Shown here: one piece after another, positions 1 to 64,000 of the stretch
Position numbering within the stretch: the stretch's first letter is position 1
Layout: every line of letters begins with the position of its first letter
Origin: Nitratireductor sp. XY-223
GTDB lineage: Bacteria; Pseudomonadota; Alphaproteobacteria; Rhizobiales; Rhizobiaceae
NCBI RefSeq assembly: GCF_004959855.1
Contig: NZ_SPNT01000001.1
Location: 372,001 to 436,000, forward strand
DNA length: 64,000 bases
Direction: 5' to 3'
Translations under genes and position numbers: made by a program
The notes under the pieces: generated by a model
Databases searched by the model: none
What the model was told of the DNA's origin: nothing
The model's input: only the letters and a program-made list of their open reading frames with translations

Positions 1-256
1 AAACGGCCGCCGGAACGCCGTCGAAGGGCGACATGCGCTCGCCGAGCGTGCCGAACTCCGTGCCGCCGGCGGCGACCGAACCCTTGCCGCTGACGAAGAC
101 CAGGCATACTTCGCGGTGACCCGTTTCCGCGCTCACCTTGTCTCCCGGCCGCAGGCGGTGGAGGTCGAAACCGACATACTGCCAGCCCGCATTTTCAGGC
201 GTGACATGGGTGATCCGGCCGTAACCGTCCTCGGGCTTCACCAGCAGTTTCGACAT
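1..256 (-). CDS. iolB: 5-deoxy-glucuronate isomerase IolB (5' part, cut by window edge)
   Basis: Reading leftwards from an ATG at 256 gives a protein starting MSKLLVKPEDGYGRI that stays open to the window edge, about 85 residues. The start, the VGFDLHRLRPG stretch and a cupin-like segment (HREVCLVFVSGKGSV) resemble IolB, which isomerises 5-deoxy-glucuronate to 2-deoxy-5-keto-gluconate in myo-inositol breakdown. It lies 15 bp after the stop of iolE on the same strand, which supports the call. The C-terminal two thirds, including most metal-binding residues, lie outside the window. A second, complete IolB-like gene is at 57533-58375. Confidence 0.88.
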   Translation of the reverse strand, partial: MSKLLVKPEDGYGRITHVTPENAGWQYVGFDLHRLRPGDKVSAETGHREVCLVFVSGKGSVAAGGTEFGTLGERMSPFDGVPAAV

Positions 257-271
257 GGCGGTTTCCTTGTC

Positions 272-1168
272 CTATGCGTCCAGACCAACAGAACGCGCCG
301 TTTCTTTCAATGCCTCGAGGCCCATTTTCTGATAATGGTACGGATCGCGCACGGCCGAGTCCTGTTCGGCCTCGATCACCAGCCAGCCGCTATAGCCCTG
401 TTCGACCGCCATCCTGAGGATTGGCTCAAAGGAAATCGCGCCCTCCGGATCGCCGGGCACTGTAAAGATGCCGCGCCGAACCGCCTCCAGAAAGCTGGTA
501 TCCTCCTTCACCACTTCGCGCAACACGGCGCCGCGGACGTTCTTGGCGTGGAAGTGGCGAACGCGGCCAAAGTGCCTGTGGGCCAGCTCCAGCGGATCGA
601 ACCCGGCAAAAAAGGCGTGGCCTGTATCGAAGAGCAGCTTTGTCGCGGGTCCCGTTTCCCCCATGAGACGGTCGATCTCCTCGAGATTCTGGATCACGGT
701 GCCCATGTGGTGATGGTAGACAAGGTCTATGCCCTCGTCGGCGCAGGTCCGGGCCAGGTCCTCCAGCATGGTCGTAAAGCGCGCCCATTGCGCCTCATCC
801 ATGACCGGGCGGCGGGACAACGGCACATCGTCGCGACCGTGGATGGCATTGGACGTCTCGCAAACGATGCACACGCGGCTTTCATGTGCCTTGAGCAGCG
901 CGATCTGCTCGCGCAGGATCGCCCGTTCCGTCTCGATGTCGTTGACCAGCATGTTCAGCGAGTGCCAGCCGGAGATGAACCGCAGGCCGTGAGGCCTGAG
1001 GACCTCTCGCAAAGCTTCAGCCTCGTCGGGCATGCGATGCCCTTTCTCGATGCCGTCAAAACCGATCCTGCCGGCATCGCTCAGGCACTGCTCGAGACTG
1101 ATGTGGGCGCCGATCGTGCGGTCGTCGTCATTGGTCCAGGCAATCGGGTTGGTGCCGTATCTTATCAT
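272..1168 (-). CDS. iolE: inosose dehydratase IolE (myo-inosose-2 dehydratase)
   Basis: A 298-residue TIM-barrel enzyme that dehydrates 2-keto-myo-inositol (inosose) to a trihydroxycyclohexane-dione. Near the N terminus is the IolE signature GTNPIAWTNDD, followed by SGWHSLNML, the metal-site region YHHHMGTVIQ, FDTGHAFFAG and FHAKNVR, as expected of the AP-endonuclease-like IolE family. The start is taken at 1168 (MIRYGTN), with a GGAAG ribosome site about 8 bases upstream. An in-frame ATG at 1183 would add five residues. It sits between iolD (33 bp upstream) and iolB, in the order iolC-iolD-iolE-iolB. Confidence 0.95.
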   Translation of the reverse strand: MIRYGTNPIAWTNDDDRTIGAHISLEQCLSDAGRIGFDGIEKGHRMPDEAEALREVLRPHGLRFISGWHSLNMLVNDIETERAILREQIALLKAHESRVCIVCETSNAIHGRDDVPLSRRPVMDEAQWARFTTMLEDLARTCADEGIDLVYHHHMGTVIQNLEEIDRLMGETGPATKLLFDTGHAFFAGFDPLELAHRHFGRVRHFHAKNVRGAVLREVVKEDTSFLEAVRRGIFTVPGDPEGAISFEPILRMAVEQGYSGWLVIEAEQDSAVRDPYHYQKMGLEALKETARSVGLDA

Positions 1169-1201
1169 CGCCGCTGCTTCCATATTCCTGACCGGTTGCC
1201 G

Positions 1202-3043
1202 TTAGCGCTGCCCCTTGCGGCCTTCCTCGTAGGCCGACCGGGCGTCGCGCACCTGCTGTCGGACACTGACTTCCGGAACGGCGACGTCCCACCAGGTGCC
1301 GCCGGCCTCGGTCGAAGGCAGCGGATCGGTGTCGATCACGATCACGGTCGTGCGGTCGCTGTCGCGCGCCGCGGCCACCGCGTTCTCGAGGTCGGCGAGT
1401 GAAGAGACCTTGTGGGCCTCGGCGCCGAGGCTCTCGGCGTGGGCGCGGAAATCGATGTCCGGCAGAACCTCGTGCCTGGCGTCCTTCAGCAGGTTGTTGA
1501 AGTTGGCGCCGCCGGTGCCCATCTGCAGCCGGTTGATGCAGGCGAAACCGCGATTGTCGAGCACGACGATGGTGATTTTCTCGCCAAGCATCACCGATGT
1601 GGCGATTTCCGAATTCATCATCAGGTAGGACCCGTCGCCCAGCATGACGACAACATCGTCGTCCGGCCGGGCCATTTTGACGCCGATACCGCCGGCGATT
1701 TCGTAACCCATGCAGGAAAAGCCGTATTCGAGGTGGAAGGAGCCGGGCTTTTCCGCCTGCCACAGCTTGTGCAACTCGCCCGGCAGGCTGCCCGCCGCGC
1801 CGACGATTGTGGTGTTCGGTGCAGCCGCCCGCTGCACGGCCCCGATGACCTGGGAATCGGAGGGCAGGGCGACGTTGGACGATGCCGTCACCGCGTCAAC
1901 GTCCTTCAGCCAGGCCGATTTGGCGGCGCCGATTGCCTCGCCGTAGCTGCCATCCGCGTGCTGGTCGCCCAGCTTTTCCGACAACGCGTTAAGCCCGACC
2001 CGCGCGTCGCAAACAAGCGGCAGGGCGCCGTGCTTGCCGGCGTCGAAGGATTGCGCGTTGAGGCCGACGATGCGCACGCCGGGGTTCTTGAAGAGCGACC
2101 ACGACCCGGTGGTGAAATCCTGCAGCCGCGTGCCGACCGCCAGCACCACATCGGCATCCTCGACGATGGCGTTCGCTGCCGAGGTTCCGGTGACGCCGAT
2201 CGAGCCGAGCGCCATCGGATGATCGTCCGGTATCACCGATTTTCCGGCCTGGGTCATGGCGACCGGAATGCCGTGCCGGTCGGCGAAATCGCGCAGGTCC
2301 GACGTTGCCTCGGAATAGTAGACACCGCCACCGGCGATGATCGCCGGCTTGCGGGCGTTCTTCAGCGCCTCTGCGGCGACATCCAGCTCCCGCTGGTCGG
2401 GCCGCGTGCGCCTCGGCAGCCACAGTTTCCGCTCGAAAAAGCTCTCCGGATAGTCATAGGCCTCGGCCTGTACGTCCTGGCACATGCTGAGCGTCACCGG
2501 CCCGCATTCGGCCGGGTCGGTCAGCACCTGCATGGTCCGCCGCAAAGCGGGAATGAGCTGCTCGGGGCGGCTGATGCGGTCGAAATAACGCGAGACCGGC
2601 TTCAGGGAGTCATTGGCCGAAATGGTGCCGTCACCGAAGTCCTCGACCTGCTGCAGCACCGGTTCCGGCCTGCGGTTGGCGAAAATGTCGCCCGGCAGCA
2701 GCAGAACCGGCAGGCGGTTGACATGGGCAACGCCCGCGCCGGTCACCAGATTGAGGGCGCCTGGGCCGATGGACGTCGTACATGCCATCATGCGGCGGCG
2801 CGCGGTGGCCTTGGCATAGGCGATGGCGGAATGCACCATGGCCTGTTCATTGTGGGCGCGGAAGGTCGGCAGGTCCTCCCGGTGCTGGTACAGCGCCTCG
2901 CCGAGACCGGCGACATTGCCGTGGCCGAAGATGGCCCACACGCCTGCGAAGAGGGGAAGGGTCTCGCCCTCGATTTCGGTCATTTGATTGGCCAGGAATT
3001 TTGCAACGGCCTGGGCCATGGTCAGTCTGACGGTCGCACTCAT
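1202..3043 (-). CDS. iolD: 3D-(3,5/4)-trihydroxycyclohexane-1,2-dione hydrolase IolD
   Basis: A 613-residue thiamine-diphosphate enzyme that opens the cyclohexane-dione ring to 5-deoxy-glucuronate, the ring-cleaving step of inositol catabolism. It has the acetolactate-synthase layout: an N-terminal ThDP-binding domain (CTTSIGPGALNLVTGAG, about residue 90), a central Rossmann-like domain, and a C-terminal domain with the ThDP motif GDGSYLMMNSEI followed by VLDNRGFACI. Length fits the family. The ATG at 3043 is preceded by CGGAGA. It lies 21 bp downstream of iolC and is co-directional with iolE and iolB. It is the only IolD in the window, so the second inositol-like locus (56709-62803) has none. 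Confidence 0.96.
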   Translation of the reverse strand: MSATVRLTMAQAVAKFLANQMTEIEGETLPLFAGVWAIFGHGNVAGLGEALYQHREDLPTFRAHNEQAMVHSAIAYAKATARRRMMACTTSIGPGALNLVTGAGVAHVNRLPVLLLPGDIFANRRPEPVLQQVEDFGDGTISANDSLKPVSRYFDRISRPEQLIPALRRTMQVLTDPAECGPVTLSMCQDVQAEAYDYPESFFERKLWLPRRTRPDQRELDVAAEALKNARKPAIIAGGGVYYSEATSDLRDFADRHGIPVAMTQAGKSVIPDDHPMALGSIGVTGTSAANAIVEDADVVLAVGTRLQDFTTGSWSLFKNPGVRIVGLNAQSFDAGKHGALPLVCDARVGLNALSEKLGDQHADGSYGEAIGAAKSAWLKDVDAVTASSNVALPSDSQVIGAVQRAAAPNTTIVGAAGSLPGELHKLWQAEKPGSFHLEYGFSCMGYEIAGGIGVKMARPDDDVVVMLGDGSYLMMNSEIATSVMLGEKITIVVLDNRGFACINRLQMGTGGANFNNLLKDARHEVLPDIDFRAHAESLGAEAHKVSSLADLENAVAAARDSDRTTVIVIDTDPLPSTEAGGTWWDVAVPEVSVRQQVRDARSAYEEGRKGQR

Positions 3044-3064
3044 CGTATTTCTCCGATTGCCGCG

Positions 3065-5011
3065 TTAGAGCAAGTCTGGGTTGGTGTTTCTGCATTCAAG
3101 CCACAGCGAACACAGCGCCTCGAACCGGCTCGCCATGTCGTTTATCGCCTCATCGTCGGTCATCTGGCCCGCAAGCCAGCTCCGGGCCGCATCCGCGAAT
3201 ATGGTCCGCCCGACCGCGAAGCCGCGGACGGCGCCGATCCCGGCGCAGGCGCGGAAGGTTTCCTTGAGCTCCCCGATGGGCGCCTCCAGTCCGAGTACCA
3301 CGATGCCGCGGCACCACGGGTCGTGACGCGCGACAACGGTCTCGGTCCTCGCCCAGGCGGTCTCGGAGCCCTGCGGCTCCAGCTTCCACCAGTCGGGCTT
3401 TATGCCAAGCGCATAAATCTCCTCCAGCGCCCTCGCAATGGTGTCGTCGTCGAGGCTTCCGTGCTTGCCGGCGACGATCTCGATCAGCAATTCGCGGCCG
3501 ACCTTGCGGGCGGCCTGGTACAGCGACAGCAGCTTTTCCTGCTGCTCGCGCTTGAGAACCGGGTCGTCGTCGGGATGGTAGAAGCAAAGCGCCTTGATGC
3601 AATGGTCCTTGGGCCACTCCTGCAGCTGCGAGCCGATGTCCTGGCTGAACTCGAAACGCAGCGGCCGCGAGCCCGGCAGTTCGACCGGCCTGCCTATCCA
3701 GGAGAAATTTTGCTTCGCGGCGTCGAAGAAGGCGTCGCGACCGAAGCGCTCGTCGATAAGCATGCCGTAGCCTTCGCGCCCGGCGGCGACCCGGGCCGCG
3801 GCGGCGACGGCCAGGCGCTTGAACTGCCCTATGCGTTCATGCGGTACATCGAGCGCGTCGGCGATCTCCGTCAGTTGCGAGCGGTGGTCGATGGCAAGGG
3901 CCATCAGCAGCGGTATTTCGGCATCCCGCGTCGTTGCCCAGTGAATGTGATTGATGCTTTCGTCCTTGCGCAGCGCACGGTGCGGCGATCCTTCCTCGAG
4001 GAATGTGTTGAGTTCCTGCCAGGTCGGGATTTCCGGTGAGCACAGTAGCCGCGAGACCGCGAATGCACCGCAGGCATTCGCCCAGGTGGCGCTGGTCGCG
4101 TGGTCCTCGCCGCGCAGCCAGCCGCGCAGAAAACCCGACATGAAGGCATCGCCAGCGCCGAGCACATTGTAGACCTCGATCGGGAAACCCTTGCCGACGA
4201 CACCGTCTTCAAGATCTTCCGGTATGGCGCCGTCATAGACAATGCAGCCCATGGGGCCGCGCTTGAGGACGATGGTGGCATCGCTGCAGCCGCGGATTGT
4301 GCGAAGGGCGTCGGGCAGGGCGCTTTCTCCGGACGCGATCAGCACCTCCTCCTCGGTGCCGACGATGAGATCGCATTCGGGCAGCACCGATTTCAGCTTG
4401 TCCGAAACCGCGCTGGAGGCGATGTAGCGTTCTTCCCCCGCCGCGTGGCCGGCCAGCCCCCACAGGTTGGGCCGGTAGTCGATGTCGAGGATCACCTTGC
4501 CGCCGTTTTCGCGGGCAATCCGCATCGCCTTCTTCTGTGCCGCAAAGGTGTTATCCTTTGAAAAATGCGTGCCGGACACCAGCACGGACCGCGAAGAGGC
4601 AATGAAGCCGGGGTCGATGTCGTCCTCGCACAGCGCCATGTCGGCGCAGTTTTCCCGGTAGAAAATCAGCGGAAAGGTGGAATCGTCCTGTACCGAAAGC
4701 AGCACCAGGGCGGTCAGCCGCTCGGCATCGGTGACGATACCGCGTTCGTCGACGCCCTCACGCTGCATGTGTTCGCGAATGAAGCGGCCCATCTGCTCGT
4801 CGCCGACCCTGGTAATGACGGCGGACCTCAGGCCGAGGCGCGCCGAGCCGATGGCGATGTTGGACGGGCAGCCGCCGACGGACTTGGCGAAACTCGTCAC
4901 GTCTTCGAGCCGCGAGCCGATCTGCTGGCCGTACAGATCGACCGATGAACGGCCGATCGTGATCACGTCCAGTGGCCGCGAACCGCCGCCATCTAATGCC
5001 GCTGACGCCAT
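3065..5011 (-). CDS. iolC: 5-dehydro-2-deoxygluconokinase IolC fused to DUF2090 domain
   Basis: A 648-residue fusion. Residues about 10-325 are a PfkB/ribokinase-type sugar kinase (GRSSVDLYGQQIGSRLED, GGCPSNIAIGSARLG, and the catalytic NVLGAGDAFMSGFLRG), matching IolC, which phosphorylates 2-deoxy-5-keto-gluconate. Residues about 330-640 are a DUF2090 domain of TIM-barrel type (PLLMALAIDHRSQL, EIVAGKHGSLDDDTI, WWKLEPQGS), common in alphaproteobacterial IolC and possibly providing the following aldolase step. The start is set at 5011, where GGAGACGAAAG precedes ATG; an upstream in-frame start at 5068 has no good ribosome site. It is the first gene of the minus-strand iolCDEB operon. Confidence 0.94.
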   Translation of the reverse strand: MASAALDGGGSRPLDVITIGRSSVDLYGQQIGSRLEDVTSFAKSVGGCPSNIAIGSARLGLRSAVITRVGDEQMGRFIREHMQREGVDERGIVTDAERLTALVLLSVQDDSTFPLIFYRENCADMALCEDDIDPGFIASSRSVLVSGTHFSKDNTFAAQKKAMRIARENGGKVILDIDYRPNLWGLAGHAAGEERYIASSAVSDKLKSVLPECDLIVGTEEEVLIASGESALPDALRTIRGCSDATIVLKRGPMGCIVYDGAIPEDLEDGVVGKGFPIEVYNVLGAGDAFMSGFLRGWLRGEDHATSATWANACGAFAVSRLLCSPEIPTWQELNTFLEEGSPHRALRKDESINHIHWATTRDAEIPLLMALAIDHRSQLTEIADALDVPHERIGQFKRLAVAAAARVAAGREGYGMLIDERFGRDAFFDAAKQNFSWIGRPVELPGSRPLRFEFSQDIGSQLQEWPKDHCIKALCFYHPDDDPVLKREQQEKLLSLYQAARKVGRELLIEIVAGKHGSLDDDTIARALEEIYALGIKPDWWKLEPQGSETAWARTETVVARHDPWCRGIVVLGLEAPIGELKETFRACAGIGAVRGFAVGRTIFADAARSWLAGQMTDDEAINDMASRFEALCSLWLECRNTNPDLL

Positions 5012-5067
5012 CTTTCGTCTCCGCAAGGAATGGGATCCCGCAAGTGCACCTGGCAGGATTTGCGCCA

Positions 5068-5096
5068 ATGAAACATTAATTCCAAAATTATGTCAA
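5068..5096 (-). promoter_or_regulatory. iolC promoter with IolR-type operator
   Basis: On the minus strand TTGACA (5096-5091) is followed 17 bases later by TTTCAT (5073-5068), a plausible -35/-10 pair. GGAA-N6-TTTC (5083-5070; GAAA-N6-TTCC on the plus strand) covers the -10 side. GGAA-N6-TTCC is the site reported for the Sinorhizobium meliloti inositol repressor IolR, from family knowledge. Repressor binding here would block RNA polymerase at iolCDEB. Confidence 0.6.
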
Positions 5097-5116
5097 TTCA
5101 GAATAAAAATTCTGTT

Positions 5117-5968
5117 TTAGTTTTTGCCCTGTTTCTGCCGGCGCGCCTCGGCAATGGCCACGGGCAGCGCCATGCACAGCGCCATGCTGGCCGACAGGGA
5201 GCGGAAGCCGGCATAGTCGGATTCGGCAACTTCCAGCCACTCGGTTGCGCAATCGGCGAGCGGCGAGAAGGCGGAATCGGTGATGGCAACGACCGGGACA
5301 CCCGCATCCGCCATCGCCCGTGCCTGGGCAACGCTGTCGGCCGCATAGGGCGAGAAGCTGATTGCCAGCGCCGCGTCCTGCCGGTTGGCCATCGACGCGA
5401 TTTCGGGATCGATGCCGTTGGGCGACGCGATCAGGTTGTTCTTGACCCTCAGCTTGCCGAAGGCATAGGCCATGTGGGCGACGAGCGGGTAGGAGCGCCG
5501 GCGGGCAATCAGGTATATGGTATCGGCGCCCGCCAGGATGCCGACCGCCCGCGACAGGAGAGCGGGGTCGACCAGATCGGAGAAATCCTGCAGTGAGCGT
5601 TGCGCTGCCGTGAGGAAACCCCGCACCAGCGCCGCCTCGCCCTGTTCGTCCTCCTTGGTGTTCTTCAGCGCCTTCATGCGCTCTTCGTAGCTCGAATTGC
5701 GTCCGCGCAGCCGCTCCTGGAAGACCTTCTGCAGATCGGAAAAGCCCTCATAGCCCAGCTGGTGGGCGAAACGCACAAGGGTCGAGGGCTGGACATCGGC
5801 CGCGCCGGCAATGCTCGCCGCGGTGCCGAATGCGACTTCGTCGGGATGATCGAGCGCGTATTTGGCGACCTGCGCCAGGCGCCTCGGCAGGGCGCTCCGG
5901 CGGTCCATGATCAGGCCGCGCAGCGACTCAAAATCACGCGGCGCGAGGGTGTCTTCGTCAGCGGCCAA
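5117..5968 (-). CDS. iolR: RpiR/MurR-family regulator of inositol genes (IolR-like)
   Basis: An RpiR-family repressor of 283 residues from the chosen start. It has an N-terminal helix-turn-helix (about residues 20-85; LAQVAKYALDHPDEVAFGTA, then QPSTLVRFAHQLGYEGFSDL) and a C-terminal SIS sugar-binding domain (DTIYLIARRRSYPL, AISFSPYAADSVAQARAM). TTG at 5968 is preferred because AAAGGGGA precedes it by about 8 bases; the ORF extends to 6043 but overlaps the operator region. It lies upstream of iolC in the same direction and diverges from the dehydrogenase gene at 6092. Matching operators at 5070, 6013, 6033 and 7251 suggest it controls both iol operons and itself. Confidence 0.88.
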   Translation of the reverse strand: MAADEDTLAPRDFESLRGLIMDRRSALPRRLAQVAKYALDHPDEVAFGTAASIAGAADVQPSTLVRFAHQLGYEGFSDLQKVFQERLRGRNSSYEERMKALKNTKEDEQGEAALVRGFLTAAQRSLQDFSDLVDPALLSRAVGILAGADTIYLIARRRSYPLVAHMAYAFGKLRVKNNLIASPNGIDPEIASMANRQDAALAISFSPYAADSVAQARAMADAGVPVVAITDSAFSPLADCATEWLEVAESDYAGFRSLSASMALCMALPVAIAEARRQKQGKN

Positions 5969-5991
5969 TGTGCTTCCCCTTTGAAACGTTC

Positions 5992-6046
5992 TTGACCTAA
6001 TTTGGCACAAATGAAATAAATATTCCACATTGGAAATGATCATTTC
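5992..6046 (+). promoter_or_regulatory. divergent iolR / dehydrogenase control region with two operators
   Basis: TTGACC at 5992-5997 is followed by GAAATAAATATTCC (6013-6026), which overlaps the expected -10. A second, perfectly palindromic GAAATGATCATTTC lies at 6033-6046. Both fit a relaxed GGAA-N6-TTCC operator. The first has the same geometry as the site upstream of the inositol transporter: TTGACC starts 21 bases before the operator in both. The region separates the minus-strand regulator from the plus-strand dehydrogenase, so both could be repressed from here. Confidence 0.6.
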
Positions 6047-6091
6047 GTTCAGAATCGGTCATTAGCCCCACTCGATTTTCTGGAGAATCCC

Positions 6092-7210
6092 ATGGAATCT
6101 GTAGGCGTTGGCCTGATTGGTACAGGCTATATGGGCAAGTGTCACGCCCTTGCCTGGAACGCCGTAAATCCGGTGTTTGGAGATTGTCCGGACATCCGCC
6201 TGGTCCACCTTGCCGAGGTAAGTGAAGACCTGGCCGCGGCCAAGGCGCGCGAGCTCGGCTTCGAAAAAAGCACCGCCGCGTGGCGGGCCGTGGTCGAAGA
6301 CCCGCAGGTGGACGTGGTGTCGATCACCACGCCGAACGCCTTTCACGCGGAGATGGCCATCGCCGCTCTGGAGGGCGGCAAACACGTCTGGTGCGAGAAA
6401 CCGATGGCGCCGGCTGTCGCGGACGCCGTGCGTATGCGCGATGCCGCCGTGAAAAGCGGGCGTGCGGCGGTTCTCGGCTACAACTATATCCAGAATCCGG
6501 TGATGCGCCATATCGGGGCACTGCTGGAGGCCGGAGAGATCGGCGCGGTGCACCATGTCCGCTTCGAAATGGACGAGGATTTCATGGCCGATCCAAAGGC
6601 GCACTTCTTCTGGAAGAGCGAAGCGGCCTCGGGATACGGCGCCCTGGACGATTTTGCCGTGCATCCCCTGTCGCTTATCCACACCCTTTTGGGACCGGTC
6701 TCGTCCGTGATGGCCGACATGGCCAAGCCCTATGACAGGCGGCCGCTTTCGGACGGCGGGCATCGCCCCGTCGAAACCTTTGACGTGGCCAGCGTGCTGC
6801 TCCGGCTGGAAAGCGGTGCCGCGGGGACGCTGTGCGTCAGCCGGTCGGCCTGGGGGCGCAAGGGGCGTGTCGCCATGCAGATATTCGGCTCCGAGGGCGC
6901 GATATTGTTCGATCAGGAGCGGATGAACGAGTTCCAGCTCTACCGCAACCAGGGTCACTCGGCCAATCAGGGATTCAGCACCATACTCGCGTCGCCGGAC
7001 CATCCGCCCTACGACCGGTTCCTCCCGGCTCCGGGCCACGGGCTCGGCTTCAACGATCAGAAGGTCATCGAATGCCGCCAACTGCTTTCGGCCATGTCCG
7101 GCGATCCGGCGCATGTGATCGATTTCGAAGAAGGGCTGGCGATCGAGCGCACAATTCACGCCATGGCCCGTTCGTTCGAGGAGGGCCGCTGGGCCGATGT
7201 TCCGCGATAG
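6092..7210 (+). CDS. Gfo/Idh/MocA-family oxidoreductase, probable cyclitol dehydrogenase
   Basis: A 372-residue NAD(P)-dependent dehydrogenase. The Rossmann motif GLIGTGYMGKCHALAW is at the N terminus and the family motif CEKPM follows at about residue 105. It closely resembles the dehydrogenase at 59593 (GGGYMGKAHSVAMNAV there; shared PGHG and QDQ/NDQK stretches near the C terminus), so the two are paralogues in two inositol-type loci. It faces away from iolR and precedes the inositol ABC transporter. A role on an inositol stereoisomer such as scyllo-inositol, or on inosose, is inference; sequence alone does not set substrate. Confidence 0.82.
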   Translation: MESVGVGLIGTGYMGKCHALAWNAVNPVFGDCPDIRLVHLAEVSEDLAAAKARELGFEKSTAAWRAVVEDPQVDVVSITTPNAFHAEMAIAALEGGKHVWCEKPMAPAVADAVRMRDAAVKSGRAAVLGYNYIQNPVMRHIGALLEAGEIGAVHHVRFEMDEDFMADPKAHFFWKSEAASGYGALDDFAVHPLSLIHTLLGPVSSVMADMAKPYDRRPLSDGGHRPVETFDVASVLLRLESGAAGTLCVSRSAWGRKGRVAMQIFGSEGAILFDQERMNEFQLYRNQGHSANQGFSTILASPDHPPYDRFLPAPGHGLGFNDQKVIECRQLLSAMSGDPAHVIDFEEGLAIERTIHAMARSFEEGRWADVPR

Positions 7211-7229
7211 GTTCGGTCGCATTTGGCCC

Positions 7230-7264
7230 TTGACCTCAACGGCAAAAAATGGAATAAATATTCC
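7230..7264 (+). promoter_or_regulatory. inositol transporter promoter with IolR-type operator
   Basis: TTGACC (7230-7235) is followed by GGAATAAATATTCC at 7251-7264, an exact GGAA-N6-TTCC site overlapping the probable -10 (ATAAAT or TAAATA). The transporter gene starts at 7406, leaving a leader of about 130 bases. It is the best match of the inositol operators in this window. Confidence 0.65.
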
Positions 7265-7405
7265 GCTAGATTGAAATTTGGTGAATATGTTCCGTTTTGT
7301 ACGGTACGCGGCCGAATTCGAATCGCAGCGGTTTTCGCCTCTTTTGCAAAAGGGGTTTTCCGGAAAATGAGGGTGCTGCCGGACACCCTGGTGGAGGATT
7401 TTGAA

Positions 7406-8356
7406 ATGAGAAAACTATTACGCGGTCTTGTCGCGAGTGTCTTTGCCGTGGGCACAATGTTCGGGATCGCCACATCGGCGCAGGCCGAAGGCGAGCGCAT
7501 TATTCTTATCAGCCATGCACCGGATTCGGATTCCTGGTGGAACACGATCAAGAACGGCCTCGCGCTGGCCGGCGATCATGTGAACGCCGAGGTCGAATAC
7601 CGCAACCCGCCGACCGGTGACATTGCCGACATGGCGCGCATCATCGAGCAGGCTGCGGCTTCCAATCCGGACGGCATCATCACGACGCTGGCCGACCCGG
7701 ACGTGCTTAGCGGACCGATCCAGAATGCGGTCGCCAAGGGAATTCCGGTGATCATCATCAATTCCGGCACGCCGGAGCAGGCTGCCGATGTCGGCGCGCT
7801 GATGTATATCGGTCAGCCCGAATACGATGCGGGTCTGGCTGCCGGCATGCGTGCGAAGCGCGACGGCATCGGCTCCTTCCTTTGCGTGAACCACGTGGTT
7901 TCCAACCCGGTTGTCGGCGAGCGCTGCCGCGGTTTTGCTGACGGACTCGGCGTCGAACTCGGCGATTCCATGCTCGATTCCGGACAGGACCCGGCCGAGA
8001 TCAAGAACCGTGTGAAGGCCTTCCTGTCCGCCAATCCGGACACGCAGGCTGTCCTGACCCTCGGACCGACTTCGGCCGATCCGACGATCGAGGCGCTGAA
8101 AGAAAACGGCATGGCCGGAAAGATCTATTTCGGCACGTTCGATCTCGGCACTGAAATCGTGAAGGGCATCAAGGACGGAACGATCCAGTGGGGTATCGAC
8201 CAGCAGCCGTTCCTGCAGGCCTATCTTCCCGTGGTCGTGCTGGCCAACTACCAGCGCTTTGGCGTGCTGCCGGGCAACAACATCAACTCCGGCCCGGGCT
8301 TCGTGACCAAGGACGCCCTGTCGAAGGTTGAAGAGTTCGCGGGCGAGTACCGCTAG
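7406..8356 (+). CDS. inositol-type ABC transporter substrate-binding protein
   Basis: A 316-residue periplasmic binding protein of the RbsB/Peripla_BP_4 family. A signal peptide is clear (MRKLLRG, hydrophobic core, cleavage near TSAQA-EGER). The mature part starts with IILISHAPDSDSWWNTIKNG, typical of CUT2 sugar-binding proteins. The start at 7406 follows GGAGG; longer in-frame readings from 7223 cross the operator. Permease and ATPase genes follow. An IolR-type operator upstream and iolG downstream make myo-inositol the likely ligand. Confidence 0.88.
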   Translation: MRKLLRGLVASVFAVGTMFGIATSAQAEGERIILISHAPDSDSWWNTIKNGLALAGDHVNAEVEYRNPPTGDIADMARIIEQAAASNPDGIITTLADPDVLSGPIQNAVAKGIPVIIINSGTPEQAADVGALMYIGQPEYDAGLAAGMRAKRDGIGSFLCVNHVVSNPVVGERCRGFADGLGVELGDSMLDSGQDPAEIKNRVKAFLSANPDTQAVLTLGPTSADPTIEALKENGMAGKIYFGTFDLGTEIVKGIKDGTIQWGIDQQPFLQAYLPVVVLANYQRFGVLPGNNINSGPGFVTKDALSKVEEFAGEYR

Positions 8357-8366
8357 AAAGAACGGT

Positions 8367-8392
8367 GCGGCCGCGGACTACACCGCGGCCGC
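8367..8392. other. GC-rich hairpin after the binding-protein gene
   Basis: GCGGCCGCGG (8367-8376) and its exact complement CCGCGGCCGC (8383-8392) enclose a 6-base loop. It starts 10 bases after the binding-protein stop. No T-run follows, so it is more likely an mRNA-stabilising or processing hairpin than a full terminator, allowing the binding protein to be made in excess of the permease. Confidence 0.6.
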
Positions 8393-8529
8393 CGACCGTC
8401 TGCCGGGCATGCGGAACGTACCGCTGAGTTGCCCGAGGGTTTGTGTGGCTGCCACGGCGTCACCGTCGCAACATTGCATTTCTGAGGAGTGGACCCACCT
8501 GGAATGTCCGGGTGTGGATGGAGGCTGAT

Positions 8530-9669
8530 ATGTCGGAAGCCGACACCAAGGCGGCATCACCGCCAGAAGAGGCGAAGGACGAGCGCGTTCGTCAGATTTC
8601 GCCATTGCGCAAGGCGCTCGTACGTCCGGAACTGGGATCGATCTGCGGCGTCATCCTGGTCTTTGTCTTTTTCTTTCTGATCGCCCGCGATTCAGGAATG
8701 TTCTCACCGGAGGGCATCCAGAACTGGACCGTGGTTTCGGCGCAGTTCGCAATTATCGCCGTCGGTGCCTGTCTGTTGATGATCGCCGGAGAATTCGATT
8801 TGTCCGTGGGTTCGATGATCGGTTTCTCGGGAATCATCATCGCCATGATGTCGGTGACCTACGAGCAGCCGATGTGGCTATCGATCATCGTCGCCTTCGC
8901 CATCGCGATGGGGATCGGCTGGCTCAACGGGTTCCTGGTCATTCGGACCGGCCTGCCATCGTTCATCGTGACGCTGGCGTTCCTTTATATCCTGCGCGGG
9001 CTGACCATCTTCCTGGCGCGCGTTACCACCAACAAGACGATCATCGGCGGCGTGCGCGATGCGGCCGAGGGCGACTGGCTCGCCGCGATCTTCGGCGGCA
9101 AGATCCTGACCGGGTTCTTTCAATGGCTGGCCGACAACGGCCTCATCGACAAGTTCGTCGCCGGCAACCGGGCGGGCGAACCCGTGGTCGACGGCGTGCC
9201 GATGCTGGTCGTCTGGGCGATCGGACTCATCATATTCGGCCACATCCTCCTGACGCGCACGCGTTTCGGCAACTGGATCTTCGCCTCCGGCGGCGACGCC
9301 CAGGCGGCCCGTTATTCGGGTGTTCCGGTCAACCGCGTGAAGATCCTGATGTTCATGTTCACCGCCTTCTGCGCCACAGTATTCGCGACCTGTCAGGTGA
9401 TGGAGTTCGGCTCGGCGGCGGCCGACCGCGGTGTCCTGAAGGAGTTCGAGGCGATCATTTCCGTGGTCATCGGCGGGGCGCTGCTGACCGGCGGCTACGG
9501 CTCGGTGATCGGCGCCGCGCTCGGCGCGCTGATCTTCGGCGTCGTGCAGCAGGGGTTGTTCTTCGCAGGTGTCGAGAGTTCGCTGTTCCGCGTGTTCCTC
9601 GGCGTCATCCTGCTGCTCGCGGTGATTTTGAACACCTATATCCGCCGCAGCATCACGGGGGAGCGCTGA
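8530..9669 (+). CDS. inositol-type ABC transporter permease
   Basis: A 379-residue inner-membrane permease of the RbsC/CUT2 family (BPD_transp_2) with about eight to ten hydrophobic segments. The motif GEFDLSVGSMIGFSG is typical of RbsC-type permeases, as is the C-terminal EFEAIISVVIGGALLTGGYG stretch. The start at 8530 (MSEADTKAA) has GGAGG six bases upstream. A soluble insertion of about 60 residues (GGVRDAAEGDWLAAIFGG through RAGEPVVDG) interrupts the middle, as in FrcC-like permeases. It sits between the binding protein and ATPase genes, one base apart from the latter. Confidence 0.9.
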   Translation: MSEADTKAASPPEEAKDERVRQISPLRKALVRPELGSICGVILVFVFFFLIARDSGMFSPEGIQNWTVVSAQFAIIAVGACLLMIAGEFDLSVGSMIGFSGIIIAMMSVTYEQPMWLSIIVAFAIAMGIGWLNGFLVIRTGLPSFIVTLAFLYILRGLTIFLARVTTNKTIIGGVRDAAEGDWLAAIFGGKILTGFFQWLADNGLIDKFVAGNRAGEPVVDGVPMLVVWAIGLIIFGHILLTRTRFGNWIFASGGDAQAARYSGVPVNRVKILMFMFTAFCATVFATCQVMEFGSAAADRGVLKEFEAIISVVIGGALLTGGYGSVIGAALGALIFGVVQQGLFFAGVESSLFRVFLGVILLLAVILNTYIRRSITGER

Positions 9670-9670
9670 T

Positions 9671-10450
9671 ATGACCACGCCACTCATTGAGCTCAAGAAC
9701 ATCGAGAAGCATTTCGGTTCGGTGATCGCGCTGAACGGTGTGTCGGTCAGTGTGTATCCCGGAGAATGCCACTGCCTTCTCGGCGACAACGGCGCAGGCA
9801 AGTCGACCTTCATCAAGACGATGGCCGGCGTGCACCAGCCGACGAAGGGCGAGATCTTCATGGACGGACAGCAGGTCGTTTTCCATACGGCACGCGACGC
9901 CATCGAGGCCGGGATCGCCACCGTCTACCAGGATCTCGCCATGATCCCGCTGATGTCGGTGACGCGCAACTTCTGGATGGGGCGCGAGCCGCTACGACGC
10001 CTGGGACCGTTGAAATTCATCGATTTCGACAAGGCCAACCGGGTGACGATGGAAGAGATGGATCGCATGGGCATTCACCTGCGCGAGCCGGACCAGGCCG
10101 TCGGCACATTGTCCGGCGGTGAGCGGCAGACCGTGGCGATCGCCCGGTCAGTCTATTTCGGCGCCAAGATCCTGATCCTCGACGAGCCGACCTCCGCGCT
10201 CGGCGTGCGGCAGACGTCCAACGTGCTGGCGACGATCGACAAGGTCCGCAAGAAAGGGATCGGCGTCGTGTTCATCTCCCACAATGTCCGCCATGCGCTC
10301 GCCGTCGGCGACCGGTTCACGGTGCTTAACCGCGGTCAGACGCTCGGGACGGCCAAGCGCGGCGAAATCGAGGCCGAGGAGCTGCAGGACATGATGGCCG
10401 GCGGCAAGGAACTAGCGCAGCTCGAGGGCTCCCTCGGCGGCACGGTCTAG
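9671..10450 (+). CDS. inositol-type ABC transporter ATP-binding protein (single domain)
   Basis: A 259-residue ABC ATPase with Walker A GDNGAGKST (about residue 40), signature LSGGERQ, Walker B ILILDEPTSALG and switch HN in ISHNVRHAL. RbsA/XylG-type ATPases usually carry two tandem domains (about 500 residues); this has one and would have to work as a homodimer, like the FrcA type of rhizobia. It follows the permease by one base and completes the transporter. Confidence 0.92.
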   Translation: MTTPLIELKNIEKHFGSVIALNGVSVSVYPGECHCLLGDNGAGKSTFIKTMAGVHQPTKGEIFMDGQQVVFHTARDAIEAGIATVYQDLAMIPLMSVTRNFWMGREPLRRLGPLKFIDFDKANRVTMEEMDRMGIHLREPDQAVGTLSGGERQTVAIARSVYFGAKILILDEPTSALGVRQTSNVLATIDKVRKKGIGVVFISHNVRHALAVGDRFTVLNRGQTLGTAKRGEIEAEELQDMMAGGKELAQLEGSLGGTV

Positions 10451-10456
10451 CATCAT

Positions 10457-10482
10457 CGCCGGCCGGCTTTGCCCGGCCGGCG
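10457..10482. terminator. strong GC hairpin between transporter and iolG
   Basis: CGCCGGCCGG (10457-10466) pairs perfectly with CCGGCCGGCG (10473-10482) around the loop CTTTGC, seven bases after the ATPase stop. What follows (TTATTCCTATT) is only moderately T-rich, so it may be a leaky terminator or stabilising hairpin within the operon. Confidence 0.5.
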
Positions 10483-10560
10483 TTATTCCTATTGAACGGT
10501 GCGCCGGCGGACTGTAATCCGTATTCGACACACCAACCTTCGACAACAGGATTCAAAGAG

Positions 10561-11553
10561 ATGAGTGTTCGTTTTGCGTTGCTCGGGGCAGGCCGCATCG
10601 GCAAGGTGCATGCCCGGGCCGTGACCGGAAACAGCGACGCCCGGCTGGTCGCGGTCATGGACGCCATTCCGGAAGCCGCGCAAAGCCTTGCGGCCGATTT
10701 CGAGTGCGAGGTCCGCTCGCTCGAGGACATCGAGGCCGCCGCCGACATAGACGCTGTCGTCATCTGCACGCCGACCGACACGCATGCGGATCTCATCGAG
10801 CGCTTCGCCCGCGCGGGAAAGGCGATCTTCTGCGAAAAGCCCATTGACCTGAGCGTGACACGGGTGCGCGAATGCCTTGCCACCGTCGAACAGACCGGCG
10901 CCAAGCTGATGGTCGGCTTCAATCGCCGTTTCGATCCCTCGTTCCAGGCGGTGCGGGCGGCAATCGACGCGGGCCAGATCGGCGATGTGGAACTTGTCGA
11001 GTTGACATCGCGCGACCCAGGCCCTCCGCCGGCGGAATACATCGCCAAGTCCGGCGGAATCTTCCGCGACATGACGATCCATGATTTCGACATGGCGCGG
11101 TTCCTGCTCGGCGAGGAAGTATCGCGCGTGTGTGCCGTGGCTTCCGTGCTGGTGGACAAGGCGATCGGTGATCTCGGTGACTACGATACCGCCAGCGTCA
11201 TCCTCGAAACCGCGAGCGGGCGGCAATGCGTGATCACCAACTCGCGCCGCGCGACCTATGGTTATGACCAGCGCATAGAGGTGCACGGCTCGAAGGGCAT
11301 GGTCGCGGCCGAGAACCAGCGGCCGGTGATGATCGAGATCGCGACGGAGCAGGGACACCAGCGTCCGCCTTTGCACGATTTCTTCATGACCCGCTATATC
11401 GACGCCTATGCCGCCGAGATCACGGCCTTCATCGCCGCCTTGCGCGACGGCGCGGAAATCTCGCCGACGGGCGAAGACGGTCTGAAATCCCTGATTCTGG
11501 CGGAAGCGGCCCTGAAATCCGTTGCCGAGAACCGTTTCGTCGATGTGGACTGA
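10561..11553 (+). CDS. iolG: inositol 2-dehydrogenase IolG
   Basis: A 330-residue Gfo/Idh/MocA dehydrogenase that oxidises myo-inositol to 2-keto-myo-inositol with NAD. Features are LLGAGRIGKVHARAV (NAD-binding), AIFCEKPIDLS (the EKP motif; K is catalytic), and GGIFRDMTIHDFDMARFLL, which carries the D-x3-H pair typical of bacterial IolG. The start at 10561 is set by alignment with the family N terminus; the open frame upstream to 10492 overlaps the hairpin region. It follows the inositol transporter and feeds iolE. Confidence 0.93.
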   Translation: MSVRFALLGAGRIGKVHARAVTGNSDARLVAVMDAIPEAAQSLAADFECEVRSLEDIEAAADIDAVVICTPTDTHADLIERFARAGKAIFCEKPIDLSVTRVRECLATVEQTGAKLMVGFNRRFDPSFQAVRAAIDAGQIGDVELVELTSRDPGPPPAEYIAKSGGIFRDMTIHDFDMARFLLGEEVSRVCAVASVLVDKAIGDLGDYDTASVILETASGRQCVITNSRRATYGYDQRIEVHGSKGMVAAENQRPVMIEIATEQGHQRPPLHDFFMTRYIDAYAAEITAFIAALRDGAEISPTGEDGLKSLILAEAALKSVAENRFVDVD

Positions 11554-11637
11554 CTGAGGGGCCGAGCAAGCCCCTTGCGCCCGGCGGCAATTTGGGTGTT
11601 TCATTCCGAAAGCGCCCGTCCAAGCCGTGAGATCGAC

Positions 11638-12375
11638 ATGATTGTGTCCGGTGGCAAATCCGTTTACGGCGCCTCGATCGGAATATTGATGCTCGAGGCA
11701 AGGTTTCCGCGCATTCCCGGTGATATGGGCCATGCCGCAACCTGGCCGTTTCCAGTGCGCTACAAGGTCGTGCGCGGCGCATCGCCGGACCGCGTGGTGC
11801 TGCACAATGCGGAAGGGCTTCTCGAGCCGTTCATCGAGGCCGCACAGGTGCTGGTGGCCGACGGCTGCGACGGCATCACGACCAATTGCGGGTTCCTGTC
11901 GCTGTTCCAGGAGGAACTGGCGGGGTCCGTGGGCGTGCCGGTTGCCGCCTCCTCGCTCATGCAGGCGCCGCTTATCGAGGCCATGCTGCCGCCGGGCAGG
12001 CGGGTTGGCATCATCACGATTTCCGCCGGTACGCTGAGCGAAGCGCATCTGCGCAGCGCCGGCGTCGATACCGACACGCCGATCGTCGGAACCGACGGTG
12101 GCGAGGAGTTCAGCCGGGTGATCCTCGGCAATGAGGCGGAGCTCGATGTCGAGGCTGCCCGGCGCGATCTCGTCAATGCCGGCCGGGAGCTCATGCTCGA
12201 CCATCCGGAGGTCGGTGCGGTCCTGCTAGAATGCACGAACATGATGCCCTATGCCGCTGATATTGCGAAGGAAATCGGCCGTCCGGTATTCACCATGGAG
12301 AGCTTCGTCTCCTGGTTCCAGGGCGCGCTTGCGCCCCGCCGCTACCCGCTGGATCAGGCCCCCGGGGGCGTTTGA
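11638..12375 (+). CDS. aspartate/glutamate racemase-family protein
   Basis: A 245-residue member of the Asp/Glu/hydantoin racemase superfamily. Two cysteines in family positions, TTNCGFL (about residue 82) and LLECTNM (about residue 200), could be the acid/base pair of a cofactor-independent racemase. The ATG at 11638 (MIVSGGKSVYG) is preferred; an in-frame start at 11575 adds 21 unlike residues. It follows iolG by 84 bp with a small hairpin between (11557-11575), so co-transcription is possible but not certain. Substrate unknown; similar proteins include hydantoin and maleate-handling enzymes. No racemisation step is part of the known inositol pathway. Confidence 0.72.
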   Translation: MIVSGGKSVYGASIGILMLEARFPRIPGDMGHAATWPFPVRYKVVRGASPDRVVLHNAEGLLEPFIEAAQVLVADGCDGITTNCGFLSLFQEELAGSVGVPVAASSLMQAPLIEAMLPPGRRVGIITISAGTLSEAHLRSAGVDTDTPIVGTDGGEEFSRVILGNEAELDVEAARRDLVNAGRELMLDHPEVGAVLLECTNMMPYAADIAKEIGRPVFTMESFVSWFQGALAPRRYPLDQAPGGV

Positions 12376-12385
12376 ATCCGAGCCT

Positions 12386-12598
12386 TCACTCCGTCGAGCT
12401 TGAGAATTCGAGAATATCGCCGGGCTGGCAGTCGAGAACTGCGCAGATCTTCGCGAGTGTCTCGAAGCGTATGCCCTTGACCTTTCCGGTCTTGATCAGC
12501 GAGACGTTCTGCTCGCTGATGGAAATGGCCGCGGCGAGGTCCTTCAGCTTCATTTTCCGGCGGGCGAGCATGACGTCCAGGTTGACGATGATTTTCAT
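12386..12598 (-). CDS. small XRE-family regulator
   Basis: A 70-residue helix-turn-helix protein of the Cro/XRE (YozG-like) type: VNLDVMLARRKMKLKDLAAA, then ISEQNVSLIKTGKVKGIRFE as the second and recognition helices, then LAKICAVLDCQPGDILEF. It starts 7 bp after the stop of the DUF2975 membrane protein on the same strand. This pairing is common in bacteria; the regulator probably controls its own operon. Palindromes upstream of the pair at 13201 and 13223 are candidate binding sites. Confidence 0.88.
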   Translation of the reverse strand: MKIIVNLDVMLARRKMKLKDLAAAISISEQNVSLIKTGKVKGIRFETLAKICAVLDCQPGDILEFSSSTE

Positions 12599-12605
12599 GG
12601 CGCGC

Positions 12606-13193
12606 TCAGATGAACGCCGCGTTCTCGTCGTCGATCGCCTTGCCGGCGACGAAGACCTGGGCGACGAAAACGAAAAGCAGGGCGGTGAAGAGTTTGGCGA
12701 GATCGAGCGATCCGAAACTGATGCTCAGCTGGTTCTGCACGCCGGGCGTGCCGACCGACATGATGACGCTGAGCGCCGACTGCTGGACGATGTCGACGAA
12801 GACCATGGCAAGACTGACCCAGGCGAACCGGCGAAAGCCGTCGATCGAAGACGCAGAGAACCAGCGTCCTTCGGCGCTCTCGACGAATGTGCGCCGAAGA
12901 CCCGAAAGGCCGTAGACAAGGATGAGCGCACCGACCATCTCGACGGACAGCGCCAGGAGTTTCGCCCACGGGCTGGTCGTCGCCAGATCGACGGGGACGG
13001 CGGTACCGCTGAAATGCTCCATTGCCAGCCATTGCGGCAGCGTGCCGACCAGTGCGGCTGCCCAAACCAGGGCAGTCAATAGCGGCAGCAGGACCATGGC
13101 TATGGTCGTTGCGACGGCGAGTATCCGGGCCAAGGCATAAATGCGCCTCGCGGGCGGGTTGCCCGTTGTGTTGCGGTCTGATGACGGTGACAT
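12606..13193 (-). CDS. DUF2975-family membrane protein
   Basis: A 195-residue protein with four hydrophobic segments (about residues 20-50, 75-100, 120-145 and 165-185), matching the DUF2975 pattern. It is paired with the XRE regulator immediately downstream, the usual partner. The function of DUF2975 proteins is not known; a role in signalling or envelope state is speculation. It is unrelated in content to the inositol genes before it and the amino-sugar genes after it. Confidence 0.8.
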   Translation of the reverse strand: MSPSSDRNTTGNPPARRIYALARILAVATTIAMVLLPLLTALVWAAALVGTLPQWLAMEHFSGTAVPVDLATTSPWAKLLALSVEMVGALILVYGLSGLRRTFVESAEGRWFSASSIDGFRRFAWVSLAMVFVDIVQQSALSVIMSVGTPGVQNQLSISFGSLDLAKLFTALLFVFVAQVFVAGKAIDDENAAFI

Positions 13194-13200
13194 TTCTGTT

Positions 13201-13239
13201 TTCCATGTTTTTGAATGGAAAATTCATGTAAAACATGAA
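13201..13239. promoter_or_regulatory. two inverted repeats upstream of the DUF2975/XRE operon
   Basis: TTCCAT (13201-13206) and ATGGAA (13215-13220) form one inverted repeat; TTCATGT-AAA-ACATGAA (13223-13239) is a second and perfect one. They lie 8-46 bases upstream of the DUF2975 start in an AT-rich patch, where an autoregulating XRE protein would be expected to bind. Confidence 0.5.
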
Positions 13240-13266
13240 ATATTCAATGTCAATCGTGTTCGGCTT

Positions 13267-14271
<1,005 letters not shown>

Positions 14272-14291
14272 GTTCCGTCCCTGCCTTTTGC

Positions 14292-15356
14292 CTACGGTGC
14301 CAGACGCACTGGTTTTCCGGTGCGTACGCTTTCATCTGCCGCAAGGCAGACGCTGAGGGACTGGACGGCATCCTCCATGTGGCGGGACAGGTCGATATCC
14401 TCGCGGATCGCCTTGAGGAAGTAGGCCTGTTCCCGGTTGCACAGTTCCTGGTGGTCCGGCTCGCCCTGCATCGAAACGAGTTCATCGGGAAATGTGAACT
14501 CGCCGTCGGTTCCGGTATCGGCGCGGTGGATGCGGATGCGCTGCGTCTGCGTGTGGGTGTCGATATCGTCGGATTTGGCGTTCTCGTCCATGACGATCGA
14601 CACGCAGCCGTTTGGAGAGATTACGTCTTTCACGAAAAAGGCGGTTTCCGACATCATCGGCCCCCATCCGGCCTCGTACCAGCCGACGGAACCGTCCTCG
14701 AACAGAACCTGCAGGTGGCCGTAATTGTACATCCAGTCGTCGATCTCCTCGGAGAGCCGCAAGCCCATGCCGCGCACCTCGACGGGTTTCGCGTCGACGA
14801 TCTGGCACATCACATCGACGTAGTGGACGCCGCAGTCGACGATCGGCGAGGTGGACTGCATCAGCTGCCTGTGCGTCTGCCAGGTGGCGCCGCTGGATTG
14901 CTGGTTAAGGTTCATCCGGAAGACGTAGGGACCGCCGAGATTGCGCGACTCCGCGATGAGCCGCACCCAGGACGGGTGGTGGCGCAGGATATAGCCGATG
15001 ACCAGTTTGCGGCCATTGGCGATCGCGCAATCCACCACCTTGCGGGCATCCTGGACCGTCGTCGCCAGCGGCTTCTCGACAAACACGTGGCAGCCGGCCT
15101 CCAGCGCCTGGACCGCGAAGGGCGCATGGCTGTCCGAATAGGTGTTAATCGAAACCGCATCCGGGCGCAGTTCGCCGAGGGCCTCCTCGAAGGAAGGGTG
15201 AATGCGATAGCCCGCGAGCGCTTCCGGCAGTTCCACGATCGAGCGGTTGACGAGACCGGCGATATCGAAGCCGGGATTGCCGTGATAGGCGAGGGCATGG
15301 CTGCGCCCCATATTGCCGAGACCGGCGACCATGACTCGCAAGGGGTTCTCGGTCAT
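14292..15356 (-). CDS. Gfo/Idh/MocA-family oxidoreductase in the amino-sugar operon
   Basis: A 354-residue NAD(P)-binding oxidoreductase: VMVAGLGNMGRSHALAYH at the N terminus and VFVEKPLATT at about residue 95. The start overlaps the permease stop by 4 bases, so it is translated with the transporter. Its place among amino-sugar genes suggests it oxidises an amino sugar or a glycoside taken up by this system, but the substrate cannot be read from the sequence. Confidence 0.8.
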   Translation of the reverse strand: MTENPLRVMVAGLGNMGRSHALAYHGNPGFDIAGLVNRSIVELPEALAGYRIHPSFEEALGELRPDAVSINTYSDSHAPFAVQALEAGCHVFVEKPLATTVQDARKVVDCAIANGRKLVIGYILRHHPSWVRLIAESRNLGGPYVFRMNLNQQSSGATWQTHRQLMQSTSPIVDCGVHYVDVMCQIVDAKPVEVRGMGLRLSEEIDDWMYNYGHLQVLFEDGSVGWYEAGWGPMMSETAFFVKDVISPNGCVSIVMDENAKSDDIDTHTQTQRIRIHRADTGTDGEFTFPDELVSMQGEPDHQELCNREQAYFLKAIREDIDLSRHMEDAVQSLSVCLAADESVRTGKPVRLAP

Positions 15357-16192
15357 TTGACTGCTCCTGCTGTGATGCCGCGGATGAGCTGGCGCGAGAA
15401 GATGACATAGAGGACAAGGACCGGCAGGATTGCCAGGGACAGCGCGGAGAGAACGGCGTTCCAGTTGGTGACGAACTGGCCGATGAAGACCTGGGCGCCC
15501 AGGGTGATCGTCTTGGTTTCCTCGGCCGGCGCCAGGATCAGCGGGAACCAGAGATCGTTCCAGATCGGGATCATCGTGAAGACCGCGACAGTCGCCATCG
15601 CGGGCCGCACCAGCGGCAGCACCAGGCGCAGGAAGATGCGGTATTCCGAAAGCCCGTCGATGCGCCCGGCATCCTTGAGGTCGGCCGAGAGCTGGCGCAT
15701 GAACTCCGACAGGATAAAGATGGCCAGCGGCAGGCCCTGCGCGGTGTAGACCAGGATCAGCGCGGTCAGCGTGTTGACCAGGCCGCTTGCCACCATCAGT
15801 TTCAGGATTGCCACGGTGCCGAGGCGGATCGGGATCATGATGCCGAGCGCCAGGTACAGTCCCATCAGGGTATTGCCGCGGAAACGGTATTCGGAAAGCG
15901 CGAAGGCAGCCATGGCGCCGAACAGCAGCACGAAGAACAGCGAGACCACCGTCACGATGAGGCTGTTCTGGAAATAGAGGAAGAAATCGCCCTGGGCGAG
16001 GACGGTCTCATAGCCGATCAGGCTGAAGCTGTCCCGGTCCGGCAGAGAAAGCGGCGAGCGGAAGATCGCCTTGCGCGACTTGAACGAGTTAATGATGATC
16101 ACGACCACCGGAAACAGGGCGATGACGGTGTAGGCCGCCAGGATGGCGTGCGCTGCGAACGACCGGGTGAGGGAATGGGTTGCCTTCGCCAT
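15353..16192 (-). CDS. sugar ABC transporter permease (MalG type)
   Basis: A 279-residue inner-membrane protein with six hydrophobic segments and the EAA-like loop ADLKDAGRIDGLSEYRIFLRL (split: ADLKDAGRIDG at about residue 180), where the ATPase docks. The start at 16192 (MAKATHSL) is chosen over the longer frame, whose first 23 residues overlap the upstream permease. It pairs with the MalF-type permease. The pair is of CUT1 type, fitting the family 1 binding protein of this operon. Confidence 0.88.
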   Translation of the reverse strand: MAKATHSLTRSFAAHAILAAYTVIALFPVVVIIINSFKSRKAIFRSPLSLPDRDSFSLIGYETVLAQGDFFLYFQNSLIVTVVSLFFVLLFGAMAAFALSEYRFRGNTLMGLYLALGIMIPIRLGTVAILKLMVASGLVNTLTALILVYTAQGLPLAIFILSEFMRQLSADLKDAGRIDGLSEYRIFLRLVLPLVRPAMATVAVFTMIPIWNDLWFPLILAPAEETKTITLGAQVFIGQFVTNWNAVLSALSLAILPVLVLYVIFSRQLIRGITAGAVK

Positions 16193-16199
16193 GGCTGCC

Positions 16200-17129
16200 T
16201 CAGAACTGGTAGCGGCGCAGCCGCGTCTGGATGCCGAACAGATACAGCGACACGCCGGCAAGGATGATGAGGAACATGACGGAGGCGATGGTCGAACCCA
16301 TGTTCGGGTCGCCGATCTGCAGCTGGAAACCGAAGAAGGTCCGGTAGAGGAAAGTGCCGAGTATGTCCGTTGCGTAGTTGGGGCCGGCGAGCGCGCCCTG
16401 GGCCGTGTAGATCAGATCGAAGGCGTTGAAATTGCCGACGAAGGTCAGGATCGAAATGATGCCGATCGACGGCAGCACCAGGGGCAGCTTGATCTTCCAG
16501 AACTGGCTCATGCCGGTCACGCCGTCGCATTCGGCGGCCTCGAGGACCTCGTCCGGAATGGAAAGGAGCGCCGCATAGATCAGCATCATCGGTATGCCGA
16601 TGAACTGCCACACGGAAATCAGGCTCAATGTCGTCAGCGCATATTCAGGCTTGCCGAGCCAGGGTGCGAAAAGGCTCTTGAGGCCGATCGCGTCGAGCAT
16701 GTCTGGCGTGATGCCCCACAGCGGGCTCAGGATCAGCTTCCAGACAAAACCGACGATAACGAAGGACAGGATCGTCGGAACGAAGATGGCGGTGCGGTAG
16801 AAGACCGAAAAGCGCAGCTTCGGGCTCGACAGGAGCGCCGCGAACAGGACGCCGAGCGGGTTCTGCACCAGCATGTGGATGATGAAGAACCAGGTGTTGT
16901 TGAACAGCGCGTTCCAGAAGGATTCAGACCACCGCGGATCGCCGAACAGGATGCGGAAATTATCGAAGCCGACAAAGACCTGCTGCTGCTCGACCTCGCG
17001 GAAGAGCGACAGTTGCAGCGTTCCGAAGAGCGGCAGGATCATGATCGCCGTGTAGACGAGTACCGCAGGCGCCAGAAAAACCGCGATGTGCCATCGCACC
17101 GGCCTTTTCTTTTCTTCGGAAGCGCTCAT
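16200..17129 (-). CDS. sugar ABC transporter permease (MalF type)
   Basis: A 309-residue permease with six hydrophobic stretches and the docking loop EVLEAAECDGVTGMSQFWKI at about residue 205. It starts at 17129 (MSASEEKKR), 60 bp after the binding-protein stop across a strong hairpin. It forms the membrane channel with the gene at 15353, and the likely substrate is an amino sugar or its oligomer, from the surrounding MurQ and Nag genes. Confidence 0.88.
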   Translation of the reverse strand: MSASEEKKRPVRWHIAVFLAPAVLVYTAIMILPLFGTLQLSLFREVEQQQVFVGFDNFRILFGDPRWSESFWNALFNNTWFFIIHMLVQNPLGVLFAALLSSPKLRFSVFYRTAIFVPTILSFVIVGFVWKLILSPLWGITPDMLDAIGLKSLFAPWLGKPEYALTTLSLISVWQFIGIPMMLIYAALLSIPDEVLEAAECDGVTGMSQFWKIKLPLVLPSIGIISILTFVGNFNAFDLIYTAQGALAGPNYATDILGTFLYRTFFGFQLQIGDPNMGSTIASVMFLIILAGVSLYLFGIQTRLRRYQF

Positions 17130-17155
17130 GGATGTCCCCGGGTGCCATGAAGAGC

Positions 17156-17180
17156 CCGGGCCGGCGATTTGCCGGCCCGG
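17156..17180. other. GC-rich hairpin between binding-protein and permease genes
   Basis: CCGGGCCGGC (17156-17165) pairs perfectly with GCCGGCCCGG (17171-17180) around a 5-base loop. It lies 9 bases after the binding-protein stop at 17190 (minus strand). There is no long T-run on the minus-strand side, so an mRNA 3'-end stabiliser is more likely than a full terminator. Confidence 0.6.
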
Positions 17181-17189
17181 ACGGTCGAT

Positions 17190-18449
17190 TTACTTGTGGT
17201 TGTCGTTCCAGCTCGAGAGGCCGTCCTGCAGACGCTTGGCTGCATCCTGCGGCGACTCCGTGCCACGGATGACATTAGCCGAGGCGTTCCAGGTCTCGTT
17301 CTCAAGGTTCGGCGTGCCGCGCGACAGGATCTGGTAGGTCGAGCGGATGGTCGAGTTGCACTTTCCGCGCCAGGAGACGAATTCCTGGGCCAGCGCATCG
17401 TCCATTTTCACATCGTGATCGGACAGCGAGAAGAAGCCGGGAAGTGCGTTCGCATAAAGTGTTGCGAATTCCTCCGAGCCGACCCAGTTCAGGAATGCCT
17501 TGGCGGCTTCCGGGTTGGCTGTCTTCGCGTTCATGCCGATTGCGATATCGGTGTGGTCGGAGATAAAGCAATCGTCGCCGGCATTGCGCACGGGCGGCGG
17601 AAAGGCACCCATCTGGAAATCGGCCAGATTGTTGAAACCGGAGATCTCCCAGGAACCCGCCGGATAAATCGCGGCGCGGCCGAGCGTGAACATGTTCTGG
17701 CTGTCGGGGTAGGTCTGGGCTTCGAAGCCGTCGCCGAGATAGTCCTTCCACTTGGCGAGGGTCTCGTAAGGCTGCACCCAGACATCGTCAGTCAGCTTCT
17801 GGTCGCCCTTGATCAGCGCAAGACGGCCTTCCTCGCCCTTCCAGTAATTGGGGCCGATATTCTGGTAGCCCATGGTCGCGGCTTCCCACTGGTCATTGGT
17901 GCCCATGGCCATGGGCACGTAGTTGCCGTCTTCCTTGATCTTGTCGAGCGCGGCGAAGAGTTCGCCCTCGGTCTGCGGCACGGAAAGCCCGAGTTCGTCG
18001 AAGGCGTCCTTGTTGTAGATGAAGCCGTGGATCACCGACGCCATCGGAACGCAGAACTGCGCCGAGCCGTCATCGGTCGACCAGCCGGACTTGGCAACGT
18101 CGGAGAAATTCTTCATGCCTTCGAGATCGGTGACCGGCGCCAGATGGCCTGCCTCGTAGAGTGCCAGCGAGGCATCGAATGGACGGCAGGTGATGAGATC
18201 GCCCGCTGAGCCTGCTTCCAGCTTGAAATTCAACGCCGCATTGTATTCGGTTGGTGCCGTTGGCGTGAACTTGACCTTGATACCGGGATGCTTGGCCTCG
18301 AATGCCGGAATCAGTTTTGACTGCCAGATTTCCAGGTCGTCATTGCGCCAGCTTTCGATAATCAACTCCGCATCCTGCCCATAGGCGAGGCCGACACTGC
18401 ACAGAAGCGTCGAAGCGAGAAGCAGCCCCTTGAGTGTTGTGCTCTTCAT
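17190..18449 (-). CDS. family 1 extracellular solute-binding protein, probable amino-sugar binding
   Basis: A 419-residue periplasmic protein. The signal peptide (MKSTTLKGLLLASTLLC...LAYG-QDAE) is followed by a type 1 sugar-binding fold (IIESWRNDDLEIWQ, then PAFEAKHPGIKVKF). The ATG at 18449 follows AGGGAGAGA. It lies 25 bp after murQ in the same direction and supplies the permeases downstream. Adjacent MurQ, N-acetylglucosamine kinase and NagA suggest N-acetylglucosamine, chito-oligosaccharide or a muropeptide sugar as the ligand; which of these cannot be told here. Confidence 0.85.
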   Translation of the reverse strand: MKSTTLKGLLLASTLLCSVGLAYGQDAELIIESWRNDDLEIWQSKLIPAFEAKHPGIKVKFTPTAPTEYNAALNFKLEAGSAGDLITCRPFDASLALYEAGHLAPVTDLEGMKNFSDVAKSGWSTDDGSAQFCVPMASVIHGFIYNKDAFDELGLSVPQTEGELFAALDKIKEDGNYVPMAMGTNDQWEAATMGYQNIGPNYWKGEEGRLALIKGDQKLTDDVWVQPYETLAKWKDYLGDGFEAQTYPDSQNMFTLGRAAIYPAGSWEISGFNNLADFQMGAFPPPVRNAGDDCFISDHTDIAIGMNAKTANPEAAKAFLNWVGSEEFATLYANALPGFFSLSDHDVKMDDALAQEFVSWRGKCNSTIRSTYQILSRGTPNLENETWNASANVIRGTESPQDAAKRLQDGLSSWNDNHK

Positions 18450-18474
18450 AGTTCTCTCCCTGATGTTGCGCCGC

Positions 18475-19398
18475 TCAGGCGCGTTGCCTTTCAGGACCTT
18501 GGCCCTGATCCAGTGCGGTCATTGCGGACCGTACATTGCCGTTATGGGTGTCGAGCAGCCGTTTTGCTGCGTCCGCATCGCCAGCGCCGCAGGCGAGCAG
18601 AATGGCGATCTTGACCGACCCGTCCGCCCTGTCGAGACAACGGGATGCGGCCTCATCGCCGCAGCCGGACAGGTCGGAAATCATGTTGAGCGCGCGCGTG
18701 CGCAGCTTGGCGTTCTCGACGCTGAGATTGACCATATGCCCGTCGACGACATGGCCGAGCTTTATGGCCGTCAATGTTGAAATGAGGTTGAGGGCGATTT
18801 TCTGCGCCGTGCCGGCACCCATGCGGGTCGATCCGGCGATCAGTTCCGGCGGCGTCGCCAGCAATATCGGTGTGCCTGCCTTGGCGAGAAGCGGGGTGTC
18901 CGCGTTATTGGCGATGCCTATGGTCGTGGCGCCGCGCTCGCCCGCCCGCGTCAGCGCACCCACCGCGTAGGGCGTCGACCCGCTCGCCGAAACGGCAATC
19001 ACGCAGTCACCGTCGCCCAGTCCAGCGGCGTCCACGTCGCGCGCGCCAAGATCGGCGTCGTCCTCGGGCCCTCCGCGGAAGTTGTCCAGCCAGGGCGGGC
19101 CGCCGGCGAAGAGGATGCTGATCTGACCGCGGTCGATGCCGAACGTGCCGGGAAGTTCCAGGGCGTCGGACAGCGCCATCAGTCCGGAACTGCCCGCAGC
19201 CGCGTAGGCGAGGGTGCCGCCGTTGCTGATGGTGCGTGCGACGATGGTTGACGCCGAAGCGATCGCACCCACGGCCGAACGGACGCTGGCCGTCGCCTCG
19301 GCCTGGCCGTCCAGCAGCAGCGCCAATACGGCTTCCGGTTGCTCCAGATCCAGTCCGATCGAGCGCGCATGCGGCGATTCGGTTACGGTTTTTCGCAT
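18475..19398 (-). CDS. murQ: N-acetylmuramic acid 6-phosphate etherase MurQ
   Basis: A 307-residue enzyme with an N-terminal SIS domain (SNGGTLAYAAAGSSGLMAL, about residues 57-75; VIAVSASGSTPYAVGAL) and a C-terminal helical extension (GNVRSAM near the end), as in MurQ. It removes D-lactate from MurNAc 6-phosphate to give GlcNAc 6-phosphate, the substrate of NagA. The start ATG at 19398 follows GGGAGGACCTG. It is the first gene of the minus-strand operon and diverges from nagK, so import and phosphorylation of amino sugars are controlled together. Confidence 0.93.
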   Translation of the reverse strand: MRKTVTESPHARSIGLDLEQPEAVLALLLDGQAEATASVRSAVGAIASASTIVARTISNGGTLAYAAAGSSGLMALSDALELPGTFGIDRGQISILFAGGPPWLDNFRGGPEDDADLGARDVDAAGLGDGDCVIAVSASGSTPYAVGALTRAGERGATTIGIANNADTPLLAKAGTPILLATPPELIAGSTRMGAGTAQKIALNLISTLTAIKLGHVVDGHMVNLSVENAKLRTRALNMISDLSGCGDEAASRCLDRADGSVKIAILLACGAGDADAAKRLLDTHNGNVRSAMTALDQGQGPERQRA

Positions 19399-19429
19399 CA
19401 GGTCCTCCCGTGATCAATAATGCCAAAAA

Positions 19430-19573
19430 AATACCAATTGTCCAGTTGTCGGCCGAGAAAAATCAACCATAACACAAACCGTATCGATGTTTTTTAATAA
19501 AAATCAACAACATATATTGTTAACAAAATATTTTGCCGCTGCCCCTTGGTTAATGGTATTTTATTGGTATTAT
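19430..19573. promoter_or_regulatory. divergent murQ / nagK promoter region with ATTGGTATT sites
   Basis: AATACCAAT (19430-19438, facing murQ) and ATTGGTATT (19563-19571, facing nagK) are the same motif in opposite directions; a near copy, AATGGTATT, is at 19552-19560. On the nagK side TTGGTT (19546) and TATTAT (19568) are 16 bases apart, a plausible promoter overlapped by the motif. The motif resembles known NagR/DasR-type GntR sites (ATTGGTATAGA-like), fitting the GntR gene at 20469. Confidence 0.6.
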
Positions 19574-19591
19574 AGTGTGCGGGAGGAATTG

Positions 19592-20476
19592 ATGGCCGCG
19601 TATTTTATCGGAATTGATGGTGGTGGGACCAATTGCCGGGCGGCGCTGGCCGGCGGCGACGGGACTGTCCTCGGAAAGGGCAGGAGCGGTGCGGCAAATA
19701 TCCTGACCGATCCGGAGAGCGGCATTCGTCATATTATCGAAGCGGCCCAAGCGGCTTGCGGCGACGCCGGACTTGATGCCGCAGTGCTGCCGACCTGCCA
19801 CGTGCTGCTCGGCCTTGCCGGTGCCAATGTCGAAAAGACCGTCGCCATGGTTCTGGAACGGCTGCCGTTCGGACGATGTGCTGTCGAACCCGATGCCCTG
19901 ATCGCCGTGCACGGCGCACTGGGCGCGGAAGACGGGGCGGTCGCAATCCTGGGGACGGGCTCGGTCTTCGCGGCAAAGCGCGGCGCAACCGTGCACACGA
20001 TCGGCGGCTGGGGCTTCGTCGTCGGCGACCAGGGAAGCGGCGCGGTGCTTGGCCGTTCGCTCATGCAGGAAGCGCTGCTTGCCCATGACGGCATCAGGCC
20101 GCAGACAGCCCTGACCGGAAAACTCCTGGCCGATTTCGACAATGATCCAAGGAGACTGGTGGCTTTCGCCCACGAATCGCTGCCCGGCGCCTTCGCGCGC
20201 TTTGCCCCGGTTGTGTTCGAATATGCCGACAAGGGCGATCCCCTCGCGCAACGGCTTGTCAGGGACGCGGCGGCGCAGGTCGAAGACGCGATCAATGTAG
20301 TGCTGGCTTCGACCGATCCGAGACTGTGCCTGCTCGGCGGCCTCGGCGCGCTTTACGAACCATGGCTGATACCAGAGCACCGTGCGCTGGTGGTTCCGGC
20401 CAGGGGCGATGCGCTTGACGGCGCCTTGTCGCTCGCACTTGAGCGATTTTCCTTGAGGGACGAGGCACATGCCTGA
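19592..20476 (+). CDS. N-acetylglucosamine kinase (BadF/BadG family)
   Basis: A 294-residue sugar kinase of the BadF/BadG/BcrA ATPase fold. The first phosphate motif is FIGIDGGGTNCRAALAGG, the central motif AILGTGSVFAAKRG, and the adenosine motif region GDQGSGAVLGRSLMQEAL. It would phosphorylate N-acetylglucosamine (or glucosamine/MurNAc) in the cytoplasm. The start at 19592 follows GGGAGGAATTG; the longer frame from 19487 crosses the promoter. Its stop overlaps the gntR start by 8 bases, so the two are translationally coupled. Confidence 0.88.
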   Translation: MAAYFIGIDGGGTNCRAALAGGDGTVLGKGRSGAANILTDPESGIRHIIEAAQAACGDAGLDAAVLPTCHVLLGLAGANVEKTVAMVLERLPFGRCAVEPDALIAVHGALGAEDGAVAILGTGSVFAAKRGATVHTIGGWGFVVGDQGSGAVLGRSLMQEALLAHDGIRPQTALTGKLLADFDNDPRRLVAFAHESLPGAFARFAPVVFEYADKGDPLAQRLVRDAAAQVEDAINVVLASTDPRLCLLGGLGALYEPWLIPEHRALVVPARGDALDGALSLALERFSLRDEAHA

Positions 20477-21233
20477 CCGGTTCCATCGAATATTTGCCGC
20501 CGAGAACGGACTGAGCACCGGAAGCGGGCCGCTCTATCTGAGGCTGCGCAACCAGGTCGAACGCGCGATCAGCGATGGCCTGCTCAGTGACGGCGATGCC
20601 CTGCCGTCGGAACGCGACATCGCCGATCTGGCGGATGTTTCGCGGGTGACGGTCCGCAAGGCCGTGCAGGATCTTGTCAAGGACGGCGTCCTCGTGCAGC
20701 GGCACGGTTCCGGCACATTCGTGTCAAGGCCCGCAGCGCGCGTCGAGCAGCCGTTGTCGCGCCTGACGTCTTTTACCGAGGACATGTCGCGCCGCGGCTG
20801 GGATGCCCGTTCCGAGTGGCTGCAACGGGGGGTATTCGTGCCGTCGCCGGAGGAGATGGTCACCCTTGGCCTGGCGCCCGGCGATGAGGTGGTGCGCATT
20901 GACCGCCTGCGGATTGCGGACGACAGGCCCCTGGCGATCGAGCGCGCTTCGATTTCGACGCAGATGCTGCCCGATCCCGACGAGGTCGAGACGTCGCTTT
21001 ACGCGGCGCTCGATGTCTACGGTTTCCGGCCGGTGCGGGCGCTGCAGCGCATTTCGGCGACCAATCTGCGGGCCGAGGACGCGGAACTGCTCGATCTCGA
21101 TGCCGGCGATGCCGGGCTGCGGATCGAACGGATATCCTATCTGGAATCGGGCCGTGTGGTGGAATTCACGCGCTCGCTCTATCGCGGCGATGCCTACGAT
21201 TTCGTTGCCGAACTGACCATCGGAAAGAGCTAG
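20469..21233 (+). CDS. GntR-family regulator with UTRA domain (NagR-like)
   Basis: A 254-residue HutC-type GntR protein. The winged helix-turn-helix is at about residues 20-85 (SERDIADLADVSRVTVRKAV, then GVLVQRHGSGTFV) and the UTRA effector domain follows (EVVRIDRLRIADDRPLAIER). In B. subtilis and actinobacteria such proteins sense GlcNAc 6-phosphate or GlcN 6-phosphate and repress nag genes. Its position inside the nag operon and the ATTGGTATT sites at 19430-19571 support that role here. Confidence 0.9.
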   Translation: MPDRFHRIFAAENGLSTGSGPLYLRLRNQVERAISDGLLSDGDALPSERDIADLADVSRVTVRKAVQDLVKDGVLVQRHGSGTFVSRPAARVEQPLSRLTSFTEDMSRRGWDARSEWLQRGVFVPSPEEMVTLGLAPGDEVVRIDRLRIADDRPLAIERASISTQMLPDPDEVETSLYAALDVYGFRPVRALQRISATNLRAEDAELLDLDAGDAGLRIERISYLESGRVVEFTRSLYRGDAYDFVAELTIGKS

Positions 21234-21272
21234 GCAACAGCACTGCAAATGTACTGTAAGGGAGTTGAGGTC

Positions 21273-22292
21273 GTGACATATATGCGCGAGGAGATCGACG
21301 AGATACCGGCTGCCGCTCAGCGGCTCGTCGACTGGCTCTCACCGATGTTGCCTGCCATCGGCAGCACCCTGCGGTCGCGCAATCCGGCCTTTGTCACTAC
21401 GGTCGCGCGCGGTTCGTCCGACCATGCCGCGGCGTTTCTGAAATATGCCATCGAACTGAAGGCCGGCCTAGCGGTCGCCTCCGTCGGCCCGTCCGTGGCC
21501 TCGATTTACGGCGCACGATTGTCGCTGGAAAACGCATTGTGCATCTCGATTTCGCAATCCGGGCAGAGCCCGGACATCGTCGCGCTGCAAAAGACGGCCT
21601 CCGAGGGCGGTGCGCTGACGGTCTCATTGACCAACGCCGAAAAGGCGCCCCTGGCCACGCAAAGCGACCTGGCCGTGGACATATGCGCCGGGATCGAAAA
21701 AGGCGTCGCCGCGACGAAGACCTATGTCAACTCGGTGCTGTCCGGCCTTCTGCTGCTGGCCGCCTGGACCAGGGACGAGGACCTCATGAAGGCGCTGGAA
21801 AGGCTGCCCGGTCAGCTCGAAAAGGCCGTATCGCTCGACTGGTCGTCCCTTCGCCCGGATATCCGGAACGGGCGGTCGCTGTTCATACTGGGCCGTGGTC
21901 CGACACTTGCCGTTGCCCATGAGGCGGCGCTGAAGTTCAAGGAGAGCTGCAATCTTCATGCCGAGGCCTACAGCGCCGCGGAAGTGCTGCACGGGCCGGT
22001 GTCACTGGTCGGCAACGGCTTCCCGGTGCTCGCGCTGGCCGCGCGCGACAAGGCGGAGGACGCAACGGTTTCGACCGCCGAAAAGATGGCGCAGGACGGC
22101 GCTGCCGTCCACGTTACCTCGGCGCGTGCCATCAGGGCGCAATCGTTGCCCTTTGTCGATACCGGCCATCCGCTCACCGACGCCCTGGTGCTTATCGTTC
22201 CGTTTTACGGTTTCGTTGAAGCGCTGGCACGTTCAATGGGCCTTGATCCGGACCGGCCGGAAAAACTGAATAAGGTGACGGAGACCACATGA
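21273..22292 (+). CDS. SIS-domain glucosamine-6-phosphate deaminase (NagB-II type)
   Basis: A 339-residue protein with two SIS domains, like the isomerase half of GlmS without its glutaminase half. Motifs are RGSSDHAAAFLKYAIE, ISISQSGQSPDIVAL and KGVAATKTYVNSV (first domain) and ILGRGPTLAVAHEAALKFKE (second). It would convert GlcN 6-phosphate to fructose 6-phosphate plus ammonia. A GTG start at 21273 is preferred because AGGGAG lies 8 bases upstream; ATG at 21282 (MREEIDE) is the alternative. It overlaps nagA by 4 bases. Confidence 0.88.
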   Translation: MTYMREEIDEIPAAAQRLVDWLSPMLPAIGSTLRSRNPAFVTTVARGSSDHAAAFLKYAIELKAGLAVASVGPSVASIYGARLSLENALCISISQSGQSPDIVALQKTASEGGALTVSLTNAEKAPLATQSDLAVDICAGIEKGVAATKTYVNSVLSGLLLLAAWTRDEDLMKALERLPGQLEKAVSLDWSSLRPDIRNGRSLFILGRGPTLAVAHEAALKFKESCNLHAEAYSAAEVLHGPVSLVGNGFPVLALAARDKAEDATVSTAEKMAQDGAAVHVTSARAIRAQSLPFVDTGHPLTDALVLIVPFYGFVEALARSMGLDPDRPEKLNKVTETT

Positions 22293-23452
22293 CGCAACAG
22301 TCCGCGATCTACGCACCCGCGATCTTCGACGGTTCGACCTGGCACGCGCACGCGGCCGTCCTCTATGGCGCGGACACGGTGACCGGGATCGTCCCGGCAT
22401 CGCGGCTGCCGGACAGCCTGCCCGTCACCCGCCTGGAGACAGGAATGATCGTCCCGGGCTTTGTCGACCTGCAGGTCAATGGCGGCGGCGGCGTCCTGAT
22501 GAACGACGACCCGAGCGTCGAGGCCATCGAGACGATGTGCCGGGCGCACAGCCGTTTCGGGACGACGGCACTGCTGCCGACGCTGATCACGGATACTCCG
22601 GAACGCACGCAGCAGGCCATTGATGCCGCTGCGGCGGCGCTTCAACGCGCCGTTCCGGGCTGCCTCGGACTGCACCTCGAAGGCCCGCATCTTTCGCAGG
22701 CGCGGCGAGGGGCCCACGATGCCGGTCTCGTCCGCCCCGCAGGCGAGGAGGACATGGAGCGTCTGCTTTCCGCCGGGAAGCAGATCGGCAACCTCCTCGT
22801 CACCGTGGCACCGGAAGCGGTCACGGCCGCGCAGGTCGCGTTGTTGTCGGCCGCCGGTATCAAGGTCAGCCTCGGCCACAGCGATGCCGGCCGCGGCACC
22901 GCGTCGGAGATGGTCTCAGCCGGTGCGACGCTGTTTACGCACCTGTTCAACGCCATGAGCCCGCTCGGCCATCGCGAGCCGGGCATGGTCGGCGCTGCAC
23001 TGTCGGAGCCGAGTGTCTATGCGGGCCTGATCGCTGACGGAATCCATGTCGATCCGGCCTCGATGGGCATTGCCGTTCGCGGCAAGCAAGGGCCCGGCAA
23101 GATATTTCTCGTTACCGACGCCATGTCGACCATCGGCAGCGACCTGACCGAATTCACCCTCAACGGGCGTACCGTTTATCGGTCGAACGGGCGGCTGACA
23201 CTCAAGGATGGAACGCTTGCCGGCGCGGATATCGACATGATCGCGTCCGTGCGGGTGCTGGTCGGGCAGGTCGGGCTCGATCTCAGCGAAGCCCTGCGCA
23301 TGGCCTCGCTTTACCCTGCGCGTGCAATGGGGATCGATGCCAGCCATGGCCGTATAGGCGAGGATACACGGGCGGATTTCGTCCATCTCTCCGATGCGTT
23401 GGCGGTCGAGCGTGTGTGGATCGGCGGAAGCCAGGTCTTCGGAGCCGACTAG
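22289..23452 (+). CDS. nagA: N-acetylglucosamine-6-phosphate deacetylase NagA
   Basis: A 387-residue amidohydrolase-fold enzyme that deacetylates GlcNAc 6-phosphate. Family motifs are all present: PGFVDLQVNGGGGV, HLEGPHLSQARRGAH (metal glutamate), GHSDAG, HLFNAMSPL, DGIHVDP and VTDAMSTIGS with the catalytic aspartate. It ends the operon nagK-gntR-nagB-II-nagA. Its TAG stop overlaps the stop of the convergent beta-helix gene. Confidence 0.95.
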   Translation: MTQQSAIYAPAIFDGSTWHAHAAVLYGADTVTGIVPASRLPDSLPVTRLETGMIVPGFVDLQVNGGGGVLMNDDPSVEAIETMCRAHSRFGTTALLPTLITDTPERTQQAIDAAAAALQRAVPGCLGLHLEGPHLSQARRGAHDAGLVRPAGEEDMERLLSAGKQIGNLLVTVAPEAVTAAQVALLSAAGIKVSLGHSDAGRGTASEMVSAGATLFTHLFNAMSPLGHREPGMVGAALSEPSVYAGLIADGIHVDPASMGIAVRGKQGPGKIFLVTDAMSTIGSDLTEFTLNGRTVYRSNGRLTLKDGTLAGADIDMIASVRVLVGQVGLDLSEALRMASLYPARAMGIDASHGRIGEDTRADFVHLSDALAVERVWIGGSQVFGAD

Positions 23453-25098
23453 AACAGCAGCAGCGACGGTTTTTGCACGGGCTCGTCCGGTTCCGACTCC
23501 GCCCCGGCCTCTTCGGTGACCGGCGCGCTTGTGGCGTCGGGCAGAAAGCCGAACTTTCCATCGAGCGTTTCGAAAGCCGCCTTGTCCTGGTGTGCGCCGA
23601 TATTCAGCCCCTCGGCCACTTCAAACCGGCCGCCGTCGGGCAGGTCGATCGTCATGGCAATAGAGCCGCCATACGCAGCAGAGCCCGCCGAAATGCTCAG
23701 ATCCGGCCGCAGGGCTTCTGGATGCGCGAATTCGGGCGAGCCGCCTTTTGAACGGTCGCCGAGCGCAAACCCCTTGCTTCGCAGCACCGTGGGAAATTCC
23801 CGGTCCTCGACGAGATCGCCGTCGAATACGATGTCGAAGTCGCCTTTGCCCCACTTGCGGGTGAAATGCGTGTCGGGATCATCGTTGAAATCAGGCGCGG
23901 GCACGGTGGCCGAAATGCCGGTCAGGGCGCCGGTCTTGCCGAACATCCGGGCGTTGTCGGGATCGCCGAATCCGATCGCGTTGTTGAAATGCCGCAACCG
24001 GCCGAGCGCGCCTTTAGGGAATATGCCCTTGCCGGTCCGGTAATACCAGGAATTGAAGAAGACGTGGATGCCGCCCTCGTTTCTCTGGCCGCCGCCCAGT
24101 TTGAAATGCGAGCACCTGGTGCGCTCGCCCGGTTCCGGCTGCATGCTCGGCGGGTTGTTCAGCCATCCGTAGTTTCCATAGACATAAAACCAGCCGGCGC
24201 GCTGCAGCTCGAACGAAAACGGTCGGTAGCAGTCGGCGAAGGTGTTGTGCCTGATCACCCAGTTCCAGGCGTAGTCCTCGGGCTCGATCGCGTTGTCGCG
24301 GATGCGGGTAAAGGTGTTGCCTTCGATCAGCACATTGGCCGAGGCCCGCCTGCCGTTGTTGAAGTCCAGCCCGGCGGCATCGATCCCGGGCGCCAGGTGG
24401 TCGACACGGTTGAAAAAGTGAATGCCGTTGAAGGCGTCGCTTATCCGGTTGTTGCGGATGATGATATTGCCGGCCACATCCCAGGCGCGGAAGAAGTCGC
24501 CGTCCCAGGCCCGGTAATCGCCATCGGGGTCGACGGCTATGCCGCCCGTATTCTTCTTCGAGCCGTGCACCAGCCGCCAAGGCACCGTGTTCCACATTTC
24601 GTTGCCGGCGCTGACATCCTGCTTCCAGTCGCAATTGCACACGGTGACGTCGCGCGTCGTCAGCCCGTTGGCGCCAATGGCGATCGCGCCCTCGCGGAAA
24701 GTCAGCCGGTCGAGCGTTATGTGCTGGCATTCGTCGAGGTAAACCGCGGTCGGCCAGCAGCGCAGGAACTTCAGGTCGCGCAGAATGATGTGCTGGCAAC
24801 GAATGAGCGCGAATGCAGCTTCGTCGGCGGTCTGGCCAACGCTCGGATAATAGCCCGCGGCCTGCCGGCGCATGGCGATAAGATTGGCGCGCCGTCCGTA
24901 CTTCTTGAGCGACAGGCCGCCGGTAAAGACCGCGCCTTCTTCCGCCTCTATGATGATCGGATCGTGTGCTGTTCCGCGAATGCCGGTCAGAACCAGAGGT
25001 TTTCCGTAAAGGCCCGGTTCGAGCACCAGCCTGTCGCCGGCGCGCAGTTTGGCGCAGCGTTTGGCAAGGTTCGACGGATTGGCTCTCTCAACCCCCAT
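23449..25098 (-). CDS. right-handed parallel beta-helix protein, polysaccharide-lyase-like
   Basis: A 549-residue protein. Near the N terminus is the sequence LRAGDRLVLEPGLYGKPLVL, typical of the start of PL6/chondroitinase-B-like beta-helices, followed by repeated rungs (HIILRDLKFLRC, HITLDRLTFREG, NIIIRNNRISDA, NVLIEGNTFTRI). The C-terminal tail is acidic and proline-rich. No signal peptide is seen, and an in-frame TAA lies seven codons upstream of the ATG, so none is missed by start choice. It may be a carbohydrate lyase or epimerase; activity and substrate are unknown. It converges on nagA with overlapping stops. Confidence 0.7.
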   Translation of the reverse strand: MGVERANPSNLAKRCAKLRAGDRLVLEPGLYGKPLVLTGIRGTAHDPIIIEAEEGAVFTGGLSLKKYGRRANLIAMRRQAAGYYPSVGQTADEAAFALIRCQHIILRDLKFLRCWPTAVYLDECQHITLDRLTFREGAIAIGANGLTTRDVTVCNCDWKQDVSAGNEMWNTVPWRLVHGSKKNTGGIAVDPDGDYRAWDGDFFRAWDVAGNIIIRNNRISDAFNGIHFFNRVDHLAPGIDAAGLDFNNGRRASANVLIEGNTFTRIRDNAIEPEDYAWNWVIRHNTFADCYRPFSFELQRAGWFYVYGNYGWLNNPPSMQPEPGERTRCSHFKLGGGQRNEGGIHVFFNSWYYRTGKGIFPKGALGRLRHFNNAIGFGDPDNARMFGKTGALTGISATVPAPDFNDDPDTHFTRKWGKGDFDIVFDGDLVEDREFPTVLRSKGFALGDRSKGGSPEFAHPEALRPDLSISAGSAAYGGSIAMTIDLPDGGRFEVAEGLNIGAHQDKAAFETLDGKFGFLPDATSAPVTEEAGAESEPDEPVQKPSLLLF

Positions 25099-25452
25099 AC
25101 GCGCGATCGCCCGGTTCCGTTAGCAACACAAGGCGGCAATGTCGCACCGGCAAATGGCTTTTACAAGCAAAGGCGCCGGGTTGCGTTAACGGGCGCGGCT
25201 GTTCCTCGGACCGGTTGTCCCGCCGTTCAAAAAAAGTCGCACGGATTGTGCCGTATATGAAAGAATTTCGGGTTTGCGGCCAAAAACTTGTCGATTGGTC
25301 GTTTTTGGGATATGCGATGTCGTTAACAGGCGTTTACATATCGTGTGTTCGTCGGAAGAGTGCACATATTGTATTCGGCGATCCGGCAGCGCATGCCGCT
25401 GTCTGAGAGCTCGAAAATGGGGTGGCCCATCGCGCCGGGTCACCCCATTTTT
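25099..25452. other. 354-base gap: inverted repeat and terminator, no gene
   Basis: Upstream of the beta-helix gene and downstream of the UnbV gene. It holds an inverted repeat, CCAAAAAC (25280-25287) with GTTTTTGG (25301-25308), which could be an operator or hairpin for the beta-helix promoter, and the terminator at 25414. Short open frames here lack a ribosome site and family resemblance, so no gene is called. Confidence 0.6.
25414..25451 (-). terminator. rho-independent terminator after the UnbV gene
   Basis: AAAATGGGGTG (25414-25424) pairs exactly with CACCCCATTTT (25441-25451). The stem is flanked by A-runs and T-runs on both sides, so it can work in both directions. It starts just after the stop of the minus-strand UnbV-like gene at 25453. 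Confidence 0.85.
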
Positions 25453-27078
25453 TTATGGGTACCAATAGCGGGCGTCGCTGCTTCCGCGCTCGATCACAAC
25501 AAAATTGTTGGCGAACACACGGTAGGCCGGGCTCCATTCCCCGTCGGGCCACTGGATACGGATCTGCGCCCGTTCCGCGACGCCGGTTCCGACATGGATA
25601 AATCCGGCATGTCCGGAGGCATGTCCGCCGCCGGTCTGGATCTTGCGCAGCCTCGTCTCGTTACCGGACTTGACCAGGATCGTCGCGCCGACAGCGTTTC
25701 TGTTTGGTCCCTGCTGGCGCAGCTCGATCTGCAGCCAGTTGCCCATCGGCCGCGTTCCCCAATCCGTCCTGCCGCCGTGATTGTGGAACAGGCTGACCGG
25801 CGCCTCCCTGTTGACCACCAGAAGGTCGAGCCGGCCGTCAAGGTCGAAATCGGCGATGACCGCGCCGCGACCGCGCCGGTCGAGATCTATGCCGGACAGG
25901 TGCCCGGCCTCGAAGAAATTCCCGTCGTGCTGCCCGAGCAGCAGATTGTCCGGATCGAAGGCGGCGAAATCCGGCATCTCCTCGACATTTCCCTTGGCGA
26001 TGAAGAGATCGAGAAGCCCGTCATTGTTGAAATCGGCGAATTCCGAATGCCAGCCGGTCGACGGTCTCAGATCGCTGCCGGTATATGGCCGGTGGGCCGT
26101 GGCGCCGCGCTCGAAGGCGATGTCGCGGTAAACCGGCCGTCCTTCCTCGGCTTCCTCGTCCAGGGTCTGCAGCTTGGTGTCGCCCATCGACGTCAGTGCG
26201 TATTCGGGAAATCCGTCCGCATCGATGTCGCCTTCGGCGATGCCCATGCCCCAGATGTTGACCCGCTTCCAACCGTCGGCGCGGCGGTAGAGGCGCGGCA
26301 GCTTGCCCGGATCGATGCGCCACAACTGCTCCTCGCCGTCACGATAGTAGTGGCGGTCGTTGGTGACGCGGAGCGACGGCGTGCCGGAGCGGTTCCAGTC
26401 GGTGAAGATCATCGAAAGGGCGCAGAAGCCGGGCGAGAGCGCACTGCGCTCGGCATAGGACAGTCGGTTGCCGGGCAGGGGCCGGAACAGGGCGTTGTCG
26501 TGACAGGTTCCCCAGGGCGAACCCGGCGCGGAGCGGTCGACATAGTTGCCGAAGGCAAGCGTCGGGAATTCGGCGTTTGGCTCAAACGTGGCGGCAAATG
26601 CGGTTGTCCAGGCGCGCCCGCCGTCAAAGGCGAAGTCGCGGTTGGCGTTCGAGAAGCTGCAATCGGCGCCGCCCTTCAACAGGATGTTGCGCCCAACCCG
26701 GAGCAACACCAGGTCGCGATAGCCGTCATTGTCGATGTCGATCGGATAAAGGCCGGTGACGTTTTCAAGATCGCCCTCGTCGACTTCCAGGGGCATTTCC
26801 GCGAAACGCAAATTGTCGCTGCCGACGCTGCGGTTGACGAACAGCCGCGCCGGGCCGGTGCCGCCGGCCAGCATCAAATCCGGATAGCGGTCGCCATTGC
26901 AGTCGAACGATGCCGCCCCGCCGCCGACGAAATACTCCCACGGTCCGCCGTAGACATGCTCGATTCCGGCCGAAGTCGCCTGTTCGACGAGAACGGGAAT
27001 GTCCATCTTCGGGGCGTCGGCCGCCGCGGCTGCCGGGAACAGGGCGAACAATGCAGCAAAAATCAATCGGTTGTTCAT
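25453..27078 (-). CDS. secreted FG-GAP/VCBS repeat protein with ASPIC/UnbV domain
   Basis: A 541-residue protein with a signal peptide (MNNRLIFAALFALFPAAAAA-D). It has several calcium-binding-like FG-GAP/VCBS repeats: DCNGDRYPDLMLAGG, DIDNDGYRDLVLL, DADGFPEYALT, DFNNDGLLDLFIAKG and DFDLDGRLDLLVVN. A C-terminal ASPIC/UnbV domain follows (NWLQIELRQQGPNRNAVGA, GHASGHAGFIHVGTG, IRIQWPDGEW), the CRTAC1-like layout. It probably folds as a periplasmic or extracellular beta-propeller. It overlaps the di-haem oxidoreductase stop by 4 bases. The role of the family in bacteria is not settled. Confidence 0.85.
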   Translation of the reverse strand: MNNRLIFAALFALFPAAAAADAPKMDIPVLVEQATSAGIEHVYGGPWEYFVGGGAASFDCNGDRYPDLMLAGGTGPARLFVNRSVGSDNLRFAEMPLEVDEGDLENVTGLYPIDIDNDGYRDLVLLRVGRNILLKGGADCSFSNANRDFAFDGGRAWTTAFAATFEPNAEFPTLAFGNYVDRSAPGSPWGTCHDNALFRPLPGNRLSYAERSALSPGFCALSMIFTDWNRSGTPSLRVTNDRHYYRDGEEQLWRIDPGKLPRLYRRADGWKRVNIWGMGIAEGDIDADGFPEYALTSMGDTKLQTLDEEAEEGRPVYRDIAFERGATAHRPYTGSDLRPSTGWHSEFADFNNDGLLDLFIAKGNVEEMPDFAAFDPDNLLLGQHDGNFFEAGHLSGIDLDRRGRGAVIADFDLDGRLDLLVVNREAPVSLFHNHGGRTDWGTRPMGNWLQIELRQQGPNRNAVGATILVKSGNETRLRKIQTGGGHASGHAGFIHVGTGVAERAQIRIQWPDGEWSPAYRVFANNFVVIERGSSDARYWYP

Positions 27079-28502
27079 GGCGCAATCACCAATGTCTTGA
27101 GAAACGCGATCAGCGCCGCCCGGTCCGTGTCGTCCAAAGCGACATAGCGATCGCGGCTGTCACGGCCGGCGCCGCCGTGCGCCCGGATGACCTCATCGAG
27201 CGTCGTGAAGTCGCCGCGGTGCCCGTAGGGGGCGGTCGAGGCGATGCCCCACAACTCGCTGGTCATGAAGACGTCGCGATCGACGAAGCGCTGGCCGAGA
27301 AGTTCGTTGCCGAGTGCCGAGACCTGCTGGTCGGCGATCTTGTGACGCTTCAGGTCGCCGAACAGCGGGACCAGGACAGCGCCGCTTTCATCGCGCGGCA
27401 GCGATTTCGCCCACTCGAGGAGCGCAAGGTCGTATACGGCGCCATTTTCCGTTTCGCCGTGCCTCAGGGTTCCGGCGCCGTCTACCGGACCCGGATCGGC
27501 AAAGACGAGGCTCTCGAGCGGCAGGGCAGGGCGGTGACAGCCGCCGCAGCCGATGTCGTCGAACACGTCGCCGCCGCGTTCGGAAAGCCTGCGCCATTGG
27601 TCATTCTCGGGTGCGATGCGGGAGGGCGGGGGACGGCCCGCCTGCCAGGCGACCAGCGCCGAAACGTCGCCGGCACCCATCTCGGCCTCAACGCCGTCCT
27701 CGTCGAAATCGTCCTCGCCGGTCCAGCGCGGACCGAAGCGCTCGACGGCCTGAATGCCGTGGTGATGGTTGAGCGCGTTGACGGTGAACTGCCGCAGGGA
27801 GCCGATGACGCCCTTCTGGCTGAACGGACGGATCACCAGGTCGCTGTCGACACCGTCGATCCCGGAAAGATCGACAATGCCGTCCGGTTCCGCGGTAACC
27901 GCTCCGAAATCCACGCCCTTGGAGGTCAAGCGGACGGTGTGCGGTTCGCCGGAGGACCGGGCCTGATTGAGCGCCATGCTGCGCTGCGCCTGCAATTCGG
28001 CGGTCATCTCGCGCGCCAGCAGCTCGATGAGGCCGGCGCCCATCAGGTGATTGGTATTGCGCTCGTTGGAGAATTGCGGATCGGTGGTGTCGAAATCGGC
28101 GTTTGTGAAGCCCTCGGATACGAAGACATTGGCAACGAAATCGCCGGCACCGCCGGTGACCGGATCGTTGTGGCAGGATGAACAGGCGTTTGAATCCATT
28201 CCCGGAAGCCGCTGAAAAGACTGCTGTATCGGCCGTTTGCTCTTCGTCGGTATAATCGCCTGCGTCGCCATCGGGCGGCCGACACCGTCGACGGTTGTGA
28301 ACTTGGCGGTAAACAGAGCCTCGCCGCGCTCCATCAGCGCCTGCAGTTGTGCGGCTGAAAGGCGGCCGGAAAAATCGGCCTGTCGGGTGGGGGCGCCGAT
28401 GGTCGCTTCTGTCCACGGGGACGCGGCGTCGCCGGAAGGGGCGGCACCGGCGAAGAGTGCGACGAAGGCGGCGGCAGCTAATATCAGCGTTCTAGAGGGC
28501 AT
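27075..28502 (-). CDS. di-haem oxidoreductase (DHOR/DUF1111, cytochrome c peroxidase-like)
   Basis: A 475-residue periplasmic protein with a signal peptide (MPSRTLILAAAAFVALFAGA). Two covalent haem motifs are present, CSSCH (about residue 107) and CGGCH (about residue 320), the arrangement of the DHOR family related to MauG and cytochrome c peroxidases. The C-terminal TAPYGHRGDFTTLDEVI is typical of the family. The start at 28502 lies inside the last codons of the ROK gene (ATG 28500-28502; ROK stop 28492-28494), so translation is coupled. The longer frame to 28760 is antisense-like and lacks a leader. Oxidation target unknown. Confidence 0.85.
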   Translation of the reverse strand: MPSRTLILAAAAFVALFAGAAPSGDAASPWTEATIGAPTRQADFSGRLSAAQLQALMERGEALFTAKFTTVDGVGRPMATQAIIPTKSKRPIQQSFQRLPGMDSNACSSCHNDPVTGGAGDFVANVFVSEGFTNADFDTTDPQFSNERNTNHLMGAGLIELLAREMTAELQAQRSMALNQARSSGEPHTVRLTSKGVDFGAVTAEPDGIVDLSGIDGVDSDLVIRPFSQKGVIGSLRQFTVNALNHHHGIQAVERFGPRWTGEDDFDEDGVEAEMGAGDVSALVAWQAGRPPPSRIAPENDQWRRLSERGGDVFDDIGCGGCHRPALPLESLVFADPGPVDGAGTLRHGETENGAVYDLALLEWAKSLPRDESGAVLVPLFGDLKRHKIADQQVSALGNELLGQRFVDRDVFMTSELWGIASTAPYGHRGDFTTLDEVIRAHGGAGRDSRDRYVALDDTDRAALIAFLKTLVIAP

Positions 28503-29733
28503 TGTCTTCCACCTCGATGGCCCGTTCGGTCGCCCGGGCGAACAGTTCATCGAGTTCGAGCAGCGCGGTGACGGTGCAACCCTCGACGATGAGCGGCTTT
28601 TCGTCCGGAAAGCAGTGGATCTCGACCTTCTCCGCGACGACGTCGAGCTTGGTCGCGCCGATCGCCTCGCGCAAGGGCGCCTCGATGAATTCGAACGCCT
28701 CGGTTCCGTTGCCGACAAAGGCGACCGGAAAGGAATCGACGAGTGCGTACATGTCGGCAAGGCCCGTGCCGAGTGCGTGCCCGGCCTCCTCGTAGGCCTT
28801 CAGCGCATCGCGGTCACCGGCGATGGCGGCTTCGTGGACCGCGTTCATCTCGGTCGTGCCGATGTCGTTTCTCGGCCGTTCCGTCTCGTCGGCCGCATTG
28901 GCGCGGCGGTAGATCGCGTAGTCGCCCGCATAGGCCTCGATGCACCCGCGGCGGCCGCAGCGGCACAGCGCGCCGTCCGGGATGTGGGACAGGTGACCGA
29001 ATTCCGTTCCCGACGAGCGGATGCCGCTGACGAGTTCGCCGTTCAGCATCAGGCCCATGCCGATGCCGTGCGACAGAAGGACGGCGGCGTAATTGCGGTT
29101 GAACCGGACCGGATCGCGCCAGTGCAATGCCCGGGCGATCATCGAGCAGTCGTTGGAGAGCTTCACATGTGCGTTGAACTCCGGCTCCAGGCATGCCTTG
29201 AAGCCGAGGTTTCGGTGCTGCGTGATCGGCGACCAGAGCATTGCAGTTCCCGCAACGTCTGTCACGCCCTGCACGCCAAGCCGAATGCGCTTGAGTTTGC
29301 CGGCGTCCGGCGGCAGTTGCGCCAGAGCGCGGCGAATGGTGTCGACCAGCGTGTCCTGGAAATCTTCGGGCGACGCGCGCCGTGCGCGGAACGGCTGGTC
29401 GACATCGGCGATGCGCTGTCCCGTGTAGTCGGAAATGGTCGCCGACACCCGGTCGAGTTGCACGACCGCCGATGCGACCAGCGCCGCCTTGGGATTGAGC
29501 GCCAGCCGAACCTGCGGGCGGCCGCGGCCGAGGCTGGCGGAGCCTTCCTTGCCGGGCACGACGATGACCGCCTCATCGATCAGCTCCGAAGTGATTGCCG
29601 AAACCGTCGATGCGCTGAGCCCGGTCTTTGCACAAATGCCCTTCCTGGACATGGGTCCGCTACGGCGCAAGACAGCCAGGATACGGCTGCGATTGCGCTT
29701 GCGTACGTCGTCCGATCGTCCCAATTCGACCAC
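28492..29733 (-). CDS. ROK-family transcriptional repressor (XylR-like)
   Basis: A 413-residue ROK repressor. The N-terminal winged helix is RILAVLRRSGPMSRKGICAK and TGLSASTVSAITSEL; the ROK sugar-binding domain follows, with GIGMGLMLNGELVSG and the zinc-binding CRCGRRGCIEAYAG. GTG at 29733 is chosen because CGGGAGGAAAAC precedes it; the frame stays open to 29931 but that part overlaps the operator region. It diverges from the xylose operon, so xylose sensing is likely. It is the first gene of an operon with the di-haem and UnbV proteins. Confidence 0.88.
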   Translation of the reverse strand: MVELGRSDDVRKRNRSRILAVLRRSGPMSRKGICAKTGLSASTVSAITSELIDEAVIVVPGKEGSASLGRGRPQVRLALNPKAALVASAVVQLDRVSATISDYTGQRIADVDQPFRARRASPEDFQDTLVDTIRRALAQLPPDAGKLKRIRLGVQGVTDVAGTAMLWSPITQHRNLGFKACLEPEFNAHVKLSNDCSMIARALHWRDPVRFNRNYAAVLLSHGIGMGLMLNGELVSGIRSSGTEFGHLSHIPDGALCRCGRRGCIEAYAGDYAIYRRANAADETERPRNDIGTTEMNAVHEAAIAGDRDALKAYEEAGHALGTGLADMYALVDSFPVAFVGNGTEAFEFIEAPLREAIGATKLDVVAEKVEIHCFPDEKPLIVEGCTVTALLELDELFARATERAIEVEDNAL

Positions 29734-29763
29734 GGTGTCGTTTTCCTCCCGGTGGCGTTGATT

Positions 29764-29852
29764 TTGCTGCAATGCAAAAATTATTGCTGCAATACAACAA
29801 CTTAACGCACTGTAATTTTCAAGTTGACACAGCTTTGCGATTAAGTCACTAT
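29764..29852 (+). promoter_or_regulatory. ROK/xylF divergent promoter with 20-base-spaced operator repeats
   Basis: TTGCTGCAATGCAA (29764-29777) and TTGCTGCAATACAA (29784-29797) are direct repeats exactly 20 bases apart, two turns of the helix; each reads TTGC-N6-RCAA, so each is also a partial inverted repeat. Downstream, TTGACA (29824-29829) and CACTAT (29847-29852) are 17 bases apart and form a candidate xylF promoter. The repeats are good candidates for the ROK repressor site. Confidence 0.62.
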
Positions 29853-29946
29853 TTTTTTCGAGCCTCGAATTAAATGGCTCGTATGAAGCGTGGCTCGGTG
29901 CCTCGATCCGTCGGGGCGATGATCCACTCACCGGGAGGTACTGAAA

Positions 29947-30987
29947 ATGAGAATCCTTAAGGCCGCACTAATCGGTGCGGTGTTTGCCGCTACATCCGCC
30001 GGCGCCGCATTTGCCGATGGCAAGACGATCGGCGTTTCCTGGTCGAACTTCCAGGAAGAACGGTGGAAGACCGACGAGGCTGCCATGAAGGCGGCGATCG
30101 AGGCCGCCGGCAACAAATACATCTCCGCCGATGCGCAGTCGTCCGCAGCCAAGCAGCTCACCGACGTGGAATCGCTGATCTCGCAGGGCGCCGATGCGCT
30201 GATCATTCTCGCACAGGACGCCGGTGCCATCGGGCCGGCGGTCGAGTAGGCGTCCGCCGAAGGGATTCCGGTTGTCGGCTACGACCGTCTCATCGAGAAC
30301 CCGGAAGCGTTCTACATCACCTTTGACAACAAGGAAGTTGGCCGCATGCAGGCCCGCGCGGTGTTTGCTGCAATGCCGGAAGGCAACTATGCCTTCATCA
30401 AGGGCTCGTCCGCGGACCCGAATGCGGATTTCCTGTTCTCCGGGCAGATGGAAGTGCTGAAGGAAGCCCTGGACGCCGGCAAGGTCAAGAATGTCGGCGA
30501 AGCCTACACGGACGGCTGGAAGCCTGAAAACGCTCAGAAGAACATGGAGCAGATCCTGACGGCCAACAACAATAACATCGATGCGGTCGTCGCCTCCAAT
30601 GACGGTACGGCCGGCGGTGTCGTTGCCGCGCTCTCGGCGCAGGGCCTTGACGGCAGCGTTCCGGTTTCCGGACAGGACGGCGACCATGCGGCACTCAACC
30701 GCGTTGCTCTCGGCACCCAGACCGTGTCGGTGTGGAAGGATGCGCGCGAACTCGGCAAGAACGCCGCCGTCGTCGCGTCGGTGCTGGCCGACGGCACCGC
30801 GATGGCTGACGTTCCGGGCGCCGTGAAGTGGTCCGGTGGCCCCGCGGGCGTCGAGATGAACGCTATCTTCCTTGCACCCGTGCCGATCACCAAGGATAAT
30901 CTCGATGTGGTGATCGATGCCGGATGGATCGGCAAGGACGTGGTTTGCCAGGGCGTTGCATCGGGTACGGTCGCAGCCTGTAACTAA
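29947..30987 (+). pseudogene. xylF: D-xylose ABC transporter substrate-binding protein XylF, interrupted by in-frame TAG
   Basis: The reading frame from 29947 to 30987 encodes a 346-residue XylF-like binding protein. It has a signal peptide ([24 protein letters not shown]) and family segments on both sides of the break: [20 protein letters not shown] before, [19 protein letters not shown] after. A TAG at 30247-30249 stops it after 100 residues. Frame and similarity continue straight through, so a single base change (from CAG, AAG or GAG) explains it. It may be a real inactivating mutation or a sequence error. No ribosome site precedes the next ATG (30346). The leader has GGGAGGTACTGAAA before ATG. 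Confidence 0.9.
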
Positions 30988-31013
30988 ACCGCACAACCTC
31001 GGCGAATAGGAAG

Positions 31014-31046
31014 GCGCCGCGATCCGTGCTGGTCGCGGCGCTTTTT
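31014..31046 (+). terminator. terminator-like hairpin between xylF and xylH
   Basis: GCGCCGCGA (31014-31022) pairs with TCGCGGCGC (31033-31041), followed directly by TTTTT (31042-31046). It lies 27 bases after xylF and 32 before xylH. It looks like a true rho-independent terminator, probably leaky, limiting expression of the membrane parts relative to the binding protein. Confidence 0.78.
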
Positions 31047-31077
31047 CTAAACAAAATTTCCAGTGGGGGGAGCCGTC

Positions 31078-32400
31078 ATGACGGACCACACGGACTCTCA
31101 AACGACCCAGACAACAGATACCGCGCGCCAATCGGAACTGTCGGTTGTCGGCCGCTTCATCAAGGCGACGGAACTTGACACGCGCATGCTCGGCATGATC
31201 GGTGCATTGCTGCTTATCTGGATCCTGTTCGATATTTTCTCCGGCGGCCTGTTCCTGACACCGCGGAACCTTTGGAACCTGTCGGTTCAGACGGCTTCCG
31301 TCGCCGTCATGGCGACCGGCATGGTGCTGATCATCGTCACGCGCAACATCGACCTTTCGGTCGGATCCGTCCTCGGGTTCGTCGGCATGATCATGGCGGT
31401 GACGCAGGCGGAGATCCTGCCCACCTATATCGGTTTCGACAATCCTTTCACCTGGATCATCGCGCTCGCCGTCGGTATCGCCGTCGGCGCGGCAATCGGG
31501 GCGCTGCACGGCTACGTCATCGCCTATATGGGCGTGCCGGCCTTCATCGTGACGCTCGGCGGACTGCTGGTCTGGCGCGGCGCGGCCTGGTGGGTGACCT
31601 CCGGCCGAACGGTCGCGCCCATGGATTCCAACTTCCGCCTGATGGGCGGTGGGCCGGCCGGCTCCATCGGCGAAATCGCCAGCTGGATCGTCGGGCTGAT
31701 CGCCTGCGCGGCGATCGTGGCGATGATCGTCAGTGGGCGCCGCCAGCGCAAGCGCTTCCAGTTTCCGTTGCGGCCGGTCTGGGCCGAGACCTTTCTGGGT
31801 GCACTCGGCTGCTTCCTGGTACTCGGCGCGGTCTACATCGCCAATATCTACTACTGGCCGATCGGCATCGTGCGCCGGCACATCCAGGCCGGACTGCTGG
31901 AAGGCGAGGCGACCACGATCTTCATCGGCCATGGTGTGGCGATACCGGTCCTGGTGGCCATCTGCGTCGGCATCGTCATGACGTTCCTGGCGACGCGCAC
32001 GCGCTTCGGCCGCTACGTCTTCGCCCTCGGCGGCAACCCGGAAGCGACCGACCTCGCCGGTATCAACACCCGCTGGGTCACCATGAAGATCTTCATCATC
32101 ATGGGCGTTCTGTGCGCCATCGCGGCGGCCATTTCGACGGCCCGGCTCAATGCGGCGACCAATGCGCAGGGAACGCTGGACGAATTGCTGACCATCGCCG
32201 CCGCGGTCATCGGCGGCACGTCGCTCGCCGGCGGCGTCGGCACCATTGCCGGCGCCATGATCGGTGCCCTGGTCATGCAGTCGCTGCAGTCGGGCATGGT
32301 GCTGATGGGGCTCGATACGCCACTGCAGAACATTGTCGTCGGCGTCGTACTCGTGATCGCGGTGTGGCTCGACTCGCTGTACCGCCGCGCGCAGCACTAG
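31078..32400 (+). CDS. xylH: D-xylose ABC transporter permease XylH
   Basis: A 440-residue CUT2 permease with about ten hydrophobic segments and motifs [40 protein letters not shown] and [20 protein letters not shown] soluble basic patch ([12 protein letters not shown]) lies in the middle. XylH is longer than RbsC, and this length fits. The start at 31078 (MTDHTDSQT) has GGGGGAG just upstream. It belongs with the broken xylF and with xylG. Confidence 0.93.
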
Positions 32401-32416
32401 GTCAGGGGAGGAAAAC

Positions 32417-33205
32417 ATGAGCCTGGAAACAGCAACGCAGCCCCTGGTCGAGATGCGCAACATGTCGATCTCCTTCGGCGGCATCCACGCCGTCGACGAT
32501 GCCTCGGTGGATCTCAATCCCGGCGAGGTGGTGGGCCTGCTCGGCCATAACGGCGCCGGAAAATCGACGCTTATCAAGATCCTGTCGGGCGCCTATCAGC
32601 GCGACAACGGCGAGATCCACATCGACGGCGAGCTGGCGACGATCAACAATCCGCGCGATGCCAAGGGCTATGGCATCGAGACGATCTACCAGACGCTGGC
32701 GCTCGCCGACAATGTCGACACGGCAGCCAACCTCTATCTCGGGCGCGAGCTGCTCACCCCCTGGGGAACGCTCGACGACGTGGCGATGGAAGCCAAGGCA
32801 CGGGAAGTGATGGGGCGGCTCAATCCGCGGTTCCAGCGCTTCAAGGATCCGGTCAAGGCACTGTCCGGCGGTCAGCGGCAGTCGGTCGCCATCGCCAGGG
32901 CGATCCTGTTCAACGCGCGCATCCTGATCATGGACGAGCCGACGGCGGCGCTCGGGCCCGAGGAAACCGCGCAGGTGTCGGAACTGATCCTGCAGCTGAA
33001 ATCGGAAGGTATCGGTATCTTCCTCATCAGCCACGACATCCATGACGTGTTCGATCTCGCCGACCGCGTGGCGGTGATGAAGAACGGCCAGGTGGTCGGA
33101 ACCGCCAGGACCCAGGACGTCGACAAGGACGAGGTGCTGGGAATGATCATTCTCGGCAAGTGCCCGCCCGGCGCCACACCCGGACCCGGCGCGCTTTCGA
33201 GCTGA
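32417..33205 (+). CDS. xylG: D-xylose ABC transporter ATP-binding protein XylG (single domain)
   Basis: A 262-residue ABC ATPase with Walker [10 protein letters not shown], signature LSGGQRQS, Walker [13 protein letters not shown] and H-loop [12 protein letters not shown]. As with the inositol transporter ATPase, it has one nucleotide-binding domain instead of the two found in E. coli XylG, so a homodimer is expected. GGGGAGGAAAAC precedes the ATG. It follows xylH by 16 bp. Confidence 0.9.
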
Positions 33206-33208
33206 CCG

Positions 33209-33228
33209 GTCCCGGGCCGGCCCGGGAC
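33209..33228. other. 20-base perfect palindrome between xylG and xylB
   Basis: GTCCCGGGCC (33209-33218) is followed directly by its complement GGCCCGGGAC. It lies 3 bases after the xylG stop. As RNA it would fold into a GC-only hairpin with a tight loop. There is no T-run, so it is more likely an mRNA processing or stabilising element than a terminator. Confidence 0.5.
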
Positions 33229-33292
33229 AACAAGACAGGAAATGCGGCCGTCGCCCGGCGACGGACAGTCCGTTCCGGCCATTGGAGGAGTG

Positions 33293-34741
33293 ATGTATCT
33301 CGGAATCGATCTCGGCACGTCCGGCGTCAAGGCGCTCATCATCGACGCCGGCCAGAAGATTGTCGCATCCGCGACCGCCGATCTGAAAGTGGCGCGACCG
33401 GCGAGCGGCTGGTCGGAACAGGATCCGGCGGACTGGATTTCGGCGACGAGCGTGGCCGTCGGCAAGCTGAGAAGCAAGCATCCCGCCATCGTTGCAGAGG
33501 TGAAGGGCATCGGCCTTTCGGGGCAGATGCACGGTGCGACGCTGCTCGATTCCGCCGACCGTGTCATGCGGCCCTGCATCTTGTGGAACGATACGCGGGC
33601 GCATGCGGAAGCCGCGCAGCTCGATGCCGATCCGCAGTTCCGGTCGATCTCCGGAAACATCGTCTTTCCCGGCTTCACAGCGCCCAAACTGATGTGGGTG
33701 CGGAACAACGAACCGGACGTGTCCGCGAAGGTCGCATCGGTGCTCTTGCCGAAGGACTATCTGCGACTTTGGCTGACCGGCGAGCGAGTGTCGGAAATGT
33801 CCGACGCATCCGGGACAAGCTGGCTCGATGTCGGCCAGCGGCGCTGGTCGCCGGAACTGCTCGCCGCATCGCAGATGGATATCGGCCAGATGCCCCGGCT
33901 GGTGGAGGGCACGGAACCGAGCGGCGGCCTGCGGGCCGAAGTTGCCGCGGAATGGGGCATCCAGCCGGGCACCGTCGTTGCCGGCGGTGCCGGCGACAAT
34001 GCCGCCACGGCGATCGGCATGGGCACGGTCAGCGAGGGGGATGCCTTCGTTTCGCTCGGAACATCGGGCGTGGTGTTCGCCGCGAACGGCTCCTACCGCC
34101 CCAATGCGGAAAGCGCAGTGCATACATTCTGCCACGCCGCGCCCGATAGCTGGCACCAGATGGGCGTGATCCTGTCGGCGACGGACAGCCTCAACTGGTT
34201 CGCGGTTCTCGTCGGGAAATCGGCCGCCGCGCTGACCGACGAGCTCGGCGACGAACTGCGCGCGCCGCAGGGGATGTTCCTGCCGTTCCTTTCTGGCGAG
34301 CGCACCCCGCACAACGATGCGGAGATCCGCGGCGTCCTGACCGGGATTTCGCACGGCGCAGGCCGGACGGAGATCACGGCATCCATCCTGCAGGGCGTTG
34401 CCTTCGCGTTTCGCGACAGCGTCGAGGCGCTGTCCGCAGCGGGGACGGACGTCCGGCGGTTGACGGCAAGCGGCGGCGGCTCGCGGTCGCTCTACTGGCT
34501 GCGCACCATCGCGACTGCTCTCGACCTGCCGGTCGATGTGCCGGTCGCCGGTGATGTCGGCGCCGCATACGGTGCCGCCCGGCTCGGCATGCTGGCTGGC
34601 GGACGGGCATCGCTCGCCGCGTGCACGCCGCCGGACATCGATCAGACAATCGAGCCGGACCAGGCACTGAGGCCGGCCTACGAGGAAGCCTATCAGCAAT
34701 ACCGGAAGACCTATCCGGCGATACGGAGCACCATGTCATGA
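33293..34741 (+). CDS. xylB: xylulokinase XylB
   Basis: A 482-residue FGGY-family kinase that phosphorylates D-xylulose to xylulose 5-phosphate. Motifs are [18 protein letters not shown] (phosphate 1), [13 protein letters not shown] (xylulokinase-typical QMHG), [19 protein letters not shown] and [18 protein letters not shown]. The start at 33293 follows GGAGGAGTG. Its stop overlaps the xylA start (ATGA at 34738-34741). Confidence 0.95.
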
Positions 34742-36048
34742 AGACCGACTTTTTTGGCAATATCGAGCGGATTTCCTATGAGGGGCCCGAAAGCACGAAT
34801 CCCCTGGCATTCCGCCACTACAACCCCGACGAAACGGTCATGGGCAAGCGCATGGAAGACCATCTGCGCTTCGCGGTGTGCTACTGGCACAATTTCTGCT
34901 GGCCGGGCGGCGATCCGTTTGGCGGCCAGACCTTCGAGCGCCCGTGGTTCGGCGAGACGATGGAGAATGCCTTCCTGAAGGCCGATGTCGCGTTCGACAT
35001 GTTCAGCATCCTCGGCGCTCCGTACTATTGCTTTCACGATGCGGATGTGCGCCCGGAAGGCGCCGATTTTTCCGAGAACACGCGCAATCTCGACGCGATG
35101 GTCGACTATTTCGCGGAAAAACAGGCGCAGACAGGCATCAAGCTGTTGTGGGGCACGGCGAACCTTTTCTCCAACCGCCGCTACATGGCCGGCGGTGCCA
35201 CCAATCCCGATCCGGATGTCTTTGCCTTCGCGGCGGCGACGGTGAAAACCTGCATCGACGCGACGCACCGGCTGGGCGGCGAGAACTACGTGCTGTGGGG
35301 CGGGCGCGAGGGTTACGAGACGCTACTGAACACCGATATGAGCCAGGAACTGGACCAGCTCGGGCGTTTCCTCAACCTTGTCGTCGAGTACAAGCACAAG
35401 ATCGGCTTCACCGGCACGATCCTGATCGAGCCGAAGCCGCAGGAGCCGACCAAACACCAGTACGACTTCGACGTCGCGACGGTCTATGGGTTCCTGAAAC
35501 GCTACGGCCTTGAGGACGAGGTCCGCGTCAATATCGAGCAGGGGCATGCGATCCTCGCCGGCCACTCCTTCGAGCACGAACTGGCGACCGCCAACGCGCT
35601 CGGCATCTTCGGATCCATCGATATGAACCGCAACGACTACCAGTCGGGCTGGGATACCGATCAGTTTCCGAACAACGTGCCGGAGATGGCACTCGCCTAT
35701 TTCCACGTGTTGAAAGGTGGTGGATTTACCACAGGCGGCACGAATTTCGACGCCAAGCTGCGGCGCCAGTCGCTCAATCCGGAAGATCTGCTGATGGCCC
35801 ATGTCGGCGGCATGGATTGCTGTGCCCGCGGGCTGAAGGCCGCGGCCGCGATGATCGAGGACGGGGTGCTTTCCGGCTTCGTGGACGAGCGCTATGCGGG
35901 CTGGAATTCGCCTGCCGCGCAACGGATGCTGGCCGGAGAAACGGGGCTTGAAGCCATTGCCGAGCGGGTCGTAGCGGAGAACATCAACCCGGCACCGAAG
36001 TCCGGTCGGCAGGAATACCTGGAAAACGTCGTCAACCGGTACGTCTGA
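34738..36048 (+). CDS. xylA: xylose isomerase XylA
   Basis: A 436-residue TIM-barrel enzyme converting D-xylose to D-xylulose. It carries [11 protein letters not shown] (catalytic His), [28 protein letters not shown] (metal Glu), [18 protein letters not shown] (metal ligands) and [15 protein letters not shown] (metal Asp). Length and motifs fit class II (long) xylose isomerases. It is coupled to xylB by a 4-base overlap and followed by a terminator. Confidence 0.97.
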
Positions 36049-36081
36049 GCGCATTTTCCCAATCCGGTGCTTGCTAATTTG

Positions 36082-36125
36082 CATCATGATTTTGATTGAT
36101 AGCAATCAAAATCATGATGTTTTTT
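36082..36125 (+). terminator. 17-bp perfect-stem terminator after xylA
   Basis: CATCATGATTTTGATTG (36082-36098) pairs base for base with 36103-36119 around the 4-base loop ATAG, then runs into TTTTTT (36120-36125). It lies 33 bases after xylA. The stem is AT-rich, unlike the other hairpins here. It could also double as a binding site for the LacI-type regulator encoded 59 bases further on. Confidence 0.88.
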
Positions 36126-36183
36126 CATTTTTGTACCGTTGTTCGCCCATTCCCGATCCCGTAGATTCGCATCGGGAGGAACC

Positions 36184-37212
36184 ATGCGAAAAGCAACCGT
36201 CCAAGACCTGGCCGCGCTGGCGGGCGTAAGCACCGCGACCGTCGACCGTGTCCTGCACAACCGGTCGGGCGTCAGCGACAAGGCCCGCGAACGGGTCAAG
36301 GCGGCGATTCACGAGCTCGGCTTCGGCCAGTTGCCGGGCGATCTCATGGAAGCGCCCAAGCGGACATTGCGATTCCTGTTCCTGCTCCCAAAGGTCAACA
36401 CGAGCTTTGCCAAGGCGATCAGCGCATCCGTGCGCGCCGCCGCGCGCGTCAGTGACGACGTGCACATCATCAATGACATTCACCGGGTCGATCTTCGCGA
36501 CAACAAGGAAATCATCCAGGAACTGGATGACGTGACGGCGGACAGGTATGACGGCGTCGCCCTGTTTGCCGTCGACGCACCGGGCGTGCGCCAGGCGATG
36601 GACCGCGTCGTCGAGCGCGGCGTGAAAATTGTCACCGTTGTCTCCGACATTCCGACGTCCAAGCGGCATCATTTCGTCGGCATTGACAATGTCGCCGCCG
36701 GCCGCGTGGCCGGTACGCTGATGGGCCGTTTCGTCGGAAAGCGGAAGGGCACGATCGGCGTCATCGCCGGTTCGCTGCGCATGCGCGACCATGTCGACCG
36801 GTATTTCGGCTTCGAGCAGATCCTGCATGCCAGGTTTCCGTCATTGCGGATCCTGCCGATCGAGGAAGGCGACAGCCTTCACGAACGCAACGCAGTGATC
36901 ACGCGGCGCCTTCTTGAAAAACATGACGACCTGGTCGGTCTCTACTCCGCGGCTGCCGGCAATATCGGCATTCTGGAGGTCCTTGGTGATCTCGGCATAT
37001 CCGACAAGCTCGTGGTGATCATGCACGAACTGTCCGAGCATGTCCGGGCAGGGCTTGCGGACGGCACCGTCGATGCGGTGATCAACCAGGACACCGGCCA
37101 CATCGCACGCAGCGCCGTTCGCGTGCTGACGGCTTTTTGCAGCGGCCGGCCGATCATCGAGGCGCAGGAGAAAATAAGGATCGATATCTACCTGGCGGAC
37201 AATCTGCCATGA
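36184..37212 (+). CDS. LacI-family regulator of the xylo-oligosaccharide operon
   Basis: A 342-residue LacI/GalR-type repressor: N-terminal helix-turn-helix (ATVQDLAALAGVSTATVDRV, then LHNRSGVSDKARERVK) and a periplasmic-binding-protein-like sensor domain (KTNTSFAKAI region, IVTVVSDIPTSKRHHFVGID). ATG at 36184 follows GGGAGGAACC. It precedes a binding protein, two permeases, a GH43 xylosidase and an ATPase. The effector is probably a xylo-oligosaccharide, by context only. Its DNA-binding helix carries VDRV where many LacI proteins have VSRV. Confidence 0.88.
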   Translation: MRKATVQDLAALAGVSTATVDRVLHNRSGVSDKARERVKAAIHELGFGQLPGDLMEAPKRTLRFLFLLPKVNTSFAKAISASVRAAARVSDDVHIINDIHRVDLRDNKEIIQELDDVTADRYDGVALFAVDAPGVRQAMDRVVERGVKIVTVVSDIPTSKRHHFVGIDNVAAGRVAGTLMGRFVGKRKGTIGVIAGSLRMRDHVDRYFGFEQILHARFPSLRILPIEEGDSLHERNAVITRRLLEKHDDLVGLYSAAAGNIGILEVLGDLGISDKLVVIMHELSEHVRAGLADGTVDAVINQDTGHIARSAVRVLTAFCSGRPIIEAQEKIRIDIYLADNLP

Positions 37213-37268
37213 CCTAGCGACGCTCAAGCGCAGAAACCGATGGTGAGAAGACGGCACGACGGTCGTAG

Positions 37269-37316
37269 AGACCGGTTCGGCAACGGTCTTCCCTGCGCCC
37301 CTCAGACCGGGTTTTT
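37269..37316 (+). promoter_or_regulatory. leader with mutually exclusive hairpins before the binding-protein gene
   Basis: AGACCG (37269-37274), CGGTCT (37284-37289) and AGACCG (37304-37309) follow one another, then GGTTTTT (37310-37316). The middle element can pair with the first or the third; the second pairing sits just before the T-run and would act as a terminator. Stems are only 6 bp, so this may simply be the terminator of the LacI gene. Confidence 0.4.
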
Positions 37317-37360
37317 CGTGCCGGCTTTGGCACAACACAAATGGGAAACAGGAGGATCTC

Positions 37361-38614
37361 ATGAAGAAACTGCTAACAACCTGCCTGATCGCCAGCGGCC
37401 TCATGGCCGGTTCGGCGATCGCCGCCGAAACGGTCAAGGTTCTGTCCATCAACCGGGACATGGAGCCGTGGAAGCAGCTCTATCTGGACGTGGTGGAGGA
37501 ATACAACAAGGCCAATCCGGGCGTGACGGTCGAGGTCGAGTTCATGGAGGACGAGGCCTTCAAGCAGAAGCTGCCGACGCTGCTGCAGTCGGACGCGGCG
37601 CCCGATCTGTTCTTCTCATGGAGCGGCGGCGTATTTTACGAGCAGGCCGACCAGGGGTTCTTGAGGCCCATTCCTGACGAGGTTGCCGCGGAATGGAAAA
37701 AGGACCTGTCGGCGGGCGGCATGGCCGCACTTTCCTACAACGGCAAGTTCTACGGTGCGCCCGAGGCCTCGCAGAACGTCGCCATCTGGTACAACAAGGA
37801 CATGGCCAGGAAGGCCGGTGTCGATCCGACCAGCATCAAGACCTGGGATGATTTCCTCGATCAGGTCAGAACGGCCAAAGAGGCCGGCGTCACGCCGATC
37901 ATCGTCGGCGGACAGGACAAGTGGCCGCTGCATTTCTACTATTCGCTGCTTGCAATGCGCATCATGGGCGAGGAGGGCCTGCGCGCCTCGGCTGCCGGCG
38001 AGAACGGCGGTTTCGACAATGACGACTGGGTGCGTGCCGGCAAGGAATACATGCGCCTGATCGAACTGGAGCCTTTCCAGGAGGGCTTCATGGGCGTCAA
38101 ATACGATGCCGCCACCGGGCTTTGGGGCGACGGCGGTGCCGTCTTTACCCTGATGGGCGATTGGGATCTCGGCGCGCAGCGCGCCGCGGCCTCCAATGGC
38201 GGCCTTTCCAACGAACAGCTCGGCGTCGTTCCGTTCCCGACCGTTGACGGCGGCAAAGGCAAGGCGACCGACACGCTGGGCGGCGCGTCCGGGTTTGTCG
38301 TCACGCGCAATGCGCCGGACGCGGCCATCGACTTCCTGAAGGTCTTCATGGGACCGGAAGCACAAAAACGCGCCGCGGCAGAAGGCGTCTACATCCCGAC
38401 CGCGCCGTCGGCCGGCGGCCTGGTGGAGGATTCGATCCTCAAGCAGTTTGCCGCCATCGGCGGTGCGTCGACCTATCACCAGCTGTTCCTCGACCAGTTC
38501 TTCGGCAGCACGCTGGGCGGCGCCATCAACGACGTTTCGGCGCAAATGGCGACCGGCGACATCACGCCGGAGGAGGCCGCGAAGCTGCTCGAAGAGACGC
38601 GGCAGTTCCAGTAG
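37361..38614 (+). CDS. family 1 extracellular solute-binding protein, probable xylo-oligosaccharide binding
   Basis: A 417-residue periplasmic protein with a signal peptide (MKKLLTTCLIASGLMAGSAIAA-ETV) and the family 1 sugar-binding fold (EYNKANPGVTVEVEFMEDEA, then DLFFSWSGGVFYEQADQG). GGAGGATCTC precedes the ATG. It heads an operon with two permeases, a GH43 beta-xylosidase and an ATPase, so its ligand is most likely a short xylan fragment. Confidence 0.87.
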   Translation: MKKLLTTCLIASGLMAGSAIAAETVKVLSINRDMEPWKQLYLDVVEEYNKANPGVTVEVEFMEDEAFKQKLPTLLQSDAAPDLFFSWSGGVFYEQADQGFLRPIPDEVAAEWKKDLSAGGMAALSYNGKFYGAPEASQNVAIWYNKDMARKAGVDPTSIKTWDDFLDQVRTAKEAGVTPIIVGGQDKWPLHFYYSLLAMRIMGEEGLRASAAGENGGFDNDDWVRAGKEYMRLIELEPFQEGFMGVKYDAATGLWGDGGAVFTLMGDWDLGAQRAAASNGGLSNEQLGVVPFPTVDGGKGKATDTLGGASGFVVTRNAPDAAIDFLKVFMGPEAQKRAAAEGVYIPTAPSAGGLVEDSILKQFAAIGGASTYHQLFLDQFFGSTLGGAINDVSAQMATGDITPEEAAKLLEETRQFQ

Positions 38615-38633
38615 GCGGACCAAGGGGGGCGAG

Positions 38634-38657
38634 CGTCCGGCCATCACCGGCCGGGCG
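38634..38657. other. hairpin between binding-protein and permease genes
   Basis: CGTCCGGCC (38634-38642) pairs with GGCCGGGCG (38649-38657) with one G-T pair and a 6-base loop. It lies 19 bases after the binding-protein stop. It is the fourth such hairpin after a binding-protein gene in this window. Confidence 0.55.
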
Positions 38658-38684
38658 TTCGGCCCAGCGATCGGGACATTGGCA

Positions 38685-39653
38685 ATGACACTGGTTTCAA
38701 CGGAGAGCTCGATCAGATCAGCGAAGCGGCGCCGCATGCGGTTCGACCTCAGCGGCCAGACCACGATGCTGCTGATCTTCCTGCCGCCGGCAATCCTGCT
38801 CTTTACCGTGTTCGTCATGCTGCCGATGGCCGAGGCGGCGTTCTTCTCGCCCTATAAATGGAGCGGCTACGGGCCGGCGCCCTGGGCCTTCAACGAGGCC
38901 ACCGGCAAGACCTTCGGCACCTGGATCGGCGGCACGAATTTCGAACGCATGGCTGGTCACAGCGCGTTTCAGACAGCGCTCTTCAACACGATGAAGGTCA
39001 TCGCGGTCTCGCTGCTGATCCAGCTGCCGCTGGCGCTGATGCTTGCCCTGATGATCTACCGGAAGAGCTATGCGAACACCGTGTTCCGGCTGATCTTCTT
39101 CGTGCCCTACATCCTGGCGGAGGTCGCGACCGGCCTGATCTGGAGTTTCGTCTTCGACGGCAATTTCGGTCTGTCGCGGATGATCACCGACACATTCCAT
39201 CTGCAGCAGGCATTCTTCCCGCTGGCCGAAAAGGAATGGGCGTTCAACACGATCCTGGCGGTGATCGTGTGGAAGTATTTCGGTTTCCACATGATGATCT
39301 ACATCGCCGGCCTGCAGAGCATTCCCAAGGACTTCATCGAAGCGGCGCGCATCGACGGTGCCCGGCCGTTGCAGATCATCTTCTTCGTCAAGCTGCCGAT
39401 GCTGTGGCCGGCGATCACGATCTCGATCTTCTATTCGGTGCTGGGCGCGCTCCAGGTCTTCGACCTGGTCATGCCGATGACCGCGGGTGGCCCGTCCAAC
39501 AGCAGCCACACGCTGGTCAGCTATCTCTACAATTTCGGCTTCATCCGGCTGAATGTCGGCTACGGCAGCGCTGTCGGCGTGTTCCTTTTCGCGGTCGGCG
39601 TCATCTTCGCCTTCGTCTACCGCAACACGGTGCAGAGGGAGGCAGCCCAATGA
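38685..39653 (+). CDS. sugar ABC transporter permease (MalF type)
   Basis: A 322-residue CUT1 permease with six hydrophobic segments (the first at TTMLLIFLPPAILLFTVFVM). The ATPase-docking loop is IPKDFIEAARIDGARPLQII at about residue 210. The ATG at 38685 (MTLVSTESS) is the best start; no strong ribosome site is seen, so the exact N terminus is uncertain. Its stop overlaps the next permease by 4 bases. Confidence 0.88.
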   Translation: MTLVSTESSIRSAKRRRMRFDLSGQTTMLLIFLPPAILLFTVFVMLPMAEAAFFSPYKWSGYGPAPWAFNEATGKTFGTWIGGTNFERMAGHSAFQTALFNTMKVIAVSLLIQLPLALMLALMIYRKSYANTVFRLIFFVPYILAEVATGLIWSFVFDGNFGLSRMITDTFHLQQAFFPLAEKEWAFNTILAVIVWKYFGFHMMIYIAGLQSIPKDFIEAARIDGARPLQIIFFVKLPMLWPAITISIFYSVLGALQVFDLVMPMTAGGPSNSSHTLVSYLYNFGFIRLNVGYGSAVGVFLFAVGVIFAFVYRNTVQREAAQ

Positions 39654-40477
39654 GCGGGTTCACCTGGCGCAGCGCCTCGCGCATCTGCGTGCTGCTACTC
39701 GTGTCCAGCCTGATCGTCATTCCGTTGGCGGCGACCATCCTCGGCGGCTTCAAGACCGACGGCGAACTGCGCGCCGAGCCCTTCGGGCTCCCGGATGTCT
39801 GGCGCACGGAATATTATGCGGAGATTTTCGCCGATACCCGGTTCTGGCGCTATCTGTGGAACTCGCTCGTCATTTCGCTTCTGACCGTGGCGCTGACGCT
39901 GATCCTCGGTTCGATGGCGGCCTACGCCTTCGCACAGGCCAAATTCTTCGGCTCGCGCTTCCTGTTCAGCTACCTGCTGCTCGGCCTGATGTTCCCATTC
40001 GCGGCGGCGATCATGCCGCTGTTCCTGACGGTGCGCGACCTCGGCATTCTCGACACGCCCTGGGGCGTGATCCTGCCGCAGGTCGCGTTCGGCCTGGCCT
40101 TCTCGATCATGTTCTTTCGCACCTTTTTCAAGCAGATGCCGCCGGAATTGTTCGAGGCGGCCCGCGTCGACGGCTGCGGCTATATCCGGTTCTACTTCTA
40201 TTTCACGCTGCCGCTGTCGACGCCGATCCTGGCGACCATCGCGGTCTTCGTCTTCGTGCAGAGCTGGAACAACTACCTGCTGCCGCTGATCATGCTCAAC
40301 GACCGGGCCGGCTACACCTGGACGCTGGGCGCCATGGACTATCGCGGCGAGTACATCTCGTCGTGGAACCGGACTCTTGCCTTCATGACCATGACGCTGA
40401 CCCCGGCTGTCGTGTTCTTCATCGCCGCACAGAAATACATCGTCGCCGGACTGACCGGCGGCTCGGTCAAGGGATAG
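39650..40477 (+). CDS. sugar ABC transporter permease (MalG type)
   Basis: A 275-residue partner permease with six hydrophobic segments and the docking loop PPELFEAARVDGCGYIRFYF at about residue 165. AGAGGGAGG precedes the ATG. It is coupled to the MalF-type permease and lies 6 bp before the xylosidase gene. Confidence 0.9.
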   Translation: MSGFTWRSASRICVLLLVSSLIVIPLAATILGGFKTDGELRAEPFGLPDVWRTEYYAEIFADTRFWRYLWNSLVISLLTVALTLILGSMAAYAFAQAKFFGSRFLFSYLLLGLMFPFAAAIMPLFLTVRDLGILDTPWGVILPQVAFGLAFSIMFFRTFFKQMPPELFEAARVDGCGYIRFYFYFTLPLSTPILATIAVFVFVQSWNNYLLPLIMLNDRAGYTWTLGAMDYRGEYISSWNRTLAFMTMTLTPAVVFFIAAQKYIVAGLTGGSVKG

Positions 40478-40483
40478 ACATCC

Positions 40484-42115
40484 ATGATACGAAACCCGAT
40501 CCTCCCCGGCTTCAATCCCGACCCGTCGATCTGGCGGGTCGGCGATGACTATTACATCGCGACATCCACGTTCGAGTGGTATCCGGGGGTGCAGATCCAC
40601 CATTCGCGGGATCTGACCAACTGGACGCTGGTGTGCCGGCCGCTTGACCGGGCGAGCCAGCTCGATATGCGGGGAAACCCGGATTCCTGCGGCATCTGGG
40701 CGCCGTGCCTTTCGCACGCAGACGGTCTTTTCTGGCTCGTCTACACCGATGTGAAGCGCTATGACGGCAACTACAAGGACACGCACAACTACCTGGTGAC
40801 GGCGCCGGCGATCGAAGGTCCCTGGTCCGATCCCGTCTATCTCAATTCGTCCGGATTCGATCCGTCGCTGTTCCACGACGACGACGGCCGCAAATGGCTG
40901 GTCAACATGGTTTGGGACCACCAGGGCAACCGCGACCCTGTATCCGGCGGGAAGCCCGGTTTCTTCGGCGGTATCCTGCTGCAGGAATACGACGTTGCCG
41001 AGCGGCGGCTTGCCGGGCCGGTCAGGAACATCTTTCGCGGCAGCACCCACGGCCTGACCGAAGGGCCGCATCTTTATCGGCAGAACGGCTGGTACTACCT
41101 TATCACCGCCGAGGGCGGCACCGGCTACCAGCACGCCGTCACCCACGCGCGCTCGCGAACCATTGACGGGCCCTATGAGATCCATCCGAACGTCCATCTG
41201 CTGACGGCCAAGGATGCCGCCGAATCCGGCCTGCAACGGATCGGCCACGGGCAGCTTGTGGCAACGCCCGACGGATCCTACTACCACACGTTCCTGTGTT
41301 CGCGGCCGCTGCCGGGAACCCGCAAGTCGCCGCGCGGCCGGGAAACCGGCATCACCCGGCTTGAATTGCGTGACGACGGCTGGTTCTACGCCGAAGGCAA
41401 TGCCGCGACGCCGGATGAGGCGATCGCGCCGCCCATGCCGGCGGATACGCCCGAGCAGCCGGAGAACAGGACCTACCGCTTCCAGGACGACGCCCTGCCG
41501 ATGGATTTCCAGTGGCTTCGGTCACCCTTTGCCGACCGGCTCTTTTCGCTGAAGGAACATCCCGGTTTCCTGCGGCTGTTCGGCCGGGAATCCATCGGCT
41601 CCTGGTTCGAGCAGACGCTGGTCGCGCGCCGCCAGACGTCGTCGGCCTATTCCGCCGAGACGTGCCTGGAATTCCGGCCGGAGACCGGCCAACAGATGGC
41701 CGGTCTGACGGCTTACTACAACCGGGCGCAGTTTCACTATCTCTACGTTTCGGCCGATGAGGCCGGCAATCGGGTGCTCGATATCCAGAGCTGCCCGGGG
41801 AACTGGCCGGAGGCGCATCTGACTTTTCCGCTGGATCGGCCGGTTGCGCTTCCCGACGAGGGGCCGGTATGGCTCGGTGTCGACGTCGACGGGGCTTCGC
41901 TGCGGTTCCGCTACGCGGTTGAAGAGGGCGCCTGGACGTCGATCGGTCCGGAGCTCGACGCATCCGTGCTTTCCGACGAAGGCGGCCGCGGCGAACACGC
42001 GAATTTCACCGGGGCATTCATCGGCATGGCGGCGCAGGACCTGACGGGCCGGGCGCTACCGGCCGACTTTTCCTACTTTCACTACGCGGCAAAAGAATCA
42101 GGGCATGCGCCATGA
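40484..42115 (+). CDS. glycoside hydrolase family 43 beta-xylosidase
   Basis: A 543-residue enzyme with an N-terminal five-blade GH43 propeller and a C-terminal beta-sandwich (about residue 340 onward), the layout of the XynB/GH43_11 type. Likely catalytic carboxylates are the Asp in GFNPDPSIW (general base, about residue 13), the Asp in SGFDPSLFHDD (pKa modulator) and the Glu in GLTEGPHLY (general acid). No signal peptide is seen, so it acts in the cytoplasm on imported xylo-oligosaccharides, releasing xylose for XylA and XylB. Confidence 0.93.
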   Translation: MIRNPILPGFNPDPSIWRVGDDYYIATSTFEWYPGVQIHHSRDLTNWTLVCRPLDRASQLDMRGNPDSCGIWAPCLSHADGLFWLVYTDVKRYDGNYKDTHNYLVTAPAIEGPWSDPVYLNSSGFDPSLFHDDDGRKWLVNMVWDHQGNRDPVSGGKPGFFGGILLQEYDVAERRLAGPVRNIFRGSTHGLTEGPHLYRQNGWYYLITAEGGTGYQHAVTHARSRTIDGPYEIHPNVHLLTAKDAAESGLQRIGHGQLVATPDGSYYHTFLCSRPLPGTRKSPRGRETGITRLELRDDGWFYAEGNAATPDEAIAPPMPADTPEQPENRTYRFQDDALPMDFQWLRSPFADRLFSLKEHPGFLRLFGRESIGSWFEQTLVARRQTSSAYSAETCLEFRPETGQQMAGLTAYYNRAQFHYLYVSADEAGNRVLDIQSCPGNWPEAHLTFPLDRPVALPDEGPVWLGVDVDGASLRFRYAVEEGAWTSIGPELDASVLSDEGGRGEHANFTGAFIGMAAQDLTGRALPADFSYFHYAAKESGHAP

Positions 42116-42145
42116 TCGCGCAATATCCTGAAAGGGAGGCATGCA

Positions 42146-43147
<1,002 letters not shown>

Positions 43148-43171
43148 TTGCCCGCGCATGGGGGTTGGAAG

Positions 43172-44029
43172 ATGAAAGTTTGTGTTACGGGCGGAAGCGG
43201 CGGTGCGGGCGGTGCCGTGGTCGAAAACCTGGTCGAGCGCGGCGTCGATGTCATCAACATCGACCGGGAAAAGCCACAGCGCTGGATTTGTCCGCACATT
43301 GAGACGGACCTTCTTGACTATGCCGCCGTAAGGCAGGCCGTCGAAGGGGCCGACATGATCGCCCATTTTGCCGGCAATCCGCAGCCGGACTTCAACTTCG
43401 CCGACGGGGCCGACCGTTTCGAGAACAACACGCTGTCCTGTTTCAACGTGTTCAATGCTGCTGCCGACGCGGGCATCAAGCGGGTGGTCTGGGCGTCCAG
43501 CGAGACGGTCTACGGCTTTCCGTTCGAGAACAATGTTCCGCTCAGCGCGCCGTGCCGCGAGAGCGACCCGATCAGCCCGCAGAACGCCTATGCGATCTCC
43601 AAGGCGGCCTCGGAATTCATCGCCTCGGAAATGAACCGGCTCTACGGCATCAGCTTCATCGGCCTGCGGCTTTCCAACGTGCTTTATCCGGTGCGCGGCC
43701 ACCATGCGAGCTACTATCTGATCCCCGGCTACTGGGACGATCCGCTCAGCCGCAAATTCAATCTCTGGAGCTATGTCGACTGCCGCGATGTCGCCAAGGC
43801 GACCTGGCTGGCGCTCAATGCGGAACTGGACGGGGCTGAGGTGTTCAATGTCGCTGCGCGCGACACGCTCATGCAGCGCGACAACAGCGAACTGCTCGAG
43901 CTCGCGTTCGATGTGCCCGTGCGGCAGGATTTTGCCTTTCCGCGCGCCTCCTTTCTCGACATCTCGAAGGCCGAGCGTCTTCTCGGATATTCGCCGGATC
44001 ACGGCTGGTCGGACGTGATCGACGTCTGA
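43172..44029 (+). CDS. NAD-dependent epimerase/dehydratase (extended SDR), possible uronate dehydrogenase
   Basis: A 285-residue extended short-chain dehydrogenase. The Rossmann motif is VCVTGGSGGAGGAVVENL and the catalytic residues are WASSETVYG with NAYAISKAA (YxxxK, about residue 139). The start at 43172 (MKVCVTGG) follows GGGGGTTGGAAG. It is the last gene of the xylo-oligosaccharide operon. Its size and fold are compatible with a uronate dehydrogenase, which would suit glucuronic acid side chains of xylan; other SDR epimerases cannot be excluded. Confidence 0.72.
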   Translation: MKVCVTGGSGGAGGAVVENLVERGVDVINIDREKPQRWICPHIETDLLDYAAVRQAVEGADMIAHFAGNPQPDFNFADGADRFENNTLSCFNVFNAAADAGIKRVVWASSETVYGFPFENNVPLSAPCRESDPISPQNAYAISKAASEFIASEMNRLYGISFIGLRLSNVLYPVRGHHASYYLIPGYWDDPLSRKFNLWSYVDCRDVAKATWLALNAELDGAEVFNVAARDTLMQRDNSELLELAFDVPVRQDFAFPRASFLDISKAERLLGYSPDHGWSDVIDV

Positions 44030-44167
44030 CCGTGCCGGACGCTCATGAAGGACCGTTCGCATCGCCGATCCGACTGACCGGCGTTTTATTTCCAATTGGC
44101 GCTGGCATTTCCATTGAGAACGCTCCATAAAATTGCGTTGTCGATGCGTTAAACGGCGGAGCGTTAC

Positions 44168-45163
44168 GTGATCCAAACCCCTTATCTCCTGTTTCTCGGC
44201 GATGCGCCGGACGCGCTGGCGGCAAAGGTCGCCCAGGGTATCAAGGACTGGCGGCCGGAACTTGCCGTCGGTCAACTCCGCCTCGAGGGCTGCAAGGCGG
44301 ATATGGGCCTTGCCGACATGACCATCGAGGAGGCGGTGGCCAGGGGCGCGAAGACCCTCGTCATCGGTGTTGCCAATCGCGGCGGCGTCATCTCGGCAAG
44401 CTGGATGGACGTGCTGAAGGCGGCGCTTGCGGCAGGGCTCGACCTGGCATCGGGACTGCACAACCATCTCAATGACGAACCGGACCTTGTGGCGGTCGCG
44501 CAGCGCGAAGGACGCACCCTGCACAATGTGCGCATACCGAGTGTCGCCTATCCGATCGCCAACGGCGTCAAGCGCAGCGGCAAGCGCCTACTGGCCGTCG
44601 GCAGCGACTGTTCCTGCGGCAAGATGTATACGGCGCTGTGCATGGAGCGGGAAATGCGCGATCGCGGCATGAAGGCGACGTTCCGCGCGACCGGCCAGAC
44701 GGGCATCCTGGTGACGGGATCAGGCGTTCCGCTCGATGCGGTTGTCGCCGATTTCATGGCCGGTGCGGTGGAGTATCTCACGCCCGACAACGATGCCGAC
44801 CACTGGGACCTGATCGAGGGGCAGGGCAGCATTTTCCACCCGTCCTATTCCGGCGTCTCGATGGCGCTGATCCATGGCGGCCAGCCGGACGCCCTGATCC
44901 TGTGCGACGAGCCGAACCGGCCGCATATGCGCGGTCTGCCGGGCTACAAGGCACAGAGCCTGGAACTGCTGCGCGATACCGCTCTGCTGCTTGCCCGTAT
45001 CGTCAACCCGGACTGCCGGGTTACCGGTATTGCGCTCAACACCTCTGCGATGGGCGAGGCGGAAGCCGCTGAATACGCGCAAGGGGTGGAGGAGCGCATG
45101 GGCGTTCCGACGGTCGATCCGTTCCGTCACGGCGCGGCGCGCCTTGTCGATGCGCTCGAATAG
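44168..45163 (+). CDS. dgcN: D-glutamate N-acetyltransferase DgcN (DUF1611)
   Basis: A 331-residue DUF1611 protein with an N-terminal Rossmann-like domain and a C-terminal P-loop-like domain (RLLAVGSDCSCGKMYTALCM at about residue 140; DLIEGQGSIFHPSYSGVSM). Proteins of this family next to the enolase-type DgcA are described as N-acetyltransferases acting on D-glutamate. The start is GTG at 44168. DgcA follows directly (TAG then ATG), as in the described pair. The substrate could be D-glutamate or a relative. Confidence 0.82.
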   Translation: MIQTPYLLFLGDAPDALAAKVAQGIKDWRPELAVGQLRLEGCKADMGLADMTIEEAVARGAKTLVIGVANRGGVISASWMDVLKAALAAGLDLASGLHNHLNDEPDLVAVAQREGRTLHNVRIPSVAYPIANGVKRSGKRLLAVGSDCSCGKMYTALCMEREMRDRGMKATFRATGQTGILVTGSGVPLDAVVADFMAGAVEYLTPDNDADHWDLIEGQGSIFHPSYSGVSMALIHGGQPDALILCDEPNRPHMRGLPGYKAQSLELLRDTALLLARIVNPDCRVTGIALNTSAMGEAEAAEYAQGVEERMGVPTVDPFRHGAARLVDALE

Positions 45164-46153
45164 ATGGCCATGGGTATCGAAACCTCGGTTTCCGAGACGG
45201 TGTTTCCGCTGGCGGAGGTCTTCACCATTTCGCGCGGATCCAAGACCGAGGCGCGGACTGTCACTGTGACGCTGCGGCAGGATGGCCATAGGGGCCGGGG
45301 CGAATGCGTTCCCTACGCACGCTATGGCGAGACGGTCGCGAGCGTCATGGAAACGATTTCGTCCCTGGCTGAAGAGATAGCTTTCGGGCTGGACCGGCGG
45401 GCGTTACAGGCGTGCCTTCCGGCGGGCGCGGCGCGCAATGCGCTGGACTGTGCCTTCTGGGACCTCGAGGCGAAACAATCGAGAAGGCGCGCCTTCGAGC
45501 TTGCCGGCCTGAAGGTTCCCGGTCCCGTCGCGACGGCCTTCACATTGTCCCTGGAGGCGCCCGATACCATGCGGGAAAAAGCGCGGGAGAATGCGCACCG
45601 GCCGCTTTTGAAGATCAAGCTCGGCGGGGAGGGTGATCTCGAGCGTCTGGAGGCCGTGCGATCCGGCGCGCCTGACGCGGCGATCATTGTCGATGCCAAT
45701 GAGGGCTGGAGCGCGGAAACCTACGCGGCGCTGGCGCCGGAGATGCTGCGCCTCGGGGTGACGATGGTCGAGCAGCCCTTGCCGGCCGGCGCGGACGAAG
45801 CGCTGGCGACCATGGATCGGCCGCTGCCGGTCTGCGCCGACGAAAGCTGCCATGACCGGGCATCGCTGGCCGGAATCGCCGGCAAATACGACATGGTCAA
45901 TATCAAGCTGGACAAGACCGGCGGCCTCACCGAGGCGCTGGCGCTGAAACGCGATGCGGAGGCGGCCGGCCTCGGCATCATGGTCGGCTGCATGGTGGCG
46001 TCGTCATTGGCCATGGCACCGGCCGTGCTCGTCGCGCAGGGCGCCGATATCGTCGATCTGGACGGGCCGCTGCTGCTTGCCGAGGACAGGCAAAACCCGC
46101 TCTTGTATGATGCCAGGGGCGTTCATCCATCCACATCCGAACTCTGGGGCTGA
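45164..46153 (+). CDS. dgcA: N-acetyl-D-glutamate racemase DgcA (enolase superfamily)
   Basis: A 329-residue dipeptide-epimerase-like enolase-superfamily enzyme. It has the KxK motif LLKIKLGG, three metal ligands in IIVDANEGW, MVEQPLP and CADESCH, and the second lysine in NIKLDKTGG: the two-lysine arrangement of racemases. Next to dgcN it is expected to convert N-acetyl-D-glutamate to the L form. A second ATG two codons in (45170) is an alternative start. It lies 2 bases before the transaminase gene. Confidence 0.85.
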   Translation: MAMGIETSVSETVFPLAEVFTISRGSKTEARTVTVTLRQDGHRGRGECVPYARYGETVASVMETISSLAEEIAFGLDRRALQACLPAGAARNALDCAFWDLEAKQSRRRAFELAGLKVPGPVATAFTLSLEAPDTMREKARENAHRPLLKIKLGGEGDLERLEAVRSGAPDAAIIVDANEGWSAETYAALAPEMLRLGVTMVEQPLPAGADEALATMDRPLPVCADESCHDRASLAGIAGKYDMVNIKLDKTGGLTEALALKRDAEAAGLGIMVGCMVASSLAMAPAVLVAQGADIVDLDGPLLLAEDRQNPLLYDARGVHPSTSELWG

Positions 46154-46155
46154 TC

Positions 46156-47010
46156 ATGCGGACAGTTTATGTGAACGGCAGTTTTGTGCCCGAAAACGAG
46201 GCGACGGTGTCGGTCTTCGATCGCGGCTTCCTTTTTGCCGACGGTGTCTACGAGGTCACCTCCGTGCTCGAAGGCAAGCTGGTCGATTTCCAGGGGCATT
46301 GCGGCCGCCTGCGGCGCTCGCTGGGCGAACTGCAGATGAGCCTAGAGACCTCGGACGAGGAACTGCTGTCGATCCACCGGCAACTGGTGGCGAAAAACGA
46401 TATCGATGAAGGGCTGGTCTATCTTCAGGTGACCCGCGGTGCGGCGGATCGCGATTTCGCCTTCCCGCCGCAGGACACGCCTGCGACCCTTGTGCTGTTC
46501 ACCCAGGTCAAGGCGCTGATCGACAGCGAACTTGCCAATCGCGGCCAGAAGATCTTCACCGTCGAGGACCACCGCTGGACCCGGTGCGACATCAAGACCG
46601 TGCAGCTTCTCTATCCGTCGCTCGCCAAAATGGAGGCGAAATCCAGGGGCGGCGACGACGCATGGCTGGTGCGAGACGGCCTTGTCACGGAAGGTTCGTC
46701 CAACAACGCCTATATCGTGCTTGACGACGGAACCATCGTCACGCGCGATCTTTCCAACCTCATTTTGCACGGCATCACGCGACGGGCGGTGCTGGAGTGC
46801 GCACGCCACCTGCAGATGAAGGTCGTCGAGCGGCCGTTCACCGTCGAGGAGGCGACCGGTGCAGTCGAGGCCTTCTCGACCTCGGCATCGGGTTTCGTCT
46901 GTCCGGTCGTCGCGATCGACGACAACACCATCGGCACGGGCGAACCCGGACCCGTCGCGCGCAAACTGCGCGAAGTCTATATCGCGGAAATGCGCAAATC
47001 GGCGATCTGA
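46156..47010 (+). CDS. D-amino-acid transaminase (class IV, PLP)
   Basis: A 284-residue fold-type IV aminotransferase. The PLP-binding lysine is in RCDIKTVQLLYPSLAKMEAK (about residue 145) and the phosphate-binding loop is LVTEGSSNNAYIV. N-terminal VYVNGSFVPENEATVSVFDRG is typical of D-amino-acid transaminases. It is the third gene of the dgcN-dgcA operon and would deaminate D-amino acids, for example D-glutamate or D-alanine. It is followed by the lysine-degradation genes, so D-2-aminoadipate is a further candidate, by inference. Confidence 0.87.
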   Translation: MRTVYVNGSFVPENEATVSVFDRGFLFADGVYEVTSVLEGKLVDFQGHCGRLRRSLGELQMSLETSDEELLSIHRQLVAKNDIDEGLVYLQVTRGAADRDFAFPPQDTPATLVLFTQVKALIDSELANRGQKIFTVEDHRWTRCDIKTVQLLYPSLAKMEAKSRGGDDAWLVRDGLVTEGSSNNAYIVLDDGTIVTRDLSNLILHGITRRAVLECARHLQMKVVERPFTVEEATGAVEAFSTSASGFVCPVVAIDDNTIGTGEPGPVARKLREVYIAEMRKSAI

Positions 47011-47022
47011 TTTGGCAAGTTA

Positions 47023-47127
47023 ATTCCAAAACGGAATGACTATATTGCGAAATCTCGATTTACCTGCTGGTTTATTTGGCGCATTTTCCGGAAAGTTTTA
47101 AGCTATCATGATTTTTTGAAATCTCGA
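47023..47127. promoter_or_regulatory. gcdH upstream region with repeated GAAATCTCGA
   Basis: GAAATCTCGA occurs twice, at 47049-47058 and 47118-47127, 69 bases apart, within the AT-rich 185-base gap before gcdH. An inverted repeat, ATTCC-AAAAC-GGAAT, is at 47023-47037. These are candidate regulator sites, possibly for the Lrp or LysR protein encoded downstream; which one is unknown. Confidence 0.42.
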
Positions 47128-47195
47128 GATCGCACTGAAACAGAATTGCGGATCGGTTACTATCGGTCCACAGTCCGCACAGGGAGAGAAGCCCG

Positions 47196-48410
<1,215 letters not shown>

Positions 48411-48427
48411 GTATTTGAGGCGACGCC

Positions 48428-50644
48428 ATGGATCGCGCGGAGATCGTCCACGAGAACTTCCTGAAACGGGTTTCGGGGGGCGATTTCCCGTCAGCCGTCG
48501 CCGACGTGTCGCCGGACGATGCGGGACTGAGGCCGGAACAGCTCGTCGAGATGTTCCGCAGCCAGGTGCTGTCGCGGCAGCTCGACCGCATTTCGCGCAA
48601 GCTGCAGGCGCGGGGCGAGGGGTTCTACACCATCGGCTCGTCCGGTCACGAAGGCAATGCCGCGGTAGCCGCCGCGCTGCGCCCCGGCGACATGGCGTTC
48701 CTGCACTACCGCGATGCCGCCTTCCAGATCCAGCGCTCGACACAGGTTCCAGGGCAGACACCGGCCTGGGACATGCTGCTGAGTTTCGTTGCTTCCAGCG
48801 ACGATCCGATATCGGGCGGCCGTCACAAGGTGCTCGGCTCCAGGGCCCTTTCGATCCCGCCGCAGACTTCGACGATCGCCAGCCATCTGCCCAAGGCGGT
48901 CGGCGCGGCCTATTCGGTCGGCCTTGCGAAACGGCTGAAGCCGGAACACCGCAAGCTCCCGGACGACGCTATCATCCACTGCAGTTTCGGCGATGCCTCG
49001 GCGAACCACTCGACAGCGCAGGGCGCGTTCAACACCGCCTGCTGGACGGCCTATCAGGGCATTCCGCTGCCGCTGCTTTTGGTCTGCGAGGACAACGGCA
49101 TCGGCATTTCCACAAAGACGCCCGGCGGCTGGATCGCGGCGACGATGGCGCAGCGCCCGGCCCTGAAATATTTCCGCTGCTCCGGGCTCGACATGGTCGA
49201 GACCTACGATGCGGCGCAGCGGGCCGCCGATTATGTGCGCAGGCGCAAGAAACCAGCCTTCCTGCATATGACGACGGTGCGGCTCTACGGCCACGCCGGT
49301 TCCGACATGCAGACCGCCTACATGACGAAGGACGAGGTCGAGGCCGACGAGGCCAACGATCCGCTGCTCCATTCAGCGCGGATCCTGGACGATGGCGGGG
49401 TGCTCGGCCGCGACGATGTTCTTTCGATCTACAACGAGGCCGAGGAACGGTGCGCCCGTATCGGCGAGAAGGTCATCCGGCGCCCGAAGCTGGAGACGCC
49501 CCGGCAGGTCATGGCGAGCCTCGTTCCGCCGAAGCGCGAATGCCGCAAGGGCAATGGCCCGTCCGCGGACCGGCGGCGCGCGATCTTCGGCTCCGATGCG
49601 AAGACGCTGGACAGCCCGCAGCACATGGCACGGCTGCTCAACTGGGCGCTCACGGACCTGATGATGGAACATGACGAGCTTGTCCTCGCGGGGGAGGATA
49701 TCGGTCCCAAGGGCGGCGTCTACAATGTCACCGCGAAGCTGCACCAGCGCTTCGGCGCGCACCGGGTCATCAACACGCTGCTCGATGAGCAGTCGATCCT
49801 CGGCCTTGCCATCGGTCTTGCCCATAACGGCTTCGTGCCGATGCCCGAAATCCAGTTCCTGGCCTATCTGCACAATGCGGAAGACCAGGTCCGCGGCGAA
49901 GCCGCGACGCTGAGCTTTTTCTCCAACGGCCAGTTCACCAACCCGATGGTGATCCGCATCGCCGGGCTCGGGTACCAGAAGGGCTTCGGCGGCCATTTCC
50001 ACAACGACAACAGCCTGGCGGTGCTGAGGGACATACCGGGCGTGATTATCGCGTGTCCTTCGAACGGCGCGGACGGGGTTCACATGCTGCGCGAGTGCGT
50101 GCGCCTGGCGCGCGAGGAGCAACGGGTCGTCGCCTTCGTCGAGCCGATCGCGCTTTACATGACCCGGGACCTGCACGGCGAGAAGGACGGGTTGTGGACC
50201 TTTCCCTACGAGCCGCCGGGCAGCGGCAACCCCATCCGTCTCGGCGAGATCGGCCTGCATGGCGACGGGACGGACCTTGCCATTGTGACCTATGGCAACG
50301 GCTACTACCTGTCCCGCCAGGCGGAGAAAGTCCTGTCGCAGGATCACGGTCTTAGTATGAGGATCGTCGATCTCCGCTGGCTGGCGCCGCTCAGCGAAGC
50401 GGCGATCCTCGAAGCCGTAAGCCCATGCACGAACGTGCTCGTCGTCGACGAATGCCGGGTCACCGGTTCGCAATCGGAGGCGCTGATGACCCTGCTTGCG
50501 GAGAAGGCTGGACCTGACAAGAACATCGCACGCATTACAGCCGATGACAGTTTCATCCCGCTCGGACGGGCCGCGACGTCGACGCTGCCGAGCCGCGACG
50601 GCATTGTCGCGGCGGCGCTTTCCCTGACGGGGAAGGCAGCATGA
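48428..50644 (+). CDS. fused E1 alpha/beta thiamine-dependent 2-oxoacid dehydrogenase
   Basis: A 738-residue fusion. The N-terminal half (about 1-340) is an E1 alpha with ThDP motif FGDASANHSTAQGAFNTACW...CEDNGIGIST. The C-terminal half (about 390-738) is an E1 beta (LVLAGEDIGPKGGVYNVTAK, GGHFHNDNSLAVL, TYGNGYYLSRQAEKVL). Such enzymes decarboxylate 2-oxo acids and pass the acyl group to a lipoyl E2. No E2 or E3 gene is seen nearby. Between gcdH and lysine genes, 2-oxoadipate is a plausible substrate, giving glutaryl-CoA for GcdH; this is inference. It overlaps the FabD-like gene by 4 bases. Confidence 0.85.
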   Translation: MDRAEIVHENFLKRVSGGDFPSAVADVSPDDAGLRPEQLVEMFRSQVLSRQLDRISRKLQARGEGFYTIGSSGHEGNAAVAAALRPGDMAFLHYRDAAFQIQRSTQVPGQTPAWDMLLSFVASSDDPISGGRHKVLGSRALSIPPQTSTIASHLPKAVGAAYSVGLAKRLKPEHRKLPDDAIIHCSFGDASANHSTAQGAFNTACWTAYQGIPLPLLLVCEDNGIGISTKTPGGWIAATMAQRPALKYFRCSGLDMVETYDAAQRAADYVRRRKKPAFLHMTTVRLYGHAGSDMQTAYMTKDEVEADEANDPLLHSARILDDGGVLGRDDVLSIYNEAEERCARIGEKVIRRPKLETPRQVMASLVPPKRECRKGNGPSADRRRAIFGSDAKTLDSPQHMARLLNWALTDLMMEHDELVLAGEDIGPKGGVYNVTAKLHQRFGAHRVINTLLDEQSILGLAIGLAHNGFVPMPEIQFLAYLHNAEDQVRGEAATLSFFSNGQFTNPMVIRIAGLGYQKGFGGHFHNDNSLAVLRDIPGVIIACPSNGADGVHMLRECVRLAREEQRVVAFVEPIALYMTRDLHGEKDGLWTFPYEPPGSGNPIRLGEIGLHGDGTDLAIVTYGNGYYLSRQAEKVLSQDHGLSMRIVDLRWLAPLSEAAILEAVSPCTNVLVVDECRVTGSQSEALMTLLAEKAGPDKNIARITADDSFIPLGRAATSTLPSRDGIVAAALSLTGKAA

Positions 50645-51678
50645 AGAAGACCGCCGTCGTCGTATGCCCCGGGCGCGGGACCTACAACAAGCCCGAGCTC
50701 GGCTATCTCGGACGCCACCATGGCGACAAGGCCGATTTCATTGCCATGCTTGACGCCTACCGCGCGGAACGCGGCCAGGCGGCGATCAGCGTGCTCGACG
50801 GCGCCGAGCGCTACTCGGTCGCCACCTATTCGCGCGGCGACAACGCCTCGCCGCTGATCTATGGCTGCGCCTACGCTGACTTCATGGCAATAGACCGCGA
50901 TGCCGTCGATATCGTCGCCGTGACGGGAAATTCCATGGGCTGGTATATCGCGCTCGCCTGTGCCGGCGCGCTCAGCGCCGAAAACGGCATGCATGTGGTC
51001 AACACGATGGGCACGTTGATGCAGGAGAGCCTGATCGGCGGCCAGACTGTCTACCCGATTGTTGACGACGAGTGGCACGAGATACCGGCAAAGCGGTCTG
51101 AGATCCTATCCCTTGTCGAAGAGATCGGCAGCCGGGCCGAGTGCAGCGTTGATCTCTCGATCGACCTGGGCGGCATGCTGGTGCTTGCCGGCAACGAGGC
51201 GGGCCTTTCGGCGCTGGAAGCCGCATTGCCGCGCGTCGGTGACCGTTTTCCGATGCGGCTGGCGAACCACGCGGCCTTCCACACGCCGCTGCAGCAGCCG
51301 GTGGCCGAGAAGGGAAGGGCGCTCCTTCCGGTCGACCTGCTAAGCCAACCGCAAGTGCCGCTGATCGACGGGCGCGGTAACGTCTGGTATCCGCACGCCA
51401 GCAATCTTTCCGCGCTTTGGCGCTATACGCTCGACCGTCAGGTAGTGCAACCTTACGACTTCACACGGGCCGTCCAGACATCGGTGCGGGAATTCGCGCC
51501 GGACTGTCTGATCGTGCTCGGGCCCGGCAACACGCTGGGCGGCGCGGTGGCACAGGCGCTGATTGCCTGTACATGGGAGGGGCTTCGGTCAAAGAACGAT
51601 TTTGTGGAGCGGCAAAGGCAGGACCCGTACCTGATTTCAATGGGTCTCGAGGAGCAGCGGGGAGCGGTTACCGGCTGA
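50641..51678 (+). CDS. FabD-like acyltransferase with altered substrate-binding residue
   Basis: A 345-residue protein with the malonyltransferase fold. The nucleophile elbow reads VTGNSMGWYIALACAGAL (Ser98; FabD has GHSLGE) and the histidine is in RLANHAAFHTP (about residue 257). FabD's carboxylate-binding Arg lies 25 residues after the serine; here residue 123 is Met (NTMGTLMQES). It may therefore handle an acyl group other than malonyl. It is coupled to the E1 gene by a 4-base overlap; transfer of an acyl group in that reaction is a possibility. Its 3' end overlaps the convergent Lrp gene by 11 bases. Confidence 0.75.
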   Translation: MKKTAVVVCPGRGTYNKPELGYLGRHHGDKADFIAMLDAYRAERGQAAISVLDGAERYSVATYSRGDNASPLIYGCAYADFMAIDRDAVDIVAVTGNSMGWYIALACAGALSAENGMHVVNTMGTLMQESLIGGQTVYPIVDDEWHEIPAKRSEILSLVEEIGSRAECSVDLSIDLGGMLVLAGNEAGLSALEAALPRVGDRFPMRLANHAAFHTPLQQPVAEKGRALLPVDLLSQPQVPLIDGRGNVWYPHASNLSALWRYTLDRQVVQPYDFTRAVQTSVREFAPDCLIVLGPGNTLGGAVAQALIACTWEGLRSKNDFVERQRQDPYLISMGLEEQRGAVTG

Positions 51679-52090
51679 CCTTGGCGAGCCGCAGGCTGCT
51701 GACGGTCTCGGCGACGTCGGGCACGCGCCTGATATCGTCGAGGATCTCGTCGAGCTTCTTGAGGGAATGGGTGCTGATCTCGACAATCATGTCGAAACTT
51801 CCGCTGAGCGAGTGGATATCGCCGGTGCCGTCGATCTTCCGTAGCGCGGCAACGGTGGGTCGCGTATCATTGGCGACGAGTTTCAACAGGCAGAATGCGC
51901 TGATGACCGCCTCCTCTTCGTTGGGTCCGAGTTCAACGGTGAACCGGGCGATCGTGCCGCGATCGACCATGCGGGCGATGCGGTTCTGCACGGTGGCGCG
52001 GGAGACGCCGAGGTCGGCCGCCAGGTCGGAGACGGACCGCCTTCCGTCCCGTGTGAGGATTCGCAACAGGGTGTGGTCGACGCTGTCCAT
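51668..52090 (-). CDS. Lrp/AsnC-family regulator of lysine degradation
   Basis: A 140-residue Lrp-type protein: N-terminal helix-turn-helix (LLRILTRDGRRSVSDLAADL, GVSRATVQNRIARMVDRG) and a C-terminal RAM-type amino-acid-sensing domain (ISAFCLLKLVANDTRPTVAA, SLSGSFDMIVEI). The start at 52090 (MDSVDHTLL) has GGAAAGG just upstream; 52102 is the alternative. It diverges from the AmaB gene and converges on the FabD-like gene. A lysine or aminoadipate sensor is likely from context. Confidence 0.88.
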   Translation of the reverse strand: MDSVDHTLLRILTRDGRRSVSDLAADLGVSRATVQNRIARMVDRGTIARFTVELGPNEEEAVISAFCLLKLVANDTRPTVAALRKIDGTGDIHSLSGSFDMIVEISTHSLKKLDEILDDIRRVPDVAETVSSLRLAKVSR

Positions 52091-52167
52091 GTGCCTTTCC
52101 ATTTTGCATCCGATATCTTACAAAATGACAAGAAATCACCGAAATGTAAAAAGGATATTGCTTTTTG

Positions 52168-52196
52168 TTGACACGCTTTTCCTGTCTAATGACAGG
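52168..52196 (+). promoter_or_regulatory. lrp/amaB intergenic promoter elements
   Basis: TTGACA (52168-52173) is followed by the inverted repeat CCTGTC-TAAT-GACAGG (52181-52196), which would cover the -10 region; no good -10 at standard spacing is visible. It lies 39 bases upstream of the aldehyde dehydrogenase start and in the AT-rich divergent gap (52091-52234). A candidate operator for the Lrp-type protein. Confidence 0.42.
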
Positions 52197-52234
52197 CATG
52201 CCGTGTCGCAGGCTTTCGTCGAGGAGAACCGAAC

Positions 52235-53734
52235 ATGACATTTCAAGAAATCCTGGCCGCATCCGGCTTTGCTCAGGGCGAACTGGAAGGCGGCGCGATG
52301 GACGTGCATACGCCGGTTGACGGCAGCCGCATCGCATCGCTGCAGACCCATTCGGAATCGCAGGTTCATGCGGTGATCGCCCGCGGCAGGGAGGCTTTCG
52401 ACGCCTGGCGCAAGGTGCCGGCGCCGCGCCGCGGCGAGCTGGTGCGCCTCCTCGGCGCGGAACTGCGGGCGGAGAAGGAAAATCTCGGCCGCCTCGTGAC
52501 GCTCGAGTGCGGCAAGATCTACCAGGAAGGCCTCGGCGAAGTGCAGGAGATGATCGACATCTGCGACTTCGCCGTCGGTCTGTCGCGCCAGCTCTACGGT
52601 CTGACGATCGCATCGGAGCGCCCCGGCCACGCGATGCGCGAGACCTGGCACCCGATGGGCGTTTGCGGTGTGATTTCGGCGTTCAACTTCCCCGTCGCCG
52701 TGTGGAGCTGGAACACCGCCATCGCCCTTGTGTGCGGCAATCCGGTGATCTGGAAACCGTCGGAAAAGACGCCGCTTACGGCACTGTCCTGCAAGAAGAT
52801 CTTCGACCGGGCCGTGGCCCGGTTCGGCGACGCGCCGGACGACCTGCTCCAGGTTCTCGTCGGCGGGCGCGAAGTCGGCGACACCCTGGTCTCGTCGCCG
52901 GATGTGGCCATCGTTTCGGCAACCGGCTCGACGCGCATGGGCCGCGCGGTCGGCGCGAAGGTGGCCGAGCGCTTCGGCCGCTGCATCCTCGAGCTCGGCG
53001 GCAACAATGCGATGATCGTCACCGGCAGCGCCGATCTCGAGATGGCCGTCCGGGCGATCGTCTTTTCGGCCGTCGGCACCGCCGGTCAGCGCTGTACCAG
53101 CCTGCGGCGGCTGATTGTGCATGAGGGCGTATACGACGCGCTCGTGCCGCGCCTGAAGGAAGCCTATTCGGGTCTTCCGATCGGAAATCCGCTGGAAGAG
53201 GGCGTGCTGGTCGGTCCGCTGATTGATGCCGATGCGCGGGCGGGCATGCAGACCGCACTCGATCAGGCACAGGCCGCCGGCGGAACCGTGCACGGCGGCG
53301 CCGCCGCGCTGACGGACAGCTATCCCGATGCGGCCTATGTCGCGCCGGCGATCGTCGAAATGCCGGGCCAAAGCGATATCGTCAAGCACGAGACCTTCGC
53401 GCCGATCCTCTATGTCATGAAGTATTCGGAGCTGGAGGAGGCGATCGGCATCCAGAATGCCGTGCCGCAGGGGCTGAGCTCCTGCATCTTCACCACCGAT
53501 GTGCGCGAGGCGGAGGAGTTCCTGTCCGATGTCGGTTCCGATTGCGGCATCGCCAATGTCAATATCGGCCCCTCCGGCGCCGAGATCGGCGGGGCATTCG
53601 GCGGTGAGAAGGAGACCGGCGGCGGCCGGGAATCTGGCTCCGATGCCTGGAAGGGCTACATGCGGCGGCAGACCAACACCGTCAACTACTCGCGCGAGCT
53701 GCCGCTGGCGCAGGGGATCAAATTCGACATCTGA
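52235..53734 (+). CDS. amaB: L-piperidine-6-carboxylate / 2-aminoadipate semialdehyde dehydrogenase (AmaB, ALDH7 type)
   Basis: A 499-residue aldehyde dehydrogenase. Catalytic Cys is in GTAGQRCTSLRRLIVHE (about residue 288), the Glu in CILELGGNNAMIV, and the NAD loop in GVISAFNFPVAVWSWNTA. GQRCTSLRRL and GGGRESGSDAWKGYMRRQT are characteristic of the ALDH7/antiquitin group, which oxidises aminoadipate semialdehyde to 2-aminoadipate in lysine breakdown. It diverges from the Lrp gene and precedes the lysine dehydrogenase-like gene by 33 bp. GAGGAGAACC precedes the ATG. Confidence 0.9.
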   Translation: MTFQEILAASGFAQGELEGGAMDVHTPVDGSRIASLQTHSESQVHAVIARGREAFDAWRKVPAPRRGELVRLLGAELRAEKENLGRLVTLECGKIYQEGLGEVQEMIDICDFAVGLSRQLYGLTIASERPGHAMRETWHPMGVCGVISAFNFPVAVWSWNTAIALVCGNPVIWKPSEKTPLTALSCKKIFDRAVARFGDAPDDLLQVLVGGREVGDTLVSSPDVAIVSATGSTRMGRAVGAKVAERFGRCILELGGNNAMIVTGSADLEMAVRAIVFSAVGTAGQRCTSLRRLIVHEGVYDALVPRLKEAYSGLPIGNPLEEGVLVGPLIDADARAGMQTALDQAQAAGGTVHGGAAALTDSYPDAAYVAPAIVEMPGQSDIVKHETFAPILYVMKYSELEEAIGIQNAVPQGLSSCIFTTDVREAEEFLSDVGSDCGIANVNIGPSGAEIGGAFGGEKETGGGRESGSDAWKGYMRRQTNTVNYSRELPLAQGIKFDI

Positions 53735-53767
53735 ACCGCGCCACTATCGGCGCCATCGAGGGCAACC

Positions 53768-54826
53768 ATGAACAAGATCGCCGTTCTCGGGCTCGGCAAG
53801 GTCGGCGACCTTGCCGCCCTGCTTCTTCACGATTCCGGGTTTTCCGTCACCGGTTTCGACCGTCACGCACCGCGCGGGGCGCACCCCTTCGCGGTGGAGA
53901 CCGTCGATGTCTCAGACAGCGGAACCATGCAGAACGCGTTCGCCGATTTCGACGCGGTCCTTTCGTGTCTGCCCTATCATCTCAACCTCGGGGTGGCGAA
54001 TGCCGCCCACGCCGCCGGCATCCACTATTTCGATCTGACCGAGGACGTGCCAACGACCCAGCACATCCTGGAGCTTTCGGAAACGGCGAGGGGCCTGATG
54101 GCGCCGCAATGCGGTCTCGCGCCCGGCTTTGTCGGCATCGTCGGGGCGTCGCTGATCGGCGAGTTCGACAAATGCCGCTCGGTGCGCATGCGGGTCGGCG
54201 CGCTGCCGCAAAACCCAACGGGACTGATGGGCTACAACTTCAACTGGTCGCCGGAGGGCGTGGTCAACGAATATCTGAACGACTGCGAGGTGATCGAGGG
54301 CGGCGAGCGCAAGTGGGTGTCCCCAATGGAGTGGCACGAGACGCTCTATATCGACGGCGTCAAGCTGGAGGCCTTCACAACGTCCGGCGGCCTCGGCACC
54401 ATGTGCGACACCTATCACGGCGTCGTCGACAATATCGATTACAAGACCATGCGCTATCCCGGGCACATGGAGCTGATGAACTTCTTCTTCCACGAGCTTT
54501 TGATGCGCGAACGGCGCGAGCTTGCCGGTGAAATCCTCGTCCACGCCAAGCCGCCGGTCGACCACGACGTCGTCTATGTGCATGTCGCGGCCGAGGGCAC
54601 CATCGACGAGCGCCTGTCGCGCAAGGAGTTCGTGCGCGCCTACCGGCCGATCCAGATCGCCGGCGCGGGACGGACCGCCATTGCCTGGACGACCGCCGGG
54701 TCGGTGGTCGCGGTGATCGAAATGGTCCGCGACGGGCTGCTGCCGTCGAACGGTTTCCTGAAACAGGAAGACATTCCGCTCAGCTCTTTTTTGAAGACGC
54801 GCACGGGTGCATTTTACGGCCAATAG
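53768..54826 (+). CDS. saccharopine dehydrogenase-fold protein, probable lysine 6-dehydrogenase
   Basis: A 352-residue NAD-binding protein (AVLGLGKVGDLAALLLHDSG at the N terminus; saccharopine dehydrogenase fold, YNFNWSPEGVVNEYLNDCEV, TTSGGLGTMCDTY). A lysine 6-dehydrogenase would oxidise the epsilon amino group of lysine to aminoadipate semialdehyde, the substrate of the enzyme encoded just upstream. The length is shorter than full saccharopine dehydrogenases and fits lysine 6-dehydrogenase. Exact substrate remains inference from the neighbours. Confidence 0.82.
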   Translation: MNKIAVLGLGKVGDLAALLLHDSGFSVTGFDRHAPRGAHPFAVETVDVSDSGTMQNAFADFDAVLSCLPYHLNLGVANAAHAAGIHYFDLTEDVPTTQHILELSETARGLMAPQCGLAPGFVGIVGASLIGEFDKCRSVRMRVGALPQNPTGLMGYNFNWSPEGVVNEYLNDCEVIEGGERKWVSPMEWHETLYIDGVKLEAFTTSGGLGTMCDTYHGVVDNIDYKTMRYPGHMELMNFFFHELLMRERRELAGEILVHAKPPVDHDVVYVHVAAEGTIDERLSRKEFVRAYRPIQIAGAGRTAIAWTTAGSVVAVIEMVRDGLLPSNGFLKQEDIPLSSFLKTRTGAFYGQ

Positions 54827-54873
54827 TGACACAGTGGTCGGGTCGGTAACCGCTCAATTCACTCAGGCGCAAA

Positions 54874-55776
54874 TTGGCCCGCAGACTTCCGCAGACAAGC
54901 CTTCTGGAAACCTTCGAAGCCGCCGCCCGGCGCGGCAGCTTCACGCTCGCCGCTGCCGACCTGAACATGACGCAGGGCGCTGTCAGCCGGCAGATCCGGG
55001 CGCTGGAGGAGCAACTCGGCACGGAGTTGTTCATCCGAGAGCGTCAGCGTATCGCGCTCTCGCCGGCCGGTGCCGCCTATCTCGAGGAAATCTCGAAGGC
55101 ACTGTCGATCATCCGCATGGCGTCGACCGCGCTGCAGGTCAATCCGGACGGCGGCGTGCTCAATCTCGGCATCCTGCCGACATTCGGGACGAGATGGCTG
55201 GCGCCGCGATTGCCGGATTTCTTCCGGCGGCATCCCGGCATTACCGTCAACCTGACGACCAAGCTGCGGCCCTTCGATTTCGGCAGCGAGATGCTCGACG
55301 CCGCGATCCATTTCGGCGCCGATGAATGGCCGGGTACCGAGCACCTGTTCCTCGCCGAGGAAACCGTTGTGCTCGCCTGTTCGCCGACGCTCCTGCCGCA
55401 GCTCAACATCGAAACCGTCGAGGATGTCGCCAACGGGCCGCTGCTGCATCTTGCGACGCGGCCCTTGGCGTGGCAGCGATGGTTCGAGATGAACGGCCTT
55501 GAAACCGAGGTGCAGCCGGGCACGACGTTCGACCAGTTCGCGACGATGGCCCAGGCCGCCGCCCATGGACTGGGCCTGGCGCTGCTGCCGGAATTCCTGA
55601 TCGAGGACGAGTTGCGCAGCGGTAAGCTGGTCGCCGCCTGGGACAAGGCGAACAAGAGCATCGGCAGCTACGCGCTGATCTGGCCGAAAGCGCGCCGCAG
55701 CCACCCGCCGCTGATCCGGTTCAGGGAGTGGATCGAGGGTGCTGTCGGAGAGGGGATAGACAGCCATTCGCGGTAA
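54874..55776 (+). CDS. LysR-family regulator (GcvA-like)
   Basis: A 300-residue LysR protein with an N-terminal helix-turn-helix (LETFEAAARRGSFTLAAADL, NMTQGAVSRQIRALEEQLG) and a substrate-binding-like effector domain (LNLGILPTFGTRWLAPRLPD). The annotated start is TTG at 54874; the ribosome site is weak (AGGCG), so the N terminus is uncertain. It follows the lysine dehydrogenase-like gene by 47 bp. It may control this operon or the membrane protein gene downstream; neither is shown by the sequence. Confidence 0.88.
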   Translation: MARRLPQTSLLETFEAAARRGSFTLAAADLNMTQGAVSRQIRALEEQLGTELFIRERQRIALSPAGAAYLEEISKALSIIRMASTALQVNPDGGVLNLGILPTFGTRWLAPRLPDFFRRHPGITVNLTTKLRPFDFGSEMLDAAIHFGADEWPGTEHLFLAEETVVLACSPTLLPQLNIETVEDVANGPLLHLATRPLAWQRWFEMNGLETEVQPGTTFDQFATMAQAAAHGLGLALLPEFLIEDELRSGKLVAAWDKANKSIGSYALIWPKARRSHPPLIRFREWIEGAVGEGIDSHSR

Positions 55777-55919
55777 AGTTGTTGACAATCGCCGCGAGGG
55801 ACAAAAACCAAGGAGAATTGGGATTAAGCTGCCACCTGGGTTGTATACGGTCTTCAACTGACGTTGGTTGGGTCGGAAAGCCGGGCAACGACGCGCAAAT
55901 CTGAGGGGAATTGCACGCC

Positions 55920-56702
55920 ATGTCAGACACACCGGTAGAACGGCCGCGTGAACCGCTTGGCATCGGCAATATTGTCAGCGAGACATTCGGTATTCTTGGA
56001 GGGAATATCCCGGCTGTATTGATTCTGGGCGGCGTTCCTTCTTTGGCATCGCTGATATTGACCCGGTGGTTGTTGGGTGCGGCGTTTGTTACAGCGACCG
56101 GAAACTTAAATGGGGATCCGACCATTGTTCAGACCGTGTACGGCTTCACTGCTATTTTGGTCAACTTGATTTGGGTTGCGGTATATGGTGTGGCCGTGGG
56201 CCTGTTTGTGCAATTCGCATATGATTCCAAGTTTGACCGGCCGATCCAGCTAGCGCGTTATGTCCAGCGCGCCCTTGCAAGTGCTGTCCATGTAGTCGTG
56301 TTGACAATCATCATCACCCTGTTGGCGTTCATTGGTTTTGCTTTTTTTATCGTCCCCGGGTTGTGGGTCTATGCCGTATTTTCCGTCACCATACCGGCGG
56401 TTGTCATCGAGCGAGCGGGTTTCGACGCTCTTGGTCGCAGCATTTCCCTGACCAAAGAATATCGGTGGCCCATCGTGTTGCTGACCGTCATTGTAGCCGT
56501 CATCACAGCCGTGATCAGCATGATCGGAACATTTCTGGTCTTTTTTGTTCCGGGAGGCCTGGTCTTCGATATGATCGTGCTCGCTGTCTTTTACGGCATC
56601 ATTTACGGCGTGTTCGGGACCTTGACGTTTCTGATTTATGCCCGGCTGCGGGAAATCAAAGACGGATACGGCGCGAAGGATCTGGTCTCGGTTTTCGAAT
56701 GA
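55920..56702 (+). CDS. hypothetical multi-pass membrane protein
   Basis: A 260-residue protein with about six hydrophobic segments (including IPAVLILGGVPSLASLIL, VVVLTIIITLLAFIGFAFFI, VLLTVIVAVITAVISMIGTF) and a conserved-looking DALGRSISLTKEYRWPI stretch, resembling the glycerophosphodiesterase membrane-domain/YciC-like group. The ATG at 55920 (MSDTPVERP) is chosen; TTG at 55911 is the other option. The DNA is visibly more AT-rich (codons such as TTG, GTA, TTT) than its neighbours, suggesting different origin. Function unknown; no link to lysine or inositol genes is evident. Confidence 0.65.
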   Translation: MSDTPVERPREPLGIGNIVSETFGILGGNIPAVLILGGVPSLASLILTRWLLGAAFVTATGNLNGDPTIVQTVYGFTAILVNLIWVAVYGVAVGLFVQFAYDSKFDRPIQLARYVQRALASAVHVVVLTIIITLLAFIGFAFFIVPGLWVYAVFSVTIPAVVIERAGFDALGRSISLTKEYRWPIVLLTVIVAVITAVISMIGTFLVFFVPGGLVFDMIVLAVFYGIIYGVFGTLTFLIYARLREIKDGYGAKDLVSVFE

Positions 56703-56708
56703 AGCCGG

Positions 56709-57536
56709 CTATTGGGACAAGCCGGAGATAACCTTTACGGTTTCCTGGCGGATGGCCGGGATGACCGGCTTCAGCAGCTCGATGCGGTCGAAGGACTGTG
56801 CGTTGTCCTTTAGCGATTGGCGCAGGGCCCTGCCGAAGGCCTGGCGCAGCTCCGTGCCGATGTTGAATTTGCACACGCGGCTTGTGGTCGCCAGCTCGCG
56901 GCGTTTTTCCGACGCTATGCCGCTGCCGCCGTGCAGCACCAGCGGCATGGCGGTTGCCGCTTCGATTTCGCGAAGTCTGTCCATGTCTATGCGCGCCTCC
57001 GCTTCGGTCTGCAGGTGGACATTGCCGACCGAGATAGCCATGGCGTCCGCACCGCTCTCGCGGTCAAACAGGGCGGCTTCCTCGACGCTGGTCATGGCAG
57101 ACGCCTTACCTTCCGCATAGCCGACAAAACCGACTTCGCCCTCCACTGACACACCGGCGCGGTGCGCTTCTTCGCTGATCTGCGAGGTCAGTGCAATATT
57201 CTCCTCGATCGGCCGGTCCGAGCCGTCGAACATGACCGAGGTGAAGCCGCAATCGATGCCTTCGCGGCACTCTTCGATGCTGCGCGCATGATCGATATGG
57301 CAGACAACCGGAACGGATGCCTGCTCCGCAAGATGGCGGAACATGGCGCCAAGCACCGGGGCCGGCGTGTGCCGGCGGCTGCCGGGTCCGGCCTGCAGGA
57401 TGATCGGTTTTCCGGTTTCTTCCGCCGCCTGCGTGTAGGCGAGGGCGTCCTCCCAGCCGAGCACGACGAAGCCCGCGACGGCATAGCCATTCTCGGCCGC
57501 CGGCGCGAGAACGTCGCGCAGATTCGCCAATGTCAT
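56709..57536 (-). CDS. class II fructose-bisphosphate-type aldolase (IolJ-like)
   Basis: A 275-residue class II aldolase (TIM barrel, zinc). Zinc and substrate motifs are VVCHIDHARSIEECREGIDC (metal His), SVEGEVGFVG, ISVGNVHLQ and LVLHGGSGI, with CKFNIGTELRQAF. It would split a phosphorylated sugar such as 2-deoxy-5-keto-gluconate 6-phosphate, as IolJ does. Its start overlaps the IolB-like stop by 4 bases, so it is the last step of the second cyclitol-like operon. It is the only class II aldolase gene in the window. Confidence 0.88.
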   Translation of the reverse strand: MTLANLRDVLAPAAENGYAVAGFVVLGWEDALAYTQAAEETGKPIILQAGPGSRRHTPAPVLGAMFRHLAEQASVPVVCHIDHARSIEECREGIDCGFTSVMFDGSDRPIEENIALTSQISEEAHRAGVSVEGEVGFVGYAEGKASAMTSVEEAALFDRESGADAMAISVGNVHLQTEAEARIDMDRLREIEAATAMPLVLHGGSGIASEKRRELATTSRVCKFNIGTELRQAFGRALRQSLKDNAQSFDRIELLKPVIPAIRQETVKVISGLSQ

Positions 57537-58375
57537 TTGAATTTCGCGATCATGTCTTTGATGCCCGGTATCGTCTCGATCTGCCAGGCGTGATCGGGCT
57601 GGAAATACTGCACGAGGGAGCGCTGGAACAGGCCGCCGAGGATGGTGAAATAGTACATTTCGTAGCCCGGCGCGACGACGCAAGGGTGATAGCCCTTGTC
57701 GAGGATGATCGTCGAGCCGTCTACGATGTGATAGGCATCGCCGACGCGGCCGTCCTCGCGTTGAACCAGTTGCATGCCGAAGCCGTGTGCCGGCCGGAAG
57801 CGGAAGTTGTAGGTTTCGTCGTGGCGGGTCTCGTCCGGCTGGCGGTCGGTGTCGTGCTTATGCGGCGGGAACCCGGACCAGCCGCCCTGGCCGACGGTGA
57901 ACAGCTCCGAAACGAGCAGGCGCCCGACCTTGTCGTGGTATTTGGTGCCGAGGATGTGCTTGATCTTGCGGTGGGTCTTGGTGTCGTCCGAGCCGTACTG
58001 AACAAGATCGATTTCGTCCTGGCGCACGGCAAAAGGCTCCAGCGTCTTGCTGAAACGCGCGCCGGCGATAAACACCTCGGCCGTCTCGCTCATGGCCACG
58101 ATGGTTGCCCGGGCACCGGACGGTACGTAAACGCCTTCGGGCTCGCCGTCCCAGACGTCAACCGTCCTGTTTCCGATGCCGGCAAATTCTACGCCCTCGA
58201 CCACCACATCGACCGTGCCCGTTGCTGGAACCACACAGGTTTCGTAGCCCGGTACGCGATAGTCGAATGCCTGGCCGCTCTCGAGCTTGACGATGTTGAA
58301 ATAATTGAGCGGCACACGGCGGTCGTCCGTGTCGATGATGGCTCGGTTGGCATTGTCAAAGGGCGGGATGTGCAT
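57533..58375 (-). CDS. second IolB-like 5-deoxy-glucuronate isomerase
   Basis: A 280-residue cupin protein of the KduI/IolB family. Typical segments are SGFPPHKHDTDRQPDETRHDETYNFRF (metal-binding HxH...E..H; read in two parts), YEMYYFTILGG near the C terminus and the start MHIPPFDNANRAI. It is distinct from the IolB at 1-256 (start MSKLLVKPEDG). It would isomerise a 5-deoxy-glucuronate-like acid for the kinase and aldolase next to it. It overlaps the kinase stop by 20 bases. Confidence 0.87.
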   Translation of the reverse strand: MHIPPFDNANRAIIDTDDRRVPLNYFNIVKLESGQAFDYRVPGYETCVVPATGTVDVVVEGVEFAGIGNRTVDVWDGEPEGVYVPSGARATIVAMSETAEVFIAGARFSKTLEPFAVRQDEIDLVQYGSDDTKTHRKIKHILGTKYHDKVGRLLVSELFTVGQGGWSGFPPHKHDTDRQPDETRHDETYNFRFRPAHGFGMQLVQREDGRVGDAYHIVDGSTIILDKGYHPCVVAPGYEMYYFTILGGLFQRSLVQYFQPDHAWQIETIPGIKDMIAKFK

Positions 58376-59360
58376 TGTCCGCCTCCGTTGTTCGAGTCGG
58401 GCCGGGATGGTTTCTGATAAAGTCGTCCAGTTGGGCCGTGTCGGGCATGGCGGGGGCGCAGCCGACGCTGGAGACGACCATGGCGGCGGCGGCAGAGCCG
58501 CGCTCGAGGCTTTCTTCGAGCGTGTGTCCCTGGGCGAGCGCGCCGATGAAATTGCCGAGGAAAGCATCGCCCGAGCCGGTCGGTTTCAACGCCTCGACGC
58601 GATAGATGCCGGTCTCGATGACCTGCGATCCCTGGAATGTGAGTGAACCGTTCTCGCCCATCTTGTAGATGACGAGCCTGCCGGCATCCCGGGCGAGATC
58701 CTGCGCCAGCCGACGGCCGGCTTCGATGTCGCCTGCCAGGGTCGCGAACTCCTCGTCATTTCCAACCACCACGTTCGCCAGTTTTGCCGCCTTCAGGCAG
58801 ATGGCGCCGGCATCCGCCGGGCTCGGCCAGGTATAGGGCCGGTAATCGAGATCGAGAATAACGGGGACGCCGGCGGTTCCGGCAGCCTCGAAGGCGCTGA
58901 GGGTCGCCGTGCGCGACGGCTCTGCCGCGAAACAGGTTCCCGTGGCGACCAGGCCGCCGAATTGCGAATAGTCGACGGTATCCACATCCTCGCGACCGAT
59001 CTCGAAATCCGCCGCGCCATTGCGGTAAATGACCGACTGGCAGTCTTCCCTGCGGGTCTCGACGACCGCAAGCGAGGTGCGGCTCTGTCCGCCGACGGTG
59101 CGCACCCTGTCCGAATTGACGCCATAGCTTTTAAGCTGATTGCGGACAAAGCGGCCGACCGCATCGTCGGAGACCGCGGTGACCAGCGTCGCGGCGCAGC
59201 CATGGCGGGCCATGGCGACGGCGATATTCGCTGACGAGCCGCCGAGCGCGGCAAAAAAGGCCGTGGCGTTCTCGGTTCGCGCACCGGGCGGGTCGGCATA
59301 GAGATCCATGCCGGCCCTCCCGAGTACCAAAAAACTGTTGTTGTTTCGAAAATTCAACAT
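58356..59360 (-). CDS. second IolC-type PfkB sugar kinase
   Basis: A 334-residue PfkB kinase: LVLGRAGMDLYADPPGARTE, ALGGSSANIAVAMARHG and the catalytic ALKPTGSGDAFLGNFIGAL, where GSGDAF takes the place of GAGDAF. The GRAGMDLYADPPG start resembles IolC (GRSSVDLYGQQIG) but there is no DUF2090 extension. It would phosphorylate a deoxy-keto-gluconate-like acid. The ATG at 59360 (MLNFRNNN) is chosen; the longer frame to 59447 has no family resemblance. Expected order in the pathway: isomerase, kinase, aldolase, matching the gene order. Confidence 0.88.
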   Translation of the reverse strand: MLNFRNNNSFLVLGRAGMDLYADPPGARTENATAFFAALGGSSANIAVAMARHGCAATLVTAVSDDAVGRFVRNQLKSYGVNSDRVRTVGGQSRTSLAVVETRREDCQSVIYRNGAADFEIGREDVDTVDYSQFGGLVATGTCFAAEPSRTATLSAFEAAGTAGVPVILDLDYRPYTWPSPADAGAICLKAAKLANVVVGNDEEFATLAGDIEAGRRLAQDLARDAGRLVIYKMGENGSLTFQGSQVIETGIYRVEALKPTGSGDAFLGNFIGALAQGHTLEESLERGSAAAAMVVSSVGCAPAMPDTAQLDDFIRNHPGPTRTTEADNAHPAL

Positions 59361-59521
59361 TCTGTTCGGATCTTTTGTTGTTCGCAAACCCTGCTTCTGC
59401 CGGGACAGCAACGCCGGATCGGTCCTTTTGCACACGACGGATCGCATGGTCGGTTGACTGCCCGTATTCGCTCCTTCACCGGCAGAATTTCAGTTTGGTT
59501 CCCGCGATGGGTGATGTTCGC

Positions 59522-59573
59522 TTGACGCCAGAGCCTAAATCGAGTTTATGGTTTTTGCAACCGGTTGCAAAAA
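59522..59573 (+). promoter_or_regulatory. promoter with perfect 22-base LacI-type operator
   Basis: TTGACG (59522-59527) and TTTATG (59545-59550) are exactly 17 bases apart. The palindrome TTTTTGCAACC/GGTTGCAAAAA fills 59552-59573, covering the expected transcription start. The ATG of the dehydrogenase is at 59593. Its 14-base core TGCAACCGGTTGCA recurs upstream of the LacI gene (63881-63894). The minus-strand kinase operon starts on the other side of the gap, so one site could control both directions. Confidence 0.82.
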
Positions 59574-59592
59574 TTCATTGAGGAGCGCGCCA

Positions 59593-60714
59593 ATGACAGA
59601 GATTGGCATTGGAATTATCGGCGGTGGATACATGGGCAAAGCCCATTCGGTCGCGATGAACGCCGTCGGCGCGGTGTTCGAGACAGACGTGCGGCCACGC
59701 TGCGAGATGATCTGTACCACGACACCGGAAGGCGCGGCCGAGAAGGCGCGGCTGTTCGGATTCGCACGATCGACCCATGACTGGCGCGAACTGGTCGCCG
59801 ACCCGAAAATCGATGCCGTGGTCATCGCGTCCACGCAGGACACCCATCGCGACATTGCGCTTGCGGCCATCAAGGCCGGCAAGGCCGTGATGTGTGAAAA
59901 ACCAATGGGCGCGTCGGTCGAGGAGGCCCGCGAGATCACGGAGGCGGCCGAGGCCGCAGGCGTCGTCAACATGGCCGCGTTCAACTACGTGCGAACGCCG
60001 GCCACCCAGCTCGCGAGGGAGATCATCGATTCCGGCGAGATCGGCGACATCACCTATATCCGCGCTGAGCACACCGAGGATTTTTTCGCCGACCCCGACG
60101 CCCCGGCGACGTGGCGATCACATGGACGGTCGAACGGCAATCTCGGCGACCTGGCTCCGCACATCGTCAACGCGGTGCTGGCGCTGGCCGGGCCGATCGA
60201 GTCGCTCGTTTCAGATGTTGAAACGGTGCACAAGACCCGCCCGGGACCGGACGGGCCGGTGGCGGTGACGAATGACGACCAGTGCCAGTTGCTGTGCCGG
60301 TTCGAGAGCGGTGCCATGGGAACGCTGTTCGTCAGCCGCGTCGCCACGGGGCGCAAGATGGGCTACATCTACGAGGTTTTCGGCACCAGGGGCGCCTTGC
60401 GCTTCGACCAGGAAGACCAGAACGCCATGTGGCTCTACAAGGGCGATGCCAAACCCGGACGCGAAGGCTTCACCAAGATCCTGACCGGGCCGGAGCATCC
60501 GGACTACCTGCCCTTCTGCCAGGGTCCCGGACACGGCACCGGATACCAGGACCAGATCATCATCGAGGCGCATGACTTCCTCAAGGCCATCGAGACCGGC
60601 GAGCCGGTATGGCCGACATTCCGGGACGGGCTGATGGTCTCAGAGATCATCGAGGCCATCTGGCTGTCGCACGAGCAGCGGCGCTGGGTCTCCGTAAACG
60701 AGGCCCAGGGATAA
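59593..60714 (+). CDS. Gfo/Idh/MocA-family oxidoreductase (second cyclitol-like locus)
   Basis: A 373-residue NAD-binding dehydrogenase: GIIGGGYMGKAHSVAMNAVG at the N terminus and MCEKPMGAS at about residue 100. It is the paralogue of the dehydrogenase at 6092. GAGGAGCGCGCC precedes the ATG at 59593. It is followed by the IolE-like gene (19 bp) and a second dehydrogenase. Oxidation of an inositol isomer or its methyl ether is plausible; the substrate is not shown. Confidence 0.82.
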   Translation: MTEIGIGIIGGGYMGKAHSVAMNAVGAVFETDVRPRCEMICTTTPEGAAEKARLFGFARSTHDWRELVADPKIDAVVIASTQDTHRDIALAAIKAGKAVMCEKPMGASVEEAREITEAAEAAGVVNMAAFNYVRTPATQLAREIIDSGEIGDITYIRAEHTEDFFADPDAPATWRSHGRSNGNLGDLAPHIVNAVLALAGPIESLVSDVETVHKTRPGPDGPVAVTNDDQCQLLCRFESGAMGTLFVSRVATGRKMGYIYEVFGTRGALRFDQEDQNAMWLYKGDAKPGREGFTKILTGPEHPDYLPFCQGPGHGTGYQDQIIIEAHDFLKAIETGEPVWPTFRDGLMVSEIIEAIWLSHEQRRWVSVNEAQG

Positions 60715-60733
60715 TTCGGTTGAGAGACTGCTG

Positions 60734-61627
60734 ATGACGATAAAAATAGGAAATGCACCCTGCAGCTGGGGCGTCGAATTCGCGGATGATCCGCGCAATC
60801 CGCATTGGCGGAGCGTGCTCGCCGAGTGCCGGGATGCCGGATATCACGGTATCGAGCTCGGGCCAGTCGGCTACATGCCGGAAGATCCCGCTGAACTTGG
60901 CGATGCGCTGGCGGAGCTGGAACTCGAGCTCATCGGCGGGGTCGTCTTCCGGCCCTTCCACGATCCGTCCAAATGGGACGAGGTGCTCGACGGGTCGGTG
61001 CGCACCTGCAAGGCGCTGGCGGCGCACGGCGCCGATCACCTAGTGCTCATCGATTCCATTTCTCCGCGGCGGGCGCCGACCGCGGGTCGGCCCCACGAGG
61101 CCGAGCAGATGGGCAAGGAGGAATGGCTCGATTACCGGGACAAGATCTGCCGGATCGCGCAAATCGGAACGCAGGAATACGGGCTGACCGTGGCGATCCA
61201 CCCGCATGCCGGCGGATTCATCGACTTCAAGACCGAAACCGAGCGGCTGCTTGCGGAAACCGATCCGGCGGAACTCAAGCTGTGCCTCGACACCGGCCAC
61301 ACGCACTACGCCGGCTTCGATCCGATCTCCTTCATGAAAACCCATATCGACCGCATTTCCTATATGCATTTCAAGGATATCGACCCCTTGGTCAAAAAGC
61401 GGGCAATACAGGAGCGGACGGATTTCTACGAGGCCTGCGGGCAGGGGATCTTCTGCAATCTCGGCGATGGCGAGACGGATTTCCCGGCGGTGCGGCAAAG
61501 GCTGATCGACTCCGGCTTTTCTGGATGGTGCACGGTCGAACAGGATTGCGATCCGGAAGGGGCGACTTCGCCGCTCGGTGACGCAAAGTCCAATCGCACC
61601 TATCTTAGTTCCATCGGATTTCATTGA
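60734..61627 (+). CDS. IolE-like TIM-barrel dehydratase/isomerase
   Basis: A 297-residue AP-endonuclease-like TIM-barrel protein. The start KIGNAPCSWGVEF resembles IolE relatives annotated as inosose dehydratases; later YGLTVAIHPHAGGFIDFKTE, LCLDTGHTHYAGFDPISFM and YMHFKDIDPLV supply metal-ligand positions. It differs from the IolE at 272 (GTNPIAWTNDD), so it is a separate lineage, not a copy. Between two dehydrogenases it would dehydrate or isomerise a keto-cyclitol or keto-sugar. Confidence 0.82.
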   Translation: MTIKIGNAPCSWGVEFADDPRNPHWRSVLAECRDAGYHGIELGPVGYMPEDPAELGDALAELELELIGGVVFRPFHDPSKWDEVLDGSVRTCKALAAHGADHLVLIDSISPRRAPTAGRPHEAEQMGKEEWLDYRDKICRIAQIGTQEYGLTVAIHPHAGGFIDFKTETERLLAETDPAELKLCLDTGHTHYAGFDPISFMKTHIDRISYMHFKDIDPLVKKRAIQERTDFYEACGQGIFCNLGDGETDFPAVRQRLIDSGFSGWCTVEQDCDPEGATSPLGDAKSNRTYLSSIGFH

Positions 61628-61636
61628 GGACCCAAC

Positions 61637-62803
61637 ATGGCCAGGCTGAATTGGGGAATTATCGGCGGCGGAGAAGGCAGCCAGATCGGGCCCGCGCACC
61701 GGATCGGAGCCGGTCTCGACGGGCATTTCAGGCTTGCCGCCGGCGCGTTTGACGTCGATCCGCAGAAGGGCATAGCCTTTGCCGGGCAACTCGGCGTTGC
61801 TGAGGATCGTGCCTACCGCGACTGGCGCGAGATGCTGGCCGGCGAGACGGGTCGTCCCGACCGCGTCGACCTCGTTACGGTGGCAACGCCCAATGCGACG
61901 CATTACGAGATCACCAAGGCGTTTCTCGAGAACGGCTTCAACGTGCTTTGTGAAAAGCCGATGACGATGACGGTTTCAGAAGCCGAGGACATCGTTGCCA
62001 CGGCCAGGAAGGCGGGTCGTATCTGCGCCGTCAATTACGGCTATTCCGGCTATCCCATGGTGCGGCACATGCGCGCCATGGTCGCGGGCGGCGAGCTGGG
62101 CCGCGTGCGGCTCATCAAGGCCGAATTCGCGCACGGCTTTCACGCAAATGCCGCCGATGCGGACAATCCGCGCATACGCTGGCGCTACGACCCCGATCAG
62201 ATCGGGCCATCGGCGCAGTTCGCCGATTGCGGCATTCACGCGCTGCACATGGCAAGCTTCGTTTCCGGCCAGGAGGCCGAGGCATTGTCCGCCGATTTCG
62301 CGTCCTGCATCGCGTCGCGAACGCTCGAGGACGACGCCATGGTCAGTTTCCGGATGTCCGAAGGCGCGCTGTTGCGGCTGTGGACGAGTTCCGTCGCCAT
62401 TGGCCGCATGCACGGCCTGACCCTGCAGGTTTTCGGCGAGAAGGGCGGTTTGAGCTGGGAACAGGAGCACCCGAACCAGCTTTACTGGACGCCGGTCGAC
62501 GGCCGCACGCAGATCATCGAACGGGGCGCGCCGGACCTGTCGCCGGAGGCGCAAAGGGCGTCACGGGTGACGATCGGCCATGCCGAGGGCATGCCGCTCG
62601 CCTTTGCCAATATCTATTCGGACCTTGCCGAAGTCATAGCGGCGGAGAAGGAAACGCGCGCGCCGGACCCGGCGGCTACGCATTATCCGACCGCGCTCGA
62701 CGGCCTGCGCTCGATGGCGGCGATCGGCGCGGCGGTGGAATCAGCGAATGGAGACGGAAAGTGGACGGATGCCCGTCCGCCGTCGCTGCGTGGCAACAAC
62801 TAG
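61637..62803 (+). CDS. Gfo/Idh/MocA-family oxidoreductase (second cyclitol-like locus, second copy)
   Basis: A 388-residue oxidoreductase: LNWGIIGGGEGSQIGPAHRI at the N terminus, then NVLCEKPMTMT at about residue 105. The sequence GGGEGSQIGPAHR is typical of a subfamily distinct from both the IolG at 10561 and the paralogue at 59593. It may act on a different keto or hydroxyl group of the same substrate. It is the last gene of the plus-strand operon and converges on the LacI gene, 10 bp apart. Confidence 0.82.
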   Translation: MARLNWGIIGGGEGSQIGPAHRIGAGLDGHFRLAAGAFDVDPQKGIAFAGQLGVAEDRAYRDWREMLAGETGRPDRVDLVTVATPNATHYEITKAFLENGFNVLCEKPMTMTVSEAEDIVATARKAGRICAVNYGYSGYPMVRHMRAMVAGGELGRVRLIKAEFAHGFHANAADADNPRIRWRYDPDQIGPSAQFADCGIHALHMASFVSGQEAEALSADFASCIASRTLEDDAMVSFRMSEGALLRLWTSSVAIGRMHGLTLQVFGEKGGLSWEQEHPNQLYWTPVDGRTQIIERGAPDLSPEAQRASRVTIGHAEGMPLAFANIYSDLAEVIAAEKETRAPDPAATHYPTALDGLRSMAAIGAAVESANGDGKWTDARPPSLRGNN

Positions 62804-62813
62804 GCGAAACCGC

Positions 62814-63812
62814 TCAGGGCAGCGGCCGGAGCGTGCTGCGCTCAACGATCGAGCAGGGAAACGGCTGCGTGTCGGATTCCTTGTTCGGATCGTCGACCAT
62901 TTCGATGACCAGCGCGACCGATTGCAGGATGATGTCGCGGACCGGTTGCCGGATAGTGGTCAGATCGTAGGTTGACCAGCCCGCCATGTTCATGTCGTTG
63001 AATCCCAGGAAACCGATGTCCCGCGGTATCTCAAGGCCGGCGCCGCGCGCCGCGTCCATGGCGCCCATGCAAATCAGGTCGTCGCCGCAAAACAGTGCTT
63101 CAACGCTCTTTTCGGTGAGCAGGGCGTTCATCGCTTCCCTGCCGGCCGAGTAGGAGTAGTTTTCGGCAAAGCGGATGTCCGTCGGTTCAAGCCCAAGTTT
63201 TTTCAGCCGGCGCAGGAAGCCCGCCAGGCGGTCCTGCGTGGATGTGGCGGACCGCGGTCCGCCGAGAAGCGCGATGTTGCGGTAGCCCCGGTCGACGAGC
63301 GTCTGGGCCGCCATTTCGCCGCAACGGACGTTGTCGATGCCGACAATGTGCAGGCCGGCTTCCGAGCCGAAGCGGCCAAATGCGTGAACCACCGGAACGC
63401 CGGCCTTTCGAAACGCGTTGGGAAATGTCGGGGGAAGGGTGGATGTGGCGATGATGATGCCGTCGACCCGGTACTGCTTGAGCATCTCGAGCGACTTTTG
63501 CGGATCTGTTTCGGTGCTCAGATTGACCAGAAGCGGGCGAAAGCCACGCTCCTGCAATACGCGCGTGAAAAGATCGAACACCTCAAGGAAAACCGGATTG
63601 CGGAAGTTGTTGGCGACAAGACCGATCAGCCGCGTGCGGTTCGTCGCCAGGCTGCGGGCGATCAGGCTCGGGCGGTATCCGAGTTCCTCGGCTGCCCGCT
63701 CGACCTTCCTGCGCGTCTTGTCGGAAACGCTGGCACCTTCGGTAAAGGTGCGGGATACCGCTGAGCGGGAAACACCGGCGCGCGCCGCGACTTCCTTGAG
63801 GGTTACCGTCAA
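62814..63812 (-). CDS. LacI-family repressor of the second cyclitol-like locus
   Basis: A 332-residue LacI/GalR protein: helix-turn-helix TLKEVAARAGVSRSAVSRTF, hinge VERAAEELGYRPSLIARSLA, then a ribose-binding-protein-like sensor domain (IGLVANNFRNPVFLEVFDLF, VVHAFGRFGSEAGLHIVGID). The start is TTG at 63812. A palindrome with the core TGCAACCGGTTGCA occurs both in its own upstream region and at the divergent promoter at 59552, so it probably represses both itself and the catabolic genes. Confidence 0.92.
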   Translation of the reverse strand: MTVTLKEVAARAGVSRSAVSRTFTEGASVSDKTRRKVERAAEELGYRPSLIARSLATNRTRLIGLVANNFRNPVFLEVFDLFTRVLQERGFRPLLVNLSTETDPQKSLEMLKQYRVDGIIIATSTLPPTFPNAFRKAGVPVVHAFGRFGSEAGLHIVGIDNVRCGEMAAQTLVDRGYRNIALLGGPRSATSTQDRLAGFLRRLKKLGLEPTDIRFAENYSYSAGREAMNALLTEKSVEALFCGDDLICMGAMDAARGAGLEIPRDIGFLGFNDMNMAGWSTYDLTTIRQPVRDIILQSVALVIEMVDDPNKESDTQPFPCSIVERSTLRPLP

Positions 63813-64000
63813 TGGATCTGGGTGCTCCGTTGTTCAATCCGCGTCGAATTCGGCCAAACCTAGAAAATCGCGCCTCCTCTTGCAACCGGTTGCAGCGGTA
63901 TCGTTGTCGCACGTTAACAAAGGCGGCTGGCCGCAGGGCGTGACTGCGACCACTCTAGAAGTTTTTCTTTTACAATTAGTCGTTTTTATTCAAGATGTTG
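63813..64000. promoter_or_regulatory. LacI upstream region with operator, right window edge
   Basis: TGCAACCGGTTGCA at 63881-63894 is a perfect 14-base palindrome sharing its core with the operator at 59552-59573. It lies 69 bases upstream of the TTG start. The remaining bases to the window edge are AT-rich with no gene seen. Confidence 0.75.

Follow-up and report, generated by a model that had tools for sequence, protein, structure and literature searches.

For bacteria that degrade lysine via 2-aminoadipate, no paper was found in which the gene for the conversion of 2-oxoadipate to glutaryl-CoA is named. A stretch of 64,000 nucleotides from Nitratireductor sp. XY-223 (contig NZ_SPNT01000001.1, positions 372,001 to 436,000; here referred to as the window) encodes a fused 2-oxoacid dehydrogenase E1 between a glutaryl-CoA dehydrogenase gene and a gene for a FabD-like protein. 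The questions here are whether this E1 catalyses the 2-oxoadipate step and what the FabD-like protein contributes.

Organization and conservation of the locus

The genes considered are the following:
47196..48410, + strand: gcdH, glutaryl-CoA dehydrogenase, the next step of the pathway (assigned by PDB matches)
48428..50644, + strand: fused alpha/beta-type 2-oxoacid dehydrogenase E1, 738 aa, proposed 2-oxoadipate dehydrogenase E1 (Pfam, sequence and catalytic columns)
50641..51678, + strand: FabD-like acyltransferase-fold protein, 345 aa (AF2 model, fold search and family alignment)
51668..52102, - strand: Lrp/AsnC-type regulator, convergent with the FabD-like gene and divergent from amaB
52235..53734, + strand: amaB, L-piperidine-6-carboxylate dehydrogenase (NF050084, 824 bits versus a cut-off of 730)
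53768..54826, + strand: saccharopine/lysine-6-dehydrogenase-like protein (Pfam Sacchrp_dh_C and Sacchrp_dh_NADP)
54874..55776, + strand: GcvA-like LysR regulator

The coordinates confirm the first-pass annotation, which had described a 738-residue fused E1 located after gcdH and overlapping the FabD-like gene by 4 bases (ATGA); the gap between the end of gcdH and the start of the E1 gene is 17 bases. The -4 overlap is not due to chance: with start codons picked by script, it is seen in 84 of the 92 pairs that could be measured. In the PDB, the gcdH product matched 4w9u (720 bits), 3gnc (645 bits) and 1siq/1sir (570 bits), of which 3gnc, 1siq and 1sir carry the name glutaryl-CoA dehydrogenase; every one of its NCBIfam matches was below the cut-off. 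The PDB matches of the product of 53768..54826 (3abi and 3ic5) are both annotated as uncharacterised or putative, and its activity is presumably lysine-specific. LysR-type matches were present in 60 of the 91 loci compared.

Among the 79 loci that bear the FabD-like gene and have at least 18 kb of sequence, 60 contain one or more lysine genes out of a set of five (AmaA-like in 31, gcdH in 24, amaB in 20, an aminotransferase in 16 and a lysDH-like gene in 11), and 19 contain none of them. The gcdH-E1-FabD-like order, whose consistency the first-pass annotation had proposed to check, is present in L197-L201, which originate from other families of the same phylum, and in L206 (aminotransferase-gcdH-E1-FabD-like-amaB). 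gcdH is also present in a Shewanella plasmid locus, and in a sister E1 clade of 48-50% identity a gcdH-like gene (47-49%) was found in four of five loci read. A search of the strain's own genome for HglS gave no hit.

The E1 and the search for its lipoyl partner

The E1 comprises the Pfam domains E1_dh, Transket_pyr and Transketolase_C, no OGDH-type Pfam match was obtained in it, and its profile, searched against the PDB at 1e-20, matched pyruvate and branched-chain E1s as well as alpha/beta E1s of unspecified kind. By Pfam and sequence, the protein is therefore assigned to the alpha/beta (pyruvate/branched-chain) type and not to the DHTKD1/OGDH type. Its domains are arranged as in pyruvate and branched-chain E1s, be they fused or alpha/beta pairs, with which it also shares the Glu and His columns: Glu454 (beta part), His289 (alpha loop) and His525 (beta part), to which we ascribe catalytic roles, are kept in all 92 clade rows. 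The same 92 rows differ from these enzymes in the thiamine diphosphate motif, where GDG...NN reads GDA...DN, and in HNDN in place of HSQS; moreover, 17 Lys/Arg/His positions are near-invariant in the clade and rare among other E1s. The structural model of the E1 was weak (mean pLDDT 79), and a Foldseek search with it, which ranked OdhA, transketolases and DHTKD1 at the top with TM scores mostly of 0.5-0.6, does not discriminate between the two types.

As the first-pass annotation had noticed, no E2 or E3 gene is seen near the pair. With the strain's own E2, E3 and SucA sequences as queries, no match at 1e-5 was obtained in 95 clade loci with flanks of up to about 9-10 kb, whereas, of the 25 E1 loci that rank next outside the clade, 23 have an E2-type match just downstream. 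In another 57 loci, covered for about 1.5 kb downstream, no E2 match was found either, and E3 gave one clear match (L271, 65% identity, located past the FabD-like gene on the opposite strand) and weak matches in L273 and L283. A search for stand-alone lipoyl carriers other than GcvH gave 13 matches above the cut-off. Eight of them, whose surroundings were read, are E2 or E1-beta genes or adjoin carboxylase-like genes; no stand-alone carrier was seen among these, though one may exist.

The branched-chain complex was rejected as an obligatory or general partner, because among 25 genomes that carry the pair, eight have no branched-chain E1-alpha match above the pyruvate-type level (<=31%). Six of these eight show only two E2 catalytic domains. 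The same genomes bear on the reading that the E1 acts on another 2-oxoacid, branched-chain or otherwise, and that its proximity to lysine genes reflects shared regulation only. Its solved relatives by sequence are pyruvate and branched-chain E1s, and on account of the 19 loci devoid of the five lysine genes another 2-oxoacid may be the substrate. Nevertheless, such a reading appears improbable in view of these eight genomes, the 17 clade-wide basic positions and the gcdH-like neighbour of the sister clade. A role in the conversion of 2-oxoadipate to glutaryl-CoA during lysine breakdown, as proposed in the first-pass annotation, is well supported as a prediction by the conserved context, the lack of an HglS hit and the occurrence of the pair in genomes devoid of a recognisable branched-chain E1-alpha. 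Overlapping substrates have been reported for the mammalian enzymes, and SucA might also accept 2-oxoadipate, in which case the dedicated E1 need not be essential.

Active site and distribution of the FabD-like protein

For the analysis of the active site, a family alignment of 119 rows was used, in which 14 genes were entered twice, leaving 105 distinct rows; 31 weaker matches from the same searches, assumed to be of FabD type, served as controls. The active-site codons, all on the + strand, are:
50674..50676: Arg12, Gln in the GQGSQ motif of FabD (Arg in 104 of 105 distinct rows, one gapped; Gln in 31 of 31 controls)
50932..50934: Ser98, nucleophile, in GNSMGW (FabD: GHSLGE; Ser in 104 of 105 distinct rows, one gapped, and in 31 of 31 controls)
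51007..51009: Met123, at the position of the carboxylate-binding Arg of FabD (Met in 104 of 105 distinct rows, one gapped; Arg in 31 of 31 controls)
51280..51282: His214, catalytic (His in 105 of 105 distinct rows and 31 of 31 controls)

The alignment bears out the earlier observation that Ser98 and the active-site His are retained and that Met123 occupies the position of the FabD Arg. Before removal of the duplicates, Met was present at this column in 118 of the 119 rows; the gapped row is L088. Fold, Ser and His are shared with FabD, and also with MdcH, but the Gln, His, Glu and Arg of these enzymes correspond to Arg12, Asn97, Trp101 and Met123. All four are exchanged in every one of the 105 distinct rows but one, which is gapped, and Gly244-x-Gly246 is an insertion relative to FabD. 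The changes at Arg12, Asn97 and Trp101 were absent from the first-pass annotation.

The AF2 model of the FabD-like protein (mean pLDDT 96) has FabD structures as top Foldseek matches, with a TM score by query length of 0.77 to 3k89. However, only 52.8 bits were reached against TIGR00128 (NCBIfam FabD, curated cut-off 260.9) and 58.8 bits against TIGR03131 (NCBIfam MdcH, curated cut-off 297.9), and just 4 of 50 family members matched Pfam Acyl_transf_1 at 1e-3. RefSeq names the two products 'thiamine pyrophosphate-dependent enzyme' (E1) and 'ACP S-malonyltransferase' (FabD-like protein). The latter name and the fold would fit an ordinary ACP S-malonyltransferase, but this function is unlikely in the extreme, because the malonyl-binding Arg is lost, the score falls far under the curated cut-off, the other FabD-site residues are replaced as well and a canonical FabD is encoded elsewhere in the genome.

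The FabD fold would also be consistent with a link of the pathway to acyl carrier protein, in which glutaryl is exchanged between CoA and ACP, for instance toward biotin or fatty acid precursors, and in the available part of PMC7645780 glutaryl-CoA is described as a primer of biotin synthesis in alphaproteobacteria. In that text, though, BioZ is acylated by glutaryl-CoA itself, and no recurrent ACP or biotin gene was noted among the neighbours in a profile-free comparison of ORFs of at least 90 aa; we consider this link quite doubtful.

The distribution of the FabD-like gene is one-sided. In a sample of 398 genomes, with a membership threshold of E <= 1e-78, the FabD-like family was found only alongside the E1 (16 of 16 genomes), while 13 of 29 E1-positive genomes have no FabD-like gene. 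In one family, the gene is likewise missing from 31 of the 76 genomes that have the E1, and from 26 of 68 once the count is restricted to a completeness of 90% or more and a contamination of 5% or less. Several of these unaccompanied E1 genes still adjoin lysine genes, and in the sister clade neither an E2 nor a FabD-like gene lies just downstream of the E1 (9 of 9). For the E1 tree, 84 of 147 rows were kept (130 distinct, 17 being repeats) after near-duplicates and sequences shorter than 600 aa had been removed. The tree requires about five gains or losses of the FabD-like gene, four of them forced by well-supported branches, with some placements unsure owing to the quick method and long branches. 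Judged by this one-way dependence and the repeated gain and loss, the E1 is the core component, to which the FabD-like protein is added as a facultative accessory. That the gene is often missing beside close relatives of this E1 was not part of the first-pass annotation.

Two residues of the E1 were considered as markers of the partner and rejected. In the first two E1s lacking a FabD-like gene, Gly109, which lies in a loop, was the sole deviation among 164 invariant positions, but five of eight such E1s and eight of nine sister E1s keep this Gly. Position 299, where most clade members have Leu or Met and other E1s have Tyr-Arg, is Arg in five rows that do have the FabD-like gene. No natural fusion of E1 and FabD-like protein was seen among the open-frame lengths examined.

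The first-pass annotation had suggested, as a speculation, that the acyl group is moved by the FabD-like protein in place of a standard E2. In its strict form, this means that a 2-oxoadipate dehydrogenase E1 is combined with a FabD-like protein that fully replaces the E2 catalytic domain, as the E2 domain of OdhA does for succinyl (PMC10415282, in the part available). The FabD-like gene indeed occupies the place that an E2 gene takes beside other E1s, the ATGA coupling is conserved, and the pair also occurs in the 19 well-flanked loci from which all five lysine genes are absent. A need for the FabD-like protein in acyl transfer is, however, hard to reconcile with its absence from so many E1-positive genomes, and the gains and losses on the tree weaken the proposal further; no common substitute gene was seen beside the unaccompanied E1s. 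As stated, the suggestion was therefore not upheld, and full replacement seems unlikely, if less so than a different 2-oxoacid substrate.

Proposed reaction and comparison with known systems

No enzyme assay of any family member was found. The layout of the genes, their conserved surroundings, the lack of a linked E2, the one-way dependence on the E1 and the lost malonyl-binding Arg are seen in the sequences, from which we infer what the pair acts on, which complex lends the lipoyl arm and how the acyl group reacts. The explanation that we favour, and to which we give about an even chance, is a dedicated 2-oxoadipate E1 that uses a borrowed lipoyl arm and is joined by a facultative FabD-like partner acting on glutaryl-lipoyl. 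The fused E1 would decarboxylate 2-oxoadipate on thiamine diphosphate and load the glutaryl group onto a lipoyl arm lent by the 2-oxoglutarate or pyruvate dehydrogenase complex of the cell. The Ser98/His214 site would then possibly act on glutaryl-lipoyl, either by passing the glutaryl group to CoA or by clearing stalled glutaryl-lipoyl, and the resulting glutaryl-CoA would be received by GcdH. To our knowledge, no acyltransferase-fold enzyme acting on lipoyl-bound glutaryl has been described before. Tentatively, and with less confidence than in the overall scheme, the FabD-like protein may be the first glutaryl-lipoyl:CoA transferase or thioesterase of this fold, having arisen in bacteria as a non-homologous counterpart to the E2 catalytic domain or to human ABHD11 and serving an E2-less 2-oxoadipate E1. 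If the favoured explanation is right, a widespread E1 family fills the place of the missing gene for 2-oxoadipate conversion, an established RefSeq name misleads, and the handling of glutaryl-lipoyl, a recent report from human cells, gains a bacterial counterpart of different fold.

Besides the E1s and FabD compared above, three known systems are comparable. Human DHTKD1, a 2-oxoadipate dehydrogenase, is an OGDH-type E1, in contrast to the fused alpha/beta-type E1 of the window. According to the available parts of PMC10415282 and PMC12643935, it has no E2 of its own and shares subunits of the 2-oxoglutarate complex, so that the proposed reaction and the lack of an own E2 are common to both. 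Actinobacterial OdhA carries E1o and E2o domains on one chain and receives lipoyl in trans from AceF (PMC10415282, in the part available), which provides a precedent for an E1 that has its own transferase and borrows lipoyl arms; its transferase is a true E2 domain, whereas the counterpart proposed here has a FabD-like fold and is encoded by a separate, dispensable gene. ABHD11, the human glutaryl-lipoyl thioesterase as described in the available part of PMC12643935, differs in its alpha/beta hydrolase fold, but is likewise a Ser/His enzyme acting on glutaryl-lipoyl, the activity that is proposed from sequence for the FabD-like protein.

Genomic context of the E1 and FabD-like genes

The fused alpha/beta-type 2-oxoacid dehydrogenase E1 encoded in the window is quite probably a 2-oxoadipate dehydrogenase. 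It forms a pair with the gene of a FabD-like protein:

47196-48410, plus strand, gcdH, product matching solved glutaryl-CoA dehydrogenases
48428-50644, plus strand, open reading frame of the fused E1 (738 aa)
50641-51678, plus strand, open reading frame of the FabD-like protein (345 aa), overlapping the E1 gene at ATGA

These coordinates confirm the first-pass annotation, which had placed a 738-residue E1 after gcdH with a 4-base overlap to the FabD-like gene. The NCBIfam matches of the window gcdH were all below cut-off. An Lrp-type gene is convergent with the FabD-like gene and is followed by amaB, encoding L-piperidine-6-carboxylate dehydrogenase (score above the curated cut-off), and by a saccharopine/lysine-dehydrogenase-like gene. 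An aminotransferase for 2-aminoadipate was not found beside the window pair; together with such an enzyme, the lysine genes of the window would lead from lysine to 2-oxoadipate, and the product of E1 would then feed gcdH. HglS, described in excerpts of PMC7286885 as an alternative 2-oxoadipate enzyme, was not found on searching the Nitratireductor sp. XY-223 genome. Directly upstream of gcdH, DgcN, DgcA and a D-amino-acid transaminase are encoded consecutively at 44168-47010 (NCBIfam, above cut-off), apparently a D-glutamate catabolism cluster.

For the analysis of relatives of the FabD-like gene, one genome per species was scanned and the best 80 of 121 relatives were taken as loci; among the retrieved loci, Hoeflea poritis was the named relative closest to the window (83% across the FabD-like protein). 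E1 was present in 90 of 91 loci compared, the one locus without it (L034) being a contig end. With gene starts picked by script, the spacing between E1 and FabD-like gene was -4 in 84 loci and between -1 and +110 in 8 (both genes measurable in 92 of 95 loci). At least one of five lysine genes (AmaA-like, gcdH, amaB, aminotransferase, lysine-dehydrogenase-like) was found in 60 of the 79 FabD-like-bearing loci of at least 18 kb and none in 19, these loci not being independent and many coming from Ruegeria. The gcdH neighbourhood recurs: gcdH adjoins the pair in loci from Sphingomonas, Oricola and Hoeflea, and does so too in further families of the phylum and on a plasmid of Shewanella. In Ruegeria, the best NCBIfam match of the one FAD oxidase scanned next to the pair was AmaA, pipecolate oxidase (416 vs. 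a cut-off of 600 bits). Excerpts of PMC5653290 list pipecolate and 2-aminoadipate among the lysine intermediates of Phaeobacter inhibens, without naming a gene for the 2-oxoadipate step. The pair is plasmid-borne in Ruegeria and Shewanella (L207, L208).

E1 residues and the probable source of lipoyl

In an alignment of 92 rows of the E1 clade (E1s related to the window E1) with 45 comparison rows (other E1s and fragments), from which the sister clade at 48-50% identity was left out, the Glu and His columns that we take to be catalytic were kept. GDA (for GDG) and HNDN (for HSQS) were invariant in the clade, and 17 Lys/Arg/His positions, rare in other E1s, were at least 97% conserved, a residue pattern that fits an altered, more basic putative substrate site.

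E2 and E3 genes were searched at a threshold of 1e-5 with the genome's own SucA, SucB, PdhC and BkdB, one more E2 and three E3s as queries. The SucA, E2 and E3 queries gave zero matches in 95 loci (a few of them short contigs), and no E2 match was obtained in about 1.5 kb downstream in 57 further loci. The earlier observation that no E2 lies near the pair therefore stands; that for E3 holds in the 95 loci and is qualified by three matches in the 57, two of them weak and one clear (L271, 65%, on the opposite strand). Outside the clade, an E2-type match lay just downstream in 23 of the 25 next-best E1 loci, compared with 0 of 5 clade loci, three of which carried the FabD-like gene in that place. 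Neither gene was found just downstream in nine of nine sister-clade loci.

E2 catalytic domains were counted, and branched-chain E1-alpha was searched, in 27 genomes, of which 25 have the pair and 2 have E1 only. Among the 25, the match was at least 52% in 11 and 36-39% in 6, while 8 had nothing above 31%, the level of pyruvate-type proteins; one of these (87% complete) had no match at all, and six had only two E2 domains. A branched-chain complex is therefore ruled out as general partner of the pair, and lipoyl would probably be supplied by the complexes for pyruvate and 2-oxoglutarate.

Five matches to the E2 catalytic domain, including a 125-aa fragment, were obtained in genome G304, which has E1 and no FabD-like gene (L193), and five family relatives with the pair gave two or three; in this one case, the extra domains possibly compensate for the absent gene. 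L282 belongs to the same family, and its E1 is identical over the last 600 residues to that of L099, which is filed under Nocardioides marinus and probably mislabelled or contaminated. A second, distant fused E1 of Nitratireductor sp. XY-223 (contig C1; L132 5676-8763, minus strand; 664-aa ORF, 6772-8763) precedes a short E2 that bears a lipoyl domain (about 5676-6743).

The FabD-like protein and its dependence on E1

The window FabD-like protein had no Pfam match; of 50 members of its family, 4 matched weakly. In the AF2 model (mean pLDDT 96) FabD was the closest fold; the acyl hydrolase PksD ranked lower among the matches. When 105 distinct family rows were aligned with 31 FabD-type control rows (30 distinct), Ser98, His214 and Gln267 were common to both (controls at Gln267: Gln 30, His 1), and in 104 of the 105 family rows, Arg12, Asn97, Trp101 and Met123 occupied the places of FabD Gln, His, Glu and Arg. 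The sole exception, L088, was gapped at these four positions and at Ser98. Met123 at the FabD Arg position, with Ser98 and His kept, had been noticed at the outset and is a family trait. Since these site residues are replaced and a canonical FabD is also encoded in the genome, an ordinary malonyltransferase is very unlikely by sequence. As a guess, Arg12 may be a new carboxylate binder. RefSeq names the protein 'ACP S-malonyltransferase' at L207 and L208, despite the absence of the malonyl-binding Arg from the family.

In a sample of 398 genomes (cut-offs E <= 1e-78 for FabD-like, E <= 1e-120 for E1; next FabD-like matches, 1e-15 and weaker, taken as FabD-type), the FabD-like gene was found in 16 genomes, all among the 29 with E1. 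The other 13 comprised four with E1s at 57-64% identity and nine of the sister clade. In one family, E1 occurred in 76 of 248 genomes and the FabD-like gene anywhere in 45 of these 76 (42 of 68 at >=90% completeness and <=5% contamination). On a tree of 84 E1 rows, the inner clade needs five gains or losses of the FabD-like gene, four forced by well-supported branches. Of the loci read with E1 and no FabD-like gene, five kept a lysine gene, either gcdH (L193, L298, L299) or a pipecolate-oxidase-like gene (L302, L303); L194, L300 and L301 had none of the lysine genes searched. In four of five sister-clade loci read (L293-L297), a gcdH-like acyl-CoA dehydrogenase (47-49% to gcdH) lay within 9 kb; the three proteins scanned gave NCBIfam matches below cut-off only, as did the window gcdH.

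Proposed role of the pair

Among the literature matches listed, with coverage mostly outside subscription journals, no title or abstract start assigned the clade E1 or its FabD-like partner. The FabD-like protein had been proposed to move the acyl group instead of a standard E2. Its facultative pattern (absent from 13 of 29 E1 genomes and 31 of 76 in one family) speaks against a strict substitute for E2 and in favour of an accessory protein. This E1 would be the one E1 making glutaryl-lipoyl, with the FabD-like protein tied to it, and the Ser/His site would either complete glutaryl transfer to CoA or clear stalled glutaryl. The E1 linkage, the Ser/His site and the absent malonyl Arg agree with transfer or clearing and fit an action on glutaryl-lipoyl. 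Excerpts of published work offer two precedents: OdhA is an E1 able to use the lipoyl arms of another complex (PMC10415282), and ABHD11 takes glutaryl off lipoyl on the 2-oxoglutarate complex (PMC12643935).
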